64,000 bases of DNA, from assembly GCA_945874765.1 (NCBI GenBank), contig CAMCHQ010000011.1:1-64000 (forward strand), in the 5' to 3' direction. Positions 1 to 64,000 of the stretch are shown piece by piece (position 1 is the stretch's first letter; each line of letters begins with the position of its first letter). The notes beneath the pieces are model-generated. The model did no database searches. It saw only the letters and a program-made list of their open reading frames with translations, and was not told where the DNA came from. The position numbers and the translations under genes were made by a program. This DNA is from an uncultured Clostridia bacterium (GTDB lineage Bacteria > Bacillota > Clostridia > Oscillospirales > Acutalibacteraceae).

Positions 1-30
1 CGTTCTTATTTTTACTAAAGCTTTCTGTTT

Positions 31-49
31 CCCCCGGTAGAACCGGGGG
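31..49. repeat. Perfect GC-rich hairpin at window edge
   Basis: A perfect 8-bp stem (CCCCCGGT / ACCGGGGG) with a 3-nt loop stands out in an A+T-rich context. It has no T-tract of its own in either direction and lies beyond the gap terminator. It could belong to a gene or a mobile-element end to the left of the window; nothing here decides between these. Confidence 0.4.
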
Positions 50-76
50 TTATCAGCCATTGCTGGACAATATAAA

Positions 77-107
77 AAAGAGCCTTCCTTGCGGAAAGCT
101 CTTTTAA
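77..107 (-). terminator. Intrinsic terminator of gap
   Basis: Read on the minus strand, a 12-bp stem (AAAGAGCTTTCC / GGAAGGCTCTTT, one wobble pair) with a 4-nt loop is followed by a T-run. It sits about 20 nt past the gap stop codon. Confidence 0.85.
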
Positions 108-128
108 TTTAATAATCAAAATGTTAGA

Positions 129-1163
129 TTAGCCAAGTTCTGAGAAGTACTTGATTGTTCTAACCATCTGAGATGTGTATGAGTTCTCGTTATCATACCA
201 AGAAACAACCTGAACCTCATAAGTGTTGTCATCGATAGGAAGAACCATTGTCTGAGTTGAATCGAAGAGTGAACCGTATCTCATACCAACGATATCTGAA
301 GAAACGATAAGGTCTTCATTGTAACCGAATGACTCTGTAGCTTCAGCCTTCATAGCTGCGTTGATAGCGTCAACTGTTACTTCCTTGTCAGTCTTAATAA
401 CTGCTGTAAGGATTGTTGTTGAACCTGTTGGAGTAGGAACTCTCTGAGCAGAACCGATAAGTTTGCCGTTAAGTTCAGGAATTACAAGACCGATAGCCTT
501 TGCAGCACCTGTTGTATTAGGAACGATGTTTACAGCGCCTGCACGAGCACGACGAAGGTCACCCTTTCTCTGAGGACCGTCAAGGATCATCTGATCACCT
601 GTGTAAGCGTGGATTGTGCACATGATACCGCTCTGGATAGGAGCAAAATCGTTAAGAGCCTTAGCCATAGGAGCAAGGCAGTTAGTTGTGCAAGATGCAG
701 CAGAAATAACTGTATCATCAGCTGTAAGTGTGTCATGGTTTACATTGTAAACAATTGTTGGAAGGTCGTTACCTGCAGGAGCAGAAATAACAACTTTACG
801 AGCACCTGCCTTGATATGAGCAGAAGCCTTTTCCTTTGAAGTATAGAAACCTGTGCATTCGAGAACTACGTCTACACCAAGCTCTCCCCAAGGAAGGTCA
901 GCAGCGTTAGGCATTTTGTAAATAACAATCTTCTTGCCGTCAACAACAATATAGTTGTCTTCGCCTTCACCCTCGTGGAAATCTACAGTGTGGCCCTGAG
1001 CAACATAGTTACCCTGTGATGAGTCATACTTAAGAAGATGAGCAAGCATCTTTGCACTTGTAAGATCGTTGATAGCAACTACTTCGTAGCCTTCTGCGCC
1101 AAACATCTGACGGAAAGCAAGACGACCGATACGGCCGAAACCATTAATAGCAACTTTTACCAT
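129..1163 (-). CDS. gap: Glyceraldehyde-3-phosphate dehydrogenase, type I
   Basis: NAD-dependent glycolytic enzyme that converts glyceraldehyde 3-phosphate, phosphate and NAD+ to 1,3-bisphosphoglycerate in the cytoplasm. The 344-residue product starts with the nucleotide-binding motif INGFGRIGR and carries the catalytic Cys motif [10 protein letters not shown] near residue 155, followed by [12 protein letters not shown]. Length is slightly above the usual 330-340. The start is fixed by GGAGGTAAT just upstream of ATG. It has its own promoter and terminator, so it is monocistronic and separate from the pgk-tpiA-gpmI operon 33 kb away. Codon choice is strongly biased, as expected for an abundant protein. 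Confidence 0.98.
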
Positions 1164-1216
1164 TGGAAATTACCTCCGAATATTAATTAAAGTTTTATTG
1201 CTTTTATGCACTATTT

Positions 1217-1245
1217 ATTTTATACTGTTTGTCATCATTAATCAA
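1217..1245 (-). promoter_or_regulatory. Sigma-A-type promoter of gap
   Basis: On the minus strand TTGATT (1245-1240) and TAAAAT (1222-1217) are separated by 17 nt, about 55 nt upstream of the gap start codon. Confidence 0.65.
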
Positions 1246-1326
1246 GAAAAAAATGTAAATTTTACACTTTATACAAAAACAGTCAATTTTATGCGCACCT
1301 TATAGTTAATTTTTTAACAATCGCCG

Positions 1327-1332
1327 TATAAT
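1327..1332 (+). promoter_or_regulatory. Candidate -10 box for obgE
   Basis: A consensus TATAAT lies about 95 nt upstream of the obgE ATG. The -35 region (around 1303-1309) is poor, so only the -10 element is asserted. Together with the gap promoter it makes 1164-1426 a divergent promoter region. Confidence 0.4.
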
Positions 1333-1426
1333 ATAAAGTATATAACATTCTATTTACCGCCATAGTGTTGCAATTTAGGCAGAAATTTGTTAAAATTCAT
1401 ATTAATAAAAGCAAAGGACGATATAT

Positions 1427-2698
1427 ATGTTTGTAGATATTGCTAAAATTAAAATAAAAGCAGGTGACGGCGGCGCAGGTGCTGTTGCATTTCACCGTGA
1501 AAAATATGTTGCCGCAGGCGGACCCGACGGCGGTGACGGCGGCAAGGGCGGTGACGTTGTATTCGTTGTTGACGATAATCTTGCAACTCTTGCGGATTTC
1601 AGATACAAAAGAAAATACGTTGCCAAAAACGGAGAAAACGGCAGAGGCTCACGCCAATACGGTAAGAAAGCGCCCGACCTTGAGATTAAAGTACCGAGAG
1701 GAACAATAATTCGTGAAGCCAATTCGGGTGCAGTTATGGCTGATATGAGCAAAACGGACAGATTTGTTGCTGCCAAAGGCGGTAAAGGTGGCTGGGGCAA
1801 CATTCATTTTGCAACCCCTACACGTCAAGTTCCGAGATTTGCAAAGCCCGGTGTTCCCGGTGAGGAATGGGAAGTTTCGCTTGAATTAAAGCTTCTTGCC
1901 GACGTCGGTCTTTTAGGTTATCCGTCAGTAGGCAAGTCGAGCCTTATTTCCGTTGTAAGTCAGGCAAAGCCTAAAATCGGCGACTATCATTTCACAACGC
2001 TTGTGCCAAACTTAGGTGTTGTTTCTATGGGTGAGGGCAACTCGTTTGTTATTGCCGATATTCCCGGTCTTATCGAAGGTGCAAGTGAGGGTGTAGGTCT
2101 CGGTCATGAATTTTTGCGCCACGTTGAGCGTTGCAGGCTTCTTGTTCACATTGTTGATGTAAGCGGCAGTGAGGGCAGAGACCCTATTGAAGATTTTGAA
2201 AAAATCAATGAAGAGCTTGTTAAATTCAATCCCGAGCTTGCTAAGCAGCCGCAGATTGTTGCAGGCAACAAGATTGATATGGCTGAGCCGGAGCAGATTG
2301 AGCGCTTCAAAAAATACGTTGAAGACAAGGGATATGAATATTATTCAATATGTGCGCCGATTATGGAGGGTACAAAGGAGCTTATGAATGCTGTTTGGAA
2401 CAAGCTTCAAACGCTTCCGCCTATCAAAGAATACGATGTTGAGGAAATTCCGCTTGAAGCAATTGTCAAAGACGATAAAGGCTTTAAGATTTCGCAACCC
2501 GAGGAGCACTACTTCCTTGTTGAAGCAAGTTGGTTTCCTAAAGTTCTCAAAGGCATTGATATTGAGGACTACGAGGCGCTTCAATATATGCAAAGAGTAT
2601 TAGAGAAAAGCGGAATTTTTGACGCACTGAGAGAAAAAGGAATTGAGGAGGGCGACATTGTATCGCTCTATGACATAGAGTTTGAATACGTGCCTTAA
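1427..2698 (+). CDS. obgE: GTPase Obg/CgtA, ribosome assembly
   Basis: Essential GTPase acting in 50S ribosome maturation and stress control. The glycine-rich Obg fold occupies about residues 1-158 (runs such as GGDGGKGGD), followed by a G domain with G1 GYPSVGKSS, G3 DIPGLIEGA and G4 NKID, and then a C-terminal OCT-type domain, giving 423 residues, the usual length for Firmicutes. The start has AAAGGA about 9 nt upstream of ATG. The Mini-RNase III gene starts 4 nt after the stop codon, so the two are co-transcribed; both products act on the large ribosomal subunit. Confidence 0.97.
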   Translation: MFVDIAKIKIKAGDGGAGAVAFHREKYVAAGGPDGGDGGKGGDVVFVVDDNLATLADFRYKRKYVAKNGENGRGSRQYGKKAPDLEIKVPRGTIIREANSGAVMADMSKTDRFVAAKGGKGGWGNIHFATPTRQVPRFAKPGVPGEEWEVSLELKLLADVGLLGYPSVGKSSLISVVSQAKPKIGDYHFTTLVPNLGVVSMGEGNSFVIADIPGLIEGASEGVGLGHEFLRHVERCRLLVHIVDVSGSEGRDPIEDFEKINEELVKFNPELAKQPQIVAGNKIDMAEPEQIERFKKYVEDKGYEYYSICAPIMEGTKELMNAVWNKLQTLPPIKEYDVEEIPLEAIVKDDKGFKISQPEEHYFLVEASWFPKVLKGIDIEDYEALQYMQRVLEKSGIFDALREKGIEEGDIVSLYDIEFEYVP

Positions 2699-2702
2699 TG
2701 AT

Positions 2703-3089
2703 ATGAGATTTGTAGATAAAGAAGTAAATCCAAAGCAGTTAAGCCCGCTCAATTTGGCATTTATCGGCGATTGCATTTATGAAATACTCGTTCGTGAAAC
2801 GCTTGTTCTTGATGCCAACCGCCCTGTAAACAACTTGCACAGGGAAAGTGTTAAATTCGTATCGGCGAAAGCGCAAACGGCGGCTTTTGAGAAAATCAAG
2901 GATATTTTAAGCGAGGAAGAACTTGCTGTTTTTAAGCGTGGTCGCAACGCAAAGGTAGGTCATTCCCCGAAAAGCGCAACCGACGGAGAGTATCACTGCG
3001 CTACGGGAGTTGAAGCATTATTCGGCTATTTGTACTTAAATAATGAGATTGACAGAATAAAAGAGCTTTTTTCTAAAATTAACTCTTGA
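2703..3089 (+). CDS. mrnC: Mini-ribonuclease III (23S rRNA maturation)
   Basis: A 128-residue protein matching Mini-III, an RNase III-like catalytic domain without a dsRNA-binding domain that trims 23S rRNA precursor ends. The catalytic acidic motif appears in LAFIGDCIYEILVRE near the N-terminus, and the segment AKVGHSPKSATDGEYHCATG is typical of the family. A longer in-frame ATG at 2682 lies inside obgE; the start at 2703 is preferred because it falls directly after the obgE stop and leaves a normal N-terminus (MRFVDKEVNP). It is likely translated by coupling to obgE, since no strong separate ribosome binding site is seen. Confidence 0.93.
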   Translation: MRFVDKEVNPKQLSPLNLAFIGDCIYEILVRETLVLDANRPVNNLHRESVKFVSAKAQTAAFEKIKDILSEEELAVFKRGRNAKVGHSPKSATDGEYHCATGVEALFGYLYLNNEIDRIKELFSKINS

Positions 3090-3127
3090 CATTCTCCCCA
3101 ACTTGTTATATAATCAATATCGCTGAC

Positions 3128-3203
3128 GGGAGCATAGCTCAGCTGGGAGAGCATCTGCCTTACAAGCAGAGGGTCACAGGTTCGAGCCCTGTTGTTCCCA
3201 CCA
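3128..3203 (+). tRNA. tRNA-Val (anticodon TAC)
   Basis: A full cloverleaf is visible: 7-bp acceptor stem GGGAGCA/TGTTCCC with one wobble, D-arm TAGCTCAGCTGGGAGAGC, anticodon arm CTGCCTTACAAGCAG with TAC, T-arm ACAGGTTCGAGCCCTGT, and an encoded CCA end. An intrinsic terminator follows within 5 nt. Confidence 0.97.
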
Positions 3204-3206
3204 AAC

Positions 3207-3238
3207 AAAAAAGACATCCATACGGATGTCTTTTTTGT
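3207..3238 (+). terminator. Intrinsic terminator after tRNA-Val
   Basis: The stem GACATCC / GGATGTC is extended by A/T pairs, has the 4-nt loop ATAC and is followed by a run of T. It ends the transcript just past the tRNA CCA end. Confidence 0.92.
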
Positions 3239-3253
3239 TTTATAGAAATACGT

Positions 3254-3905
3254 TTAGGGCTTGAACCTGTGACAAGATACTCCAAATTTGGCGAACGAAG
3301 TGAACAACAAATTTGGTAGAAACAATCCGGGGGATTGTTTCGTAGTATCTTTGTTCCTTATAAGAGCCCGTCGTATTGTTTTCTTGCGCTGTTCAGGAAA
3401 TATGGCTTGAACCTGTGACACGTCCAAAGAAATTCCGTGTTTGAATAAATTTCTGCGAAATTCATAATAAACACTCCATTCCTTTCTCCTTTTCCCCAAA
3501 AAGCTTTCGCTTTTCGGGGACCCCGATATCCAAATTTGGTGAACGAAGTGAACAACAAATTTGGTAGAAACAATCCGGGGGATTGTTTCGTAGTATCTTT
3601 GTTCCTTATAAGAGCCCGTCGTATTGTTTTCTTGCGCTGTTCAGGAAATATGGCTTGAACCTGTGACACGTCCAAAGAAATTCCGTGTTTGAATAAATTT
3701 CTGCGAAATTCATAATAAACACTCCATTCCTTTCTCCTTTTCCCCAAAAAGCTTTCGCTTTTCGGGGACCCCGATATCCAAATTTGGTGAACGAAGTGAA
3801 CAACAAATTTGGTAGAAACAATCCGGGGGATTGTTTCGTAGTATCTTTGTTCCTTATAAGAGCCCGTCATATTGTTTTCTTGCGCTGTTCAGGAAATATG
3901 GCTCG
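3254..3905. repeat. 248-bp tandem repeat array with T-arm-like segments
   Basis: Three near-identical copies are spaced exactly 248 bp apart: the marker GTTCCTTATAAGAGCCCGTC starts at 3353, 3601 and 3849, the last with one base change. The first copy is truncated at its left end and the last stops at about 3900. Each unit holds short palindromes (CAATCCGGGGGATTG, AAAGCTTTCGCTTTT) and a copy of GGCTTGAACCTGTGAC (3404-3419 and 3652-3667; a longer version at 3257-3273), nearly the reverse complement of the T-arm of the adjacent tRNA-Val. Long minus-strand open frames across it are themselves repetitive and lack ribosome binding sites, so I do not call genes here. Confidence 0.85.
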
Positions 3906-3969
3906 CCAAAAATAAATATATAACAAATTAAAGATTATTTAATTTTATTTTAATTTATAAACTACATAA

Positions 3970-3998
3970 TTGACATTTTTGAATTTATCTTATATAAT
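3970..3998 (+). promoter_or_regulatory. Strong sigma-A promoter of antisense RNA
   Basis: TTGACA (3970-3975), a 17-nt spacer and TATAAT (3993-3998): a perfect consensus promoter with no rightward protein gene behind it. It drives the small RNA that converges on the 24-aa peptide gene. Confidence 0.85.
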
Positions 3999-4004
3999 AA
4001 AAGT

Positions 4005-4097
4005 AGATAAGGAGCTTGCCGGTAGCGGTTAACCTCCTTAATCGACAGAAAAAGAAGTAATCGATTTATGTGGAGTAAAGGCGATTACTTCTTTTTT
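4005..4097 (+). ncRNA. Putative antitoxin RNA, antisense to peptide gene 3' end
   Basis: A roughly 90-nt transcript is predicted from the consensus promoter at 3970-3998 to the hairpin terminator at 4051-4094 with its T-tail. It contains no credible open frame. Its 3' part is fully complementary to the end of the convergent peptide mRNA (stop codon at 4085-4087). Its 5' part contains GGTTAACCTCCTT (4027-4039), whose ACCTCC can pair with the peptide gene's GGAGGT ribosome binding site. This arrangement matches type I antitoxins of the par/Fst and TxpA/BsrG kinds. Transcript ends are inferred, not observed. Confidence 0.65.
4051..4094. terminator. Bidirectional terminator shared by convergent RNAs
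   Basis: The 13-bp perfect stem AAAGAAGTAATCG / CGATTACTTCTTT has an 18-nt loop and T-rich tails on both strands. It would end both the antisense RNA and the peptide mRNA, as in the par locus. Confidence 0.8.
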
Positions 4098-4159
4098 ATT
4101 TCTATTATGTAGCCTGTTGAAAGAACAATGATTATTGCCATTATTACAAGGTATTCCAT
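4085..4159 (-). CDS. 24-aa hydrophobic peptide, putative type I toxin
   Basis: ATG at 4159-4157 and TAA at 4087-4085 encode 24 residues: MEY, a hydrophobic stretch (LVIMAIIIVLSTGYII) long enough to span a membrane, and a charged tail ending KKK. A near-perfect ribosome binding site GGGAGGTG (4172-4165) sits 5 nt upstream. The gene has its own consensus promoter and an mRNA leader of about 75 nt in which ACCTCC can fold back on the ribosome binding site. A short membrane-spanning segment plus lysine tail, convergent antisense RNA and shared terminator are the hallmarks of small membrane toxins (Fst/holin-like, TxpA, BsrG classes). The specific family is not established; function is inferred from arrangement. 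Confidence 0.65.
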   Translation of the reverse strand: MEYLVIMAIIIVLSTGYIIEIKKK

Positions 4160-4239
4160 AATATCACCTCCCATTCTCACAAGGAGTGGAGGTAAGATTT
4201 AACCGCCGACCGTTATGGTAGTTTTCCTTATCCTTATTA

Positions 4240-4268
4240 ATTATATAACAAACTTGACATACAGTCAA
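4240..4268 (-). promoter_or_regulatory. Sigma-A promoter of the 24-aa peptide gene
   Basis: On the minus strand TTGACT (4268-4263), a 17-nt spacer and TATAAT (4245-4240). The transcript would start near 4233 and carry a leader of about 75 nt before the ATG at 4159. Confidence 0.8.
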
Positions 4269-4278
4269 TTACAACACA

Positions 4279-4310
4279 AAAGCCGTCGAATAATCGACGG
4301 CTTTGTTTTT
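4279..4310. terminator. Hairpin terminator between peptide locus and DUF5692-like gene
   Basis: The 11-bp perfect stem AAAGCCGTCGA / TCGACGGCTTT has the loop ATAA. On the minus strand it lies directly after the stop of the 4318-5361 gene, with a T-containing tail; on the plus strand it has a stronger T-run. Confidence 0.8.
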
Positions 4311-4317
4311 TATTAGA

Positions 4318-5361
4318 TTACGCTGCTTTGCGAGCCTTTTCGGCTGCTCTTTCGAGAGCAAGTTTGTAATCCTTTTGGTCTGTGAAGATTTCGTTTTTAT
4401 AAGGATTCTTCTTTTGTTCCTTAGCACGCTTCATAATAGCGGCAAATACGCAAACGTTAGCAACAAGAGCAATAATAGCAACTACGCCCTGCATTGTAGG
4501 GTCTGCGTTTGTCGGGTGAACCGTCGGGTCCATATATCCGTCTGCATAAACAGATGTAAGAACTGAGAAACGGCTCTTATCCTGGAAGAGTGGGAATACC
4601 TGAGCAAACATACACCAAAGTGCAAGTGTGTTAGCTCTGTTTTGAATCCAACCGCCCTTGTTCCAAAATGCATTAGCAAATGTAGGAGCAAGAAGAAGAG
4701 CAAGACCGCAGTACCAAGAGTGAGTAGGAAGATTGTTATAAGTATATTCAAAGTTCCAAAGGTCATATGCTAAAATGTAGCACCATGTCATATCAGGCCA
4801 AAGCATATCCTGCTTGTTCTTTGAGGAATAAATACCCCACCAGCCTGTCATACAGAAAATGTTGATGATACCGGCGATACCGTTTACCCAGTTCCACCAG
4901 CCGCCATAGAGCCATACATTTTCAGATGAAAGCCACCAGCCGCCTGAAATACCGCCTTTGATTGCAGACTCAAAGTCAGAACCTACTGCGATAAGAATGT
5001 TGATAGCAACGATTACAAACGGGAATACCTTAAACCAATCCTTTTTGCCGACGCCCCATTTATACTTGAGCATCATAAAGCCGATACAGCCTGCTGTTGC
5101 AGCATAAAGCTTTGCATAATGGAACCAGCTGTTCATATGAACATAGGTGTCGTTTTGGAGCGCCCAATCGGCTCCCTTTGCCGCACCGATATAAATTGCA
5201 ATGAAATACACCGTCAGTGCTGCCGGTAAAACGAGGAAGCAGAAAATTCCGCCTGCTTTTGTTCGCCTTGCAATTTCATTCATAACGACGAGGCCCACAA
5301 AGACCATTACCCAGCCGAGAAGTTGCCAGCCGGCCGTGTCGCCGTAAATTTGGAATAACAT
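4318..5361 (-). CDS. Polytopic membrane protein, DUF5692-like
   Basis: An integral membrane protein of about 347 residues, rich in Trp, with roughly nine to ten hydrophobic segments, motifs such as GGWWNWVNGIAGI and WCYILAYDLWNFEYTY, and a charged cytoplasmic-looking C-terminus ending ERAAEKARKAA. It resembles the uncharacterised DUF5692 family as I recall it; no function is known to me. Two ATGs lie at the start (5367 and 5361). The second is preferred because GGAGG is 9 nt from it but only 3 nt from the first. It is followed by a terminator and stands 63 bp downstream of hypA on the same strand, so it may belong to the oxidoreductase-hypA transcript. Confidence 0.75.
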   Translation of the reverse strand: MLFQIYGDTAGWQLLGWVMVFVGLVVMNEIARRTKAGGIFCFLVLPAALTVYFIAIYIGAAKGADWALQNDTYVHMNSWFHYAKLYAATAGCIGFMMLKYKWGVGKKDWFKVFPFVIVAINILIAVGSDFESAIKGGISGGWWLSSENVWLYGGWWNWVNGIAGIINIFCMTGWWGIYSSKNKQDMLWPDMTWCYILAYDLWNFEYTYNNLPTHSWYCGLALLLAPTFANAFWNKGGWIQNRANTLALWCMFAQVFPLFQDKSRFSVLTSVYADGYMDPTVHPTNADPTMQGVVAIIALVANVCVFAAIMKRAKEQKKNPYKNEIFTDQKDYKLALERAAEKARKAA

Positions 5362-5430
5362 TGTCATTCCCCTCCTCTGAAAAATAAAATTGAATAGAAA
5401 TTATATCATCAAGGCAGATAACACAATGTG

Positions 5431-5775
5431 CTACCGTGCCTCAATTTCCTTTATCATAATTTCATTACCTTTGAGAAGATAGGTTTTGTCACTTTGACAA
5501 TAAGGGCAAGTCTTGCCGTACTTCACGGTTTTATATTCCCCTTTGCAGTTTTCGCAATACGTCACCGCCGGAATAACCTCTACCTTAAGTTCTGCCCCAT
5601 TCATAAGCTCACTCTTTGAACAAGCCCATTTCCAGCAGTCCTCAAGATAATCGTGGAGAACACCGGAAACTTCGCCTATTTCAACAGTAACAGACGATAC
5701 CGTTTCAAGCTTATTTTCCTTGCCTACCTCTTCAATCTCGTTAATGATATGAAAAACTATACCAAGCTCGTGCAT
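5431..5775 (-). CDS. hypA: Hydrogenase/nickel maturation protein HypA
   Basis: Nickel metallochaperone that delivers Ni2+ to [NiFe]-hydrogenase precursors (or urease in some species). The 114-residue product begins with MHELG, the conserved N-terminal nickel-binding MHE motif, and has a zinc-finger pair CENC and CPYC near residues 74-95. It begins 2 nt after the stop of the 947-aa oxidoreductase gene, so the two are one operon. No other hyp genes and no hydrogenase subunits are in the window, which makes the pairing with an FAD/Fe-S oxidoreductase notable. Confidence 0.9.
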   Translation of the reverse strand: MHELGIVFHIINEIEEVGKENKLETVSSVTVEIGEVSGVLHDYLEDCWKWACSKSELMNGAELKVEVIPAVTYCENCKGEYKTVKYGKTCPYCQSDKTYLLKGNEIMIKEIEAR

Positions 5776-5777
5776 AA

Positions 5778-8621
5778 TTAATCCTTTTTAGCCTTTTGCG
5801 CCTTTTTAATCTTAAAGTTACGCTTAATCATATAAGGCAAAATAGCTTTCATCTTATCATCCGAATTAACCATTGTACTGCACTCAGGATGCTCTCTGAA
5901 AAGATGAATTGCATCAAATTCACACTTAGTAGTACAAATTCCGCAGCCTATGCACTTATTTTCATCAACTACAGATGCACCGCAGCCGAGGCAACGTGCC
6001 GTTTCCTTTTTAACCTGTTCCTCTGTAAGCGGAAGATGTGCATCTTTAAATGAAGATTTAGCGTCAATATTTTTATTAAGTCCCGGTATTTGACGTGAAG
6101 AATTATCATAGCTGTCAACACGGATATCATCCTTATCAAGCATTATGAAATCACGTCTGTTTCTGCCGACTGTAAGGCTTGCGTTAAAATGAACGAACCT
6201 ATGAATTGACTCGGCACCCTCTCTGCCTGCCGCAATAGCGTCAATAGCAAAACGTGGACCTGTATAAACGTCGCCGCCGACAAAAATATCCTTTTGCGCT
6301 GTTTGGTAAGTAAGACTGTCAGCCTGAGGACCGTTGCCTCTGCCGAGTTCTACTGCCTCACCATCAATAAGATTGCCCCATTCGATTGACTGACCGATTG
6401 AAAGATAAATATGGTCACATTCAATTGTTTGAGTATCGTTTTCATCATACTGTGGGTTAAATCTGCCGTCTGCGTCCTTAACACTTGTGCACTTTTTAAG
6501 CACAACGCCTGTAACTTTGCCGTTTTCTGCAAGAATTTCCTTAACGCCCCAGCCGTTGTTAATCTTAATACCCTCGTCCTCGGTTTCAAAAATTTCTTCG
6601 TCGGAAGCAGGCATTTCCTCTCGGCTTTCAAGGCAGAACATACCCAAAACGTCAGCACCGCAGCGCTTAGTTGAACGGGCAACGTCGACTGCAACATTAC
6701 CGCCGCCGATAACAACTGTTTTATTGCCTTTAAGGTCAAGGTCGTGGTTTTCCGCAATCTCATGGAGAATATCAACAGCACTCATAACGCCCTCAGCGTC
6801 CTCGCCGTCAACTCCGGCTTTTCTTGAACCCTGACAGCCGATTGCAATATAAAACGCTTCATATCCGTCATTACGAAGTTCATCGAGTGTGATATCCTTG
6901 CCGACTTCTACACCGCATTTAATTTCTACGCCGAGTGCACGGATAATATCAATCTCTGCCTCAACAACGTCTTTTTCAAGCTTATACGACGGAATACCGT
7001 AGGTAAGCATACCGCCGGCTTTTTCGTTTTTCTCAAATACTGTAGGTCTGTATCCTGTAAGTGCAAGATAATATGCGCAGGAAAGACCTGCAGGACCGCC
7101 GCCTATAATAGCAATTTTATTCTTAAATTCCCCTCTGTTAGACGGAATTACTTTTTTAGGAACATATCTTGTTTCGCTGTCAAGGTCTTTTTGAGCAATG
7201 AAACGCTTAACATCATCAATAGCTACAGCTTCATCAAGAGTTGCCCTTGTGCACGCTTCCTCACATCTCTTATTGCAAACTCTGCCGCAAACAGCGGGAA
7301 AAGGATTATCCTTTTTAATAAGAGCCAAAGCGTCTGTATATCTACCCTGAGCCGCCATTTTAAGATATCCCTGAACTGCAATATGAGCGGGACAAGCGGT
7401 TTTACAAGGGGCAGTACCTGTATCATAACAGTTAATTCTGTTTTTATCTCTGTAATCGGGTGACCATTTTTCCTTGCCCCATTTAACTTCGTCGGGAAGC
7501 TCTTGCTTAGGATATGTAACTGATGAACCGTCCTTTTTGCAAAGCTTTTGACCGAGCTTAACGGCACCGGCAGGGCAAAATTCCACGCACTTGCCGCAGG
7601 CTACGCAATCCTTAGCCTCAACCTTGGCAACATATGCCGAACGTGACATATTAGGCGTATTGAAAAGCTGAGAGGTACGAAGCGCATTACAAACCTTTAC
7701 CTGACAGTTACAAATAGCAAAAATCTTATTTTCGCCGTCAATATTTGTGATTTGGTGAACGAAGCCGTTATCCTCTGCACGCTGAAGAATTTCCATAACT
7801 TTTTCACGTGTGATATAGTGACCTTTATTTGTTTCAACAAGGTAATCAGCCATATCGCCGACACCGATACACCAATCTTCAGGGTCATCGGCACAGCCCT
7901 CACCGCACATAGCACGGCTGTAGCGGCAAGAACACGGACCTGCCGCATATTTGCCGTCATATTTATCAAGCCAATGAGAAATATGCTCAACATCGGCTGA
8001 TTGATTTTCCATTGAAATTGCTTTTTCAACAGGGATAACGTGCATACCTATTCCGGCACCTCCGGGAGGCACCATAGGTGTAATTGCTTCAAGCGGAAGC
8101 TGAGTCATACGCTCAAAGAAATTTGCAACCTGCGGATGTTCGCAAATATTATCCCATTTCATATTGAAAAACTCGGCGCTGCCCGGAACGAACATAGGAA
8201 GCACATACTGCTTTTCGTGTTCAGGATTTTCCCAATTAAATTCAACGAGACCGATGTTTGCCATTTCCTTAAGAAGCGGTTCGAGATATGCGGCACTTTT
8301 GCCTGTCGCTTTCATAATTTCTTTAAGCTTCATACCCTTATGAACTTTCATCTTAAGGGCAACTTCTGCCATTTCATCGGTTACGATTGAAGCAAGTCCC
8401 CAATATTCCGGGTCATTCGTTGTAAGTTCCTTACCGACCTTTGGAAGCCACGGCATTTTATACAAAACTCTGTCTGTAATATGCTTACCGAGTGCTAAGA
8501 TAAGCGGTCTGGCAGGCTCGTTTGAATGATTTTCATAATAGTGCATTACTCTGTCATCGTACACCCTGTCCTTTGGTGGCTTGACAGTATCAAATTTGTA
8601 TTCATACTCCTTATTTGACAT
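5778..8621 (-). CDS. Multidomain FAD/NAD(P)-dependent oxidoreductase with Fe-S clusters (GltD-like)
   Basis: A 947-residue cytoplasmic redox protein. The N-terminal 300 residues include a probable winged-helix-like stretch (about 75-140) and Cys-rich segments (CSCRYSRAMCGEGC). A 4Fe-4S motif CVACGKCVEFCPAG follows near residue 340, then a GltD-type Fe-S region with CNKRCEEACTR, an FAD-binding GGGPAGLSCAYY near 503, an NAD(P)-binding GGGNVAVDVARS near 635, and a C-terminal ferredoxin motif CIGCGICTTKCEF near 890. This resembles the small subunit of glutamate synthase and NfnB-like flavoproteins fused to ferredoxin modules; no glutamate synthase large subunit is nearby. Electron donor and acceptor cannot be read from sequence. 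It is first gene of an operon with hypA, under a strong promoter. Confidence 0.85.
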   Translation of the reverse strand: MSNKEYEYKFDTVKPPKDRVYDDRVMHYYENHSNEPARPLILALGKHITDRVLYKMPWLPKVGKELTTNDPEYWGLASIVTDEMAEVALKMKVHKGMKLKEIMKATGKSAAYLEPLLKEMANIGLVEFNWENPEHEKQYVLPMFVPGSAEFFNMKWDNICEHPQVANFFERMTQLPLEAITPMVPPGGAGIGMHVIPVEKAISMENQSADVEHISHWLDKYDGKYAAGPCSCRYSRAMCGEGCADDPEDWCIGVGDMADYLVETNKGHYITREKVMEILQRAEDNGFVHQITNIDGENKIFAICNCQVKVCNALRTSQLFNTPNMSRSAYVAKVEAKDCVACGKCVEFCPAGAVKLGQKLCKKDGSSVTYPKQELPDEVKWGKEKWSPDYRDKNRINCYDTGTAPCKTACPAHIAVQGYLKMAAQGRYTDALALIKKDNPFPAVCGRVCNKRCEEACTRATLDEAVAIDDVKRFIAQKDLDSETRYVPKKVIPSNRGEFKNKIAIIGGGPAGLSCAYYLALTGYRPTVFEKNEKAGGMLTYGIPSYKLEKDVVEAEIDIIRALGVEIKCGVEVGKDITLDELRNDGYEAFYIAIGCQGSRKAGVDGEDAEGVMSAVDILHEIAENHDLDLKGNKTVVIGGGNVAVDVARSTKRCGADVLGMFCLESREEMPASDEEIFETEDEGIKINNGWGVKEILAENGKVTGVVLKKCTSVKDADGRFNPQYDENDTQTIECDHIYLSIGQSIEWGNLIDGEAVELGRGNGPQADSLTYQTAQKDIFVGGDVYTGPRFAIDAIAAGREGAESIHRFVHFNASLTVGRNRRDFIMLDKDDIRVDSYDNSSRQIPGLNKNIDAKSSFKDAHLPLTEEQVKKETARCLGCGASVVDENKCIGCGICTTKCEFDAIHLFREHPECSTMVNSDDKMKAILPYMIKRNFKIKKAQKAKKD

Positions 8622-8670
8622 TTTATTCTCCCTCTAAAATATATGTCTTTTTGTCGTAAATTACAATATC

Positions 8671-8699
8671 ATTTTAGCGGTTTGTTAATAATTTGTCAA
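8671..8699 (-). promoter_or_regulatory. Sigma-A promoter of oxidoreductase-hypA operon
   Basis: On the minus strand TTGACA (8699-8694), a 17-nt spacer and TAAAAT (8676-8671), about 50 nt before the start codon, which has GAGGGAG upstream. Confidence 0.8.
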
Positions 8700-8786
8700 T
8701 ATACAAATAAAGGTAATATGTACTAGTTAAGAATGATTAATATTTAGTTTATTTTTTAAATCAAAAAGTATTTATAAACGCAAAAA

Positions 8787-8808
8787 GAGACGGCATTTCT
8801 GCCGTCTC
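8787..8808 (-). terminator. Terminator after the 34-aa peptide gene
   Basis: The 9-bp perfect stem GAGACGGCA / TGCCGTCTC has a 4-nt loop and is followed on the minus strand by a T-run. It closes the leftward transcript of the surface-protein cluster. Confidence 0.88.
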
Positions 8809-8830
8809 CAAGTGCTTAATCAATGTCTGA

Positions 8831-8935
8831 TTAGTCCTCGTCTGTTACCCAATTGCTTGTAGTAAGAGTACCAACAACATCGTTAGTCTTAAATTCTGAA
8901 ATTTCAGACATTGGCTTTGTATAAAGCTCTTTCAT
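8831..8935 (-). CDS. 34-aa acidic peptide of unknown function
   Basis: A short open frame with an excellent ribosome binding site (AAGGAGGA, 9-10 nt before ATG) and a dedicated terminator behind it. The 34 residues begin MKELYTKPMSEISEFKTNDV and end in VTDED; there is no signal peptide or membrane segment. The pattern Pro-x-x-Glu-Ile-x-x-Phe, then Asp-Val and a Ser/Thr-rich acidic tail recalls small unannotated peptides I associate with Clostridia, but I know no function. It is the last gene of the surface-protein operon, separated from the 1173-aa gene by a hairpin without T-tract, so it may be made in different amounts. A RiPP-like precursor is possible, but no modification enzyme is nearby. 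Confidence 0.6.
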   Translation of the reverse strand: MKELYTKPMSEISEFKTNDVVGTLTTSNWVTDED

Positions 8936-8958
8936 AAGGTGTGTCCTCCTTAATTTAT

Positions 8959-9000
8959 CAAAGCTCGCCTCCACCCCTAAAGGCAGAGGTGAAAGCTTTG
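8959..9000 (-). other. Intergenic hairpin, possible mRNA processing/stability element
   Basis: The outer stem CAAAGCT / AGCTTTG encloses an imperfect inner stem (CACCTC with GAGGCG). It lies between the stop of the 1173-aa gene (9015) and the 34-aa peptide's ribosome binding site, with no T-tract, so it is not a standard terminator. Confidence 0.45.
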
Positions 9001-9014
9001 CTAAATCTTATTTA

Positions 9015-12000
9015 TTAAGCATCATAGTTGTAAAGAGAAGCCTCTGAGTATGTTGTCTTAACATTACCGTCTGCATCCTTAGTAACGATGAATGCTCTTG
9101 CAGCAGCAGTACCGGTCATTGCCTTAATAGCATAGTTCAAACCAAACTGATCTGAATTTGTGCTGTTATAAGCAACCTTAACCTTGCCTGCGTTTGCACC
9201 TGAAGCAGTCTTGCCAACGTTTTCAAGTGTAAGGTCAGAAGCAACTGCATTCTTACCGTATACGAAGCCCTGGCTAACTACTGTTTCGCCGTCTGCCACA
9301 ATACGTGTAGCAATGAAGAGAACATCAGGCTTAGAAGCTGATGGACGATCTGTTGATGCGATAGCAACCTGAGTCTTAACGGTAGCATCACCAGCGTCAG
9401 TTACTGCTGTAAGTTCCATATTAGAACCACAGAAGAATGAGTAAGTATCGCCATAAGCAACTACTACATCGCCAACTCTCCATGATGTTGTACCGGTCTT
9501 AGAAACTGTTACCTTTGCATCATAAGGAATGTTTTCAGCAACATCATTATAAGGCTGACCGTTTACAGTAATTGTAGCGCCTGCAGCCTTAACTGTGAAT
9601 GTCTGAGTTGCATCCTTTACATAGTTAGCAGTAATTGTTGTACCCTCGCTGAGAGCGTCAATTCGATCTGCTGTAAGTGACCAGCTATCGAACTTGTAGC
9701 CAGGATATTCAGGAGCTGTAGGCTCTTTAATTTCTGTACCGCTGGTAACTTCCTGAGGAGCACCTACAACATTGCCGTACATATCAATGAATACTACTAC
9801 AAATGTTTCAGCTGTTTCTGTAAATACAGGTGTAACAGTTGTATCTGCTACAGCTGTGAATGTGTATGTCTCGTCTGTTGAAACGAGCTTGTTAGCTACC
9901 TTCCAACCTACGAATTCAGCATTGCTGTTTGCCTTAGCTGTAAGAGTTACATCAGAGTTAAGAGCAACCTTAGTTGTCTTACCGGCTGTTGCAGTCTCAC
10001 CGTTAAGAGTTGTTTCACCATACTTAGATTCTGTAACTGTTACGTTTACACCCTTAAGAGCAGGGATAGTTTCAGTCTTAAGAACCTGGCCGCAAACTGT
10101 GCAGCTTGTAACCTTTGAGCCTTCCTTATCAAGTGTAGGCTGAGTTACTACAGGATCACCTGCAGTACAGTTTTCTGTTACAGTCTCAGCAACTTCCTTG
10201 TAATCAGCATTAGCTGTTACAGCAGAAACTGCAGGCCAGCTATATGTTGTATGGCTGTGTGTCTTAGCATTGTTGTCTGACTTAGTAGCTGTGTCAGGAG
10301 TATTTGCAGCAGGAACTACAGGTGTAGCACCTTCAGCAAGCTTCTGAGTATCAACTACAGTGCCGGCAGCATTTGTAAATGTGATTGTGTAAACCTTTAC
10401 AAGACCCTTAACTGCATTTTCAAGAGCAGCAGTAGCAGCGTCAACGTCAGCCTGAACTGTCATAGCTTCAACTGTAGCCTGAGCATTAGCTTCAAGAGCA
10501 GCAGTTACCTTTGCATATGAATCAGCAGTATAATCGTCAGCCTTAACTGCCTTTGCAGCTTCGAGAGCAGCATAGTATGCATCGCCGTTAAGCTTAGCAA
10601 GGTCTCTTACGTTTTCGTGGCCGCATACTGAGCATACAGCCTTTTCAGTACCAGCCTTAGCAATTGTAGACTTAGTTACTGTTGTGTAATCACCGTAAGT
10701 GCAATTTGCTGTGTTAGCAGTTGCCTTTTCAGTATATGTGAAGTCGCCTGTCTTCTCCCAAGCGTAAGATGTTGATGTATGAGTACCGTTCTTGTTATCA
10801 ACAACTTTAGAAGCTGTGTTAGCAGGAGCAGTAGGAGCAGCGCCCTTATCAACTGTTACTTCCTTGGTTGAACCGTCAGCAAATGTGTAAGTATAAACAT
10901 CTGTTGTAGGAAGAGCCTCAAGACCCTTAACAGCATCTTCAAGTGCCTTAGCAGCAGCATTTACATCAGACTGTGATGTCATAGCCTCTACCTTAGCCTG
11001 TGCATTAGCTTCAAGAGCAGCAGTTACATTAGCATATGAAGCTTCTGTGTACTTAGAACCGTCAACAGCCTTTGCAGCAGCAAGTGCAGCATAGTAAGCT
11101 GTGCCGTCAAGTTTATCGTCGTTAGTTACATTGCTTACATAATCGCAATCAGGGCAAGTAGCTGTAAGCTTAGAACCTGAAAGGATTGTTGCCTTGCTGA
11201 GTTCTGTGTAGCTAAGAGTACAATTTGACTTAGTTGTTGTAGCAACCTCGTCATAGTTTGTATCACCTGTTACAGCAGAAACTGCAGGCCATGTGTATGT
11301 TGTTACTGAGTGTGTACCGTCATTGTTAGATACAGTCTTTGCAGCAGTGTTTGTTGAAGGAACTGTAGGAGTTTCGCCTTCCTTAACTGTCTGAGTATCA
11401 ACAACCTTACCGTTGATGTCATTGAATGTAATAGTATAAGTCTTAGTTTCAGGTGTTGAATCCTTTGCATAATCTGTCCAAATTAATGCCCAGTTAGCAA
11501 AGGTGCTCTTTGTATCATCACCAGTAATAAGATACAATTCAGGATTTACAGCATTACATGAAGGTTCGCCTGAACCGTCGAGTGAATCTCTGTAGTAAGG
11601 CTCAAATTCTGTACCGTCAATCTTTGTATTGAAATGAAATACTTCTGAAAGGTCACAATCCTTAAGTACTTCGAATGCATAAGTATAGCAAACCATACCG
11701 TACTTACCGAATTTAGCTTCGCCATCACTGCCTACGCCAAAGTAGTTAGACGTTGTTTGGTTACCGTTTACAGCAGCCATACCTGTAATAGCACCATACC
11801 AAATACCTTCTTCGTTATTGTATGTTGAGCTACTAAACTGCATTGCGTCAGAATAGAAAGCTGTACCGTTCTTAATAGCGCCCTTGGCAGTTGTATTAAT
11901 TTTCCAATTATCACGTGTTTTAGTAACAGTACCCGGAGTGGAAGCCTGAAGATATTCAGTGTCGAATGTACCTTTAAATTGACCTGACTGCATAACATCA

Positions 12001-12536
12001 ACGCCGCCAATTTCAACGGTAATAGCAATACGCTGACCTGCTTTAACATTAGCAGGGTTTACGATATTGCCGGCTTCCTTAACTGCCTCATAAGTATGAG
12101 CAGCATTAACACCATAATAATTGTTATTATACTGTTTGGTATAAGCTGAGTATGTACCGTTTGCAATAGCATCCTGTGCACCCTGCTTTGTACCTAAGTT
12201 AGAAACTGTAGCTGCAATTACAGGCTTATAGTCATTACGATGGTCTTCGAGACCATTGTTCGCATAATCGCTGATTTCAGCACCGAAATCAAAACTGCCG
12301 GCGCTAACGTCATCATTAGCGTAGCCACGATATTCAGGAGTTGACTGAAGCTTTGAAAGGCTATTGTCAACACCGTCATCAACCCACCATTTTCTGTTTT
12401 GCTTAACTGTGTAATCAGTTGAACCGAACATATCGGCTGTACCGTCAGTAGCAGCTAAAGCAGAAAACGGAACGGAGAATGCAACCATAAGAACTGCAAG
12501 AAGAACAGCTATTGCCTTTCTAAATGTCTTTTTCAC
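9015..12536 (-). CDS. Secreted surface protein: cohesin-like, FIVAR and InlB-type repeats
   Basis: A 1173-residue exported protein with a signal peptide (MKKTFRKAIAVLLAVLMVAF, cleavage near AALA/ATDG). Residues of about 100-345 look cohesin-like: VKAGQRIAITVEIGGV followed by TFDTEYLQAS and a late YAFEVL strand. Three modules then start near residues 368, 547 and 713 (YTITFNDINGKVVDTQ type), each carrying a CxxC pair (CPDC, CSVC, CTVC); the first two also contain a FIVAR-type helical stretch (TEASYANVTAALEANAQA). Two InlB/Listeria-Bacteroides-type beta repeats follow (GYKFDSWSL) and a C-terminal domain ending SLYNYDA. There is no LPXTG or dockerin, so its mode of attachment is unclear. It lies 31 bp after the X-dockerin gene, in one operon. 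The cohesin assignment is by eye and needs a profile search. Confidence 0.7.
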   Translation of the reverse strand: MKKTFRKAIAVLLAVLMVAFSVPFSALAATDGTADMFGSTDYTVKQNRKWWVDDGVDNSLSKLQSTPEYRGYANDDVSAGSFDFGAEISDYANNGLEDHRNDYKPVIAATVSNLGTKQGAQDAIANGTYSAYTKQYNNNYYGVNAAHTYEAVKEAGNIVNPANVKAGQRIAITVEIGGVDVMQSGQFKGTFDTEYLQASTPGTVTKTRDNWKINTTAKGAIKNGTAFYSDAMQFSSSTYNNEEGIWYGAITGMAAVNGNQTTSNYFGVGSDGEAKFGKYGMVCYTYAFEVLKDCDLSEVFHFNTKIDGTEFEPYYRDSLDGSGEPSCNAVNPELYLITGDDTKSTFANWALIWTDYAKDSTPETKTYTITFNDINGKVVDTQTVKEGETPTVPSTNTAAKTVSNNDGTHSVTTYTWPAVSAVTGDTNYDEVATTTKSNCTLSYTELSKATILSGSKLTATCPDCDYVSNVTNDDKLDGTAYYAALAAAKAVDGSKYTEASYANVTAALEANAQAKVEAMTSQSDVNAAAKALEDAVKGLEALPTTDVYTYTFADGSTKEVTVDKGAAPTAPANTASKVVDNKNGTHTSTSYAWEKTGDFTYTEKATANTANCTYGDYTTVTKSTIAKAGTEKAVCSVCGHENVRDLAKLNGDAYYAALEAAKAVKADDYTADSYAKVTAALEANAQATVEAMTVQADVDAATAALENAVKGLVKVYTITFTNAAGTVVDTQKLAEGATPVVPAANTPDTATKSDNNAKTHSHTTYSWPAVSAVTANADYKEVAETVTENCTAGDPVVTQPTLDKEGSKVTSCTVCGQVLKTETIPALKGVNVTVTESKYGETTLNGETATAGKTTKVALNSDVTLTAKANSNAEFVGWKVANKLVSTDETYTFTAVADTTVTPVFTETAETFVVVFIDMYGNVVGAPQEVTSGTEIKEPTAPEYPGYKFDSWSLTADRIDALSEGTTITANYVKDATQTFTVKAAGATITVNGQPYNDVAENIPYDAKVTVSKTGTTSWRVGDVVVAYGDTYSFFCGSNMELTAVTDAGDATVKTQVAIASTDRPSASKPDVLFIATRIVADGETVVSQGFVYGKNAVASDLTLENVGKTASGANAGKVKVAYNSTNSDQFGLNYAIKAMTGTAAARAFIVTKDADGNVKTTYSEASLYNYDA

Positions 12537-12567
12537 TTAGAAATCCCCTTTATTTATTTTGAAAAAC

Positions 12568-13662
12568 TCACTTTATCTCTAATCCGTTATAATAATTAGT
12601 ACCTGATGCGCAAGCATAAACTGTTGTTGCATCAGTTGCTGTTACAACACCGTCACCGTTAAGGTCATAGCTTAAATCAGTCTGCTTTGTAGCAAAAAGA
12701 TAAACAGTAGTTGCATCAGTTGCCGTAATACTACCGTCTTTATTAAAATCACAAGCCATCATAGGAATAACTGCATTGGTAATATCGGCACCGTTTACGA
12801 TAACCGAAACATCGCTGCGAGTTATTGCATAATCAGATGAGATTGAAAGATAGTAGGTTCCGTCCTTTAACGAATCAATAGAGAAAGCGTTTACACCGTC
12901 TTTAAGGGACGATGTGGTTGTACCGACAAGCTCGGTACGGGTTGAATCTGAATATACATTAACAGTATATTCGCCGTAAACAGGCTTGTTGGCAGTACTG
13001 CCATTCGCATCTGTCATAATAACAAGCGAGCCGTTTACGCTATGACCGGTTGACGGTGAAACGTCACAAGTCATTAAATATAGAGAACCCGGATAATCGG
13101 CAGATTCACTGACAAGAGCATACTCATCATCGAATCCGTCCTCGTAATTAGCCAAAACGAAAGTCTTATTCGGGTCGGTTGAAACCGAAATAGCATCAGC
13201 GGCGTCACATGCTTTTGAAAAAGTAACCGAGAAGGTTGCAAGCAATGTGCCGTCATTTGTTATTGCTGAACAAGTGTCAGAATCAGAAACAAATCCGAAT
13301 ACCAAATTAGAATCATTCGTTACGGTTCCCATTGATGATACGTCGGCGACATCTTCAGAAAGAAGAGCCTTAGGCTCACTGTCTACTGATACATCCGAAG
13401 AATAGGTTGATGTAACCTGCACAACCGATAACTCGGAAACGCCCTCTAAATAAAAGCTGACGTCATATGTACCAGCAGGCAACTTATCACCGTCGTATTG
13501 TTTGCCGTTAGAATCCTTGTATGTGCAATAAACATTCGGGCTCTCCGTTCCGAGTTTAGCAGCATACGAGGTACGAGGAAGGCACACAACAAGCGCTACA
13601 AAAACCAAAAACGCAAGTGTACCGAAAATAACACCTAATCGTTTTTTTGCAATTGTATTCAT
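12568..13662 (-). CDS. Exported cohesin-like protein with X-module and dockerin
   Basis: A 364-residue protein. The start at 13662 is chosen over an upstream in-frame codon at 13734 because AAGGAGGT lies just before it and the following residues form a signal/anchor segment (KRLGVIFGTLAFLVFVALVV). Residues of about 45-170 look cohesin-like (GTYDVSFYLEGV, then DGTLLATFSVTF). About residues 195-300 form a module shared with the 2181-aa protein (GEYTVNVY, DGTYYLSISSDYAITR, GADIT, IP). The C-terminus is a type I dockerin with two calcium loops, DFNKDGSITATD and DLNGDGVVTATD, each with Asp/Asn at positions 1, 3, 5 and 12. Having both a cohesin-like and a dockerin part is typical of adaptor scaffoldins. 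Domain identities are inferred from motifs. Confidence 0.75.
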   Translation of the reverse strand: MNTIAKKRLGVIFGTLAFLVFVALVVCLPRTSYAAKLGTESPNVYCTYKDSNGKQYDGDKLPAGTYDVSFYLEGVSELSVVQVTSTYSSDVSVDSEPKALLSEDVADVSSMGTVTNDSNLVFGFVSDSDTCSAITNDGTLLATFSVTFSKACDAADAISVSTDPNKTFVLANYEDGFDDEYALVSESADYPGSLYLMTCDVSPSTGHSVNGSLVIMTDANGSTANKPVYGEYTVNVYSDSTRTELVGTTTSSLKDGVNAFSIDSLKDGTYYLSISSDYAITRSDVSVIVNGADITNAVIPMMACDFNKDGSITATDATTVYLFATKQTDLSYDLNGDGVVTATDATTVYACASGTNYYNGLEIK

Positions 13663-13835
13663 TGGTGTTACCTCCTTGTTAAGAAATTTGCTTAATTTGG
13701 GGAGAAGCAGAATCGCCGTGAAAGGTAAAGACAAAATCGGTCAGAAAACATAAAAATATGAAACCAAGCAACTTTGGCAAAAGCCAAACACCGTGAAACA
13801 TTAAATATTTACTAAACGAAACTGCCCATAGCCTC

Positions 13836-13937
13836 CCCGCCCAAAGCGGGCATTGTATATAAACGGCGCAAAGCCGAATATATCAAAACAAAGCAAAGAC
13901 AAAACTTTGCTTAAAATAAATGATAACACAAGTTATC
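13836..13937. repeat. Run of four small hairpins in 334-bp intergenic gap
   Basis: Between the stop of the 2181-aa gene and the start of the 364-aa gene there are four successive perfect hairpins: CCCGC/GCGGG (13836-13850), CGGC/GCCG (13864-13876), AAGCAAAG/CTTTGCTT (13891-13912) and GATAAC/GTTATC (13922-13937), followed by the terminator at 13954-13983. A further hairpin TTTGGC/GCCAAA lies near 13770-13787, in the probable leader of the 364-aa gene. No open frame is supported in 13663-13996. Confidence 0.6.
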
Positions 13938-13953
13938 CGAATTTTCAAGTAAA

Positions 13954-13983
13954 ACTTCTTAGGGACTTTCGCCCCTAAGAAGT
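13954..13983 (-). terminator. Terminator of the 2181-aa gene
   Basis: The 11-bp perfect stem ACTTCTTAGGG / CCCTAAGAAGT, followed on the minus strand by TTTTAC, lies 14 nt past the stop codon. Confidence 0.75.
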
Positions 13984-13996
13984 ATAGAAATTAATA

Positions 13997-16900
13997 TTAC
14001 TTAATAGTAACGTCAGGAAGTGTGATGGATGATGCTGATGCAATAGCAAAAATTGTTGTAGCATCTGTACCTGTTACCGAACCGTCACCGTTAAGGTCAT
14101 AACGAAGATCAGCAGCCTTAGAAGCCGCAGAGAAAACTGCAGTAGCATCTGTACCGGTAATATTGCCATCCTTATTAAAGTCACATACAAGTAATGGAAT
14201 TGCCTGACCTGTGATATCAGCATTACCAACAACAATGTTTACTGTACGTGCAATAGCAAATTCAGAAGTAATTGTTGCTGTGTATGTGCCGGGAGCAAGA
14301 TCAAGGCTAATCTGGTTAGAATCAGTTGTAAGGTCAAATGCCTTCTCGAGAACAGGAGCGTTTGTGCTGTCATAAACAGTTACATTATATGTGCCGTTTA
14401 CGCCCTTATTATTAGTAGCACCCTTTGCAGATGTTGCTACAACAAGTGAAGCAGTCACGTTCTGAGTGAGTGGCTTATCTGACTGAACTGAAGGAACGAT
14501 TGTTACATCGCCGTCAACATATAACTGGTAAGGGAATGCTGATGTATCATCAAATGTAAGCTTATCGCCATTGATTGTAAGCTCAGGAAGAAGAGTATAT
14601 CCGTCAGCAACCTGAACATCAATTGAAACGGTTGAATCCTTTTCAACTGACATAGGACCTGAGTAAGCAACACCGTCAACTGTTACTGTAGCACCTGCAA
14701 CAGGAGTTACTGTAAGAGTATATGTTTCATACTCTGTAAGACCGATTTCTGCAGCCTGAAGCTCTGTATCAACTAAATAAATCTTATCGAGCTGAGCATC
14801 GTAGCCGTCCTTATCGTTAATGTTATATGTGTTAGAATTCTTGTACTTGTAATCGCCTCTGCCGTATGTAGCAAGACTAACTGCCTCAGCAAGAGCTCTT
14901 ACATATCTGTTCCAAGAAGCTGTTGAGTACTTAGTAGCGCCTTCGTTTACAAGCTTACCTGATGCGTCGAATGAACCGAAGCGAGGAGTGCTTGCAACGC
15001 CCTTCTTAGTAACTACAGCCTCAGACTTAACAGTGCCATCCTCATTGTAAGTTGCCTTAGTAGCGCTAAGGGTTCTGTAAGTATTGCCTGATGCACACTG
15101 AATTTCAGCTTCAAGCTTATCACCCTGGTAACCACGTTCGATTACCTGAGCTGAGAAGATATTGAAGAGTCTTACATATTCAGCAGCCTGAACTGAAGAA
15201 ACTTCTGAATCAGTTGTGTATGTATAAGCAATGCCTTCATCCTTAAGACTGCTCATAAGACTTGCAGCATTTGCGAATGACAAACCGTTCTTATCAACAA
15301 CCTTATTAGTTGTTGGGTCTGTGTATTCTACGTCTACAGTGTACTGAGCTTCTGCCTTCTTAGCATATTCAACCATCTTGTTGTATGTAAGAATATCGAA
15401 GTTGATTTCCTGAAGACCGTTTCTTGGAATTGAAATACCGTCATAAAGAGTCTTTGAAGAGTTGATAAGATTCTTATTTACAAGGTCAAGAACATAAGAA
15501 ATTCTGTCGTTAGCCTTTGTGATAGAACCACGGTTATCAACTAAAACGCCGTCCTCATTTGCAACGCCGGTATTTGCGATTAACTGGTTATCAGCCTGAG
15601 GGAACTTGCAAGCCCATGCATCCTTAGATGTGCAGGTATTGCCGTCAGCGTCTCTGTACTGATACTGAACCTGATAATAAAGAGGTTGATTGTCTTTGTT
15701 TGTATCCTGAGTTGTTGTTGGCTTGAGCCAAGGAGCATCAGTATACGTTGTAAGATCCCACTCGGTTGCGTACTTAACAGTGTTGGTAAGATAATAGTTA
15801 CCGTCCTCTGCCTTAGTTACGCTTGTGCCTACTGAGTCCTTACCGTTTGTTGCCGATGTAAGAGGCATTGGTGAGTAGATTGGCATTGTAGCGTCCTTAT
15901 CGTAGTAGTAAACACCATCGATACCGCCGATTGTAACACCAAGCTTTTCATTGTATTCGCCGCCTACATAAGCGTTATTCTTAACTGAGTTAGGAATTGT
16001 ATAGCTTACAGTTTCGCCCTTAACATTAAATGTTACTGTTTCGTTTGAAGTTGTGTAAGGTACATAAGCACGGTCGCCGGTAGCTGAAGTTGTAACCGAT
16101 TTAACCGGTGCATATTCAGTCTTATCTGCCGATGAAAGTGCTGAGCTTGCAGTCAACGGAGCAGCCTGAATAGAAAGAACCTTGATAAGAGCATCCTTAG
16201 CTGTAGTAAATACTGACTGATCCTTAAAGTCTGAAGCCTTATAGTTTGCCATAATCTTAGAAAGATTACTGTAGTTAGTATTAAGTGATCTTGCAGAACT
16301 GTTGTCACCGATTACGAAATCGATTTGTCCCTGCTTAGAAGCTGAACTTGTGTAGAAGTTAATCTTTGTACTGTAAGTACCTGTTGTAAGTTTTTCTGTA
16401 TCATCACTTGCAACATACTGGAATGGGTTGTTATAAACAACTGCATTGCCGCCAACTGTCAACTTACCCTTGTTAATTACAATACCAGGAACCTCACTGC
16501 CGAGTGTTACTGTAGAAAGAAGAGTATCGTACTTAACACCGTCACTCTTAAGATAGATTGAATCATATTCATTGTTAGCATCAATATGATAGCCGGCAAT
16601 GATTTTAGCATCAAGAGCTTCCTGAAGTGTATAAGCTACGTGGGTTCTGCTTTCGAACTGCTTACCCTCTTGGTTAGCTGTATCTGCAGCAGAGTTAAGC
16701 TGTTCCTGAGTATAACCGGTTGTACCGTTACGCTGCCAATCACCGAATACGCCTGAACCTGCAGAAGTTTCGACACGATAGTCGAACATACCAACCTTAA
16801 GAAGGTCACCTGTTGACTTGTTCCAATAAGCAATAGCGTTATTTGAACCAATGCTTATTGTAGTAGTCTTGCTGTCGTCAAACTTTGTTGCAGCAGTTGT

Positions 16901-19900
16901 AAGGTTATTAGTCTTATAGCTTGAGTTATCAGTATAGAAATAAACACCGTCGAAGCCTTTTTGAGCTCTGTTGCCGTTTCTAATTCTGATTGTGAAATTA
17001 GAAATGTCATTAAGGTTGCTTGTGCTGAGAACTATATTCTTAGGATAGGTAACATTGAGAGTGCCTATACTCTTAGCAACACCAACACTTACACCATTGC
17101 TATCTTTCTCAGTTTCATCTGTAAATGCACTGTTAAACTCTAAGTTACCATCTTTGTTTTCAGTATAAAGTGCATCTTTCCAACCGATTTCGTTGGTTAA
17201 GAGTTTATAAGCTGAAACTGTGTTATCGCCATAGAGAACGTTGCCGCTCTTGTCTACGATATCATAACTTACATTAATCTCTGCAGTAGCAGTTGTATCA
17301 CTACCTGAAACTGCGAATGTGATAGGAATGTTAAATGTAGCACTCTTACCCGGTTCAATCGGAGTTGTAGGATAGCCTGTTACTTTAGTAACTTTACCTG
17401 CCTGGTTAGTCATTGTAACGTCGTTAACCTTAACATAGTAACGTGAAAGCTGAGTAGCCTTACCGTTTACAATGTAAGAAGCGTTGATACCAACTGAGTT
17501 ATTTGTAATTGTGAAATTATTATTGTAACTTGAACCCTTAACGCAACCGGTCTGAACGTTCTTTTCGAATGAAGCAGTAGCCATCTTAAGCTGATGCTGA
17601 CCGAGTGTTGTTAATGCGTTAGGAAGGAAGCTGTTTACAGCCTGAATAGCGAAGCAGATACCTCTGATAATAGAGTCAGGATATGTGCTTGGACCGTTTG
17701 TGCCGTAACCGCCGAACTCAACGAAGTTACAGATAAGTTTTTGGAATGCACCCAAATCCTTACCGTCTGTACCTGCAAGAACTTTAACTTGGAAGAAATC
17801 ATCAAACGGATGAGCGCTTGTTGCGTCAGGTACAATTGTCTTGAAGCTCTGACCGCTGTAACGAGCGCCGAACAAACGATTGATGAGATCCTTAAGAACG
17901 TCATAAATTGTTACAACAATTGAAGTCTTTTGGATAGGTTCAGCAGAAACTATAGTAAGTAACTGGTTGAGGAAGTTAGATACACCGTAAAGGCCGTTGT
18001 CCTTTGCAGTACCGATATCAAGGAATGAAAGAACGATATTGTTCCAGATAAGGTCCTTAGAGTTAAATTTGCCGTAACCTGTACCTTGGAGTGTACCGAG
18101 AACAGGCATAAGCTTATTAGCTACAAGGTTAATATTGGTCCAAAGATCATTGCTTGACTTAATAAGGCTGTTACCGTTAGTGTCGCAAATACCGAGAAGT
18201 GCTGCAACACCCATAGCTCTTTCGCCCTTATTAACATCCTTCTGCATTGCATGGTCGCCTGCATAGTAGCAGATTACCGAGTTGAGAAGGTCGAAGAGTG
18301 TTGTTGATGAATTAACATCAGCTGACTCTGTCTTCCATGAGTTGCCGTTTGCATCTGTAAGCGGAACATATGCTTCAATTACATAAGCAACTGCATCACG
18401 AGCCATCGGAAGAATTGTGCCTTCAAGTGTTGCATGGATTGTTCCGTCATTATCAACTGTTACAAGGCTTGAATAGTCCTTCTTAGGCATTGAGTATGAT
18501 AAGTACTCTTTAAGACATACATAAGCTACTGCTTCTGCATCCTTACAGCCATCCCAATCTGAAGGGTGGATGATTTTCTCAAGCTTGCCTGCGCCAAGAT
18601 TAATCTGACCGATGCAAGCAACGAGCATAGGAATCATTGCTTCTTCAAGATTTGTCTCTGAAAGAGTAGCTGAAGTGCCGTTCTTTGTGTAGAATGCTTT
18701 AAGAATGTTAGCATCTGTAGCGTCTGCTGTGTACTGAACCATCTTGCAAGCGTTGCCAACGAGTGTTGAAACGATTGTCTTAATAGATGATGCATCGATA
18801 GTTTTAAGATCACCGGTTGTTGCCATTTCAGGACGTGTACCGATAATATTGCTTCTCTGTGGGAAGAGGTCCTTAACTGCTGCAACGAGTGCATCGTTTA
18901 AGCCTGCTACCATTGAGCTGTAGTTTGCATATTCTTTGTTGAAGAAATTATCAATGTTAGGAGTACCTGTTTCAGAAAAGTAAAGATTGATAGGACCTGT
19001 TGTTACGTTGAAGCCGTAATCAGCAAGTGGGCTGTATCTTAACTTAGCGAAAAGTCTTGTTTCATCGATATCCTTCCAAGAACCTGTTGAATCTTCAGCA
19101 GCAGTACGGTCATAAGTTACGTTCTTCTGAACATAAGCAAGGAAGTCCTTAGCTGAATCAAACTTATAATCCTTATATACAGCGTTTGCCCATTCATTGA
19201 GTTTAGCCTGTGTATAGTTTGAAGCAACGTCATTAGTATTCCACTGACCCTTCTGGTCAAAGTAATAATAATAGTTGTTATCAAAGTTGCCGCCGTGACC
19301 CTGGTCAAAGTCATCATTTACATGAAGGAGCTTGATTGTTCCCTTAAGAACTGTATCCCAAGCAAGATCAAGAGCTCTGTAACCGAAGTCAAAGAGATTA
19401 TCGGTTGCCTTAAGTGTTACCTTAGTGGTTGATGCTGTTGCATAACCGTTATCATCAGGAGCACCGTAAGCGAAGAGAAGAACGTTAAGCGGATTGCCCT
19501 CGTTATCCTTAAATTCATCTGAATATACAAGGTTAGGGTCATAACCGAGCTTTGCAGCTGCAGTAGCGTAGTTAGTACCGCTTGCCTTCATTTCAGCTTT
19601 AATCTTAAGATAACGTGTAGCTGATGTATCCTGGATTGCTGTCTTTGTATCGCTGTCGGTATATTCTTGATTATATGTAACAAGAACACTAATCTTATCA
19701 AGAAGCTCTGTTGTGAGTTTATCAAGAAGCTGGTCATCATAAACCCATGTTGTTGTGCCGTTCTTGAAATTAGCAATTTCTTCATCTGTATACCAATTAG
19801 TATACTGGAAAATGAGCTGCTGAGCTACATTGTAAACCAAGTTTGATTTATATGAGCTGTCTGAGAATCCTAAAAGACCGCCGACAAGGCTATATACATC

Positions 19901-20542
19901 AAGGTTAGCAATGTTACCGAGAGTACCGAGAGTGAATTTACCTCTGAGCACCTGACCTAAAACGTCTGCACCGTTATAGTCGCAAGAAAGGTTTTGGAAA
20001 ATACCGAGAACTCTTCTTACAATATCGGTTGAAGATGCAGTTTCTCTTGTAACATACCAGTCCTTTGTGGCAACAGCTTTAAAGTTAAGGTTGCCGGCAT
20101 CACCGAGATAGCTACCGTATGAGTTGAGAAGGTCTGCAACGCCGCTGAGTGTATAGAAAAGTTCATCTACACTGTGAGTACGAACAGGTACATCCTTTTT
20201 GATGATACCGAACGCATTGATTTTAAGTGTACGGCTGTTGCTGTCCCAAGTAATGTAACTTGTGATGCTTGAAGGAAGGTTTTCGAGAAGTGCATCGATT
20301 TGAGGTCCGTATTCGGCAAGCATCAAATCAGCATAGTCAAGTAAAGCTGTAGCAACCTGTTCATCGGAAAGAATAGCCCATGCCAAATCGTTATATTCGA
20401 TTGAGTCATCGGCATATGTCTTGTCACTGCTCATAGTATCGGCATAAGCAGTTAAAGCACCGGTAAAGCAGGAAGCTGCCATAAGCACTGCCATAATTAA
20501 TGCCAGAAGCTTATGTGAAAACTTTTTTGCCTTCGTTTTCAT
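13997..20542 (-). CDS. Giant secreted protein with C-terminal X-module and dockerin
   Basis: A 2181-residue exported protein with a clear signal peptide (KLLALIMAVLMAASCFTGAL, then TAYADT) and GGAGGTAAAAA before ATG. The first ~1,900 residues match nothing I recognise; they are rich in Asn, Thr, Tyr and Asp and alternate helical and beta-like stretches, with no catalytic motif seen. Near residue 1980 a beta repeat (YTLTVTPVAGATVTVDG) begins. About residues 2030-2120 form the X-module shared with the 364-aa protein (GTYNVTVYDS, PGTYTATITSEFAIAR, NADITGQAIP). The C-terminus is a dockerin with calcium loops DFNKDGNITGTD and DLNGDGSVTGTD. It should dock to a cohesin-bearing partner. Its N-terminal half shares composition and themes with the divergent 2693-aa protein. 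Confidence 0.8.
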   Translation of the reverse strand: MKTKAKKFSHKLLALIMAVLMAASCFTGALTAYADTMSSDKTYADDSIEYNDLAWAILSDEQVATALLDYADLMLAEYGPQIDALLENLPSSITSYITWDSNSRTLKINAFGIIKKDVPVRTHSVDELFYTLSGVADLLNSYGSYLGDAGNLNFKAVATKDWYVTRETASSTDIVRRVLGIFQNLSCDYNGADVLGQVLRGKFTLGTLGNIANLDVYSLVGGLLGFSDSSYKSNLVYNVAQQLIFQYTNWYTDEEIANFKNGTTTWVYDDQLLDKLTTELLDKISVLVTYNQEYTDSDTKTAIQDTSATRYLKIKAEMKASGTNYATAAAKLGYDPNLVYSDEFKDNEGNPLNVLLFAYGAPDDNGYATASTTKVTLKATDNLFDFGYRALDLAWDTVLKGTIKLLHVNDDFDQGHGGNFDNNYYYYFDQKGQWNTNDVASNYTQAKLNEWANAVYKDYKFDSAKDFLAYVQKNVTYDRTAAEDSTGSWKDIDETRLFAKLRYSPLADYGFNVTTGPINLYFSETGTPNIDNFFNKEYANYSSMVAGLNDALVAAVKDLFPQRSNIIGTRPEMATTGDLKTIDASSIKTIVSTLVGNACKMVQYTADATDANILKAFYTKNGTSATLSETNLEEAMIPMLVACIGQINLGAGKLEKIIHPSDWDGCKDAEAVAYVCLKEYLSYSMPKKDYSSLVTVDNDGTIHATLEGTILPMARDAVAYVIEAYVPLTDANGNSWKTESADVNSSTTLFDLLNSVICYYAGDHAMQKDVNKGERAMGVAALLGICDTNGNSLIKSSNDLWTNINLVANKLMPVLGTLQGTGYGKFNSKDLIWNNIVLSFLDIGTAKDNGLYGVSNFLNQLLTIVSAEPIQKTSIVVTIYDVLKDLINRLFGARYSGQSFKTIVPDATSAHPFDDFFQVKVLAGTDGKDLGAFQKLICNFVEFGGYGTNGPSTYPDSIIRGICFAIQAVNSFLPNALTTLGQHQLKMATASFEKNVQTGCVKGSSYNNNFTITNNSVGINASYIVNGKATQLSRYYVKVNDVTMTNQAGKVTKVTGYPTTPIEPGKSATFNIPITFAVSGSDTTATAEINVSYDIVDKSGNVLYGDNTVSAYKLLTNEIGWKDALYTENKDGNLEFNSAFTDETEKDSNGVSVGVAKSIGTLNVTYPKNIVLSTSNLNDISNFTIRIRNGNRAQKGFDGVYFYTDNSSYKTNNLTTAATKFDDSKTTTISIGSNNAIAYWNKSTGDLLKVGMFDYRVETSAGSGVFGDWQRNGTTGYTQEQLNSAADTANQEGKQFESRTHVAYTLQEALDAKIIAGYHIDANNEYDSIYLKSDGVKYDTLLSTVTLGSEVPGIVINKGKLTVGGNAVVYNNPFQYVASDDTEKLTTGTYSTKINFYTSSASKQGQIDFVIGDNSSARSLNTNYSNLSKIMANYKASDFKDQSVFTTAKDALIKVLSIQAAPLTASSALSSADKTEYAPVKSVTTSATGDRAYVPYTTSNETVTFNVKGETVSYTIPNSVKNNAYVGGEYNEKLGVTIGGIDGVYYYDKDATMPIYSPMPLTSATNGKDSVGTSVTKAEDGNYYLTNTVKYATEWDLTTYTDAPWLKPTTTQDTNKDNQPLYYQVQYQYRDADGNTCTSKDAWACKFPQADNQLIANTGVANEDGVLVDNRGSITKANDRISYVLDLVNKNLINSSKTLYDGISIPRNGLQEINFDILTYNKMVEYAKKAEAQYTVDVEYTDPTTNKVVDKNGLSFANAASLMSSLKDEGIAYTYTTDSEVSSVQAAEYVRLFNIFSAQVIERGYQGDKLEAEIQCASGNTYRTLSATKATYNEDGTVKSEAVVTKKGVASTPRFGSFDASGKLVNEGATKYSTASWNRYVRALAEAVSLATYGRGDYKYKNSNTYNINDKDGYDAQLDKIYLVDTELQAAEIGLTEYETYTLTVTPVAGATVTVDGVAYSGPMSVEKDSTVSIDVQVADGYTLLPELTINGDKLTFDDTSAFPYQLYVDGDVTIVPSVQSDKPLTQNVTASLVVATSAKGATNNKGVNGTYNVTVYDSTNAPVLEKAFDLTTDSNQISLDLAPGTYTATITSEFAIARTVNIVVGNADITGQAIPLLVCDFNKDGNITGTDATAVFSAASKAADLRYDLNGDGSVTGTDATTIFAIASASSITLPDVTIK

Positions 20543-20591
20543 TTTTTACCTCCGTAAAATTTCAAATTATTAGTTAATAAATAAGTGTTAA

Positions 20592-20694
20592 CATATTGCG
20601 TCGGGAGCCTGTCGCAATCTCTGACCATCAGGCAATCTGAATTAGACTGAAGGTTGGCAAAGCCAAACCGTTGCACCAAAAACAGCGCAATATG
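20592..20694 (-). promoter_or_regulatory. Structured 5' leader RNA of the giant dockerin gene
   Basis: A perfect 9-bp closing stem, CATATTGCG (20694-20686) with CGCAATATG (20600-20592), encloses about 85 nt holding three further hairpins: GGTT-GGC/GCC-AACC, AGTCT/AGATT and GCCTG/CAGGC. That gives a three-way or four-way junction 50 nt upstream of the start codon. This looks like a cis-regulatory RNA but matches no riboswitch class I can recall. The symmetric closing stem means it could also be read on the other strand; the minus strand is preferred because a promoter lies behind it there. Confidence 0.5.
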
Positions 20695-20712
20695 TGCTTT
20701 AAACACAGTATA

Positions 20713-20741
20713 ATTATTACATATGGCGGCAAAAAAGTCAA
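20713..20741 (-). promoter_or_regulatory. Candidate promoter of the giant dockerin gene
   Basis: On the minus strand TTGACT (20741-20736), a 17-nt spacer and AATAAT (20718-20713). It would transcribe the structured leader at 20592-20694. Confidence 0.5.
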
Positions 20742-21117
20742 TAAAGACAAACGACAAATGAAATTTTTGTAACATTGTCCAAAAAAACACAATATTTTTT
20801 GACACCTTGCACAAATTGTTAACTAAAAATTTACAATTTGTTTATAATTTCTTGTCAAAAAATTGAGAAAACCCACAAAGTAAAGTTTGAATACTTTACA
20901 CAAAATTTACATTTGTAAAGGTGTTTATCTTTACAGTCAGTTTTGATATTTACAAGACTTTATCGCTATTATATAACGTTTTACAGTCATTTTTCTGTCG
21001 TATTTTGTTTGTTAGACATTTTCTTTTGTTTTGTCTTTTTTACAACACACCATCGTCAAATTTTGAGGGCAAAATATGTGAAAATTCACAATAAATTCAA
21101 AATATGTTATAAAAATA
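20742..21117. other. A+T-rich region between divergent giant genes
   Basis: No gene is supported here. The stretch is very A+T-rich with small inverted repeats (for example GTAAAG/CTTTAC near 20880-20900). The 10-mer TTTACAGTCA occurs twice, at 20930-20939 and 20980-20989, exactly 50 bp apart, and could be a pair of regulator sites. Confidence 0.4.
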
Positions 21118-21146
21118 TTGACTTATGAATTTTTATTTGTTATAAA
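21118..21146 (+). promoter_or_regulatory. Sigma-A promoter of the 2693-aa gene
   Basis: TTGACT (21118-21123), a 17-nt spacer and TATAAA (21141-21146). The predicted leader from about 21154 to 21302 contains nested inverted repeats: TGGATA/TATCCA, GCGCC/GGCGC and CAGTTT/AAACTG between 21172 and 21233. It ends in AAAGGAGAGAG before the ATG at 21303. Confidence 0.7.
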
Positions 21147-21302
21147 TATATTGTATTTGTTAATACGCGTGTGGATATCCTGCGCCTAAAAAGCAGTTTT
21201 TTGTGTAGAAACTGTGAACAAATACTGCTCGGCGCATTATCCAAAATGCGTTACCATACGACAAGTTCGTAAATCATATTTGTAAAGGAGAGAGAAATTT
21301 AT

Positions 21303-24300
21303 ATGAGAACGAGCAAAAAAATACTCAGCTTTTTCTTAGCTGTAGTAATGGTCGTGACCACTTGCTCGGTTGGATTTACGGCGTTCGCCAAAAGTAATGA
21401 CAACCCGCTTTGGAAAACGACAAGTGTTGATGCAGACTCTGCATTTGACACGCTTAACAAATTGGCAGACCAGCTGCCATCCCTTCTCATGGGCATTGAA
21501 GCTGTAAGCAAGCCTGTTTATGAAAAGGGCGCTAAAAAGCTCGGTAAGAAAGCATCTGAACTTACCGACAAAGAAAAAGAGCAAATCGCAAGCGAGACAA
21601 CGCTTCAGGATTTACTCGGCGTATTGCAGCCGACACTTATCGGCGCACTCGCAAGCACAAGTCAAGAGGACTTTGTCAGAAATGTATTTGGTGATACCAC
21701 AACAGCTGACTTGTCAAGTTATAACTATTTGAGCGGTTCAACCGGTTCACTTGACTACTACACACTTGCTACCCTTTGCTATTCCTATATGGACAATAAG
21801 GATTTATCAAAGGATTCAAGAAACCAGCTTGAAGAGTGGTTATACGGTGCTAAGAAAGACCGTACACTTACAGGTAAAGATGCCAGCGGTAATGAGGTTA
21901 AGTACTCTGCTGACAGCCTTTGGTACTTGGCTACTCTTTATAAGTCAACCAGCAGTGCGGCAGAAAAACCTGCACAAACAGTTGAAAAAGTAGCAGAACG
22001 TTATAACAAAGCTGTAGAGAACGGTTCAATCGAAAATGTTTATTATGCCGGTTCAGAAATTATCGGTGCTACATATGATGACGCTTCTCTTGCTCAATTG
22101 AAAGCTTGCGATTATAAGCTTTCGGCTGAAGAACAAGCTGACGTTGACACCTTTATCGAAAGCACAAACAAAGAATTTGCCGTTTATGACATCAATGTTA
22201 AACTTAACGATGTCGCAGACGCTATTTTCTATTGTTACACCGATGCCGGTAAAAACTACATTAAAGCTTGTACATACCTCAGACTTCTCAATGCAGCTCA
22301 TGTTTCTGTTACAGATGTAGTTGAAAGTACAGACTTTACTCCGGGCGAATTGGATTTCAACGGCTTAGTTGTAAACGGTACTGAGAATAATGTTTATGAC
22401 AAAGTTAAGGAAACATTGAAAAAGGCTGCAATCGAATGTTTGGGTTCAGATCCCGATTTAGGAATCGATGAAAATTCAACATTTGAAGATATCGCTAAAG
22501 CAGACGGTAACAGCAGTGATTTTCAGATTAAATCTTACATTGAATACAACGTTTATTCCGCAATTTCAAAGGACTTATGTGTAAAAGTTCTTTCGGGCGG
22601 ACAAGATAACGGCAGGTTTGACAAATCACCATATTATCTTGGTCTTATTAAAGGTCTTGCAGCTCGCTTCGGTAATAACGGCGAACCTATGAGCCTTGAT
22701 AAGATTGATGCAGATATCAATGCAAAACTTCCAAAGGGCTATAACGCTAATTGGAAAGAGGGCGACAGCTTCTTCATCAGCGATTCAGAACTTGAGCAAA
22801 TGGAAGCTATTTTAAATAACTTGGCTCAAAATAACGATGCTAATAACGGAACTCCGCTTCTTACCAATTATTTCCGTGACGGTCAGTTGACATTTACAGA
22901 TAACTTGGGCGATGAAAAGAAAAAGACAATAAAGGTTCCTGATTCTCTTAATGGAAGTTACACATTAGAGTTTTGGTACAACCTTGCAAAACTTCCATCA
23001 GAGCTTAAAGGTACGGATTCAAACAAAGCAAGTGATAATCTTATTAGTGTTCTTGATGCATTTGTAGGCGACTATATGGATAATGTCCAAAGCGCTTCCA
23101 TTTCAAAAGATCAATATACATCAAGCGATTCACTTCTTATTAAGTCAATGTCAGACGAAGGCACCGGTATTAACTCAATTCCTGATGCTACCCATCATAA
23201 TAGCAAAGCTGCCATCAACAAAGCTGTTGCAGAATCTCGTAACTATGTTGCTACAAGAGTTATTTTGGGTTACTTTGGCAAAAACTTAGATGCTCTCACT
23301 AATACTAAAGAACTTACTGCAACTACTTATGACGATAATTATAAGTTCAACTGCGTTATCGATATTAATAACGAAATGAGTGAAATCGTCAAAAAGAAAA
23401 CTTCTGAATCTTCAGATGTTGTTCTTACAGATGACCAAAAGGCTATTCTCAACGGCGAAAACACAGATCTTACAGGTTCTGTAGGTACAGAGATTGTTAA
23501 CATTATCCTTAACAAGACAATCGGTGACATTGTTGACCCGTCAACAACAGTCGGCGGTATTGTAGACAGTGTTCTTAAATCACTTCTTAAGACTAATGTA
23601 AATCTTCAGGCAGTTCTTACAGACGTTTGGAAAAACCTTGTAAACGACCCGATTAAAACAGTTGTAAACCTTCTCCCTGTTGTTGCGGTAGTTGTAAACG
23701 AACTTGTTGAACCAATGGTTCTTGCAGGTGTCGGCGACTCACAAAGAAGCGACCAGAAAGGCTTCCTTTACAGTGTTCTCGGTGACGGTTTGCTTGAAGG
23801 ACTTAATGCCGATTCAGGTTCATATGTCGGTATCGGTCAGCTTGCTTGGGACCTTAACACTATGCTCCCACAGCTTATGCATTGGCTTGAAAACGACGGC
23901 AAGTATGAAGAGTTAGGCGGAACATATTGGAACGGCGGTAAGGAAGAAACAGGATACCTTACAAACTTCGATTCAAATTATAAAACACCTATCGACTTCA
24001 CAGCTAACGACATTATCTCAACTCCAAACTACGTACTTAAGTACGACAAAGTTGTAGATAGCTTCGGCAGACAAATCACATACACCGCTAACAGCGACGG
24101 CTCTTATACCTATACTTATAATGGTGTAACAGCAAATAACCTTACAGACGTTCTTGCTAACATTCCAAGCTCTGTAAAGTTCAATGTTCAGTACAAGCGT
24201 GAAGCAGGCGTACCTATGATTACAGGTATCTACATTGCAGATAAGGCGCTTAAGTATGCAAAGATCAGCGACCTTGAGGGTATCCTTAAGAAAGCTATTC

Positions 24301-27300
24301 CGGCTTCTGACGGACAGGTTGGCGCAGGTCTTTACGAATTAATCGTTGAAATTGCAAACCTCTTCACAACATCAGTTGATACTTATGTAAATACTCCATC
24401 ACTCAGAAATCAGTCAAAGGGACTTGACGGCAAGAAAGATCTTAACACAGGTCTTAACAACATTACAGTTGCAATTCCTCAACTCTTTGATATTATGGAA
24501 AATCTTGCAGCAGATAAGTACGGCGTAAGCAAAGACGCTTGGACATATTGCTACAAGGGCAAGATTGTTAAGGATTCAGACGGCGCAGTAAGCAACTCAA
24601 AGATGACAGAGTTCAAGAACTTCGCTTCAAATCCAAACCCAACAAAGATTTTTGACAGCTTCGTTGGCGTATTCGTAGAGGATTGGCTCGACGCTATTCT
24701 CGGTCTTGTAAATAATGTAATTGATTCAAAAGGCAGCGCATTTGACAAGAACCTCCCTATTATTACAGGTCTTCTTCAGTCAGTAGGCGGCTTCAGCGAA
24801 ACAAGTGCACTTACAGACCTTCTCAACAGTATCTTCCAGATTACACGTGACAGCAAGTACAGCTTCACATTTGAGAAGCAGTCAAGCGGATTCGTAGGTC
24901 TTGACAGAGACAATGCTTACTTCCTTATTACTAATGTAAATAAGCTTGTTGATGTTATTAAGGGACTTATCAATTCAATCAAGTCTGCTAACTCAGGCAA
25001 TAACAACAATAATAACAACAATAATAATTCTTCATCAACCGCTCCTACACAGGCTGTTGCAACTCCTAACTCAAAGGTTGATATTTCAGCTCACAGCAGT
25101 AAGGATATGAAGAGTGTTGACAGTACAATAGCTAAGCTTGATAAAACATTGTCATCTCTCCTTACGGATTCAAGCATTAACGGCTATTCAATCAACAAAA
25201 CAAGTAATATCGTGGCAGGCGTAATTTCATTACTTTCAAATTACATCGGTGCAGATGCATCAAATGCTACAATCGATTTACTTAATACCTATTTATATTA
25301 TCTTAATGGCGAGGATGCACGTACTCCTGATTCAAAGGGTAACGTAAATCCTAAGGATATCTACACAAACGAAGGTCTTACAACAGTAGTAGTAAGAACC
25401 TATGCTCTCGTCGAAACACTTGTTACCGGACTTACCGACAAGTTTGCATACTCTTATACATATAATAATGGTACTGCCGACGTAACAGCAAAATACAATC
25501 TTATCAGTGAAGCAGTCAACGGACTTATTTCTCCTGACTCATTATCTGTAAGAATTAAAGACACAGGCATTAAGAACGCAAGCAAGAAGCTTTCTAAGCT
25601 TGACAGCTGGAGCGACGCAATTAATGACAACGGCACACTTAACGTAAGCATTAATTGGGGTATTTCAGCAGGCAACAGAGATGAATTTATGACAGGTCTT
25701 TCAACCTCACTCAGACTTCTCACCTCTATCCTCGGCGTAGTTCTTATTGACACAGGCATTTATGAAAATGCTCTCTACCCTGTTCTTAACACAATCGCAG
25801 CAAAGACAGGTATCACAGTTGATACTCCTACTAAATTTGCTGACAAGGGCAATGCGTACCGTGACGAAGTATTCACCGGTCTTGTTAATCCGCTTGTTGC
25901 ACTTCTTGACAAGTTCCTTGATAAGCCTGCAACAACATTGCTCAACCTTGTATCGGCTATCGGCGTTGTATTAGACGATTCAACCGCTCCTACACTTGCT
26001 TCTGTTGTTTCAAGTGCAGTTAAGGCTGTTACAAACGAACTCAACGGCGCAGCTAACATTCTTAAGATTAAGAGTGACAAGCTCGGCGCAGCATCACCGT
26101 CACTTGCAGCACTTCTTGAAGGTATTGTTACAAAGACATTCGGTGATTTAACAACAGTTAACGATAAGCAAGAACTTGGACTTAAAGTTCAGGGCTATGC
26201 TCTTTCAGGTAACAACATTGTTCCTATTATTAATACCCTTCTTGCTAAGACAGGTATTAAGCTTAACAACATCAATTGGAACAAGCTTGGCAAGACATCA
26301 ACTCCTGCTCAAACACTTGTATTCGTTCTCGATTATGTTGTTGAATTTGTAAAGACAAATCATAACCTTTCCACAATCATTGGTTTGATTATGGGCAACA
26401 ACAAGTTAAGCTCAGGCATTAAGAAGCTCATCAAGTATATCGAAACAGGTAAGCTTGACGGTATGGGACTTCTTAAAATTGTAGGCAATCTTCTCAACTT
26501 CACACAGTCACCTACAGAAGTTTATTGGGCTTACAAGCACTATAAGGGAACTTCATTAAAGTTCAAGTACCCTGACGGTATTTCAGCTTATGATGCAAGT
26601 TCAGCTGTCACTCAGCTTGACAGTGCAGTTGACGCAGTTATGGCTCTTCTCACCAACTTCGGTGTAGTTGACGCTTCAAATCTTAAGGGTGTTGTAAGCG
26701 GTTTGGTATTCACAAACGCTAACCTCACTTCACTTGCTAAGGCACTTTACGGTGCACTTGACACTAAGACACTTTCACCGTATCTCGGTATGGCAGGTAT
26801 TACTGTTTCACCTAAGGGCGTTGCAGGTCTCCTTATGGATAAGAGCTACGGCAAGACTTATTCTTCAGCAGCTAAGACTCTCAAGAAGGCTAAGAGCTGG
26901 AAGAAGATTAAGACAATCAACTGGGGCTTCAAAGATGGCTCCGCAAAGGCTGAGCAGGGCTTTGTAAATGCACTTGTTGCAATTCTTCGTCCTTTCAACA
27001 GCGTTCTTAACGTATTCCTTAACGGCGGAAAGATTGACCTTACAAATATCACAATTGCTAAGGCTTCAACTTCTCTTGACATTAAGGACAGCAACGGCAA
27101 GGTAATCAGCAAGATTGCTCTTACCTATGAGCTTAAGAAGGGTGTTCTTACTCTTACAGCTAAGGATTCAATGAATAAGGATTCTAAGCTTTCAACAATT
27201 AAGCTCGACCTCAATGCACTTAACGTTGGTGTAAACGGCATTAACGGTTATGAAAGTGCAGTAGTTCCTCTTCTTGATGTTCTTCAGGTAAGCAACAGCA

Positions 27301-29384
27301 AGATTAAGACATATGCACAGTATCAAAAGGATTGCAAGAAAGCTAAGGACAGCGTACTTCTTGATGTACTTAATCCTCTTATGAGCTTCGTTGACAAAGT
27401 TCTCGACAAGCCTGTAGAAACAATTACATCAGTTCTTCCTAACCTTGCATACTTCATTGATAACAACGGCATCGGCCAGCTTCTCGACAATATCCTTGCT
27501 CCTATTACAAATGTCCTTAAGACAGCTAAATCAGCAGGTGTAGACGTTGATAAGATTATCTCAATGGTTCTTGGTAAGGACCTCGGCAAGTTTGTAACAA
27601 GCTTACTTAAGGTTAAGGGCGTTAAGCTTAATATTAAGCTCGCTGACCTCAAGTCTTGCAACATTCAGGACATCGTTGTTCCTCTTGTAAACAGCTTACT
27701 CAAGAAAACAGGCATTAAGCTTCCTGACTTCAAGTGGTCAACAATCGCTGCTCACGGCAAGGTTGTAACTTCTAAGTCACAGGTTAAGAATGCCGAAGGC
27801 AAGTTCACTAATAAGGAAGTAGTTGCTGACAAGGGTGAGGTTCTCATCGCAGTTCTTCGCTATGTAGCAGATACTCTTATTAAGAACGCTAAGCCAATCA
27901 AATCACTTATCAGTTCAATCGGCGCTATTAAGAAGAACAGCACAATCAAGTCAATCATCTCAAGCGTATTCGCTACAATCAGCCTTGCTGAAAAAGATGA
28001 TATCGTTCGTGCAGTATTCTACTTCTTAACAGGCGAACCTACTAATGCATTCTGGGATTACACCGCATATAAGACAGGCACATTCGATTTCTCATATCCT
28101 GAAGGCGTAGATGTTGACTTCCTTAAGAATCTTCCTCCTATGCTTGACGGTCTTGTTGGCGGATTGATTGACGGCGGTCTTAACAAGTTAATCAGCGGTC
28201 TCCTCTTCAAGGATGACATTATTAACTCACTTCTCACCGGTCTTTACGGTGCAGTTGAAAAGGTTAAGGTTGGCGACGGTTCTCTCGTTTCCCTCCTTGC
28301 TCAAACAGGTATCGACTTCTCAACGGGCAATGTTGCTAAGCTCCTTACCGATGAATCTTACGGTCAGACTTATGCAGCTAATGCAAGCGTAATCGCTAAG
28401 GCAGGCTCTTGGTCAAAGGTTAATACAAAGGCACTTAAGTGGGGCGTTAAGGACAGAGATTCATTCTTCCATGCACTTGTTGCAGTTCTTCGTCCTGTTT
28501 ACGGCGTACTTGATGTACTTCTTAACGACGCATATCTCGGTCTCTTCGACATCGTAAGAATCCCTGGTTCTAACGGCTATACATCATCAATCGTTCCTCT
28601 TATGGAAGCATTCTCAATGTATAACATTAAGACTCAGTACCAGTACAGAGAAGATATGAAGAAGGCATACGATAACGTTCTTCTTGACATTATCAATCCT
28701 ATTTGGGATAAGGTTGAAGATATTCTCAATGCTCCTCTTGAAACATTGTTTGAAATGCTTCCAAACCTTGCACTCTTCATCGGTAATGACGGACTTTGCC
28801 AGATTCTTGACAACCTCCTCACTCCTGTATCTGCACTCGTAGACGCTATCAAGCCTGTAGTTGACCTCAACACACTCTTACCTGCTCTTCTCAAGGCACT
28901 TAAGGTTGACCTTAACTCTCTCCTTGGCAAGATTGGCGTAACAAACTTCAAGCTTGATCTCTATGATATTAACGCAACTCTTAAGCCACTCCTCGGTGCT
29001 GACGCTATCATTCCTCTTGTTAATAACATTCTCGGTATGATTAAGATTAAGGGCAAACCGCTTGGAATTAAGCTTAATGATGTTAACTGGTTACAGCTTG
29101 CAAGCCACGGTAAAGTAATTACCGACGCATCACAGGCTGCTACCTACGGCACAAGAATCTACGTAAAGGGTGATTCTTCAGAAACACTCATCGCAGTTCT
29201 CAGCTACTTAATCGAAACTGTAAACGCAGGCGACAACTTCAACAAGATTAGTTCACTTGTAACCGGTCTTGTCGGCGGCAACGAAACAGTTTCAGGCATT
29301 GTAAATCAGGTACTTCCTGTTCTTCAGGGTGATACCGATACGGTTATTGCTTCTCTTGTTGATTTACTTCAGACAATGGCATAA
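21303..29384 (+). CDS. Giant secreted repeat protein (2693 aa), function unknown
   Basis: The signal peptide (KKILSFFLAVVMVVTTCSVG, then FTAFAKSN) is followed by about 2,660 residues without any enzyme, sortase or dockerin motif I can see. A low-complexity Asn10-Ser linker lies near residue 1240. The C-terminal half has three long divergent repeats starting near residues 1480, 1978 and 2421 (spacing 440-500), with landmarks such as NPL-DK-LDKP, NTLLAKTGIKL / NSLLKKTGIKL, and WAYKHYKGT / WDYTAYKTG. Many stretches read as amphipathic helices. Lys codons shift from mixed AAA/AAG at the start to almost pure AAG in the repeats. It diverges from the 2181-aa gene across a 760-bp regulatory region and ends at a strong terminator. 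Confidence 0.75.
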   Translation: MRTSKKILSFFLAVVMVVTTCSVGFTAFAKSNDNPLWKTTSVDADSAFDTLNKLADQLPSLLMGIEAVSKPVYEKGAKKLGKKASELTDKEKEQIASETTLQDLLGVLQPTLIGALASTSQEDFVRNVFGDTTTADLSSYNYLSGSTGSLDYYTLATLCYSYMDNKDLSKDSRNQLEEWLYGAKKDRTLTGKDASGNEVKYSADSLWYLATLYKSTSSAAEKPAQTVEKVAERYNKAVENGSIENVYYAGSEIIGATYDDASLAQLKACDYKLSAEEQADVDTFIESTNKEFAVYDINVKLNDVADAIFYCYTDAGKNYIKACTYLRLLNAAHVSVTDVVESTDFTPGELDFNGLVVNGTENNVYDKVKETLKKAAIECLGSDPDLGIDENSTFEDIAKADGNSSDFQIKSYIEYNVYSAISKDLCVKVLSGGQDNGRFDKSPYYLGLIKGLAARFGNNGEPMSLDKIDADINAKLPKGYNANWKEGDSFFISDSELEQMEAILNNLAQNNDANNGTPLLTNYFRDGQLTFTDNLGDEKKKTIKVPDSLNGSYTLEFWYNLAKLPSELKGTDSNKASDNLISVLDAFVGDYMDNVQSASISKDQYTSSDSLLIKSMSDEGTGINSIPDATHHNSKAAINKAVAESRNYVATRVILGYFGKNLDALTNTKELTATTYDDNYKFNCVIDINNEMSEIVKKKTSESSDVVLTDDQKAILNGENTDLTGSVGTEIVNIILNKTIGDIVDPSTTVGGIVDSVLKSLLKTNVNLQAVLTDVWKNLVNDPIKTVVNLLPVVAVVVNELVEPMVLAGVGDSQRSDQKGFLYSVLGDGLLEGLNADSGSYVGIGQLAWDLNTMLPQLMHWLENDGKYEELGGTYWNGGKEETGYLTNFDSNYKTPIDFTANDIISTPNYVLKYDKVVDSFGRQITYTANSDGSYTYTYNGVTANNLTDVLANIPSSVKFNVQYKREAGVPMITGIYIADKALKYAKISDLEGILKKAIPASDGQVGAGLYELIVEIANLFTTSVDTYVNTPSLRNQSKGLDGKKDLNTGLNNITVAIPQLFDIMENLAADKYGVSKDAWTYCYKGKIVKDSDGAVSNSKMTEFKNFASNPNPTKIFDSFVGVFVEDWLDAILGLVNNVIDSKGSAFDKNLPIITGLLQSVGGFSETSALTDLLNSIFQITRDSKYSFTFEKQSSGFVGLDRDNAYFLITNVNKLVDVIKGLINSIKSANSGNNNNNNNNNNSSSTAPTQAVATPNSKVDISAHSSKDMKSVDSTIAKLDKTLSSLLTDSSINGYSINKTSNIVAGVISLLSNYIGADASNATIDLLNTYLYYLNGEDARTPDSKGNVNPKDIYTNEGLTTVVVRTYALVETLVTGLTDKFAYSYTYNNGTADVTAKYNLISEAVNGLISPDSLSVRIKDTGIKNASKKLSKLDSWSDAINDNGTLNVSINWGISAGNRDEFMTGLSTSLRLLTSILGVVLIDTGIYENALYPVLNTIAAKTGITVDTPTKFADKGNAYRDEVFTGLVNPLVALLDKFLDKPATTLLNLVSAIGVVLDDSTAPTLASVVSSAVKAVTNELNGAANILKIKSDKLGAASPSLAALLEGIVTKTFGDLTTVNDKQELGLKVQGYALSGNNIVPIINTLLAKTGIKLNNINWNKLGKTSTPAQTLVFVLDYVVEFVKTNHNLSTIIGLIMGNNKLSSGIKKLIKYIETGKLDGMGLLKIVGNLLNFTQSPTEVYWAYKHYKGTSLKFKYPDGISAYDASSAVTQLDSAVDAVMALLTNFGVVDASNLKGVVSGLVFTNANLTSLAKALYGALDTKTLSPYLGMAGITVSPKGVAGLLMDKSYGKTYSSAAKTLKKAKSWKKIKTINWGFKDGSAKAEQGFVNALVAILRPFNSVLNVFLNGGKIDLTNITIAKASTSLDIKDSNGKVISKIALTYELKKGVLTLTAKDSMNKDSKLSTIKLDLNALNVGVNGINGYESAVVPLLDVLQVSNSKIKTYAQYQKDCKKAKDSVLLDVLNPLMSFVDKVLDKPVETITSVLPNLAYFIDNNGIGQLLDNILAPITNVLKTAKSAGVDVDKIISMVLGKDLGKFVTSLLKVKGVKLNIKLADLKSCNIQDIVVPLVNSLLKKTGIKLPDFKWSTIAAHGKVVTSKSQVKNAEGKFTNKEVVADKGEVLIAVLRYVADTLIKNAKPIKSLISSIGAIKKNSTIKSIISSVFATISLAEKDDIVRAVFYFLTGEPTNAFWDYTAYKTGTFDFSYPEGVDVDFLKNLPPMLDGLVGGLIDGGLNKLISGLLFKDDIINSLLTGLYGAVEKVKVGDGSLVSLLAQTGIDFSTGNVAKLLTDESYGQTYAANASVIAKAGSWSKVNTKALKWGVKDRDSFFHALVAVLRPVYGVLDVLLNDAYLGLFDIVRIPGSNGYTSSIVPLMEAFSMYNIKTQYQYREDMKKAYDNVLLDIINPIWDKVEDILNAPLETLFEMLPNLALFIGNDGLCQILDNLLTPVSALVDAIKPVVDLNTLLPALLKALKVDLNSLLGKIGVTNFKLDLYDINATLKPLLGADAIIPLVNNILGMIKIKGKPLGIKLNDVNWLQLASHGKVITDASQAATYGTRIYVKGDSSETLIAVLSYLIETVNAGDNFNKISSLVTGLVGGNETVSGIVNQVLPVLQGDTDTVIASLVDLLQTMA

Positions 29385-29413
29385 ACCTAAAATTTACAGC
29401 CAAATAAAAAAAC

Positions 29414-29445
29414 AAACGGGCAACTCTTCGGAGTTGTCCGTTTTG
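29414..29445 (+). terminator. Terminator of the 2693-aa gene
   Basis: The 13-bp stem AAACGGGCAACTC / GAGTTGTCCGTTT (one wobble) has a TTCG tetraloop and a T-run, about 30 nt after the stop codon. Confidence 0.92.
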
Positions 29446-29566
29446 CTATGTGTAAATGTCAACCGCCATATGAATTTTGCTGTTTTTTATAATAAAAAAT
29501 CTTGTATTACATTATAAAATAAGATATAATAAAAATAAATTATATCTTTTACTTGGTGGTGATGTT

Positions 29567-30634
29567 ATGTTTCTCGGCAAAACGGCCCAAGGAAGAGTTG
29601 TTAAACCCATTAATACCGTTGATGAGAATGGCTTTGTTTACCCGCTAAACTTAGTTCAGATTAAAAGTCACAAAAACCGTTATGCTTTCGTTATGGGAGT
29701 TACTCACACGGTTTGCAATTTTGACGGAAGAATTATTGCGGCGCTCGTTCCTAAAGACCCGGAGAATACAGATTTAAAAACAATTTATATTATGGCGTCA
29801 AGAAGTTCACGCTATATCAATCAAGACATTTATCAATATATCGATGTCAAAAACGACTTCCCCGATTATGAGCTTGTTTGTTATTATGAATCAAGTGCCG
29901 GTGCAGTTGTCTACAGATGCATTAAAGGCAGAGTACGTTTCTTGCTTATCAAAAACAAGCGTTCGTCTAATTGGGGCTTTCCGAAAGGTCACCTTGAAAT
30001 GGGTGAAACAAAATATGACGCCGCAAGAAGAGAAGTTCTTGAAGAAACGGGACTTCATATTAAAATTCATCTCGGATACGAGGGCGTATCAAAATACACG
30101 CTTCGCAACAACGTGGATAAAAAGGTGTCAATCTTCGTTGCAACTACGGACGATTTAAGGACTACTATTCAGGAAGAAGAAATTGATGATTACAGATGGC
30201 TTGCATACGATCAGGCTATGGGGCACCTTTCTTTTGAAAACGATAAAAAAATACTGCGTGAAGCTGTTGATTTCCTTATAAAGAAAAAGCTTATTGTAAA
30301 TCGAAACACTCCTACTCAAGAGGACATTGATAAGGAAATCGAAATCAAAGAAAAGCTTCGCAAGGAGAGAATTGCCGCTTACAATCGTCAAAGGTGGATT
30401 GAACAGCAGAAAAAGATCAGAGCACAGCGCTACTATGAAGAACACAAAGACGAAATAGTGCGTCAAAAAATCATTAAAAAAAGAAAAAGAAGCCGTGAAA
30501 GACGACGACTTCTAAAAGCGCAGGCTCAGCTTGAAGCTATGAATAACGGTGAAAATATCCAAAACACACAAAATCAGGCGGTCAATGACAATGCGCCGTT
30601 ACAAAATACAAAAGCCGACAATAAGGAGAATTGA
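29567..30634 (+). CDS. Nudix hydrolase with long basic C-terminal tail
   Basis: A 355-residue protein. The start at 29567 is chosen over an upstream in-frame codon at 29477 because GGTGGTGAT precedes it and the extra N-terminus is A+T-rich noise. The Nudix box is complete near residues 145-167: GHLEMGETKYDAARREVLEE followed by TGL, with every catalytic Glu present, so hydrolysis of a nucleoside-diphosphate-linked substrate is expected; which one cannot be told. The N-terminal 110 residues form a separate unknown domain. The last ~100 residues are a highly charged helix rich in Arg/Lys (KKRKRSRERRR), possibly for nucleic-acid binding. The next gene begins 3 nt downstream. Confidence 0.85.
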   Translation: MFLGKTAQGRVVKPINTVDENGFVYPLNLVQIKSHKNRYAFVMGVTHTVCNFDGRIIAALVPKDPENTDLKTIYIMASRSSRYINQDIYQYIDVKNDFPDYELVCYYESSAGAVVYRCIKGRVRFLLIKNKRSSNWGFPKGHLEMGETKYDAARREVLEETGLHIKIHLGYEGVSKYTLRNNVDKKVSIFVATTDDLRTTIQEEEIDDYRWLAYDQAMGHLSFENDKKILREAVDFLIKKKLIVNRNTPTQEDIDKEIEIKEKLRKERIAAYNRQRWIEQQKKIRAQRYYEEHKDEIVRQKIIKKRKRSRERRRLLKAQAQLEAMNNGENIQNTQNQAVNDNAPLQNTKADNKEN

Positions 30635-30637
30635 TAT

Positions 30638-31147
30638 ATGGTACAGGAATTTTGCAGAAATTTACAAGAGTTTTTAACGGCTCACGGAATACCCAACTGG
30701 CTTGTAGTATTTATCATTTCCCTCTGCCCTATCTTGGAGTGCAGGCTCGGTATGTTTACGGCTATTGTTCTTTTGAGAATGAATCCGTTTGTCGGATTTA
30801 TCATCAGCTTTTTAGGTAATATTTTACCTATACCGTTTATACTTTTATTAATCAACTGGATTTTCGATTTATTAAAAAAAGTTCCGGGAATTAATAAATT
30901 TGTTTATTGGTTAGAAGATAAAACGCTTAAAAAACGAGATAAAATTGATAAATACGGAATATGGGGGCTTCTTATATTTGTTGCCATTCCTCTTCCGGGT
31001 ACTGGCGGCTGGACAGGTGCGCTTCTCGCTTCCCTCCTCCACCTTGATAAGAAAAAAAGTTTTGGCATAATTTCAATCGGCGTATTTATCGCAGGTCTTA
31101 TTATGACAATTTTAAGCCTTGTTGTGGGCAATGCAGTTTTCAACTGA
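30638..31147 (+). CDS. Small multi-drug export family membrane protein (COG2426-like)
   Basis: A 169-residue inner-membrane protein with about four to five hydrophobic segments and the conserved motifs CPILECRLGMFTAI and FVAIPLPGTGGWTGAL, which mark the small multidrug export (PF06695) family as I know it. Transport activity in this family is poorly proven, so the name is only a label. It starts 3 nt after the Nudix stop (AAGGAG within the Nudix 3' end) and ends 1 nt before the next start, indicating tight translational coupling. Confidence 0.85.
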   Translation: MVQEFCRNLQEFLTAHGIPNWLVVFIISLCPILECRLGMFTAIVLLRMNPFVGFIISFLGNILPIPFILLLINWIFDLLKKVPGINKFVYWLEDKTLKKRDKIDKYGIWGLLIFVAIPLPGTGGWTGALLASLLHLDKKKSFGIISIGVFIAGLIMTILSLVVGNAVFN

Positions 31148-31148
31148 T

Positions 31149-32309
31149 ATGGATAAAGAATACAAAGAATTAATAAGAATTTGCCGTCACTATTTAAACG
31201 GCGACAAATTCACATTCGACACAAGTGTTGATTATAAGAAATTATTTTCATATGCAAAAGGGCATAATCTTTTGGGAATACTACATTGTGCACTTTTAAA
31301 TGCTCAAAACAAAAACGATTTGCCCGAAAACTTTTTGAAATCGCTTGAAAATAAATTTTTTGACTTGATTTACCTTTCCAATACGCAGCTCAATATGCTT
31401 GAAGAGGTGAAAGTGCTGTTAAAGTCCTCTCAGCGCCCGTTTATCACGTTTAAAGGTGCAGTACTTAGAGAGAGTTACCCTGTTGCCGAAAGCCGTGCTA
31501 TGGGCGATATAGACATTCTCATAAAGGCAGATGACAGGGACAAGGTTAAAAAACTTCTTATATCCGCCGGTTTTGACTGTATAAAGGAAAACGGACCGGT
31601 TTACAACTACACAAAAAACGGTGCTTTGCTTGAAGTGCATACGAAACTTATAAGCTGCTATGACACAGAACCTTTTTGCAATGCATTCGATTATGCGAAA
31701 TTTGACGGCTTTGAGGGAAAATTTGATAACACCTTCCATTTTGCATATTTAATTGCGCACACGGCTCACCATTTCAAGTTTTACGGTGCGGGGATTAAGC
31801 TTATACTCGATTTTGCCGTAATGCTTAAATCATATGATATCGATATTCAAAAGGTGTTTGAATATTTAAAAGCGGTCGACCTTGAAAAATTCGGTAAAAC
31901 CGTTTTAACCGTTTGCCATAATTTCTTCGGTGAGGGCACTGATTACGGCAATGACACAAAAGACGTTGAAGAGTATCTTTGCTTATGCGGTGCATTCGGC
32001 AATGAAAATGAAAACAAAGGTGTTACCGTTGCAAGAAGAGAACTTGAAGAGGGCAAAAAATATTCGCCGTTTATGACAAGGCTCCGGCTTCTTTTCCCGC
32101 CTTACAGAAAACTTAGGGAAATTGATTATATTAAATTTATTGACGGCAGACCTTGGCTTATATTATACGCTTGGGTTTACCGAATAATCTATAATTTGAA
32201 AAACAGAAAAGAGTTTACGTTGAAAGCCGTAAATTCGCTTGATGATGAAAATACACAGGCTTTGGCTCAAAAAGAGTTGGAGCTTTTTAAGGAGATAGGT
32301 TTAAAATGA
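31149..32309 (+). CDS. Nucleotidyltransferase family protein (NTP_transf_5-like)
   Basis: A 386-residue cytoplasmic protein whose motif MGDIDILIKADDRDKV, preceded by FKGAVLRESYP, matches the polymerase-beta-type nucleotidyltransferase fold of the NTP_transf_5 group often seen in polysaccharide and surface-polymer loci. The two Asp of GDIDIL would bind metal. The start at 31149 directly follows the previous stop; an earlier in-frame ATG (31119) lies inside that gene. Its 3' end overlaps the GH27 start by 4 nt (ATGA). Substrate unknown. Confidence 0.8.
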   Translation: MDKEYKELIRICRHYLNGDKFTFDTSVDYKKLFSYAKGHNLLGILHCALLNAQNKNDLPENFLKSLENKFFDLIYLSNTQLNMLEEVKVLLKSSQRPFITFKGAVLRESYPVAESRAMGDIDILIKADDRDKVKKLLISAGFDCIKENGPVYNYTKNGALLEVHTKLISCYDTEPFCNAFDYAKFDGFEGKFDNTFHFAYLIAHTAHHFKFYGAGIKLILDFAVMLKSYDIDIQKVFEYLKAVDLEKFGKTVLTVCHNFFGEGTDYGNDTKDVEEYLCLCGAFGNENENKGVTVARRELEEGKKYSPFMTRLRLLFPPYRKLREIDYIKFIDGRPWLILYAWVYRIIYNLKNRKEFTLKAVNSLDDENTQALAQKELELFKEIGLK

Positions 32310-34048
32310 AATATGTTGCTATTATTTTAGTTGCCGTTTTGGCAGTTTTGCTTGTTTTGTTTATTTCGTGGTTCTTTAATATGAAAGCAAACGGCAAGTG
32401 CCCGATTTGCGCATTAAAGAGAATTTTTATTCCGACTAAGCTTACTATCGACATTAGCGAGGACGAGGAATATTCCGCCGATAAGGTTGCACAGACTCCG
32501 CCTATGGGTTGGTCAAGTTGGAATACTTTCAGAAATAACATTGACCAGGATATCATTATGCAAACCGCACACGCTATGAAGGACAGCGGTCTTGCAAATG
32601 CAGGATATGAATTTATAAACCTTGACGACTGTTGGCAAAGTTCACTTCGTGACAGCGACGGCAAGCTTCAGGGCGACCTCGGTACATTCAGCCGTGATAT
32701 TCCTAAGCTTATTAAGGATATCAACGCTCTCGGTTTAAAAGTCGGTCTTTATTCCTCTAACGGTACTCTCACCTGCGAGGACCTCCCTGCTTCACTCGGC
32801 AATGAAAGACTTGACGCTAAAACAATTGCTTCTTGGGGTTGTGAATTTTTCAAGTACGATTTTTGCCACCATGACAGAATCAGCGGTGACTGCCCTGCGA
32901 TTGAGCACATTTTAATTACTAAACCGAAGAGTGCTTTTGAAGTTGATTTAAGACCTGAGGACGCTGAGTTTACAGGCAGAGCAAAGATTATCAAATTATC
33001 AGACGTACCGAGCAAAAAGGCAATCGGTTTTATCAGCCACGGCTCGGGTTCGGCAAGCTTTGATTTTGACGCTGACGAAAAAGGCGAATATGTTTTGACT
33101 TTCGTTTTCCATAAGTCAATAGCAAAAAAGAAACAATATATGCAAATTCACATTAACGGCAAAATGTATGAACTTTTCTTCCCCGAAACTAAGGGATTCA
33201 GTCCTTTGGGCAGGCAGCAAATTGTTGTTGAGCTTAAAGAGGGAATTAACCATATGACAATCAAAAATCCTGTTGCAACTGCGATTGACTCGTCATACAT
33301 TCAATATAAACGTATGGGCGACGCTCTCAAAGAAGCAAGCTCAATGTGGGCAAAGGTTACTCATACGCAAGAAAAGCCGATTACATATTCAATTTGCGAA
33401 TGGGGTATGGCTCGTCCTTATCTTTGGGGTGCAAAGGCTGGCTCAATGTGGCGTACAACACCCGATATCACTCCGACTTGGAAGAGTATAACTATGATAT
33501 ATAACCGCACCTTGAAGCTCTATGAGCACGCAGGACCGGGACATTGGAATGACCCCGATATGCTCGAAGTCGGAAACGGAAAACTTGACGATAACGAAAA
33601 CAGAGCACATTTCTCACTTTGGTGTATGCTTGCCGCTCCGCTTATGCTCGGCAACGATATAAGAAGTTTCGTATCAAACGGTATGCCCGATAAAGATAAC
33701 GAAACGCTTAAAATTGTTACAAACAAGCATATGATTGCCGTTGATCAGGATACTCTCGGCAAGCCGGCTAAGAGGATTAAAAAAGAAAGCGGAATTGATA
33801 TTATTGCCCGTCCGCTTGCAAACGGCGACGTTGCCCTTTGTATGCTTAATACAGCAGGTTCCACAAAGAATGTAAACTTCAAGCTTGATGACCTTGCTAA
33901 AGATTCTTACTTAGGTATTGAGGAAGTTCCGTCAGGATATGAGCTTCACGATTTATGGACAGACGAGCGCACAACGGGAACTACAATAAATGCAACAATT
34001 CCTAAACATTCAACCGTAGTATACCGTGTAAAACCGACTAATGAATAA
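32306..34048 (+). CDS. Membrane-anchored GH27 alpha-galactosidase with inserted beta domain
   Basis: A 580-residue glycoside hydrolase. An N-terminal hydrophobic segment (ILVAVLAVLLVLFISWFF) looks like an uncleaved anchor and is followed by a CPIC pair. The GH27 signature starts near residue 66 (TPPMGWSSWNTF); LDDCWQ follows, then the nucleophile Asp in FKYDFC near 184 and the acid/base Asp in HWNDPDML near 415. Between the KYDFC strand and the YSICEWG strand (about residues 195-350) is an insert of roughly 150 residues with beta-sandwich character (GSGSASFDFDADEKGEYVLT), like a carbohydrate-binding module. The anchor would place the catalytic part outside the cell if the topology is N-in. 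Co-transcribed with the three upstream genes. Confidence 0.9.
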   Translation: MKYVAIILVAVLAVLLVLFISWFFNMKANGKCPICALKRIFIPTKLTIDISEDEEYSADKVAQTPPMGWSSWNTFRNNIDQDIIMQTAHAMKDSGLANAGYEFINLDDCWQSSLRDSDGKLQGDLGTFSRDIPKLIKDINALGLKVGLYSSNGTLTCEDLPASLGNERLDAKTIASWGCEFFKYDFCHHDRISGDCPAIEHILITKPKSAFEVDLRPEDAEFTGRAKIIKLSDVPSKKAIGFISHGSGSASFDFDADEKGEYVLTFVFHKSIAKKKQYMQIHINGKMYELFFPETKGFSPLGRQQIVVELKEGINHMTIKNPVATAIDSSYIQYKRMGDALKEASSMWAKVTHTQEKPITYSICEWGMARPYLWGAKAGSMWRTTPDITPTWKSITMIYNRTLKLYEHAGPGHWNDPDMLEVGNGKLDDNENRAHFSLWCMLAAPLMLGNDIRSFVSNGMPDKDNETLKIVTNKHMIAVDQDTLGKPAKRIKKESGIDIIARPLANGDVALCMLNTAGSTKNVNFKLDDLAKDSYLGIEEVPSGYELHDLWTDERTTGTTINATIPKHSTVVYRVKPTNE

Positions 34049-34066
34049 CGAATAAATATAAAAAAT

Positions 34067-34104
34067 TATCCACCTACAGCTTCGTGCCATAGGTGGATTT
34101 TTTT
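34067..34104 (+). terminator. Terminator of Nudix-GH27 operon
   Basis: The stem TCCACCTA / TAGGTGGA has a 13-nt loop and a run of seven T, 20 nt after the GH27 stop codon. Confidence 0.85.
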
Positions 34105-34158
34105 GCATAAAAAAGCGGACAGAGTTTACACCCTGCCCGTTAAAATATTGAATATATA

Positions 34159-35694
34159 TTATTTAATTAACGAAACTCCCGTCATCTCTGCCGGCTTGTC
34201 AAGTCCAAGCATTTGAAGCATTGTAGGAGCAATATCGCAAAGTCTTCCGCCGTCACGAAGCTCAACACCCTCGCCGCAGTTTACTGCAACAAACGGAACC
34301 GGGTTAGTTGTATGAGCAGTGAAAGGTTTGCCGTTTTCATCAAGCATTTTATCTGCATTACCGTGGTCGGCAGTGATGAAGAGGTTGCCGTTCATTTCAA
34401 TAACAGCCTTTGCAAGTGAACCGACGCAAGCGTCAACAGTCTCAACAGCCTTGATTGCCGCAGGAATAACACCTGTATGACCAACCATATCGCAGTTAGC
34501 AAAGTTTACAATAATAGCGTCATACTTGCCGCTTCTGACTGCCGCATTAAGTTTTTCAGATACTTCCGGAGCACTCATTTCAGGCATAAGGTCAAAAGTA
34601 GAAATCTTAGGAGAAGCAACAAGGATTCTGTCCTCACCCGGATACTGCTTTTCCTCACCGCCGTTGAAGAAGAATGTTACGTGAGCATACTTTTGAGTTT
34701 CGGCGATACGAAGCTGTGTCATACCGTGCTTTGAAATATATTCACCGAATGTATTAACAAGAGTTTCAGGACCGAAAGCGACCTTAACGTTAGGCATCTC
34801 GGCATCATACTGCGTCATACATACATAGTAGAGATTGAAAAAGCCGTTCTTTCTCTCAAAACCGTCAAAATCAGGGTCAACAAATGTACGTGTGATTTCT
34901 CTTGCACGGTCAGGACGGAAGTTAAAGAAAATAACGCTGTCGTCAGCCTTAACTCTGCCCTCTTTGCCACCGATAACGGTAGGAATTACAAATTCATCTG
35001 TAAGGTGCTTGCCGTCGCCATCGATAGTCTCATAAGAAGCCTTAACAGCCTCAATTGCATTGTCGGACTGAATACCCTCGCCGTAAACGATAGCGGCATA
35101 AGCCTTTTCAACTCTGTCCCAAATATTGTCACGGTCCATAGCGTAAAATCTGCCCATTACGGAAGCGATTTTACCTACGCCGATTTCTTTCATTTTATCT
35201 TCAAGTTCTTCAAGATATTCAACTGCGGAAGCAGGCGGAACATCACGGCCGTCAAGAAGAGCGTGAACATAAACATTCTCAACACCGTTATTTTTAGCCA
35301 TTTGAAGAAGATGGAAAAGGTGCTCGATATGAGAATGAACACCGCCCGGTGAAACAAGACCGATAAGATGAAGAGCCTTGCCCTTAGCGTTCTCCATAGC
35401 GCCTTTGAGTGCAGGATTCTTTTCAGCGTCGCCGTCCTCAAATGCCTTTGTAATTCTTGTAAGCGGCTGATATACAATTCTGCCGGCACCGATATTTGTA
35501 TGACCTACCTCAGAGTTACCCATCTGACCGTCAGGAAGACCTACATCAAGTCCGCTTGCTCCGATATAAGTCATTGGATATTCTGCCATAAGTTTATCAA
35601 GGTTAGGCTTTTTTGCCATAGCGATTGCATTGCCGTAATCACTGTCATTCTTGCCGTAACCGTCCATTATACATAATACAACAGGTTTTTTCAT
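34159..35694 (-). CDS. gpmI: 2,3-bisphosphoglycerate-independent phosphoglycerate mutase
   Basis: Interconverts 3- and 2-phosphoglycerate with Mn2+ in the cytoplasm. The 511-residue product begins MKKPVVLCIMDGYGKND, with the metal-binding Asp in MDGYG, and carries the phosphorylated Ser in MGNSEVGHTNIGAGR and the metal site ITADHGNADKM. An in-frame start at 35745 exists, but GGAGGA lies just before the ATG at 35694. Last gene of pgk-tpiA-gpmI. Confidence 0.97.
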   Translation of the reverse strand: MKKPVVLCIMDGYGKNDSDYGNAIAMAKKPNLDKLMAEYPMTYIGASGLDVGLPDGQMGNSEVGHTNIGAGRIVYQPLTRITKAFEDGDAEKNPALKGAMENAKGKALHLIGLVSPGGVHSHIEHLFHLLQMAKNNGVENVYVHALLDGRDVPPASAVEYLEELEDKMKEIGVGKIASVMGRFYAMDRDNIWDRVEKAYAAIVYGEGIQSDNAIEAVKASYETIDGDGKHLTDEFVIPTVIGGKEGRVKADDSVIFFNFRPDRAREITRTFVDPDFDGFERKNGFFNLYYVCMTQYDAEMPNVKVAFGPETLVNTFGEYISKHGMTQLRIAETQKYAHVTFFFNGGEEKQYPGEDRILVASPKISTFDLMPEMSAPEVSEKLNAAVRSGKYDAIIVNFANCDMVGHTGVIPAAIKAVETVDACVGSLAKAVIEMNGNLFITADHGNADKMLDENGKPFTAHTTNPVPFVAVNCGEGVELRDGGRLCDIAPTMLQMLGLDKPAEMTGVSLIK

Positions 35695-35764
35695 AACTTT
35701 TCCTCCATATTGTTTTTCACAAAAAGTGGGTATGCCGAAACACACCCACCCTAAATTAATTTAA

Positions 35765-36532
35765 TTATTTGCTTGCAGCCTTAACAATGATTGAGAAGTC
35801 CTCAGCTTTAAGTGAAGCACCGCCGATAAGTCCGCCGTCAACGTTTACCTTTGAAGTAAGTTCGTCGGCATTCTTAGCGTTCATTGAACCGCCGTACTGA
35901 ATTGTTACAGTCTCTGCAACGTCAGCACCGTAAGCCTCTGCAATAGCAGAACGAACATAACCGTTGCCCTCGTCTGCCTGATCGGCAGTAGCAGTCTTGC
36001 CTGTACCGATTGCCCAGATTGGCTCATAAGCGATTACAACGTTCTTAAGCTGCTCGGCAGTTACATTTGTAAGAGCCATCTTTGTTTGATACTTAAGAAG
36101 TGTCTCTGTATAACCGAGTTCTCTCTGCTCAAGAGTTTCACCAACGCAAATGATTGGCTTCAAGCCTTTTTCAAGAGCTTTAAGAGTTCTGAGGTTTACT
36201 GTCTGGTCGGTTTCACCGAAGTATGTTCTTCTTTCGCTGTGACCGATTACAACGTATTCAACACCGAGTTCAACGAGCATATCAGCTGAAACCTCACCTG
36301 TGAATGCACCGCTGTCCTTAAAATGAACATTCTCGGCACCGATTTTGATATTTGAACCCTTAGCAGCCTCAACTGCGGCAGGAACATCAACAAAAGGAAC
36401 GCAAAGTACAACCTCGCAATCAGCGTCTGCAACAAGCGGCTTCATCTCGTTGATGAGAGCTGTTGTCTGTGAAGGAGTGTTGTTCATTTTCCAGTTACCG
36501 GCAATAATTGCCTTACGAAGAGTCTTATTCAT
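35765..36532 (-). CDS. tpiA: Triosephosphate isomerase
   Basis: Interconverts dihydroxyacetone phosphate and glyceraldehyde 3-phosphate. The 255-residue product has the classic GNWKMN with the active-site Lys, VIGHSERR with the catalytic His, and AYEPIWAIGTGKTAT with the catalytic Glu and the mobile loop. It lies 64 bp after pgk and 70 bp before gpmI on the same strand, so the three glycolytic genes form one operon. Confidence 0.98.
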   Translation of the reverse strand: MNKTLRKAIIAGNWKMNNTPSQTTALINEMKPLVADADCEVVLCVPFVDVPAAVEAAKGSNIKIGAENVHFKDSGAFTGEVSADMLVELGVEYVVIGHSERRTYFGETDQTVNLRTLKALEKGLKPIICVGETLEQRELGYTETLLKYQTKMALTNVTAEQLKNVVIAYEPIWAIGTGKTATADQADEGNGYVRSAIAEAYGADVAETVTIQYGGSMNAKNADELTSKVNVDGGLIGGASLKAEDFSIIVKAASK

Positions 36533-36596
36533 AATAATTACCTCTTTAAAAAATATATTTTACATTTTTACATTTCCCTCAAGGGGAAGGCTTTAA

Positions 36597-37793
36597 TTAT
36601 TTATCTTGTAATGCGCAGATACCCGGAAGGTCTTTACCCTCAAGGAATTCAAGTGAAGCGCCGCCGCCTGTTGAAATGTGGCTCATCTTATCAGCAAAGC
36701 CAAGCTTTGTTACAGCTGCAACAGAGTCACCGCCGCCGATGATTGAAATAGCGCCTGAATCAGCAACTGCCTTAGCAACACTGATAGTACCTGCTGCAAA
36801 GTTATCCCATTCGGAAACACCCATAGGACCGTTCCAAATAACTGTGCCTGCACCCTTGATAGCGTCAGCAAAAAGCTCCTGAGTCTTAGGACCGATATCA
36901 AGACCCATCCAACCGTCAGGAATTTCGTCACTGTTTACTATCTGAGATTCTGTATTCTCGTCATATTCCTTACCAACCTTGTTATCAACAGGAATAAGGA
37001 ACTTAACACCCTTGTCCTCAGCCTTCTTCATCATTTCGCCTGCTTTTTCAACCCAGTCAGCTTCAAGAAGAGAAGTACCGATGTTATGGCCGAGATACTT
37101 CATAAATGTATAAGCCATACCGCCGCCGATAATGATTGTATCGCACTTATCGATAAGGTTTTCGATTACACCGATCTTGTCTGAAACCTTAGCACCGCCG
37201 AGGATTGCAACAAGAGGTCTCTTAGGATTGGCAAGAGCGCCGCCCATAAACTTAATTTCCTTTTGAATAAGGAAGCCGCAAACTGCAGGTAAATAAGAAG
37301 CAACACCTGTTGTTGAGCAGTGTGCTCTGTGAGCAGTACCGAATGCGTCGTTTACGAAAATATCAGCAAGAGAAGCAAGTTCTTTTGAGAAGTTGTCTTC
37401 GTTCTTTGTCTCTTCTGCTCTGTATCTAACGTTTTCAAGAAGCATAACTTCGCCGTCTTTAAGCTCAGCAGCCATAGCCTTTGCATTAGGACCTACAACC
37501 TCAGGGTCCTCAGCAAGCTTAACCTCAACGCCGAGATACTCGGAAAGTCTTTTAGCAACAGGAGCAAGGCTGAACTCAGGCTTGTATTCTCCCTTAGGTC
37601 TGCCGAGATGTGAGCAAAGAATAACCTTTGCACCGTGCTCCATCAAATACTTAATAGTAGGAAGAGCAGCTACAATTCTCTTATCATTTGTGATTTCGCC
37701 GTCCTTAAGCGGAACGTTAAAATCGCAACGAGCAAGAACTCTTTTGCCTTTTACATCAATGTCTTCAATAGTCTTTTTGTTTAATGCGTCCAT
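36597..37793 (-). CDS. pgk: Phosphoglycerate kinase
   Basis: Transfers phosphate from 1,3-bisphosphoglycerate to ADP. The 398-residue product has [11 protein letters not shown] near the N-terminus, [15 protein letters not shown] in mid-sequence and the nucleotide-binding [13 protein letters not shown] near the C-terminus; length is normal. First gene of the glycolytic operon, with GAGAGGTAAAAACA before ATG and a near-consensus promoter. As usual in many Clostridia pgk is next to tpiA, but gap has been separated from it. Confidence 0.98.
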
Positions 37794-37847
37794 TGTTTTT
37801 ACCTCTCATATATTAATTATGATTATAAATAATTTTAACCGATAACA

Positions 37848-37876
37848 ATTATATATTATTTTGCCTTATATTGCAA
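37848..37876 (-). promoter_or_regulatory. Sigma-A promoter of pgk-tpiA-gpmI
   Basis: On the minus strand TTGCAA (37876-37871), a 17-nt spacer and TATAAT (37853-37848), 55 nt before the pgk ATG. Confidence 0.7.
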
Positions 37877-37952
37877 GATAATATTACCATTTTGGCAATA
37901 TATACAAGATTGTTTATTTTTTAACAATGTTTATGGATAAATTTGCGAAAAA

Positions 37953-37980
37953 ACAGAGTTCCTCAATTGAAGAACTCTGT
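37953..37980 (-). terminator. Terminator of P-type ATPase gene
   Basis: The 9-bp perfect stem ACAGAGTTC / GAACTCTGT, with T-runs on the minus strand, lies right after the ATPase stop codon at 37989. Confidence 0.85.
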
Positions 37981-37988
37981 AAAAAAAA

Positions 37989-40640
37989 TTATTTTTTAGC
38001 TTTTTCAACAACTCTTATAACAGCCTTTACAACTTCGCTCAATACAATTACGCTGAATGCAAGAGCAAAAATCTTAAGCCACATATTGATACCGAGAGGT
38101 ACCGTGCCGAAGAATGCGCCGGCAAACTGAATAATAAGCACCTGAAGAACGAAAGTGCAGCCGACTACGCCGAGCATAAGCTTATTTTTAAACAAATGCT
38201 TGAAAATAGTTTGGTCGTGAAGTTCACGGCAGTTAAACGCATTAAAGAGCTGGAACAAAACAAAGAGGGTGAACAATACGGTTCTCATTTCGTTTTGCGC
38301 TGCGCCGAGGAAATTTAAACGGTATTGACAAAGGAATACGATTGACATAAATATGCCTGTTGAGAAAATCTTAATAAACATTTCCTTTGAAATAATATTT
38401 TCGCTTCTGTTTGTAGGCTTACGGCTCATAAGGTCGCTGTAATTCGGTTCAAGACCGAGTGTAAGTGCCGGAGGCCCGTCCATAATAATGTTAATCCACA
38501 AAAGCTGAAGTGCGGTAAACGGTGCGTCAAGTCCCATAAGAACAGATACGAACACGCAAATAACCGACGCTATATTAACGGTAAGCTGGAACGAGATAAA
38601 GCGCTTGAAGTTTTCGTAAATATTACGTCCCCACTCAACAGCCTTAACGATAGTTGTAAACGAATCGTCGACAAGAACGATATCGCTGGCTTCCTTTGAT
38701 ACTTCCGTACCCGAAATACCCATTGCAATACCGACGTCGGCATTTTTAAGCGCAGGTGCGTCATTAATTCCGTCACCCGTTACGGCAACTACCTCGCCCT
38801 TTGCTTTGAGAAGTTTAACAACACGCATTTTGACAGTAGGCGTACTTCTTGCAATAACGCAAATTTTATCAAGCTTTGAGGATAATTCCTCATCACTCAT
38901 TTCCTCAACGTCTTTTGCTTCAAGGGCAATACCGCCGTTATCAAGAAGATGAAGTTCGTCGGCAATGGCAGAAGCGGTAACAATGTTATCACCTGTCAAA
39001 ATCTTAACGCCTACACCTGCGCTTTGGCAAGATTTAACAGCGTCGTAAACGTCTTCTCGAAGCGGGTCGGCAATAGCGACAAAGCCGTCAAATACCATAT
39101 CGCTTTCAAGCTTTTTGTGCTCGCTTTCATCACTGTAGTCACGCATAGTGTCAAGTTCTTTGTGAGCAAAAGCAATAACACGCATTGCCATTTTTTCAGC
39201 CTTAACAATCGCTTTTTCAATTTCTTCAAGACGTTCGCTTGTAAGGCCACACATTTTAAGCACACATTCGGGACTGCCCTTAACGTAGCTTATAATTTTT
39301 TCGTCAACATTTGAAATTGTTGTCATATGCTTAAGCTCTGACGAGAACGGAAAAGCCGACAATGTTTCGTGGTCCGCTCTTTCCTCTTTATATGTCTTTT
39401 TGCTTGACGAATTAAAGAAGTTAAGCATTGCACATTCAGTCGGATTACCGATAAATTCGCCGTTTTCGCCAATGTCGGCAGTTGTATTAAGGCAAATATT
39501 ATGGGTTAAATATTCATTTGAAAGTTCACTTGCGTCACTGTGCCAATCGGTATCGTAAAACCTCTTGACAGTCATTTTGTTTTCTGTAAGAGTACCTGTT
39601 TTATCCGAGCAGATAACGCTGATACAACCGATGGTTTCGGAAGCAATCATCTTTTTAACAAGTGCATTTTGCTTTGAAAGTTTAATAATATTAATAGAAA
39701 GCGAAACGGCTACGATAGTAGGAAGTCCCTCGGGTACAGCCGCAACGATAAGAACTATACTTGTGATAAACGCCTCCATTATCGAATCAAAGCTGAGGCT
39801 CTTTGTAATCGCAAATGAAATAAGCTGAGCAATAAAAACTATAGCTGCGGCGCAAACACCCATAATTGTGATTGTTTTGCCAAGCCTTGCAAGTTTTTCC
39901 TGAAGCGGTGTGCTTGCCTTATTTTCGCCTGTAAGTTCACTTGCGATTTTGCCGAATTCCGTGCTGTCGCCGACTGCGCAAACAACAGCCTTGCAATGAC
40001 CTTCTGTAATAAACGTACCGCTGTAAATCATATTCGCACGTTCCGCAAGCGGTGTTTTTTCGTCATCGATTTCAAGCTCGCTGTCTTTTTTTACAGGGAA
40101 ACTTTCACCTGTCAATGCAGATTCGTCAACCCTGAGGCTTGTACTTTCAATAAGTCGGCAATCGGCAGGAATTTTATCACCGGCGGAAAGAATAAGAATA
40201 TCACCCGAAGCGATTTCATCCTTATTGAGTTTAACCGTTTTACCGTCACGAACCGCTCTTACGATAACGTTGCCGTTAATTTTTGAAAGTGCTTCAAAAG
40301 CCTTTGCGCTTTTACCCTCCATTACAACGCTGATTACAACTGAAAGTGCAATAGCCGCAAACACGCCGACACATTCAAGAGAATCTGCCTCACCGCCTGT
40401 AAACGAACGAATAATATTGACAACAAGTGCAATAATACCCGCCGCAATAAGCATTAAAAGCATAGGCTCGGTTGAAGCGTCCCAAATCCTTTTTAAAAGT
40501 GAATCGGCTTTCTTTTTAGTAAGCGAGTTTGAGCCGAATTTTTCAATATTCTCTTTCGCCTGCTGCTCACTCAAACCCGTTTGGTCGTTTGATGAATAGC
40601 TTTTAAGCACTTCATACCTTGTTTTTGTAAAGTCGCTCAT
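37989..40640 (-). CDS. P-type cation-transporting ATPase (Ca2+/Mn2+ type)
   Basis: An 883-residue P2-type pump. The start at 40640 (MSDFTKTRYEV) is preferred over 40667 because GGAGGAG precedes it. In order: N-terminal cation-ATPase domain, actuator loop with ALTGESFPV, TM4 with AAVPEGLPTIV, phosphorylation site CSDKTGTLTENKM, hinge TGDGINDAPALK, and C-terminal transmembrane segments with the ion-site motif WINIIMDGPPALTLG. The sequence alone would be called a calcium ATPase. The yybP-ykoY riboswitch directly upstream senses Mn2+ in characterised cases, so the pump probably exports Mn2+ (perhaps also Ca2+). Monocistronic, with its own terminator. Confidence 0.93.
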   Translation of the reverse strand: MSDFTKTRYEVLKSYSSNDQTGLSEQQAKENIEKFGSNSLTKKKADSLLKRIWDASTEPMLLMLIAAGIIALVVNIIRSFTGGEADSLECVGVFAAIALSVVISVVMEGKSAKAFEALSKINGNVIVRAVRDGKTVKLNKDEIASGDILILSAGDKIPADCRLIESTSLRVDESALTGESFPVKKDSELEIDDEKTPLAERANMIYSGTFITEGHCKAVVCAVGDSTEFGKIASELTGENKASTPLQEKLARLGKTITIMGVCAAAIVFIAQLISFAITKSLSFDSIMEAFITSIVLIVAAVPEGLPTIVAVSLSINIIKLSKQNALVKKMIASETIGCISVICSDKTGTLTENKMTVKRFYDTDWHSDASELSNEYLTHNICLNTTADIGENGEFIGNPTECAMLNFFNSSSKKTYKEERADHETLSAFPFSSELKHMTTISNVDEKIISYVKGSPECVLKMCGLTSERLEEIEKAIVKAEKMAMRVIAFAHKELDTMRDYSDESEHKKLESDMVFDGFVAIADPLREDVYDAVKSCQSAGVGVKILTGDNIVTASAIADELHLLDNGGIALEAKDVEEMSDEELSSKLDKICVIARSTPTVKMRVVKLLKAKGEVVAVTGDGINDAPALKNADVGIAMGISGTEVSKEASDIVLVDDSFTTIVKAVEWGRNIYENFKRFISFQLTVNIASVICVFVSVLMGLDAPFTALQLLWINIIMDGPPALTLGLEPNYSDLMSRKPTNRSENIISKEMFIKIFSTGIFMSIVFLCQYRLNFLGAAQNEMRTVLFTLFVLFQLFNAFNCRELHDQTIFKHLFKNKLMLGVVGCTFVLQVLIIQFAGAFFGTVPLGINMWLKIFALAFSVIVLSEVVKAVIRVVEKAKK

Positions 40641-40666
40641 TTTTACTCCTCCGTTAAAAAATTGCA

Positions 40667-40868
40667 ATAAAAAAACCTACACACTTAACGTGCATAGGTC
40701 AAAAATATAAAAAAAATAAAGACCAACGCACTTGTACTTATTTTCAAAAAATACTTCGTGCATGAGTCTCGTTAATTAAGACAAGCCAGACGGATAACGC
40801 CGTCAGTTTGTTGACTTGCCACACATAAAATATGCGCAAACTACTCCCCCAAGCTGAGTAGGCTTTTC
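40667..40868 (-). promoter_or_regulatory. yybP-ykoY (Mn2+) riboswitch with terminator
   Basis: Read on the minus strand, the leader holds the two conserved loops of this class: GGGGGAGTAG (40850-40841) and ACGAGACTCATGC (40772-40760), with GACGGCGTTATCCGTC forming a hairpin between them. About 60 nt later is an intrinsic terminator, stem ACCTATGCAC / GTGTGTAGGT (40699-40675) followed by a T-run, just before the ATPase gene. Known members bind Mn2+ and turn on efflux genes by preventing termination. This is the most specific regulatory element in the window. Confidence 0.88.
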
Positions 40869-40880
40869 AATTGTGAGGTC

Positions 40881-40910
40881 ATATTACCATTAAATATATC
40901 GGTTAGTCAA
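40881..40910 (-). promoter_or_regulatory. Promoter of riboswitch-ATPase transcript
   Basis: On the minus strand TTGACT (40910-40905), an 18-nt spacer and TAATAT (40886-40881), about 15 nt before the riboswitch aptamer. The 40911-41032 stretch shows nothing else. Confidence 0.65.
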
Positions 40911-41032
40911 GCCCAACTTTTATATAATCGTATAATTTTTCGACAAATTATTAAATTCATATAATCGTTTTATCGTTCTTTACAGAGCCGTTGCAACATA
41001 AATTACGAATAGAAGCAATATAATTGAACATC

Positions 41033-41073
41033 AAACCAACGGGCTGCCATATAGCATGGCAGCCCGTTGGTTT
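41033..41073 (-). terminator. Long perfect hairpin after LRR protein gene
   Basis: An 18-bp perfect stem, AAACCAACGGGCTGCCAT with its complement, has a 5-nt loop. It lies about 70 nt beyond the stop of the 41142-42596 gene; the T-tail is short on the minus strand, so terminator function is likely but not certain. Confidence 0.65.
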
Positions 41074-41141
41074 ATGAAAAGGAAGAGATAAAAAATGTCT
41101 AACAAAATAACTTATTATTAAATATTAATTTTTCAAAATTT

Positions 41142-42596
41142 TTATTTTTTGGTTGTAACAGCCTTAGCCTTTGACCAAGCGCCGTAGAATTTTGCATCGT
41201 TATAGGTTTTGTAAGCACGTACTCTTACATAATATTTTTTCTTGCTCTTTAAGCCTGAAATCGACTTTGAAATACCCTTTTTGCTTTTAACATTTACCGT
41301 CTTTTTATTTTTCTTAAACTTACTGTCGGTTGCATACTCAATTTGATAGCCGGCAGCATTTTTTGCCTTGCAGCTAATCTTAACACCCTTTGATTTTGCA
41401 CTCAGCTTAACATTGCTTGGTGCCTTTGGGGCAGAAACGGTTTTATATTTGCACTTTGCATTCTTCAAGGTCTTTTCAGCCTTCGAGCCTTTAGGAACAA
41501 CATAGGATTGATAAATTTTGCCTTTGATTTGCGTATCCTTGCCTGTAATTACTATTTCTGTTTGATAGCTGTAATCCCTGCCGTCGCAATTAACGCTTTT
41601 TCCTACAAATGCGTCGCCTGCAAGTGTTTTCACTGAGCTTGGAATTATAACCCTGTCTGCCGTCATTCCGGCGAAAGCATTTTTTCCTATGCTTTTAAGC
41701 GTGGACGGAAGACGAATTTCATAAACATAATTAAAACAATATGCAAAAGCGTTATCGCCTACAGAGGTAATGCCGTTTCCCAATGTAAGAAAATAAGCTT
41801 TGTTTGTAAAATTGGTATCTATATAATATCTTGGAAAACTACCGGCATAGCAGTCCTCATAAGTGACACCGTAACCATTTACATATCTTCCGTCTTTCCA
41901 AACAAATATATCCTTTTCGTCAGGCTCGTCGGGAATTGACATGGCTCTTCTTACAGCGTCATTCATGGCATTAAAATCGCTTTTTGTCCAGCCGAGATAA
42001 TTATTAGGTATTGCGCCCTTACCTGTAATATTAATTCTGGAATTAGCCTTATCAAATTTATATTTAACAGACTTATTTTTGCAGCTTGCGGTTTTTGTTT
42101 TATATTTATATGCAGGGCTTGTAATGGCAGGCACACCGTCAAATGCGTCTTGACCTATGCTCTTTAATGTTGACGGTAAAACTACATTACCGGTTACTCG
42201 TGGAAGCGCATAAGCAAAAGCTCTTTTCCCGATTGAGGTTATACCCTCACCTATTACAAGATTTTTAACGGGTACCCCATTGATTTCAATATAATATTTC
42301 GGAAGTATTGTAGTGTCCAAAGAAAGGGCACGGTTAATATTGGCATTATCGCTAAGTTGATAATTATCGAGCACCTCTCTCTCCGTAAAGCCCATATAAT
42401 AATCCGGTATTGCGCCCGAGCCGTCTATATATAAGGTCCTGCTTTCCTTATCTATCCTATATGTGATTGTTTTGTTTTTATCGGACGGCACCTTGTCTTT
42501 TATGCCCGATTCACTCGCATAAGCAGGAGCGGCGGATACAAAAATCATTAACAATGCCATAAATGCCGACGATATTTTCAATAAAGTTTTTTTCAT
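41142..42596 (-). CDS. Secreted BspA-type leucine-rich repeat protein with FnIII domain
   Basis: A 484-residue exported protein. The signal peptide (LLKISSAFMALLMIFVSAAP, then AYASES) is followed by two blocks of LRR_5/BspA-like repeats (GEGITSIGKRAFAYALP, LPSTLKSIGQDAFDG, GNGITSVGDNAFAY, LPSTLKSIGKNAFAG) separated by beta segments. The C-terminal ~90 residues are a fibronectin type III domain (APSNVKLSAKSKGVKISCKA, then KKKYYVRVRAYK) rich in Lys. Such proteins are usually surface adhesins; no anchor motif is visible, and the basic FnIII tail may bind the wall. It has its own promoter at 42640-42668, inside the gap after the 728-aa gene. Confidence 0.88.
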   Translation of the reverse strand: MKKTLLKISSAFMALLMIFVSAAPAYASESGIKDKVPSDKNKTITYRIDKESRTLYIDGSGAIPDYYMGFTEREVLDNYQLSDNANINRALSLDTTILPKYYIEINGVPVKNLVIGEGITSIGKRAFAYALPRVTGNVVLPSTLKSIGQDAFDGVPAITSPAYKYKTKTASCKNKSVKYKFDKANSRINITGKGAIPNNYLGWTKSDFNAMNDAVRRAMSIPDEPDEKDIFVWKDGRYVNGYGVTYEDCYAGSFPRYYIDTNFTNKAYFLTLGNGITSVGDNAFAYCFNYVYEIRLPSTLKSIGKNAFAGMTADRVIIPSSVKTLAGDAFVGKSVNCDGRDYSYQTEIVITGKDTQIKGKIYQSYVVPKGSKAEKTLKNAKCKYKTVSAPKAPSNVKLSAKSKGVKISCKAKNAAGYQIEYATDSKFKKNKKTVNVKSKKGISKSISGLKSKKKYYVRVRAYKTYNDAKFYGAWSKAKAVTTKK

Positions 42597-42639
42597 AAAA
42601 TCACCTCATAAAATTAATGATTATATTCCTTTCAATCAT

Positions 42640-42668
42640 ATAATAGCAAATGAAAAAGATTCAGTCAA
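42640..42668 (-). promoter_or_regulatory. Promoter of LRR protein gene
   Basis: On the minus strand TTGACT (42668-42663), a 17-nt spacer and TATTAT (42645-42640), about 45 nt before the start codon. Confidence 0.65.
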
Positions 42669-42675
42669 TTAAATT

Positions 42676-44862
42676 CTACCATTGCGCCACAAAAACAACT
42701 CTTTCGCCAATCGGAACAGTGGTTTTTACGGTTTTTCCTTGATGCTTAAACAAAGAATATCCACTTGGCTGATTACCGCGTGTATACCACTTGTTAGTGG
42801 TACCGTTTGTATATTTCCAAGTACCTTTGTCAGGTCTATACAAATGATAAGTATTTGACGTTTGTGTCACATTTTTACTATTTGTTATTTTATAGTAAGG
42901 AAGCGTTTTGCTTGTGTTGTATATAGCTCTGAACGGGCTGATTATTTCATCAATTTTTGCAGCTTTATTGCCCGTATTAAACATAACATAATACTCATTC
43001 CACTTTGCGAAAAATACAACATTTTGACCTGCCGCTACCGTTCTTGCTATTGTCGTCTCATTCTTATATGCTTTTTTCAGGTATCCCTTTGTTTGCTTGC
43101 CCTCTTTTTTCCATTCGGTTTTTGTTCCGTCAGATGATTCGTAAATCCATTCGTCTGTTTGAGGATTGAAAACATACCATCCTAAAAATTCACAACCGCT
43201 TTTAGTCATTTTGCTTGCCGGCATTTTCGTGCTTGTTCCAAAAGTGACCGTCTTATCAGACATAGTTCCACTGCCTTTATTATTATCAAATTTTACAGTG
43301 AACTTGTCTGTTGCCTCCCAACAAGCACAAAGCATGGCGCTTCTTCCTGCCGGAATTGTTCTTTTAACCGATGCTTTATCATTATAAACCTGCTTATAAT
43401 ATCCATACGGCTGACTGCCCTCCTTACACCAGCAATCATCTCCGAGACCGTTTTTATAAAGCCATGTATCCTCATCAGGACGATAACCATACCAGCCTAC
43501 AAATTTATAACCCGGATTGACAAAAGTGTTCTTTTTAAGTGGAGTGGCTTGGTCATATAAAACATAAGAATAAATTTTATTAGTATCATTAATATGGGCT
43601 TGAACATTAGTATCAATACAGTATTGAATACTATAAAAATATTGAGATAAATCATAATAATAGTAATGAATACGTCTTGAATCTCCTGTCGAATATATGC
43701 AATTCATCGGCATAAGCACTTTATTACCGCTGAAAATAAGACCTTCTCCCTCATATATATCCGAATAGCCATAGTGAGAAACACTTGCAAAATTCAAATT
43801 AATTTCCTTAACAAGCGTACCGTCCCATTTATATATGCCCATTACATTTTGATATTCTTTTTCATTTTCACTTGCATTAATATTTTTTGTATAACAGAAA
43901 AGAGAATAAATATAATTGCCGTCACAATAAAGACCTTGATGACCTAATTTTTGCGTTCCGCCACTGTTATCTCTGTTACTTCCTGTTTTAATATGCGTTT
44001 CAATAATATTGAAATCACTGTCTAAAACACAAAAGCAATTATGATTACCTGAAATATTTACTACATACCTGTTTGTCTCCTCACAATATGCAATAGTAGT
44101 AAATCTGCAACCGATTTGAATATTTTTCTTTATACTCAAGCTGTCGGTTGCACCTCTGAAATAATCTGCATTAACAACACTGACCTGCGATTTATCATTA
44201 TTTGTAGTTGCAATCACGATTTGGTCATCTGCCGTCCCCTCGTTATTAGGGTTAAATGTAAGGCAATTGGCATGCTCAATATTTATAAGCGCTTCATTTT
44301 CAGCACTTGTTCTTACCTTTACTATGTCAAATCCACCGTTTGCATTCATACAGGCAGCAACCACCATTGTTCCTACAGTGGTAATTTCGTTATTTAAATT
44401 TCTTCTTGCATAAAATGCAAAGTAATAATACGTGCCGTCTGAACAGCTTCCCTGCATATATAAGCTAAACGGAGCCGCAAAAGCAGCGTTGGCATAATTC
44501 AATATAGTACCACGGTCAAACAATTTCTTCAAATTACCGCTGTCAGCGTCGTAGCCTATATTAGAGCTTGAAAATGAATCCATAGATAAATTACGGTCTG
44601 TATCTTCTTTTACACCAATTTGTTGTGTAGAAACGCCGTTTTCATTTTCTTGTTGAGTATATGACGGCTCACTCACAAAAGAAATCGATGAATCAACATT
44701 TTCTTTAATTTCCTGTTCTTCTTCAAAGTCGCTTATATCAGCGCCTTCATTAATTTCGTTTCCTAATATACTTGCCTGAGCACCAATCGGCATACTTGTT
44801 ATCACCATTATTACGCAAAACAATGTCGTCAGCACTCTAAATAAATTATTCTTTTTAGACAT
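42676..44862 (-). CDS. Secreted protein with propeller-like region and three InlB-type repeats
   Basis: A 728-residue exported protein with a signal peptide (LFRVLTTLFCVIMVITSMPI, then GAQAS). Residues of about 110-430 have repeating blade-like beta segments (DGTYYYFAFYARR, DDQIVIATTNNDKSQVSVVN, GNYIYSLFCY) suggesting a beta-propeller; this is an inference. The last ~290 residues hold three repeats of roughly 95 residues with the InlB/Listeria-Bacteroides core GYKFVGWYGYRPDEDTW, CEFLGWYVFNPQTDEW and related, each extended by a W-x-x-G-x-QP-x-GY segment and closing with AGRSAMLCACW-like strands. No sorting motif. Lies 45 bp after the 136-aa gene, on the same strand. Confidence 0.75.
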   Translation of the reverse strand: MSKKNNLFRVLTTLFCVIMVITSMPIGAQASILGNEINEGADISDFEEEQEIKENVDSSISFVSEPSYTQQENENGVSTQQIGVKEDTDRNLSMDSFSSSNIGYDADSGNLKKLFDRGTILNYANAAFAAPFSLYMQGSCSDGTYYYFAFYARRNLNNEITTVGTMVVAACMNANGGFDIVKVRTSAENEALINIEHANCLTFNPNNEGTADDQIVIATTNNDKSQVSVVNADYFRGATDSLSIKKNIQIGCRFTTIAYCEETNRYVVNISGNHNCFCVLDSDFNIIETHIKTGSNRDNSGGTQKLGHQGLYCDGNYIYSLFCYTKNINASENEKEYQNVMGIYKWDGTLVKEINLNFASVSHYGYSDIYEGEGLIFSGNKVLMPMNCIYSTGDSRRIHYYYYDLSQYFYSIQYCIDTNVQAHINDTNKIYSYVLYDQATPLKKNTFVNPGYKFVGWYGYRPDEDTWLYKNGLGDDCWCKEGSQPYGYYKQVYNDKASVKRTIPAGRSAMLCACWEATDKFTVKFDNNKGSGTMSDKTVTFGTSTKMPASKMTKSGCEFLGWYVFNPQTDEWIYESSDGTKTEWKKEGKQTKGYLKKAYKNETTIARTVAAGQNVVFFAKWNEYYVMFNTGNKAAKIDEIISPFRAIYNTSKTLPYYKITNSKNVTQTSNTYHLYRPDKGTWKYTNGTTNKWYTRGNQPSGYSLFKHQGKTVKTTVPIGERVVFVAQW

Positions 44863-44906
44863 TTTTCAATTACCTCTCCTATTTCAATTATTATCCGTAT
44901 AACAAT

Positions 44907-45317
44907 TCATGAATATGTCTTTTCAACGTTTTTTGTTATTTTGTCATTCTTGCCGTTTGTGCCTGTTACAGTAAAAACTACGTGTGCACGATAATTCCCC
45001 TTACTTGAAAGCTTAGCCTTATAGGTTTTAGAATAATTAGTTACATTTGTGTTGTCTGTCCAAGTACAGCCATCAACATTAACCCAAATAATGCCTACCT
45101 TCTTTTGAATTTTCGTAACAATTTTTGCACTTTTTATTGCGCCGTTCATACCATAATAAGTATTTTTTACAGTAGCACTTCCGCTATTTGAAATTGTAAA
45201 TACTGTATTCGTTTTATTGACGTCATTTGTATAAGTAGAACAATCACTTGCATACGCAGTCACCGCCGACGATAAGACTATTACAGCACTTAGCAAAATC
45301 GCAAAAATTCTTTTCAA
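44907..45317 (-). CDS. Small secreted protein, unknown, ECF-regulated
   Basis: 136 residues with a signal peptide (IFAILLSAVIVLSSAVTAYA, then SDCSTY). The mature ~110 residues are Thr/Lys/Asn-rich and beta-like, with two Cys (SDCS and DGCTW) that could form a disulphide. I recognise no family. Its promoter shares GTAACC-N17-GTTGTATA with the ECF sigma gene upstream, so it is a likely direct target of that sigma factor. The 728-aa gene follows 45 bp downstream and may be in the same transcript. Confidence 0.7.
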   Translation of the reverse strand: MKRIFAILLSAVIVLSSAVTAYASDCSTYTNDVNKTNTVFTISNSGSATVKNTYYGMNGAIKSAKIVTKIQKKVGIIWVNVDGCTWTDNTNVTNYSKTYKAKLSSKGNYRAHVVFTVTGTNGKNDKITKNVEKTYS

Positions 45318-45366
45318 AAAAAATCCTCCTTTCGGTTATATATTTTGAAAAATAACTCTTTCACTA

Positions 45367-45397
45367 TATACAACACCAAAAAGAGGATTTAGGTTAC
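45367..45397 (-). promoter_or_regulatory. ECF-type promoter of the 136-aa secreted protein
   Basis: On the minus strand GTAACC (45397-45392), a 17-nt spacer and GTTGTATA (45374-45367), about 50 nt before the start codon. The same two boxes with identical spacing precede the sigma gene at 46652-46682. Confidence 0.7.
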
Positions 45398-45429
45398 AAA
45401 TATTTGAAAAAAAATTTAATTTTTTCCTT

Positions 45430-46095
45430 TTAATTTTTTTCTTTTACATTTTCCGCCATTTTCACAAGTTCATTTTTATATTCATTAGGCGCATTAATCA
45501 TATATGAATATTCTCCGTCACTCCACCATATAGTAGCGTTTTTGGGATATATATTCAAATATCCCTTGTGACCGTTTACATTTACTTCCTTGAGGTAATG
45601 CTCATTATCTATTGATAATGACATATTAAGAATATCTTGTGATAATACTATTTCGTCACCGTTTTCATTTTCCCAAGCAGTGAAAACACCTGCATCTGAT
45701 TTATCATATCTACTAATCTTATATCCATTCGGAACGTCAGAAAGAGTATACTCGGTTTCAATTGTTTCAACAGGCAATGTAGAATCCTTACTGACAGTCA
45801 CCTCAATATATTTTGAAAATACCTTTTCAACAAATTCAACAAAAGGAGCACGGGTTGCCGAAACACTCATTGTGCCTGCAAAAGCAATCAAAACAGCAAT
45901 CACGGCGGCGATAAGGCTTCTTGAGATTCTGCGGCGACTTGAAAGCTTGATATGATTATTTTTATTAATCAAGGCATTCATTTTGCGCTCAAAATCCTTT
46001 GATACTTCCCATTCGACAGAATTATCAAGAAAAGGTGCATATTCAATTTTTTCGGCCTCTAAAAATGCTTTAACAAATAGCTCTTTATTGCTCAA
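45430..46095 (-). CDS. DUF4367-type membrane protein, probable anti-sigma factor
   Basis: A 221-residue protein: a cytoplasmic N-terminus of about 55 residues, one transmembrane segment (SLIAAVIAVLIAFAGTMSV), and an extracytoplasmic domain with DUF4367-like features (YTLSDVPNGYKISRYD, then WWSDGEYSYMI). The start codon is TTG at 46095-46093, overlapping the sigma gene's TGA, with GAGGAG upstream, so the two are translationally coupled. Position, topology and coupling fit an anti-sigma factor for the preceding ECF sigma; direct evidence is lacking. Confidence 0.8.
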   Translation of the reverse strand: MSNKELFVKAFLEAEKIEYAPFLDNSVEWEVSKDFERKMNALINKNNHIKLSSRRRISRSLIAAVIAVLIAFAGTMSVSATRAPFVEFVEKVFSKYIEVTVSKDSTLPVETIETEYTLSDVPNGYKISRYDKSDAGVFTAWENENGDEIVLSQDILNMSLSIDNEHYLKEVNVNGHKGYLNIYPKNATIWWSDGEYSYMINAPNEYKNELVKMAENVKEKN

Positions 46096-46637
46096 AGCAG
46101 CTGCTCCTCTCTAAGCTTTTCAAGTAATATTTTTTTGCCGCGAACAAGCTGTTGCTTAACGGTCGACGTTTTTCTGCCAAGCAAGTCCGAAATATTATTC
46201 ACGCTCATTTCGCAAACAAAATGATAATAAAGCACGTCGCGATATTTTTCATCAAGTGAAAGTATAGCCTCAACAACACGGTTATACGTATTACCGATAT
46301 CAAGTCTTTCGATAAAATCATCGTCGCTCAGCTTTTCGCAATCATCAAACTTAACGTTACTTTTTTCCTTTTGGTGCTTTTTATCCCAATTGATAGCGGT
46401 ATTTTTTGTTGCCTTAAGCACATAAGAAAGAGTTTTAACACTGTCAACCTCATCAACGGCGTTTATATTTCTTGCAATTTTAATAAATGCTTCGTGCACA
46501 ACGTCCTCGCACTGTGACTGATTATGCAAAACAGAATAAGCCATTTTAAGCATTCTTTTTGCATACAGGTGATATATTCGTTCAAATTTTTCCTTGTCGC
46601 TTTCTTCATCGATAAGCGCCATATAAAATGCTAACAT
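46092..46637 (-). CDS. ECF-type RNA polymerase sigma factor
   Basis: A 181-residue sigma-70 family protein with region 2 (FERIYHLYAKRMLKMAYSVL, then QCEDVVHEAFIKI) and region 4 with a helix-turn-helix (MSVNNISDLLGRKTSTVKQQ). The start at 46637 (MLAFYMALIDEE) is taken because AGGAGAG directly precedes it; an in-frame start at 46715 would add a hydrophobic, unlikely N-terminus and would run over the promoter. It overlaps the anti-sigma-like gene. A promoter shared with the 136-aa gene implies autoregulation. Confidence 0.92.
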   Translation of the reverse strand: MLAFYMALIDEESDKEKFERIYHLYAKRMLKMAYSVLHNQSQCEDVVHEAFIKIARNINAVDEVDSVKTLSYVLKATKNTAINWDKKHQKEKSNVKFDDCEKLSDDDFIERLDIGNTYNRVVEAILSLDEKYRDVLYYHFVCEMSVNNISDLLGRKTSTVKQQLVRGKKILLEKLREEQLL

Positions 46638-46651
46638 ATTCTCTCCTAATA

Positions 46652-46682
46652 TATACAACAGCAAAATTTCAAATAAGGTTAC
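46652..46682 (-). promoter_or_regulatory. ECF-type autoregulatory promoter of sigma gene
   Basis: On the minus strand GTAACC (46682-46677), a 17-nt spacer and GTTGTATA (46659-46652), ending about 15 nt before the start codon at 46637. Confidence 0.68.
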
Positions 46683-46724
46683 AACAATAATATAATTTTT
46701 TTGAAAATTTTTCAAGAGTAATAA

Positions 46725-46761
46725 AAAAGCAACGCCTTTTGTACTAAAAGCGTTGCTTTGA
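46725..46761 (-). terminator. Terminator after four-helix-bundle pseudogene
   Basis: A stem of about 14 bp with one bulge (AAAGCAACGC... / ...GCGTTGCTTT) and loop GTAC, followed on the minus strand by TTTTTT. It lies about 35 nt beyond the frameshifted gene. Confidence 0.75.
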
Positions 46762-46795
46762 TAAATTTAATTTTCCCTATATTCGGTTGGATAGT

Positions 46796-47142
46796 TTATT
46801 TGTTTTTCTTTGCCGTATTCAACGAGGAAATCACATTCTTTTCAGCTCAACACATTCATCAATAAGCTGAGTATCGCTGTAGTAACCACTTTCTGTGAGC
46901 AGCTCTAACCAATATTCGCTTTCAGCACATTCCTTAAGCGATATTTGAAGCTTAGCAATAAAGTCTGCTTTGCTATGCGCATAAAATGCTTCCCTAATGT
47001 TAGCGCCCACGCTTGTTCCTGAACGCAAAAATTGGCTGATTAAAGCACCCTCGCATTTAGCATTTCTCAATTCCTTGCAAGCCTTTATAACGTCAAGGGC
47101 AAATTTTTTGGATTTAATAATCAAAGGACTTTCTTTCATAGT
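46796..47142 (-). pseudogene. Four-helix-bundle protein (S23/TIGR02436-like), frameshifted near C-terminus
   Basis: The main frame (47142-46831) encodes MKESPLIIKSKKFALDVIKA and continues through LRSGTSVGANIREAF and the helix KLQISLKECAESEYWLELL, all typical of the small four-helix-bundle family linked to 23S rRNA intervening sequences. It stops at TGA just after ECVELKRM. The reading frame one base back continues directly as ISSLNTAKKNK to a TAA at 46796, which is the expected family C-terminus, so a single-base indel has split the end. It is either a real mutation or a sequencing error; the fold core is intact. The start could also be further upstream at 47178. Confidence 0.7.
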
Positions 47143-47259
47143 AAGCATACCTTTCACGAATACCTTTTCACTATTCACTATTACTTATTACCTAAAATCG
47201 GCAAGTTTTGAAAGTCAAAAGTGAAAAATTAATAGTTAAAAAGGAAAATCGGCAAGTTC

Positions 47260-47425
47260 CTTTCGAAACTTGCCGATTTTTGGTGGAAGAGGGTGGATTT
47301 TATCGCAGGTGCTTCGCACCTTTGGACTAATGTCGAAACAGTCCACCGGACTGTTTTTCTGTCACTCCTTGCCTCGCAGGCTTCGGCGTTCGCTCCCATT
47401 AGTGGTTCGAATCCGGCCTGATTAT
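47260..47425. repeat. tRNA-derived palindromic element next to tRNA-Tyr
   Basis: The left part TGGTGGAAGAGGGTGGATT (47281-47299) repeats exactly the reverse-complement 3' end of tRNA-Tyr found at 47469-47487. It runs into small palindromes (GGTGCTTCGCACC, CAGTCCACCGGACTG) and ends with a T-arm-like GGTTCGAATCC (47404-47414) in the opposite orientation. No open frame has a ribosome binding site. The build resembles the 248-bp array beside tRNA-Val, though the sequence differs. Confidence 0.6.
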
Positions 47426-47435
47426 ACAAAAAAAT

Positions 47436-47465
47436 AAAAACCAATCACAAAAGTGATTGGTTTTT
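47436..47465. terminator. Terminator of tRNA-Thr/tRNA-Tyr transcript
   Basis: The 13-bp perfect stem AAAAACCAATCAC / GTGATTGGTTTTT has a 4-nt loop and T-rich tails on both strands, 4 nt from the tRNA-Tyr CCA end. Confidence 0.88.
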
Positions 47466-47468
47466 ATT

Positions 47469-47554
47469 TGGTGGAAGAGGGTGGATTCGAACCACCGAAG
47501 CTGAATAGCGACAGATTTACAGTCTGTTCCCTTTGGCCGCTCGGGAACTCTTCC
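47469..47554 (-). tRNA. tRNA-Tyr (anticodon GTA)
   Basis: The acceptor stem GGAAGAG / CTCTTCC, a class II long variable arm, anticodon arm CAGACTGTAAATCTG with GTA, T-arm GGTGGTTCGAATCCACC and an encoded CCA are all present on the minus strand. Confidence 0.96.
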
Positions 47555-47558
47555 ATAT

Positions 47559-47634
47559 TGGAGCTGGTGAACGGACTCGAACCCCTGACCTGCTGATTAC
47601 AAATCAGCTGCTCTACCAACTGAGCTACACCAGC
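47559..47634 (-). tRNA. tRNA-Thr (anticodon TGT)
   Basis: The acceptor stem GCTGGTG / CACCAGC, D-arm TAGCTCAGTTGGTAGAGC, anticodon arm CTGATTTGTAATCAG with TGT, T-arm GGGGTTCGAGTCC and an encoded CCA. It lies 4 nt upstream of tRNA-Tyr on the same strand and is co-transcribed with it. Confidence 0.96.
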
Positions 47635-47709
47635 GTATCTCCAACGCCTAATTAATATATCATAAGTCAGGACAATAGTCAAGACTTTTTTTGCTTTTTT
47701 TCAAAAAAA

Positions 47710-48549
47710 TTATTTGCCCCAATTAGCGATAACGTCCTTAATCATTTCAGGGTTCTTGGTGGTAATATTATCGGGTTTGATGACAAGCATTTTTTTAGCA
47801 TTACGCTCGGTATCAACAGTCCAAACGGAGAGCTTATACCCTTTTTTATGAAGAAGATTTGAAAGCTGAGAGCCTGCAAATTTATAGTTACAATTAATGC
47901 CGATTGCGCCGGTATCCTCCAAAAGTTTAATTATTTTTTGCCTGTAATCACCTGAAAAAGCCTTGAATTTTGACGGTTTATAGTTAAGATAATAATCCAT
48001 ATTTGCGCAGTTTGAAGCCTTAACCGCCTTAACGTTAATAACTTCTATACCTGTTAAAAATGAGCGGTCGAGCAAGCTGTAATCAACCAAAAGCGCATGA
48101 AGAGAATTAAGCACACGTGTTTCCTTGATATCAAAATTAATTTGCATATCGGGTGCGTCCTTAATCAGTGCAAGTGCGTCCTCAAGCGGTGCGCCGTCAT
48201 TATTTGTAACAACTAAATCGTGGCTCATAACAAGAGTTTTATCGGGGCGTTGGCGAATATCAAGTTCAATAATTTCCGCCTTATTCTTAATAGCCGCCTT
48301 GACAGACTCCAAGGTGTTCATTTCAGTATCATAAGCGCCCGTATGCGCAGTAACAGTAAAATCGTCCATAAAGGTAAGTTTCCTTTCGTCATAAGACTTA
48401 GTGACAGCATAATCCGCAACACCGACTATCATTACAACACTTGTTAAAAGTGCAAAGACCTGATAAGCAAAATGCTTTGCCCAAGTGGGTGTCATATTTC
48501 GTTTTAAAAATCTTTTAAACTTCTTCCATTTAGAGATTTTTTGAGCCAT
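47710..48549 (-). CDS. Membrane-anchored glycerophosphodiester phosphodiesterase-like protein
   Basis: A 279-residue protein with one N-terminal transmembrane segment (about residues 25-45) and a GDPD TIM-barrel. The usual HRG...PENT start of the family is here HTGAYDTEMNT, so the phosphate-contacting Arg and the Glu of ENT are altered, while ELDIRQRPDKTLVMSHD keeps the Glu/Asp metal ligands and second His. The C-terminal strand GYKLSVWTVDTERN is typical. It may cleave glycerophosphodiesters or a lipid/teichoic-acid product outside the cell, but the substitutions leave activity uncertain. Stands alone between the tRNAs and guaB. Confidence 0.82.
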   Translation of the reverse strand: MAQKISKWKKFKRFLKRNMTPTWAKHFAYQVFALLTSVVMIVGVADYAVTKSYDERKLTFMDDFTVTAHTGAYDTEMNTLESVKAAIKNKAEIIELDIRQRPDKTLVMSHDLVVTNNDGAPLEDALALIKDAPDMQINFDIKETRVLNSLHALLVDYSLLDRSFLTGIEVINVKAVKASNCANMDYYLNYKPSKFKAFSGDYRQKIIKLLEDTGAIGINCNYKFAGSQLSNLLHKKGYKLSVWTVDTERNAKKMLVIKPDNITTKNPEMIKDVIANWGK

Positions 48550-48636
48550 ATGATTACCTGCTTAAAATTGATATAAAACAGTATGGGCGGAAAAGCAATA
48601 AATGCCGAAATCCGCCCGTACGCTAATTAAATTTAA

Positions 48637-50127
<1,491 letters not shown>

Positions 50128-50249
50128 TTACAAGTATTAAATTATATTCTTAAATATTTAAAAATATTTTTACTATAATAGCACTTTTTTATAATATGTT
50201 CAAGTATTCAATTTGCACAAATTATAAAAAAACAGATAAGTCCTATTTG

Positions 50250-50747
50250 TTACCTGCTTGCTCTTACAATTGCCCTTGCCGTTTGCTCAACGGTATTTTG
50301 ACCGCAATTGATTACCGCCTGCGCCCATTTATTATAAAGCGGAAGCCTCTCGTTATACATATCCTCAAGCGTTTCGCCGTTTTGAAGAACAATGCCACGA
50401 CTTTCAAGATTACTTATTCTTTTACACATATCCTCATAACTTAAATGAAGATAAATAATTTTGCCGAGGCTTTTCAAATGCTCCATTGCCTTATCGGAAT
50501 AAACTACCGAGCCGCCCGTCGCAATAACGGTCCCCTTGATATCCAAGGACAAAATAGCCCTTTCCTCAGCCTTTGCGAAATATTCAACACCGTCTTTATC
50601 AATAATCTCCTGCAAGCTTCTGCCCTCAAGATTTTGGATAAGCAAATCGGTGTCATAAAAATTTTTAAGTAACATTTTTGCCGAAACAACACCGCAGGTT
50701 GATTTACCGCTGCCGGGCATTCCGATAAGTACAATATTTGAATTCAT
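50250..50747 (-). CDS. aroK: Shikimate kinase
   Basis: Phosphorylates shikimate in the chorismate pathway. The 165-residue product begins with the P-loop IVLIGMPGSGKSTCG, followed by DTDLLIQNLEG (substrate-binding Asp) and IATGGSVVYS; length is typical. Its ATG follows immediately after the nth stop codon, so it is the last gene of the M23-queH-rarA-nth-aroK operon. Confidence 0.93.
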   Translation of the reverse strand: MNSNIVLIGMPGSGKSTCGVVSAKMLLKNFYDTDLLIQNLEGRSLQEIIDKDGVEYFAKAEERAILSLDIKGTVIATGGSVVYSDKAMEHLKSLGKIIYLHLSYEDMCKRISNLESRGIVLQNGETLEDMYNERLPLYNKWAQAVINCGQNTVEQTARAIVRASR

Positions 50748-51383
50748 TTAGTTTTTAACTCCTACTTTTTTACAATAATCTGCCAACGGGCAAGACGAGC
50801 AAAGAGGCTTTCTTGCCGAGCAGGTATCACGTCCGAAAAGAACTATCCTGTGGCAAAAATCAGAGCCTTCGTCACTCGGAACAATCTTTTTAAGTTCAAA
50901 TTCAATCTTCTTTGGGTCTTTTGTATCAACAAGCCCCAAACGGTTTGAAATTCTTATCATATGAGTATCGACAACTATACTCTCCTTGCCGTAAACGTCG
51001 CCGACTATAAGATTAGCCGTCTTTCTGCCGACGCCCGGAAGCTTGATTAAATCATCGATATTATCGGGCACTTTACCGTCAAAATCATCTCTTATCATTT
51101 TTGCCATACCGATAATCGACGTCGCCTTGTTTTTATAAAATCCGCAGGATTTAATATAATTTTCAACGTCCTTTACATCGGCATTTGCATAATCGTCAAG
51201 CGTTTTATACCTTTCAAAAAGCGCCGGAGTAACAAGATTAACCCTTGCGTCCGTGCACTGAGCCGAAAGCCTGACAGCCACCAAAAGTTCAAACGCATTT
51301 GATGAGTTAAGAGAGCAAAGTGCGCTCGGATATTCTTTTTTAAGTATTTCTATAACTTTTAATACTCTCTGCTTTTTCGTCAT
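50748..51383 (-). CDS. nth: Endonuclease III, base-excision repair
   Basis: DNA glycosylase/AP lyase for oxidised pyrimidines. The 211-residue product has the helix-hairpin-helix LPGVGRKTANLIVGD with the catalytic Lys, the catalytic Asp in VVDTHMIRISNR, and a C-terminal 4Fe-4S cluster motif C-x6-C-x2-C-x5-C (CSARKPLCSSCPLADYC). Its start overlaps the rarA stop by 4 nt, giving translational coupling. Confidence 0.96.
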   Translation of the reverse strand: MTKKQRVLKVIEILKKEYPSALCSLNSSNAFELLVAVRLSAQCTDARVNLVTPALFERYKTLDDYANADVKDVENYIKSCGFYKNKATSIIGMAKMIRDDFDGKVPDNIDDLIKLPGVGRKTANLIVGDVYGKESIVVDTHMIRISNRLGLVDTKDPKKIEFELKKIVPSDEGSDFCHRIVLFGRDTCSARKPLCSSCPLADYCKKVGVKN

Positions 51384-52648
51384 TTTTTGTTCTTAACCTT
51401 GTCCCAATATGATTTGAACGCCTGTTCATTCTTATTAGGACCGAATTCGTAATATTTTCTGTTTTTAATCTTATCCGGCAAATACTGCTGATAAGTCCAA
51501 TGATTGGGATAATCGTGGGGATAGATATAAAACTGACCCTTAACCTCTGCGTCCTCTCCGTCACAATGCTTGTTTTGAAGCTGACGTGGAATCGGACCGT
51601 AATTTCCGTTTTTAACATCCGCCATTGCCTTATCTATAGCCGCTTCACCCGAATTACTCTTTGGAGCGGTTGCAACAAGAATAACGGCGTCGGCAAGCGG
51701 AATACGAGCCTCCGGCAAACCGACCGCCATTGCAATATCAACAGCCGATTTAACTATCGGGATAATCTGAGGATAAGCAAGACCTACGTCCTCACAGGCG
51801 CAAACCATAAGACGTCTGCAAGCCGACGGCAAATCACCTGCTTCAAGAAGCCTTGCAAGGTAATGAAGTGCGGCGTCGGGGTCTGAACCACGCATACTTT
51901 TTTGATAAGCGGAAACTATATCGTAATGCTCGTCGCCCTCTTTGTCATAGCGAACGGCACTTTTTTGAACAAGCTGTTTTGCAAGGTCAAGCTCAATATG
52001 TTTCTTACCGTCAACAGTCGGAGTTGCGAAAAAGCAATTTTCAACACTGTTGAGCGACTTTCTGACATCCCCGCCGCAGCCGACAGCAATACGATTTAAA
52101 ACGTCGTCGTCAACATTGACTTCTACCTTATATTCCTCGCTTAAAATATTAAATCCTCGTTTAACGGCAGGAATAATATCCTCGCTTTCAACCGCCTTAA
52201 ATTCAAAAACAGTCGAACGGGAAAGAATAGCCGGATAAATATAAAAATACGGATTTTCGGTAGTGGAAGCAATAAGCGTTATCTTCCCGTTTTCGATAAA
52301 TTCAAGAAGCGATTGCTGTTGCCTTTTATTAAAATACTGAATTTCGTCAAGATAAAGCAAAATTCCGTTAGGCGCGGAAAAAGTATCAAGCTCACTGACA
52401 ATATCTTTGATATCCTGAGTTGAAGCGGTAGTACCGTTTAATCTGCGCAAACTTCTGTTCGTTTTGCTTGCAATAATGGAAGCGACGGTGGTTTTGCCTA
52501 CTCCGCTCGGGCCGTAAAATATTAAATTCGGAATATCGCCTGAATCGATAAGACTTCTCAGCGCCTTACCCTTTTCAAGCAAATGCTTTTGACCGACAAC
52601 CTCGTCAAGTTCAGTCGGACGAATACGGTCTGCAAGTGGTTTATTCAT
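51380..52648 (-). CDS. rarA: Replication-associated recombination protein A (MgsA/RarA AAA+ ATPase)
   Basis: AAA+ clamp-loader-like ATPase acting at stalled forks. The 422-residue product has Walker A YGPSGVGKTT, Walker B LYLDEIQYF, sensor 1 IASTTENPYF, and a C-terminal tetramerisation part with HYDIVSAYQKSMRGSDPDAA. Length normal. It sits in the operon between queH (45 bp upstream) and nth, grouping DNA-repair functions with a cell-wall hydrolase. Confidence 0.96.
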   Translation of the reverse strand: MNKPLADRIRPTELDEVVGQKHLLEKGKALRSLIDSGDIPNLIFYGPSGVGKTTVASIIASKTNRSLRRLNGTTASTQDIKDIVSELDTFSAPNGILLYLDEIQYFNKRQQQSLLEFIENGKITLIASTTENPYFYIYPAILSRSTVFEFKAVESEDIIPAVKRGFNILSEEYKVEVNVDDDVLNRIAVGCGGDVRKSLNSVENCFFATPTVDGKKHIELDLAKQLVQKSAVRYDKEGDEHYDIVSAYQKSMRGSDPDAALHYLARLLEAGDLPSACRRLMVCACEDVGLAYPQIIPIVKSAVDIAMAVGLPEARIPLADAVILVATAPKSNSGEAAIDKAMADVKNGNYGPIPRQLQNKHCDGEDAEVKGQFYIYPHDYPNHWTYQQYLPDKIKNRKYYEFGPNKNEQAFKSYWDKVKNKK

Positions 52649-52693
52649 ATTTACTCCAAACAGTCATTTATTAATGTGTTTATTATAATTAAT

Positions 52694-53323
52694 TCATTCT
52701 TTATTTTCAATACTTTCCACCTTGGAAAATGCACAGCCGCAAAAATTTTGACGGTAAAGATTATATTCCTTTGAAAGCACAATCGAACGCTTATATCCCT
52801 CTTTTTTCTTGAAATCGGACGGCAACCATTTAACGCCGTATTCCTTTTCAAGTTCAAAACCTATTTCGTTAATCTTCTGCGAATTTTTAAGCGGACTGAT
52901 TGAAAGAGTGGTGCAAAAGTAATCAAATCCTTTTTCCTTTGCAAGAGCCGCTGCCTTTTCAAGCCTTAATCGGTAGCATCTGAAACAGCGTTCTCCGCCC
53001 TCTTTGCAAGTTTCATATCCTTTTGCGATATTCAAAAATTCGTTATAATCATAATCGCAGTCAAGAAATGATACGCTGTATTTTGTTTTCATCTCGCCGA
53101 TAAGCCTTAACTGTTCGCTTTTTCGCTTTTCGTATTCGGACTTCGGCGAAATGTTGGGATTATAATACAAAACCGTTATTTTAAAATACTGCGACAAATA
53201 TTCAATAGTATAACTTGAACAAGGAGCGCAACAGCTATGTAGCAAAAGAGAGGGCACTTGGTCCTCTCTCATATTTTGCTCTATTATTTTGTCTAATTCT
53301 TTTTGATAATTAATCTTATTCAT
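52694..53323 (-). CDS. queH: Epoxyqueuosine reductase QueH
   Basis: Last step of queuosine synthesis in tRNA, converting epoxyqueuosine to queuosine; a non-orthologous replacement of QueG. The 209-residue product has the metal-binding Cys motifs LLHSCCAPCSSYT, GERCFRCYRLRL and NFCGCAFS. The ATG overlaps the upstream M23 stop codon by one base (TAATG), so the gene is translated by coupling. Confidence 0.93.
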   Translation of the reverse strand: MNKINYQKELDKIIEQNMREDQVPSLLLHSCCAPCSSYTIEYLSQYFKITVLYYNPNISPKSEYEKRKSEQLRLIGEMKTKYSVSFLDCDYDYNEFLNIAKGYETCKEGGERCFRCYRLRLEKAAALAKEKGFDYFCTTLSISPLKNSQKINEIGFELEKEYGVKWLPSDFKKKEGYKRSIVLSKEYNLYRQNFCGCAFSKVESIENKE

Positions 53324-54777
53324 TAGCTTAAATAGTTTTTAGGGTTTACACGTGAACCGTTAAGACGAACTTCAAAATGGCTGTGAGGTCCTGTTGAATT
53401 ACCTGTTGAGCCGCTTTTTGCAATAGGATCGCCTTTTTTAACCGTTTGACCGGGAGATACAAGTATTGATGAATTATGAGCATAAAGGGTAACAACACTT
53501 CTGCCCTGAGCGTCTGTGCCGTGATAAATCATAACATAATAACCGTAGCTGTAATTAAGCCTTTTAACGGTGATAACAATACCCTTTTGAGCCGCAACAA
53601 CCTTTGAGCCTATTGAGCAAGGAAAATCAATACCGCCGTGGTACTTGCCCGATGAATAATTAGGGAAGCCTGCCGATACACCGTGATGACCGGGAACGGG
53701 ATATGTCATATTCAAAACAGCGTTACTCTTTGAATAAACGTCACTTCCGCTTTGGTCAACCTTGTCAATCTTAGACGAATTTTTACCTGCGACAGCCGTA
53801 GTTGCCTCTTCAGGCGGTTTAACACCCGAAATAACAGCCTGAATTTCGCTTTCAACCTGTTCAATTAAAGAGCTGTCCTCATTTCTAAACTCGGTATATT
53901 GCTTATTCTGCGCCGTAAGTTCTGCCAAAAGTTTATCACTTTCAGCCCTGTCGGTAGCAAGAGAAGCCTTTTTGTTTGCTATTGAATTACTGTTTTGTTC
54001 AATACTCTTTTGCTTTGAGCTAAGCTCTTTTTTCTGAGAATCAAGCTCGGACTTTTTCTTATCGTAAGCCGATTTTTTATCTGCAAGACCGTTCTTTTTA
54101 TTAGTAACCTCTGCCATTTTTGTGTTTACTTCTTTAAGAAGAGCAGAATCACTTTTTGAAACGGTTTTAATCATTTCATATCTTGTCAAGAAGCTTGAAA
54201 TATCCTTGCAAGTCAAAAGAGCGGTAAAAATATTATAGCTTCCGCTCATATACATAGCTTTTAATCTAAAGCAATAAGCGGTGTAAACATTTTGAAATTC
54301 GCTGTAAAGAGCGTCATATTCCGCCTGCGCCTTATCGACCTCGGCTTGAAGTGCGTCAACTTGCTTTTGATTTGCGTCAATTTTCTTTTTAAGTGCCTTC
54401 TTTTCTTCCTGAATTTTCTGATTTTTATTTTCAAGAAGAGTAAGCTGTTCATTTATGTAACCGATTTTTTGGTCAAGAGTATCGATATACTCTTCCGTAA
54501 CTTTAGAACTCTTTTCAAGCTCTTTAAGTTTAGCGTCGGTTTTTTCAAGATTTTTTTCAAGCTCATCCTGCTGCGCTTTAAGCTTTTTTGCGGCTTCTTT
54601 TGCGCTCATTGTTGTGCCGCTTGTTGAAGCCGTGCTTTCGCTGTGATGCGCCGCCGTGGTTTGAGCCTCGCTTTGCTGTGGCGCAGTAGTAGTCTGCGAA
54701 GCAAAAGCCGTTGTGCCCGACATACTGCAAACAAACATTGCACCTGCCAAGGCTATTGATAATATTTTTTTATTCAC
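53323..54777 (-). CDS. Secreted coiled-coil M23 peptidase (PcsB/EnvC-like), paralogue 1
   Basis: A 484-residue exported protein with a signal peptide (ILSIALAGAMFVCSMSGTTA), a Thr/Ser-rich stretch, a long coiled coil (about residues 60-320, with a core FRLKAMYMSGSYNIFTALLT) and a C-terminal LytM/M23 domain. The zinc ligands are present: HGGIDFP supplies His and Asp, and TGPHSHFEVR supplies the HxH. It should cleave peptidoglycan peptide bridges, probably only when activated. First of the leftward genes followed by queH; 46 bp downstream of paralogue 2. Confidence 0.92.
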   Translation of the reverse strand: MNKKILSIALAGAMFVCSMSGTTAFASQTTTAPQQSEAQTTAAHHSESTASTSGTTMSAKEAAKKLKAQQDELEKNLEKTDAKLKELEKSSKVTEEYIDTLDQKIGYINEQLTLLENKNQKIQEEKKALKKKIDANQKQVDALQAEVDKAQAEYDALYSEFQNVYTAYCFRLKAMYMSGSYNIFTALLTCKDISSFLTRYEMIKTVSKSDSALLKEVNTKMAEVTNKKNGLADKKSAYDKKKSELDSQKKELSSKQKSIEQNSNSIANKKASLATDRAESDKLLAELTAQNKQYTEFRNEDSSLIEQVESEIQAVISGVKPPEEATTAVAGKNSSKIDKVDQSGSDVYSKSNAVLNMTYPVPGHHGVSAGFPNYSSGKYHGGIDFPCSIGSKVVAAQKGIVITVKRLNYSYGYYVMIYHGTDAQGRSVVTLYAHNSSILVSPGQTVKKGDPIAKSGSTGNSTGPHSHFEVRLNGSRVNPKNYLS

Positions 54778-54823
54778 GTTTCACATTCCCTTAAAATAAA
54801 TATATATCTATTATATACCATTA

Positions 54824-56299
54824 TCACGGTAAATAAAAGGTCGGATTTACACAATCGTTATAATTTGCTGTCGGAGTTCTCACCTCAAAGTGACAATGCG
54901 GACCTGTCGAGTTGCCCGTTGAGCCGCTCCACGCAATTTGCTGTCCTTTTTTGACGTGCTGACCCTCGCTTACAAGCCTTGAATTGTTATGAGCATACAA
55001 GGTGTAAACATAGTTTCCGGCAGAATCTGTCTTATCGTGCATAATTACAATATATCTGCCGTAGCTTCTGTATGTTCCGTTTGAATTGGTTAAATCTCTT
55101 GAAATAATAACATATCCCGATTCAGCCGCAACAACCTTTGAATTTGCCGGACAGGAGAAATCAACACCCGTATGACCCGAATAGCCTGCACTTCCGTAAC
55201 CGCAAGTAATTCTTGTTTGGCTCGGAACAGGATATGTCATTCTAAGTCTTGAGCTGTTGTCCTCTTCGACAGTAGTTGAAGTTGTTGTATGCTTTGTAGT
55301 AGTTTCGCCGCTGTTACCGCTTTCCGACTTTTTGGTTGTTGTCTGTTTTGTCGTAGTCGGTTTGGTGGTTGTTGTCTTTTTCTTTTCAGCCTCAAGCTTC
55401 TTTTTATAAGCTTCTGCCGCCTTTGCAATCTCTGCATTAACTGCGTTAAGCTCCGCTTGGTCCTGATTTCTGTATTCGCTGAAAGTCTGTTTCTGTTCGT
55501 CAAGTTGCTTTAAAAGCTTGTCCGATTCACTCTTTTGGCTTTGATAAGCGTCCTGCTTTTTGGAATAATCCTGCTGTTGAGTTTCAAGAGTTGAAATAGA
55601 GGTAGTTAAATTTTGCTGTGTTGTTTTAAGCGCCGTCTGGTCATTTTGAAGAGCGGTTTGCTTATCCTGCATTTCAAGTTTTGTTTTTGAAAGCTCATTT
55701 GCCTGCGACTGAACAGACTGCAAAAGTTCCTTATCACACTTTGACACACGCTTAATCATTTCATATCTTGTGAGAAGCGTTGAAATATCGGGCGCTGTGA
55801 GAAGCATTGCAATTGTACTTGTTTCACCGCTGACGTAAATCGCACGAATACGCTGATAATAAAGCGCTAAACTTTGGCTGAACGTTTGCTCAAGCTGTGC
55901 ATTTTGCGCCTCCAAATTTGCAACGTCTGTTGTAAGCTCGGCAATTTGCGCCTCATTATCCTTATACTTCTGCTGCAAATCATTAATCTTTTTCTTTGAT
56001 TCTTCAATCTTATTTTCGGAATAATCAAGCTGTTTTTTCAAATAGGAAATTTTTTCATCAAGCGCATTGATATATTCCTCTGTTTCCTTCGACTCCTTAC
56101 CAAGTGTGGAAAGTTTTGAATCAAGTTCCTTGATTTTTTGCTCAATTGCCGCCTGTTTTTCCTCAGCCGACATACCTGCATATTCGTCGGTTTGTGAATT
56201 ACCTGCCGCCAAAGCCACGATATGAGCCGGAGAAGCCGATAAAAAGGCAGTAGCCAACAAAACAGCTAAAATTTTAGTTAAAAAACTCTTCTGTTTCAT
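54824..56299 (-). CDS. Secreted coiled-coil M23 peptidase (PcsB/EnvC-like), paralogue 2
   Basis: A 491-residue exported protein. The signal peptide is followed by a coiled coil (about residues 35-310) with the family core YYQRIRAIYVSGETSTIAML, a distinctive Thr/Lys-rich linker (TTTKPTTTKQTTTKK type, about 318-355), and an M23 domain with zinc motifs GHTGVDFS and TGPHCHFEVR. The linker, not found in the other two copies, would extend the catalytic domain through the wall. Shares an operon with paralogue 1 downstream. Confidence 0.92.
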   Translation of the reverse strand: MKQKSFLTKILAVLLATAFLSASPAHIVALAAGNSQTDEYAGMSAEEKQAAIEQKIKELDSKLSTLGKESKETEEYINALDEKISYLKKQLDYSENKIEESKKKINDLQQKYKDNEAQIAELTTDVANLEAQNAQLEQTFSQSLALYYQRIRAIYVSGETSTIAMLLTAPDISTLLTRYEMIKRVSKCDKELLQSVQSQANELSKTKLEMQDKQTALQNDQTALKTTQQNLTTSISTLETQQQDYSKKQDAYQSQKSESDKLLKQLDEQKQTFSEYRNQDQAELNAVNAEIAKAAEAYKKKLEAEKKKTTTTKPTTTKQTTTKKSESGNSGETTTKHTTTSTTVEEDNSSRLRMTYPVPSQTRITCGYGSAGYSGHTGVDFSCPANSKVVAAESGYVIISRDLTNSNGTYRSYGRYIVIMHDKTDSAGNYVYTLYAHNNSRLVSEGQHVKKGQQIAWSGSTGNSTGPHCHFEVRTPTANYNDCVNPTFYLP

Positions 56300-56466
56300 T
56301 GGCTACACCCCTTAGTATAAAAAATATTAAAATTACTCAGCGTGTATAAAAGTCAAATTATAAATTTCTTCACGCCGTTAGACTTCGAGAAAGTGAGATA
56401 AATTTCGTTTTCTTGTGAGTGGAGCTGTACGTGTGTACTGCCCACTCGCAAAAAACGGAAAGCGCC

Positions 56467-56503
56467 AAAAATGGCAAGGACTCGATGTCCTTGGCATTTT
56501 TCC
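56467..56503 (-). terminator. Terminator of ftsE-ftsX-M23 operon
   Basis: A stem of about 15 bp with one mismatch (AAAAATGGCAAGGAC / GTCCTTGGCATTTTT) and a 5-nt loop, with T-runs on the minus strand. It lies about 100 nt beyond the stop at 56608. Confidence 0.8.
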
Positions 56504-56504
56504 A

Positions 56505-56556
56505 ATCCCTCCGAGTGCAACAAGTTGCACCCACCTCCCTTTACAAGGGAGGTAAA
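56505..56556. repeat. Two adjacent palindromes
   Basis: GTGCAACAAGTTGCAC and ACCTCCCTTTACAAGGGAGGT lie next to each other in the 308-bp gap between the two M23 genes, beside the operon terminator. They have no T-tract and look like small dispersed palindromic sequences. Apart from these, the terminator and the presumed promoter region of paralogue 2, 56300-56607 holds nothing I can support. Confidence 0.5.
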
Positions 56557-56607
56557 AATGTTTATTTATATTATGCGGCGCGGTTTAGGCGCTTTATCAA
56601 AGTCTGA

Positions 56608-57849
56608 TTATAAGTAGTTATTCGGATTAACTCTGCTACCGTTTACACGAACTTCAAAATGGCAGTGCGGACCTGTTGAATTACCTGTTGAACCGCTCTT
56701 TGCAATACGTTGACCTCTCGACACCTTTTGTCCTTGTTTAACTAGAATCTCCGAATTATGAGCATAAAGCGTTGAAAGTCCGTTGCCGTGGTCAATAATT
56801 ATGTATCTGCCGTAGCTGTAATTAAGATATTTAACAAGAATAACTTTACCCGAAGCCGCAGCATATACGTTTGAGCCTGTTCTTACCGGGAAGTCAATAC
56901 CGCCGTGGTATCCGCCCGATGAATAGTTAGGATAACCTGCCGATATAGTTCTTGAATCCGTTGGATAACCAAGCTCGCCCGAGCCGCTGCCCCTTGAACC
57001 CGAAATTGAACCGCTGCCTCTTGAAGCAGATGCGATTGCCGCACGGATTTCGCTTTCAACCTGTTCAAGCTGAGCCTGATTTGTTTCAATAAGCTCTTTA
57101 TATTCGCTTGACTGGCTTGAAAGTTTTCTCATAACCTCGTTACATTCCGCAACCTCTGCGTCAAGTTCGCTTTTTGACGAATCAATTTCATCAATGCTTG
57201 ACTGAAGTTCCTTCTTGTTGGATTCAAGCTGTTCTTTATCTTTAGTTAATTCGGTTCGTTTTTCTTCAAGTTTCTTCTTTTCCTTCTCGATTTCCTGCAT
57301 CTTAGTCATAAGGTCGTCAAGAATTGCGCTGTCCTGCTGAGATACGGATTTAACCATCTGCGCACGTGTAAGCATTGAACTTACGTCCTTACAGGTGAGA
57401 AGTACCTCAAGAGTTGAAGCCGAACCCGAAATATACATTGCACGAAGCCTTTGGCAATAAACCTGATAAGTCTGGTCAAATTCAGCCTGCTTTTGGTCTA
57501 TCTTTGCCTGAGCGTCTGCAATATCCTGTTCTGTTTTAGTGATTTTTGCCGAAATTGCGTCAATTTCTGCCTGCAATGCAGCTTTGTCTTCTTCAAGGGA
57601 ATCAATCTTGTCCTGCATCAAGTTTATTTTTGACCTGAGAGTTTCAAGATATTCCTCGTTTTTCTGCTTTTGGGCAGAAAGCTCATTAAGTTTGCTTTGA
57701 GCGCTGTCTATTTGCTGTTGAATTTTCTGCTTTTCGCTTCTAAGCTGCGAGGTCGATTTAGCCTGAGCCGAAATAACACCGCTAAAGCTTGATATAAAAA
57801 ATGCAAAGCTTAAAATCAATGACAATGTTCGTTTCATACTAAATGCCAC
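56608..57849 (-). CDS. Secreted coiled-coil M23 peptidase (PcsB-like), FtsEX partner
   Basis: A 413-residue exported protein: signal peptide (LSLILSFAFFISSFSGVISA), coiled coil over about residues 32-265 with the core YCQRLRAMYISGSASTLEVL, a Gly/Ser linker, and an M23 domain with zinc motifs HGGIDFP and TGPHCHFEVR. The start is either GTG at 57849, overlapping the end of ftsX, with AAGGAAGG 12 nt upstream, or ATG at 57837. Being co-transcribed with ftsEX, it is the best candidate for the hydrolase switched on by FtsX through its coiled coil, as for PcsB in streptococci. Confidence 0.93.
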   Translation of the reverse strand: MAFSMKRTLSLILSFAFFISSFSGVISAQAKSTSQLRSEKQKIQQQIDSAQSKLNELSAQKQKNEEYLETLRSKINLMQDKIDSLEEDKAALQAEIDAISAKITKTEQDIADAQAKIDQKQAEFDQTYQVYCQRLRAMYISGSASTLEVLLTCKDVSSMLTRAQMVKSVSQQDSAILDDLMTKMQEIEKEKKKLEEKRTELTKDKEQLESNKKELQSSIDEIDSSKSELDAEVAECNEVMRKLSSQSSEYKELIETNQAQLEQVESEIRAAIASASRGSGSISGSRGSGSGELGYPTDSRTISAGYPNYSSGGYHGGIDFPVRTGSNVYAAASGKVILVKYLNYSYGRYIIIDHGNGLSTLYAHNSEILVKQGQKVSRGQRIAKSGSTGNSTGPHCHFEVRVNGSRVNPNNYL

Positions 57850-58762
57850 TTATTTCACTGCCTTCCTTATTTAAATATTTACTCATTGTAATAATTGAGC
57901 CTCCGACACCGGTTACAACACCGATAGCTACAAATATACCGAGCATCGGAAGTGCATAATCGGCAAATTTAAGGAATGCTAAGCCGTTGAACGAGCTGAG
58001 AATATCCGAAAATTCCTTAACCGCAAGCTCATAAAGTCCCCACACAAATCCCAAACTGATAACACCGGAGGTGATACCGAGGATTATACCTTCAACCACG
58101 AACGGCAGACGGACAAACGAATTTGTTGCGCCGACCGATTTCATAATGCTTATCTCCAAACGACGGCTGTAAACCGTAAGCTTGATTGTATTTGAAATGA
58201 TGAAAAGAGAAATAACAAACAACACTGCAATAATAACAACCGAAATAACTGTAATTCCCTGTCTTAAAGCAACAAGTTTTTTAGCAAGGTTTTTGTTTTC
58301 CCTGATAGTGTCGATATGCGGTATTTTCTTGAGTTTTGCTACCGTTTCATCAAATTTGTCAAGATTTTCAACAGTTACTTTATATGCATTCGGAAGAGGA
58401 ATATCCGAGCTTATCTGAGTAAAGAATTCAGCCTGAGCCTCCTCCATAGTATTGAGCTGTTCCTGCCAAGCGCTTTCCTTTGAAACAAATTCAACGCTCT
58501 TGATATTTCCGCAGGCATTAATCTCGTTTTGCATATTTGTAATATCGTCAGGTGTTGCATCATTAGAGATGTAAACCATAATTACGTTTTCCTCTTCAAT
58601 CTTGCCGAGAAGAGAATCGATATTAAGGAATATCATTGAAGCCGAGCCGATAAGAACAAGGCAACTCATAAGAACACAAATTGACGCAATTGACATCATT
58701 CTGTTGGTCCAAGTATTCCTAAAACCTTCTTTAATTAAATATTTTAAGCTTGCGCCTGTCAT
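57839..58762 (-). CDS. ftsX: Cell-division protein FtsX
   Basis: The 307-residue permease-like subunit of FtsEX: one transmembrane helix near the N-terminus (ICVLMSCLVLIGSASMIFL), a large extracellular loop of about residues 45-160 that would contact the hydrolase coiled coil, then three more helices (for example ITVISVVIIAVLFVISLFII). It transmits ATP-driven change to peptidoglycan hydrolases and does not transport. The start overlaps the ftsE stop by one base and its end overlaps or abuts the M23 gene. Confidence 0.95.
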   Translation of the reverse strand: MTGASLKYLIKEGFRNTWTNRMMSIASICVLMSCLVLIGSASMIFLNIDSLLGKIEEENVIMVYISNDATPDDITNMQNEINACGNIKSVEFVSKESAWQEQLNTMEEAQAEFFTQISSDIPLPNAYKVTVENLDKFDETVAKLKKIPHIDTIRENKNLAKKLVALRQGITVISVVIIAVLFVISLFIISNTIKLTVYSRRLEISIMKSVGATNSFVRLPFVVEGIILGITSGVISLGFVWGLYELAVKEFSDILSSFNGLAFLKFADYALPMLGIFVAIGVVTGVGGSIITMSKYLNKEGSEISGI

Positions 58763-59616
58763 TACTGCTCACCTCCCTGTTCTTCCTCTTCGCTTTCATC
58801 GTCTACAACGCTTTCGAGGTTATCAAAAATATCTTCCTCGTTTTCGTCCTTAGGCAAAACGTCGACATTATCAATCTCAACGTCCTCGTCAAAGAAGAAC
58901 ATATCGGTGTCCTCCTTAGGATTTTCGCCTGTAAACTGAGCGTGGGTAGGGTCGGGAGTATCGGATACAACCTCACCGTTTTTAATAACAATAACACGTC
59001 TTTGGAACGAACGGACCAAATCGTGCTCGTGAGTAACCATAATAACGGTTGTGCCTGCATTGTTAATCTTAGTCAAAAGACCTACAATCTCGTGGCTCAT
59101 TTCAGGGTCAACGTTACCGGTAGGCTCGTCCGCAATAATAACCTTAGGATTATTAACAAGTGCTCTTGCAAGAGAAACTCTCTGCTGTTCACCGCCTGAA
59201 AGTTCGTTAGGCATTGAACGTGCCTTTTGAGAAAGACCTACAAGCTGAAGAATATAAGGCACTCTCTTACGAATTTCCTTTTCCTTTGCGCCGATAACAC
59301 GCATTGCAAACGCAACGTTGTCATAAACCGACATCTTAGGAATAAGGCGGAAGTCCTGGAACACAATGCCCATTTCTCTTCTGTAATAAGGAACCTGCTT
59401 TTTCTTAAGAGTAGCAGATGAATATTCATTAAAAATAATTTCGCCTTCGGTCGGCTTTTCCTCATGCATTATGAGTTTTAAAAATGTACTTTTACCTGCA
59501 CCCGAAGAGCCTACAACGAAAACAAATTCTCCGTCCTCAATTTTGATATTAACATTTGAAAGGGCGTGGGTACCGTTACTGTCATAAACCTTTGATACAT
59601 TTCTGAATTCTATCAC
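58762..59616 (-). CDS. ftsE: Cell-division ATP-binding protein FtsE with acidic C-terminal tail
   Basis: A 284-residue ABC ATPase with Walker A GSSGAGKST, signature LSGGEQQRVSLARAL and Walker B VIIADEPTGNVDPEMS. The family is usually about 225-230 residues; here about 55 extra residues form a strongly acidic tail (FFFDEDVEIDNVDVLP, then a Glu-rich end). The start codon is GTG at 59616 with AAGGGG upstream. First gene of the ftsE-ftsX-M23 operon; a promoter TTGATT-N17-TATTAT lies at 59685-59713. Confidence 0.95.
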   Translation of the reverse strand: MIEFRNVSKVYDSNGTHALSNVNIKIEDGEFVFVVGSSGAGKSTFLKLIMHEEKPTEGEIIFNEYSSATLKKKQVPYYRREMGIVFQDFRLIPKMSVYDNVAFAMRVIGAKEKEIRKRVPYILQLVGLSQKARSMPNELSGGEQQRVSLARALVNNPKVIIADEPTGNVDPEMSHEIVGLLTKINNAGTTVIMVTHEHDLVRSFQRRVIVIKNGEVVSDTPDPTHAQFTGENPKEDTDMFFFDEDVEIDNVDVLPKDENEEDIFDNLESVVDDESEEEEQGGEQ

Positions 59617-59684
59617 GATTTTATCCCCTTGTGCTTTTATTATAATTTTGCGCCTTTGCGCACTTTTTCATTATTAATAATTAT

Positions 59685-59713
59685 ATAATATATCAACTTA
59701 TACGATAAATCAA
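59685..59713 (-). promoter_or_regulatory. Promoter of ftsE-ftsX-M23 operon
   Basis: On the minus strand TTGATT (59713-59708), a 17-nt spacer and TATTAT (59690-59685), about 70 nt before the GTG start. Confidence 0.6.
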
Positions 59714-59756
59714 GATTTTTTTGTAACTCTTTTGTAAACAACAGGTTACAAATATT

Positions 59757-59797
59757 AAAAAATCCGCCAAAACAGGTCGTTTTGACGGATAAAAAAA
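59757..59797. terminator. Terminator of GH36 gene
   Basis: The 12-bp stem ATCCGTCAAAAC / GTTTTGGCGGAT (minus strand, one wobble) has a 5-nt loop and T-runs on both sides, directly after the GH36 stop at 59801. Confidence 0.85.
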
Positions 59798-59800
59798 TTA

Positions 59801-61888
59801 TCAAATTTTTTCACAAATTATTATTTCATTGTAGTATGCGCCGTGAATATGAGCAGGAATGCCGACATTTGCCATATACGCACCGCTTTTGACATATTCC
59901 TTATTTTGGAATGTAAACTTATATTTTGCATTTTCTTCAAGACCGTCAAAAAGAACATTAATTCTCTTCTTGTAAAATCTTGTTCCCCTGCTTGCAATAA
60001 ACACAACCGCCTTTGATTTATCCTTTTCAACATAGGAATTAATCAAAACCTCGTTATCGTCCTGATTTGAAACACGGTATAAATCGCCGAACTGCACGGT
60101 ATGCCTGATTGACTTATAAAGGGCAATGTTTTTCTTGGAAATTTCCTTATCCTCATCACTGTATTTAAGCAGATTTCCGCCGAGACCGAGAGCGCCCTGC
60201 ATAGCGATATTAAAACGAAAATCAAGTGAACAAGGCTTATTAATTCCGGCAATATCAGTCACCCACGCACGCATAGCTTTAATAGGTCGCAAAAGAGAAT
60301 AGCCGTGCTGAATGGTCATTCTGTCAATACCGTCCGTATTGTCACTTGTCCAGCATTGGTCAAAATGAGAAAGTGCGCCGAGATCGGCTCTGCCGCCGCC
60401 CGAAGCACAAGCCTCAAACGCAACGTGCGGGTGCTTTTCTTTAAGTCTGTCGACAATATCGTAAACAGCCTTATTATGAAGATAATAAAGCATTTTAGGG
60501 CAGGAGAGATTTTCCGCACCCGTTTCCGAAAACGGACGGTTCATATCCCACTTTATGTATTTGATATTATGTTCGCTCAAAAGATTATCAAGACATTCAA
60601 ACACATATTCACACACGTCCTGCCTTGTCATATTGAGCACAAGTTGATTTCTGAGTTCGCTTTTAACTCTTGTATCATAATGATAAGTCCACTCCGGGTG
60701 GAGACGGTAAAGGTCTGAATTCGGATTTACCATTTCCGGTTCAACCCAAATGCCGAAGTCCATTCCGAGTTCATTAACCCCGTCAATAAGTTCGTTCAAG
60801 CCGTTAGGAAATTTATCCTTATTTACAAACCAGTCGCCCAAACCTGCGTCATCATTGTTTCTCTTGCCGAACCAGCCGTCGTCCATAACAAAAAGTTCAA
60901 CGCCCAAATCTGCGGCAATTTTTGCAAGTTCAAGCTGTCCCTTTGCATTAACGTCAAAACCGGTTGCCTCCCACGAATTATACAAAACGGGAAGTTGCTT
61001 ATCGTTAAACTGACGTGGCAAAAGGTGCTCAATCGCAAGGGTATTCATCTGCCTTGACATCTCGCCGAAGCCCTGAGTATTGCCGGCATAAACGCAAGGT
61101 GTGGTAAAGCTTTCTCCGCTTTTTAAAACATAAGAAAAATCAAAATCGTTCATACCCAAAATAACTCTTGTATTTGAATACAAATCACGGTTTGCAATAA
61201 CCTTAAAATTGCTTGAATAGGCAAGCGAACCGAAATAAACGTCGCCGCTTTTTTCATCTGCATTTTGATATGCTATAAAATAAGGCGAATTGTTATGACC
61301 GCTTATGCCTCTTTTGCTTTCAAAAACAATACTGCCGGCAGAAAGTTTTTCGTTTGCTTCAATCCATTCTCCGCCCCAAGCGCCGTTGGTGTTTGAAATG
61401 ATATATTCGTCCTTTGACGGCAAAGTAAATTCCGCACTGAAAAGTCTTTCAAACTCAATATCGTTTTCGCTTTCGTTTTTAACGGTTATACTCTTTTCGA
61501 CAATGTCGCAATCGGCAAAAATTCTATAATTAATCGAATAAACGAAGCCGTAATATTCATCTTTGAAATTAAGCACCAATCTGTCTTTTTCGACATTTGC
61601 ACCGATAAAAGTCGAATTAATTTCTCTGCACGAGTCATAGAAATTTGCCTTTAGCACACATTCACGATACATAGTTTTGCCGAAAACGGTACATTCCTGT
61701 TTTATTTCGTCAAGTACCGTATGGTTTGAATTTTCATCACCGAAAGTGAAAATCTCATAATCGTCAACGTCACACTTTTTGCCCCAATAAATCATTCTGT
61801 CGGTGCCGAATTTATCAATACCGACAACATAATGCGTATTTTTCATATCGAGAACAAATATATTATTTTTACATTCAATAATTTTCAT
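59801..61888 (-). CDS. GH36 alpha-galactosidase
   Basis: A 695-residue intracellular-type enzyme hydrolysing alpha-1,6-galactosides such as melibiose and raffinose. The start at 61888 (MKIIECKNNIFVLD) is chosen because TTGGAGTAAAA precedes it; an in-frame codon at 61933 has no site. The N-terminal beta-sandwich (to about 320) is followed by the barrel: LFVMDDGWFGKRN, nucleophile Asp in YIKWDMNRPFSE near 447, ACASGGGRADLG, and acid/base Asp in WTSDNTDGIDRM near 517. No signal peptide is seen, so it acts on imported oligosaccharides, complementing the membrane-anchored GH27 at 32-34 kb. Confidence 0.95.
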   Translation of the reverse strand: MKIIECKNNIFVLDMKNTHYVVGIDKFGTDRMIYWGKKCDVDDYEIFTFGDENSNHTVLDEIKQECTVFGKTMYRECVLKANFYDSCREINSTFIGANVEKDRLVLNFKDEYYGFVYSINYRIFADCDIVEKSITVKNESENDIEFERLFSAEFTLPSKDEYIISNTNGAWGGEWIEANEKLSAGSIVFESKRGISGHNNSPYFIAYQNADEKSGDVYFGSLAYSSNFKVIANRDLYSNTRVILGMNDFDFSYVLKSGESFTTPCVYAGNTQGFGEMSRQMNTLAIEHLLPRQFNDKQLPVLYNSWEATGFDVNAKGQLELAKIAADLGVELFVMDDGWFGKRNNDDAGLGDWFVNKDKFPNGLNELIDGVNELGMDFGIWVEPEMVNPNSDLYRLHPEWTYHYDTRVKSELRNQLVLNMTRQDVCEYVFECLDNLLSEHNIKYIKWDMNRPFSETGAENLSCPKMLYYLHNKAVYDIVDRLKEKHPHVAFEACASGGGRADLGALSHFDQCWTSDNTDGIDRMTIQHGYSLLRPIKAMRAWVTDIAGINKPCSLDFRFNIAMQGALGLGGNLLKYSDEDKEISKKNIALYKSIRHTVQFGDLYRVSNQDDNEVLINSYVEKDKSKAVVFIASRGTRFYKKRINVLFDGLEENAKYKFTFQNKEYVKSGAYMANVGIPAHIHGAYYNEIIICEKI

Positions 61889-61984
61889 AGTTTTACTCCA
61901 AATTAAGATTGAATTTATTATACCATTATACATTTATTATGTCTATTAAAATAAATCAATCAAAATGTTGAAATAATCACAATT

Positions 61985-62911
61985 TTAAATCCATTTTTTC
62001 CGTTTAAAAACAAAAATAAGCGAAAAAACAACTATAATATTTAGAAAAATCACATAAGGGTATCCGAAGCGTGAAGAAATTTCCGGCATATATTTAAAAT
62101 TCATTCCGTACCAGCCGACAATAACGGTCATAGGAAGAAATACGGACGTCACTACCGTAAAAAGCTTCATTATTTCATTTTGCCCTGCGTCAATGCTTGT
62201 TTGATATGCGTCCCAAAGATGAGTTACGCTTTCTCTCAAAATATCCGTATTTTCCTTATACCTCACCGCCTTATCACGAAAAAGTTTAAAAAGCCTTATT
62301 GATTTTTCATCTAAAATTTCGTTTTCATTTTCAACATACACTTCCGTCACGTCAATAAGCTGCTCATAAAAAGCACGAAGCCTTAAAAGTTCTCTTTTCT
62401 TTTCAATAAGCTGTGCAGTAAAGGATTTATCGACGTTTTTATCTATAACCTCTTTTTCAAGTGCGGCAATTTCCTCTTCCTCGTCAAACTGAGAAGAGCA
62501 CTGTCTTGCAAGTGTTTCAAGAAAAGAGCAAATAAGTTTTTCAAGCGTTGCGCTTTCGCAGGCGGAATTTGACAGGACATTTGAAAAACACTTTTGATTA
62601 AATGAAAAATCGTCGCAAATATTTACAATCACCATAAGATTTCTTGAAATTATAATCGCAAGTTCATTGTTTGTCTCTTTATTATTACATATTATATTAA
62701 GACGGATAAACGTAAAATCATCATTGATAAATTTTGTCAAAAAGGCACTGTCCGATTTTTTCCTGCAAAGCTCGACAATATTTTTCGGCAAAGAAAAAAC
62801 GGCGGCAAGCTTTTCCAGCTCGCCGACCGTTATAAATCCGAGAGTAAGCATATTTTTGTTGATTTCGTCAACATCAATACTTTTCACTTCATCATCAAAA
62901 ACGTAAAACAC
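61985..62911 (-). CDS. CorA-family divalent cation transporter
   Basis: A 308-residue membrane protein. The long N-terminal cytoplasmic domain ends in a helical stalk; two C-terminal transmembrane helices flank the signature GMNF (in IVGWYGMNFKYMPEI, near residue 273), which forms the pore selectivity filter of Mg2+/Co2+ channels. The C-terminus is basic (FKRKKWI). Lies 96 bp upstream of GH36 and 40 bp downstream of the GH2 gene on the same strand, so it may be co-transcribed with GH2. Confidence 0.92.
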   Translation of the reverse strand: MFYVFDDEVKSIDVDEINKNMLTLGFITVGELEKLAAVFSLPKNIVELCRKKSDSAFLTKFINDDFTFIRLNIICNNKETNNELAIIISRNLMVIVNICDDFSFNQKCFSNVLSNSACESATLEKLICSFLETLARQCSSQFDEEEEIAALEKEVIDKNVDKSFTAQLIEKKRELLRLRAFYEQLIDVTEVYVENENEILDEKSIRLFKLFRDKAVRYKENTDILRESVTHLWDAYQTSIDAGQNEIMKLFTVVTSVFLPMTVIVGWYGMNFKYMPEISSRFGYPYVIFLNIIVVFSLIFVFKRKKWI

Positions 62912-62951
62912 ATTATCACCGATAATAGTATTTGCGCATATTTGACATATA

Positions 62952-64000
62952 TTATTTTTTCTTTTTAACTTTATTAAGCACTGCGTTTATTTCAAGAATT
63001 TGCTCTTTCGTAAACTTTCCGCCGAGCATCATAAGTCCACGCTTAACGGTAAAGCCTTTCATCATATCAATCATAGTCTTGTTGATATCATTGAGCTTAA
63101 AGCCCATAATTTCTGCGCCCTTTTTCTTGCCCTTTTCCTTAGGGCCGTCAGGGGTGAGCGCCTTTTTCATTTTAAGAAGAAGTTTAACTGCGCAAACTTT
63201 TCCCCTAAAGGTTGAAAGAATATCGCCCAAAGTATCGTTTACGCTGTAGTAGCCGGTAGGTGTGTCAATCTCAAACCAGTTAATTACTGCGCCCTCTTCT
63301 TTAAGCCTGTAATCCTCATTAAACTTGTCAACTTTTCTGATTTTAGCCTCGTCAACCAAATCGCCTGCTTTTGCGACAAGTGTGGTTTCGCCCTCGTTTT
63401 TAACTTCAAAATGGAAGAACGGGAACTCACCTTTCTTTTGCTTGCCGACGCTTTCACCGTTTGCAAAAAGCTCAACCTCGTCGAGGTTTGTATAAACGGT
63501 AACTTTAGTTACATCCTCAACTCTGTCAATATATCTCTTTGAACAGATATGAAGCATAGGTTTTTTGGAAAGCCAAGCCTGATAAGCATAGAAGCTGTCC
63601 TTTTTATATTTTCTGTCAAAAGTGACAAGACCTTTATGGTTCATACCGTTTTCGCCGCCCTCGGCACGTGCGTCTGCGGCAAAATCAAACATATTCCAAA
63701 CGTGGGTAGCCCAAAGATATGGACGTGCGGCAATTTGCTTAATTACCTCTTCGTGATAATATGCCTGATATTCCTCGGTATAATCGCCCTGCTCGGGATT
63801 GCTTGTGTGCCAATTAAGTGCCTCACAGCCGTACTCACTCATACCGATTGCCTTGTTGGGATATTTTTTGTGGAATGTATCAAACCAATTGCCGTACATT
63901 GACACATCACCGCCGTACCAGCCGAAGTAATGGTTATATGAAAGCACGTCGGAAATATGAACATATTCCTCATTAATATTGCAGGCAGTGAGAACAGCTT
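62952..64000 (-). CDS. GH2 beta-galactosidase-type hydrolase (5' end outside window)
   Basis: The frame is open to the right edge of the window, so only the C-terminal ~349 residues are seen. The GH2 catalytic nucleophile lies in GMSEYGCEALNWH, followed by YLWATHVWNMFDFAADAR and GLVTFDRKYKKDSFY, which fit a beta-galactosidase/beta-glucuronidase barrel end, and then a DUF4982-like beta domain (VTVYTNLDEVELFANG). The last ~90 residues form a Lys-rich helical extension (MMKGFTVKRGLMMLGGKFTK) not usual for the family. An internal GTG at 63947 could be mistaken for a start. Substrate is probably a beta-galactoside, but glucuronide cannot be excluded. Confidence 0.9.
   Translation of the reverse strand, partial: AVLTACNINEEYVHISDVLSYNHYFGWYGGDVSMYGNWFDTFHKKYPNKAIGMSEYGCEALNWHTSNPEQGDYTEEYQAYYHEEVIKQIAARPYLWATHVWNMFDFAADARAEGGENGMNHKGLVTFDRKYKKDSFYAYQAWLSKKPMLHICSKRYIDRVEDVTKVTVYTNLDEVELFANGESVGKQKKGEFPFFHFEVKNEGETTLVAKAGDLVDEAKIRKVDKFNEDYRLKEEGAVINWFEIDTPTGYYSVNDTLGDILSTFRGKVCAVKLLLKMKKALTPDGPKEKGKKKGAEIMGFKLNDINKTMIDMMKGFTVKRGLMMLGGKFTKEQILEINAVLNKVKKKK

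Follow-up and report, generated by a model that had tools for sequence, protein, structure and literature searches.

A probable minimal cohesin-dockerin assembly, with one cohesin and two matching X-dockerins, in an uncultured Clostridia bacterium

The window analyzed here (the whole stretch of 64,000 nucleotides from a contig of an uncultured, Eubacterium-like Clostridia bacterium) contains a conserved locus that in our judgment probably encodes a minimal cohesin-dockerin assembly, likely situated at the cell surface, with one lock, two X-dockerin keys, and an adaptor for further cargo. The lock would be a single type II-like cohesin displayed by a 1173-aa protein, and the key would be the same internally symmetric X-dockerin, carried by both a 2181-aa protein and a 364-aa adaptor (Table 1). 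In the stoichiometry we propose, the lock would be occupied by either key via a calcium-loop dockerin that can probably sit in two orientations, and a bound adaptor would turn the lock into a second, type I-like cohesin site for other proteins, most likely LRR, subtilase, and GH30 proteins with a half-dockerin motif. The lock and its two keys would evolve as one unit and be exchanged jointly between lineages.

Table 1. Genes and modules of the locus, in window positions (residue ranges are approximate)
Feature	Positions	Strand	Basis or remark
1173-aa single-cohesin protein, putative surface anchor (anchoring scaffoldin-like)	9015..12536	-	ORF; conserved in third place, behind the 2181- and 364-aa genes
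C-terminal domain of 1173-aa protein, common to two other secreted proteins of the genome	9015..9431	-	
InlB B-repeat / List_Bact-type stalk, ~residues 832-969 of 1173-aa protein (approximate)	9630..10043	-	
Type II-like cohesin, ~residues 105-302 of 1173-aa protein	11631..12224	-	PDB profile, AF2, Foldseek, VIA
364-aa adaptor (cohesin + X module + dockerin)	12568..13662	-	
X module + dockerin, ~residues 206-361 of 364-aa protein	12580..13047	-	
Type I-like cohesin, ~residues 41-203 of 364-aa protein	13054..13542	-	
2181-aa secreted protein, X-dockerin at C-terminus; putative main cargo	13997..20542	-	ORF
X module + dockerin, ~residues 2024-2181 of 2181-aa protein	13997..14473	-	Dockerin_1; family profile
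Divergent 2693-aa secreted protein, encoded by a conserved partner gene	21303..29384	+	ORF

The genes for the 2181-, 364-, 1173-, and 2693-aa proteins form a four-gene locus whose order is the same in 17 of 23 loci. Five others are interrupted by contig ends, and one (L082) is without dockerin, adaptor, and anchor, all three missing together; a search of that genome found no X-dockerin and no anchor-type cohesin. The anchor cohesin had no match anywhere in four genomes that carry X-dockerins (L066, L078, L081, L084), which may reflect incomplete assembly because all four loci leave their contig before the anchor. The 2693-aa gene is at least partly present in all 23 loci (as two ORFs in L076, L082, and L085), and single-sequence scans of its product gave no dockerin and no Pfam match above cut-off. 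Homology between the 2181- and 2693-aa proteins was considered and dropped, as hhalign aligns the signal-peptide region only (41 columns); an apparent frameshift in the CAG:217 adaptor gene was also dropped, the stretch containing N, an assembly gap. No recognised enzyme is encoded in the locus, which suggests that giant proteins lacking known enzyme domains are assembled at the surface in these little-studied Clostridia. Among the titles and abstract openings listed, none describes the locus or a joint replacement of cohesin and X-dockerin.

An earlier note on this DNA had called the N-terminal domains of the 364- and 1173-aa proteins cohesin-like, and a fold check bears this out, the predicted fold being that of a cohesin for both. 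The 1173-aa domain resembles type II cohesins more than those of type I or III: its profile matches PDB entries 3l8q (5.2e-7), 5g5d (5e-5), and 4u3s (6.2e-3), its AF2 model scores mostly 74-95 by blocks with a weaker stretch at 50-68, the best 29 Foldseek matches to that model are all cohesins, the best 17 VIA matches are type II cohesins (among the folds that VIA lists; folds outside them may also match), and the solved structures nearest to it are type II cohesins. X-dockerins are the known partners of type II cohesins, and some of the matched cohesin chains come from complexes with the very X-dockerins that the 364- and 2181-aa proteins match (4u3s, 4wi0, 2b59, 5g5d). In its own genome, the N-terminal profile finds only itself at E<1. 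Further along the protein, the stalk scores slightly below the Pfam cut-offs for Flg_new (9.1e-6) and Flg_new_2 (3.3e-4), and the repeat is matched at E<=0.01 in 12 of the 15 family members. The profile of the C-terminal domain (A10) matches G000:C3 (2.2e-35) and G000:C1 (1.1e-7), one of them, on inspection, an LRR/InlB-repeat protein and the other GH43-like, and this domain may be a surface-retention module, perhaps replacing known wall attachment. We call the protein anchor-like only, and its role as an anchor putative, because Pfam scans and inspection of the C-terminus by eye show no SLH, LPXTG sortase motif, LysM, or C-terminal membrane helix, and so none of the known wall attachments of an anchoring scaffoldin.

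For the 364-aa protein, the best match to the model is the C-terminal Coh-X-Doc of the CipA scaffoldin, and the best single-cohesin structural matches to its cohesin are mostly type I. Its cohesin fold rests on model and relatives because the cohesin profile alone finds only unrelated PDB matches (E>=0.77) and no cohesin; the window protein lies below the Pfam cohesin cut-off, which relatives exceed in three of 23 genomes. With one cohesin and one dockerin per chain, the protein belongs with the monovalent adaptors, a scaffoldin class named in the available part of PMC11557425. The 2181-aa protein ends in an X module followed by a two-loop calcium dockerin (Pfam Dockerin_1, 3.7e-6), its family profile matching the X-dockerins 4u3s_B (2.4e-13), 4wi0_B (2.6e-12), and 2b59_B (4.4e-9). 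The C-terminal module pair that the earlier note saw in both proteins is thus an X-dockerin in each. No recognised domain appeared in the 2181-aa body on a Pfam scan of six family members, and the protein is possibly adhesive or structural. The genome-wide search for more cohesins and dockerins suggested in that note returned one match for each of the two local cohesin profiles and seven half-dockerin sites. No Pfam cohesin in the genome is above cut-off; the sole weak match (G000:C23, E=0.028) is by inspection another beta domain and was set aside. Each locus cohesin is the only one in its protein, and none of these proteins is a multi-cohesin primary scaffoldin of the cellulosome, amylosome, or mucinolysome kind.

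The two keys of a genome resemble each other far more than those of different genomes. Identity between small and big dockerins is 0.72 within and 0.35 between genomes, and in all 17 genomes compared the own partner is the best match; for the X modules the values are 0.53 and 0.38, and the own partner comes first in 7 of 17. The recognition triplet, that is, the three residues preceding the last loop aspartate, agrees at 0.89 across the four loops of a genome against 0.20 when shuffled (0 of 10,000 shuffles; 19 genomes), is identical in all four loops in 10 of the 19, and takes 27 different forms among them, with strong differences between genomes. Because of this agreement, both dockerins of a genome most likely share one partner. 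It also argues against the proposal that the difference between TATD and TGTD in the window redirects partner choice; this Ala/Gly step is small relative to the triplet differences between species.

Across 15 genomes, divergence of the dockerins follows that of the 1173-aa cohesin (partial r 0.58 and 0.57, equaled by 0 of 2000 permutations each in one run and by 0 and 1 of 2000 in another), compared with -0.02 and 0.02 for the 1173-aa C-terminus. Removal of L080, L083, L085, L069, and L073 lowers the values to 0.42 and 0.36 (39 and 169 of 2000 permutations), and the dockerin is tracked more strongly by its adjoining X module (0.71) than by the cohesin. These comparisons suggest that a change of lock between species goes with a change of keys. 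Two genomes, L069 and L073, have a second type of anchor cohesin and of both X-dockerins alongside ordinary versions of the remaining modules. Measured against ten core genomes, their anchor cohesins have identities of 0.15-0.17 (core among themselves, 0.36) and their X modules and dockerins 0.20-0.33 (core, 0.40-0.48), whereas the large body, anchor C-terminus, and adaptor cohesin reach 0.48-0.57 (core, 0.49-0.55). The body tree places L073 beside L074 and groups L069 with L077/L075/L076, which speaks against one clade with a single change; the cohesin and X-dockerin trees (quick trees with long branches) join L069 to L073, and by the small dockerin alone L067, not L073, is nearest to L069. 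Because both X-dockerins and the 1173-aa cohesin change jointly in these two genomes, the evidence points to cognate modules.

Other explanations can be set against these patterns. The X-dockerins might be alike only through gene conversion between neighbor genes, without function. Codon sharing at identical dockerin residues is indeed in excess overall (402 of 676, or 0.59, against 0.46 expected) and in 6 of 17 genomes, the window among them (0.71 against 0.47), which suggests recent gene conversion or duplication there and not selection alone. However, sharing stays within 0.11 of expectation in the other 11, where dockerin amino-acid identity is still 0.63-0.86, and conversion between two genes leaves unexplained why the cohesin of a third tracks them and is replaced with them; as a full account we find it improbable. 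We also strongly doubt that the adaptor cohesin binds the X-dockerins, which would give a head-to-tail polymer of 364-aa proteins capped by the 2181-aa protein, after the model of the self-aggregation proposed for Amy4 of the R. bromii amylosome (in the available part of PMC5814915). Cohesin and dockerin do share the single 364-aa chain, and the adaptor dockerin weakly tracks the adaptor cohesin (partial r 0.39, 22/2000), but the 2181-aa dockerin shows no clear tracking (0.26, 163/2000), the adaptor cohesin of L069 and L073 is ordinary (0.48-0.51 against 0.50 in the core) despite their second-type X-dockerins, and the mostly type I character of its best single-cohesin structural matches tells against it as well. 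It is very improbable that the domains taken for cohesins are beta-sandwich domains of a generic adhesin kind that bind no dockerin.

A stronger contender, to which we grant a real though less than even chance, is that the locus supplies no more than the anchoring end of an ordinary enzyme scaffold, whose half-dockerin enzymes (GH30, subtilase) bind the adaptor. Across the 2.27-Mb genome a second motif, half-dockerin-like and of the NAKDYALLNK type, occurs at seven sites; Pfam identifies one of the proteins concerned as a GH30 enzyme and another as a subtilase, and no cohesin reaches Pfam level. In a set of 300 family genomes, the adaptor cohesin was matched in six, with a weak, partial match in one more, and the same six, and no others, have half-dockerins at E<=1e-7. 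Part of this co-occurrence reflects kinship, as the profile used for the half-dockerins derives from the present genome. The adaptor cohesin may thus bind half-dockerin proteins as further cargo. Against an enzyme scaffold, only two of the six half-dockerin proteins scanned have a Pfam catalytic domain, the other four having LRR only, with or without a dockerin; the seventh site lies in a different frame and overlaps the end of a second subtilase; the single-cohesin adaptor and anchor allow one cargo per site; and the giant protein with the X-dockerin lacks any known catalytic domain. Neither X-dockerin protein is a glycoside hydrolase, the one GH30 with a half-dockerin being encoded elsewhere. 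The description "without enzymes" in the earlier note therefore fits the locus, but GH30 and subtilase are possible cargo from the rest of the genome.

In large cellulosomes, one cohesin type has to serve many enzymes, so its specificity is hardly free to drift. In the one-lock, two-key assembly that we favor, one lock apparently serves two keys and the candidate partner is next door, which makes the specificity code and its switching directly testable; the 27 triplets in 19 genomes offer candidate orthogonal cohesin-dockerin pairs for engineering. As a speculation that we think unlikely, fast diversification of lock and key might be a self-recognition code by which the 2181-aa protein and the adaptor would dock on kin cells only in a crowded gut, with lock-and-key types recombined between lineages as one three-gene unit. 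If so, nature would hold a series of mutually orthogonal pairs.

"Candidate new scaffold system" is a fair description, though its components are familiar from type II cellulosome anchoring. Clostridial systems (CipA/ScaA X-dockerins; PDB 4fl4, 2b59, 4u3s) share the Coh-X-Doc trimodule at the CipA end and the type II cohesin on a separate protein; here, in contrast, there is one cohesin per protein and not many, no CBM3, SLH domain, or cellulase was seen in the locus, and an X-dockerin also belongs to a giant protein in which no known enzyme domain was seen. Most similar in its workings, in the portions of the cited papers available to us, is the R. flavefaciens sca cluster, where the single-cohesin anchor ScaE serves the X-dockerins of the scaffoldin ScaB and the non-enzymatic adhesion protein CttA (PMC5301203) and ScaC is a monovalent adaptor (PMC11557425). 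That cluster uses type III cohesins and LPXTG sortase anchoring, its CttA contains CBMs, and its enzymes are many, whereas here we find a type II-like cohesin, no visible sortase motif, and a 2181-aa cargo without recognised body domain. The R. bromii amylosome is likewise from gut Clostridia, with few scaffoldins and an Amy4 that has both cohesin and dockerin, but its cargo is GH13 enzymes and its X modules are, in the part available, without cohesin or dockerin association (PMC5814915). Cohesin-dockerin systems beyond cellulose breakdown are known from the Limousia mucinolysome (PMC12997984), which differs in its multi-cohesin scaffoldins and many dockerin enzymes, and from "scaffoldin-containing" non-cellulolytic bacteria (PMC11557425); the available parts of both papers describe no joint replacement of lock and key. 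R. flavefaciens FD-1 has a cellulosome with 222 dockerin proteins, compared with seven half-dockerin sites and no Pfam-level cohesin here, but it too has truncated (group 2) and LRR-linked dockerins and LRR or peptidase cargo, and the authors, in the part available, propose a possible surface-structuring role (PMC2930009).

The locus consists of three minus-strand genes for secreted proteins, namely a large protein of 2181 aa ending in an X-dockerin (big dockerin), an adaptor of 364 aa with cohesin, X module and dockerin (small dockerin), and an anchor-like protein of 1173 aa with one type II-like cohesin, together with a divergent gene coding for 2693 aa. The earlier note had placed dockerins on the 2181-aa and 364-aa proteins and had seen no catalytic motif in the partners, and both claims held: the dockerins are above the Pfam cut-off (E=3.7e-6 and E=8.5e-11, respectively), and the Pfam scan gave no catalytic domain above cut-off in the locus proteins. 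The dockerin model matched the whole source genome 11 times at E<=1; 7 matches are above cut-off, 3 of them in the window.

One search of genome contigs with the 2181-aa family recovered 22 loci from relatives (L065-L086), or 23 with the window, and the same order of four genes is kept in 17 of these (window, L065, L067-L077, L079, L080, L083, L085); among them, an outer gene leaves the contig in L070, L075 and L079, and the 2693-aa homologue is two ORFs in L076 and L085. Contigs end before the set is complete in L066, L078 (which also has an assembly gap), L081, L084 and L086. In L082, the large protein (1863 aa) has no dockerin, and the 10 kb of sequence beyond it holds neither adaptor nor anchor; its genome is the one of 23 without X-dockerins. 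A profile of the anchor cohesin has a single strong match (E<=3e-46) per genome in 18 of 24 genomes and no match in G293 (same genus) or in the genomes of L082, L066, L078, L081 and L084, the last four having loci cut by contig ends.

The small and big dockerins of a genome resemble each other. Across the 17 genomes with both, mean identity is 72% within a genome versus 35% between genomes, and the best match is the genome's own partner in 17 of 17, compared with 53%, 38% and 7 of 17 for the adjoining X module. The residue triplet preceding the last aspartate of the loop, which we take to include dockerin recognition positions, was compared in 19 genomes: the 17, L078 (with a single piece of its adaptor next to the gap) and L086 (for which a second contig in the same genome was used). 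Agreement among a genome's four loops is 0.89, versus 0.20 (maximum 0.32) for shuffled triplets, with 0 of 10,000 shuffles reaching 0.89; four identical triplets occur in 10 genomes, there are 27 triplets overall, and the window has TAT, TAT, TGT and TGT. For type I dockerins, PMC5301203 names positions 11 and 12. Selection and gene conversion both seem to be at work on the paired dockerins: codons are shared at 402 of 676 identical residues (0.59, versus 0.46 expected from codon use), with 11 of the 17 genomes departing from expectation by no more than 0.11 and six (window, L071, L075, L076, L080, L085) clearly exceeding it.

Which cohesin the dockerins track was assessed in 15 genomes with all modules, by partial correlation of distances with large-body distance removed. 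Both dockerins follow the anchor cohesin (partial r 0.58 for the small and 0.57 for the big one, neither value reached in 2000 permutations) and show no correlation with the anchor C-terminus (-0.02 and 0.02); values for the adaptor cohesin are lower (small 0.39, 22 of 2000; big 0.26, 163 of 2000). The small dockerin also correlates with the X modules (small X 0.71, big X 0.40). Tracking of the anchor cohesin holds without L080, L083 and L085 (0.61, 3 of 2000; 0.59, 7 of 2000) and falls to 0.42 (39 of 2000) and 0.36 (169 of 2000) when L069 and L073 are also removed, so part of the signal stems from the module change in these two loci.

For the large body, the anchor C-terminus and the adaptor cohesin, the identity of L069 and L073 to ten core genomes is at the level found within the core, whereas their anchor cohesins stand at identities of 0.15 and 0.17 (core 0.36) and both X-dockerins are likewise far. 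L073 versus L074 gives 0.60 for adaptor cohesin and 0.63 for body, versus 0.17 for anchor cohesin, 0.26 for small X and 0.45 for big X, the last three being 0.35, 0.57 and 0.62 versus L069; L069 versus L065 gives 0.77 for anchor C-terminus, 0.67 for adaptor cohesin and 0.19 for anchor cohesin. The change in the adaptor lies near the cohesin-X junction, and the one exception is the L069 small dockerin alone, which is closest to L067. The body tree (23 rows) supports L073 with L074 (100/99) and L069 with L077/L075/L076 (100/97). In quick trees of single modules, L069 groups with L073 on the anchor cohesin and on the X-dockerins (99 each); on the anchor C-terminus and the adaptor cohesin, L069 falls with L065 (98; 96 in a group that includes the long-branched L083), and L073 falls with L071 (90) or L074 (87). 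Two histories would fit, separate exchanges or the loss by many lineages of one of two old types; under both, the difference extends jointly to three modules encoded by three genes. By eye, the L084 X-dockerin has the second-type look; its contig stops before the anchor.

A half-dockerin, with a NAKDYALLNK-like motif, occurs at seven sites in the source genome (E<=4.2e-5): four LRR proteins, a GH30 enzyme with LRR, a subtilase with LRR, and a short frame overlapping the end of a second subtilase in another reading frame, an offset that may be real or an assembly error. Half-dockerins at E<=1e-7 were found in 6 of 300 family genomes (15 at E<=1e-3), the same 6 that have the adaptor cohesin, for which G105 gives one further match, weak and partial; G293 has neither at the thresholds used. 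At E<=0.01, 18 of 19 genomes have 2-11 matches, including a few locus dockerins, and that of L082 has one (E=2.8e-4). Such co-occurrence fits the adaptor cohesin as a candidate receptor for half-dockerins, and kinship explains part of it. Cohesins are above the Pfam cut-off in 7 of 23 genomes, the source genome having none, and lie outside the locus in five (G302, G306, G308, G311, G312), so half-dockerins there could bind elsewhere.

A stretch of ~135 residues at the C-terminus of the 1173-aa protein is also present at the ends of two further secreted proteins from the source genome (2.2e-35, 1.1e-7) and is a candidate shared surface-retention domain, possibly undescribed.

Features in the window, the source genome (G000) and relatives
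Location	Feature	Remark
window 21303-29384	giant secreted protein family, kept across loci	no recognised domain
window 13997-20542	giant secreted protein family, kept across loci	no recognised domain except X-dockerin
window 41142-42596	484-aa secreted protein	BspA-like LRR look (similarity and inspection)
G000:C3:27316-27732	copy of 1173-aa C-terminal domain	LRR + InlB-repeat protein (by inspection)
G000:C1:26413-26823	copy of 1173-aa C-terminal domain	GH43-like (by inspection)
L121:3418-5970 = G000:C9:73417-75969	second subtilase-like gene	named by inspection
G000:C9:76026-76145	seventh half-dockerin, short frame	
L105:618-3761; G302:C21; G306:C18; G308:C22, C11; G312:C42	cohesins above Pfam cut-off outside locus	relatives
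L062:10500-18443; L063:9018-16406	BspA-like LRR proteins with X-dockerin, ~1640-2000 aa	relatives; adjoin apparent ECF sigma factor and membrane LRR protein (by inspection), which may be its anti-sigma
L103:1834-7857	BspA-like LRR protein with X-dockerin, ~1640-2000 aa	relative
L097:6270-12728; L098:6772-13344; L099:1494-7946; L100:6228-12641	recurrent two-gene unit, ~1740 aa + ~400 aa, both with single-loop NAKDYA-type motif near end	relatives; not found in own genome by X-dockerin and half-dockerin searches

The locus is real and conserved and probably encodes a minimal assembly of the type II cohesin-dockerin kind; its novelty is that one putative lock, the anchor cohesin, and its two putative keys, the X-dockerins, turn over in coordination across three genes. 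Closest to it in logic is the ScaE-ScaB-CttA arrangement of R. flavefaciens (PMC5301203).
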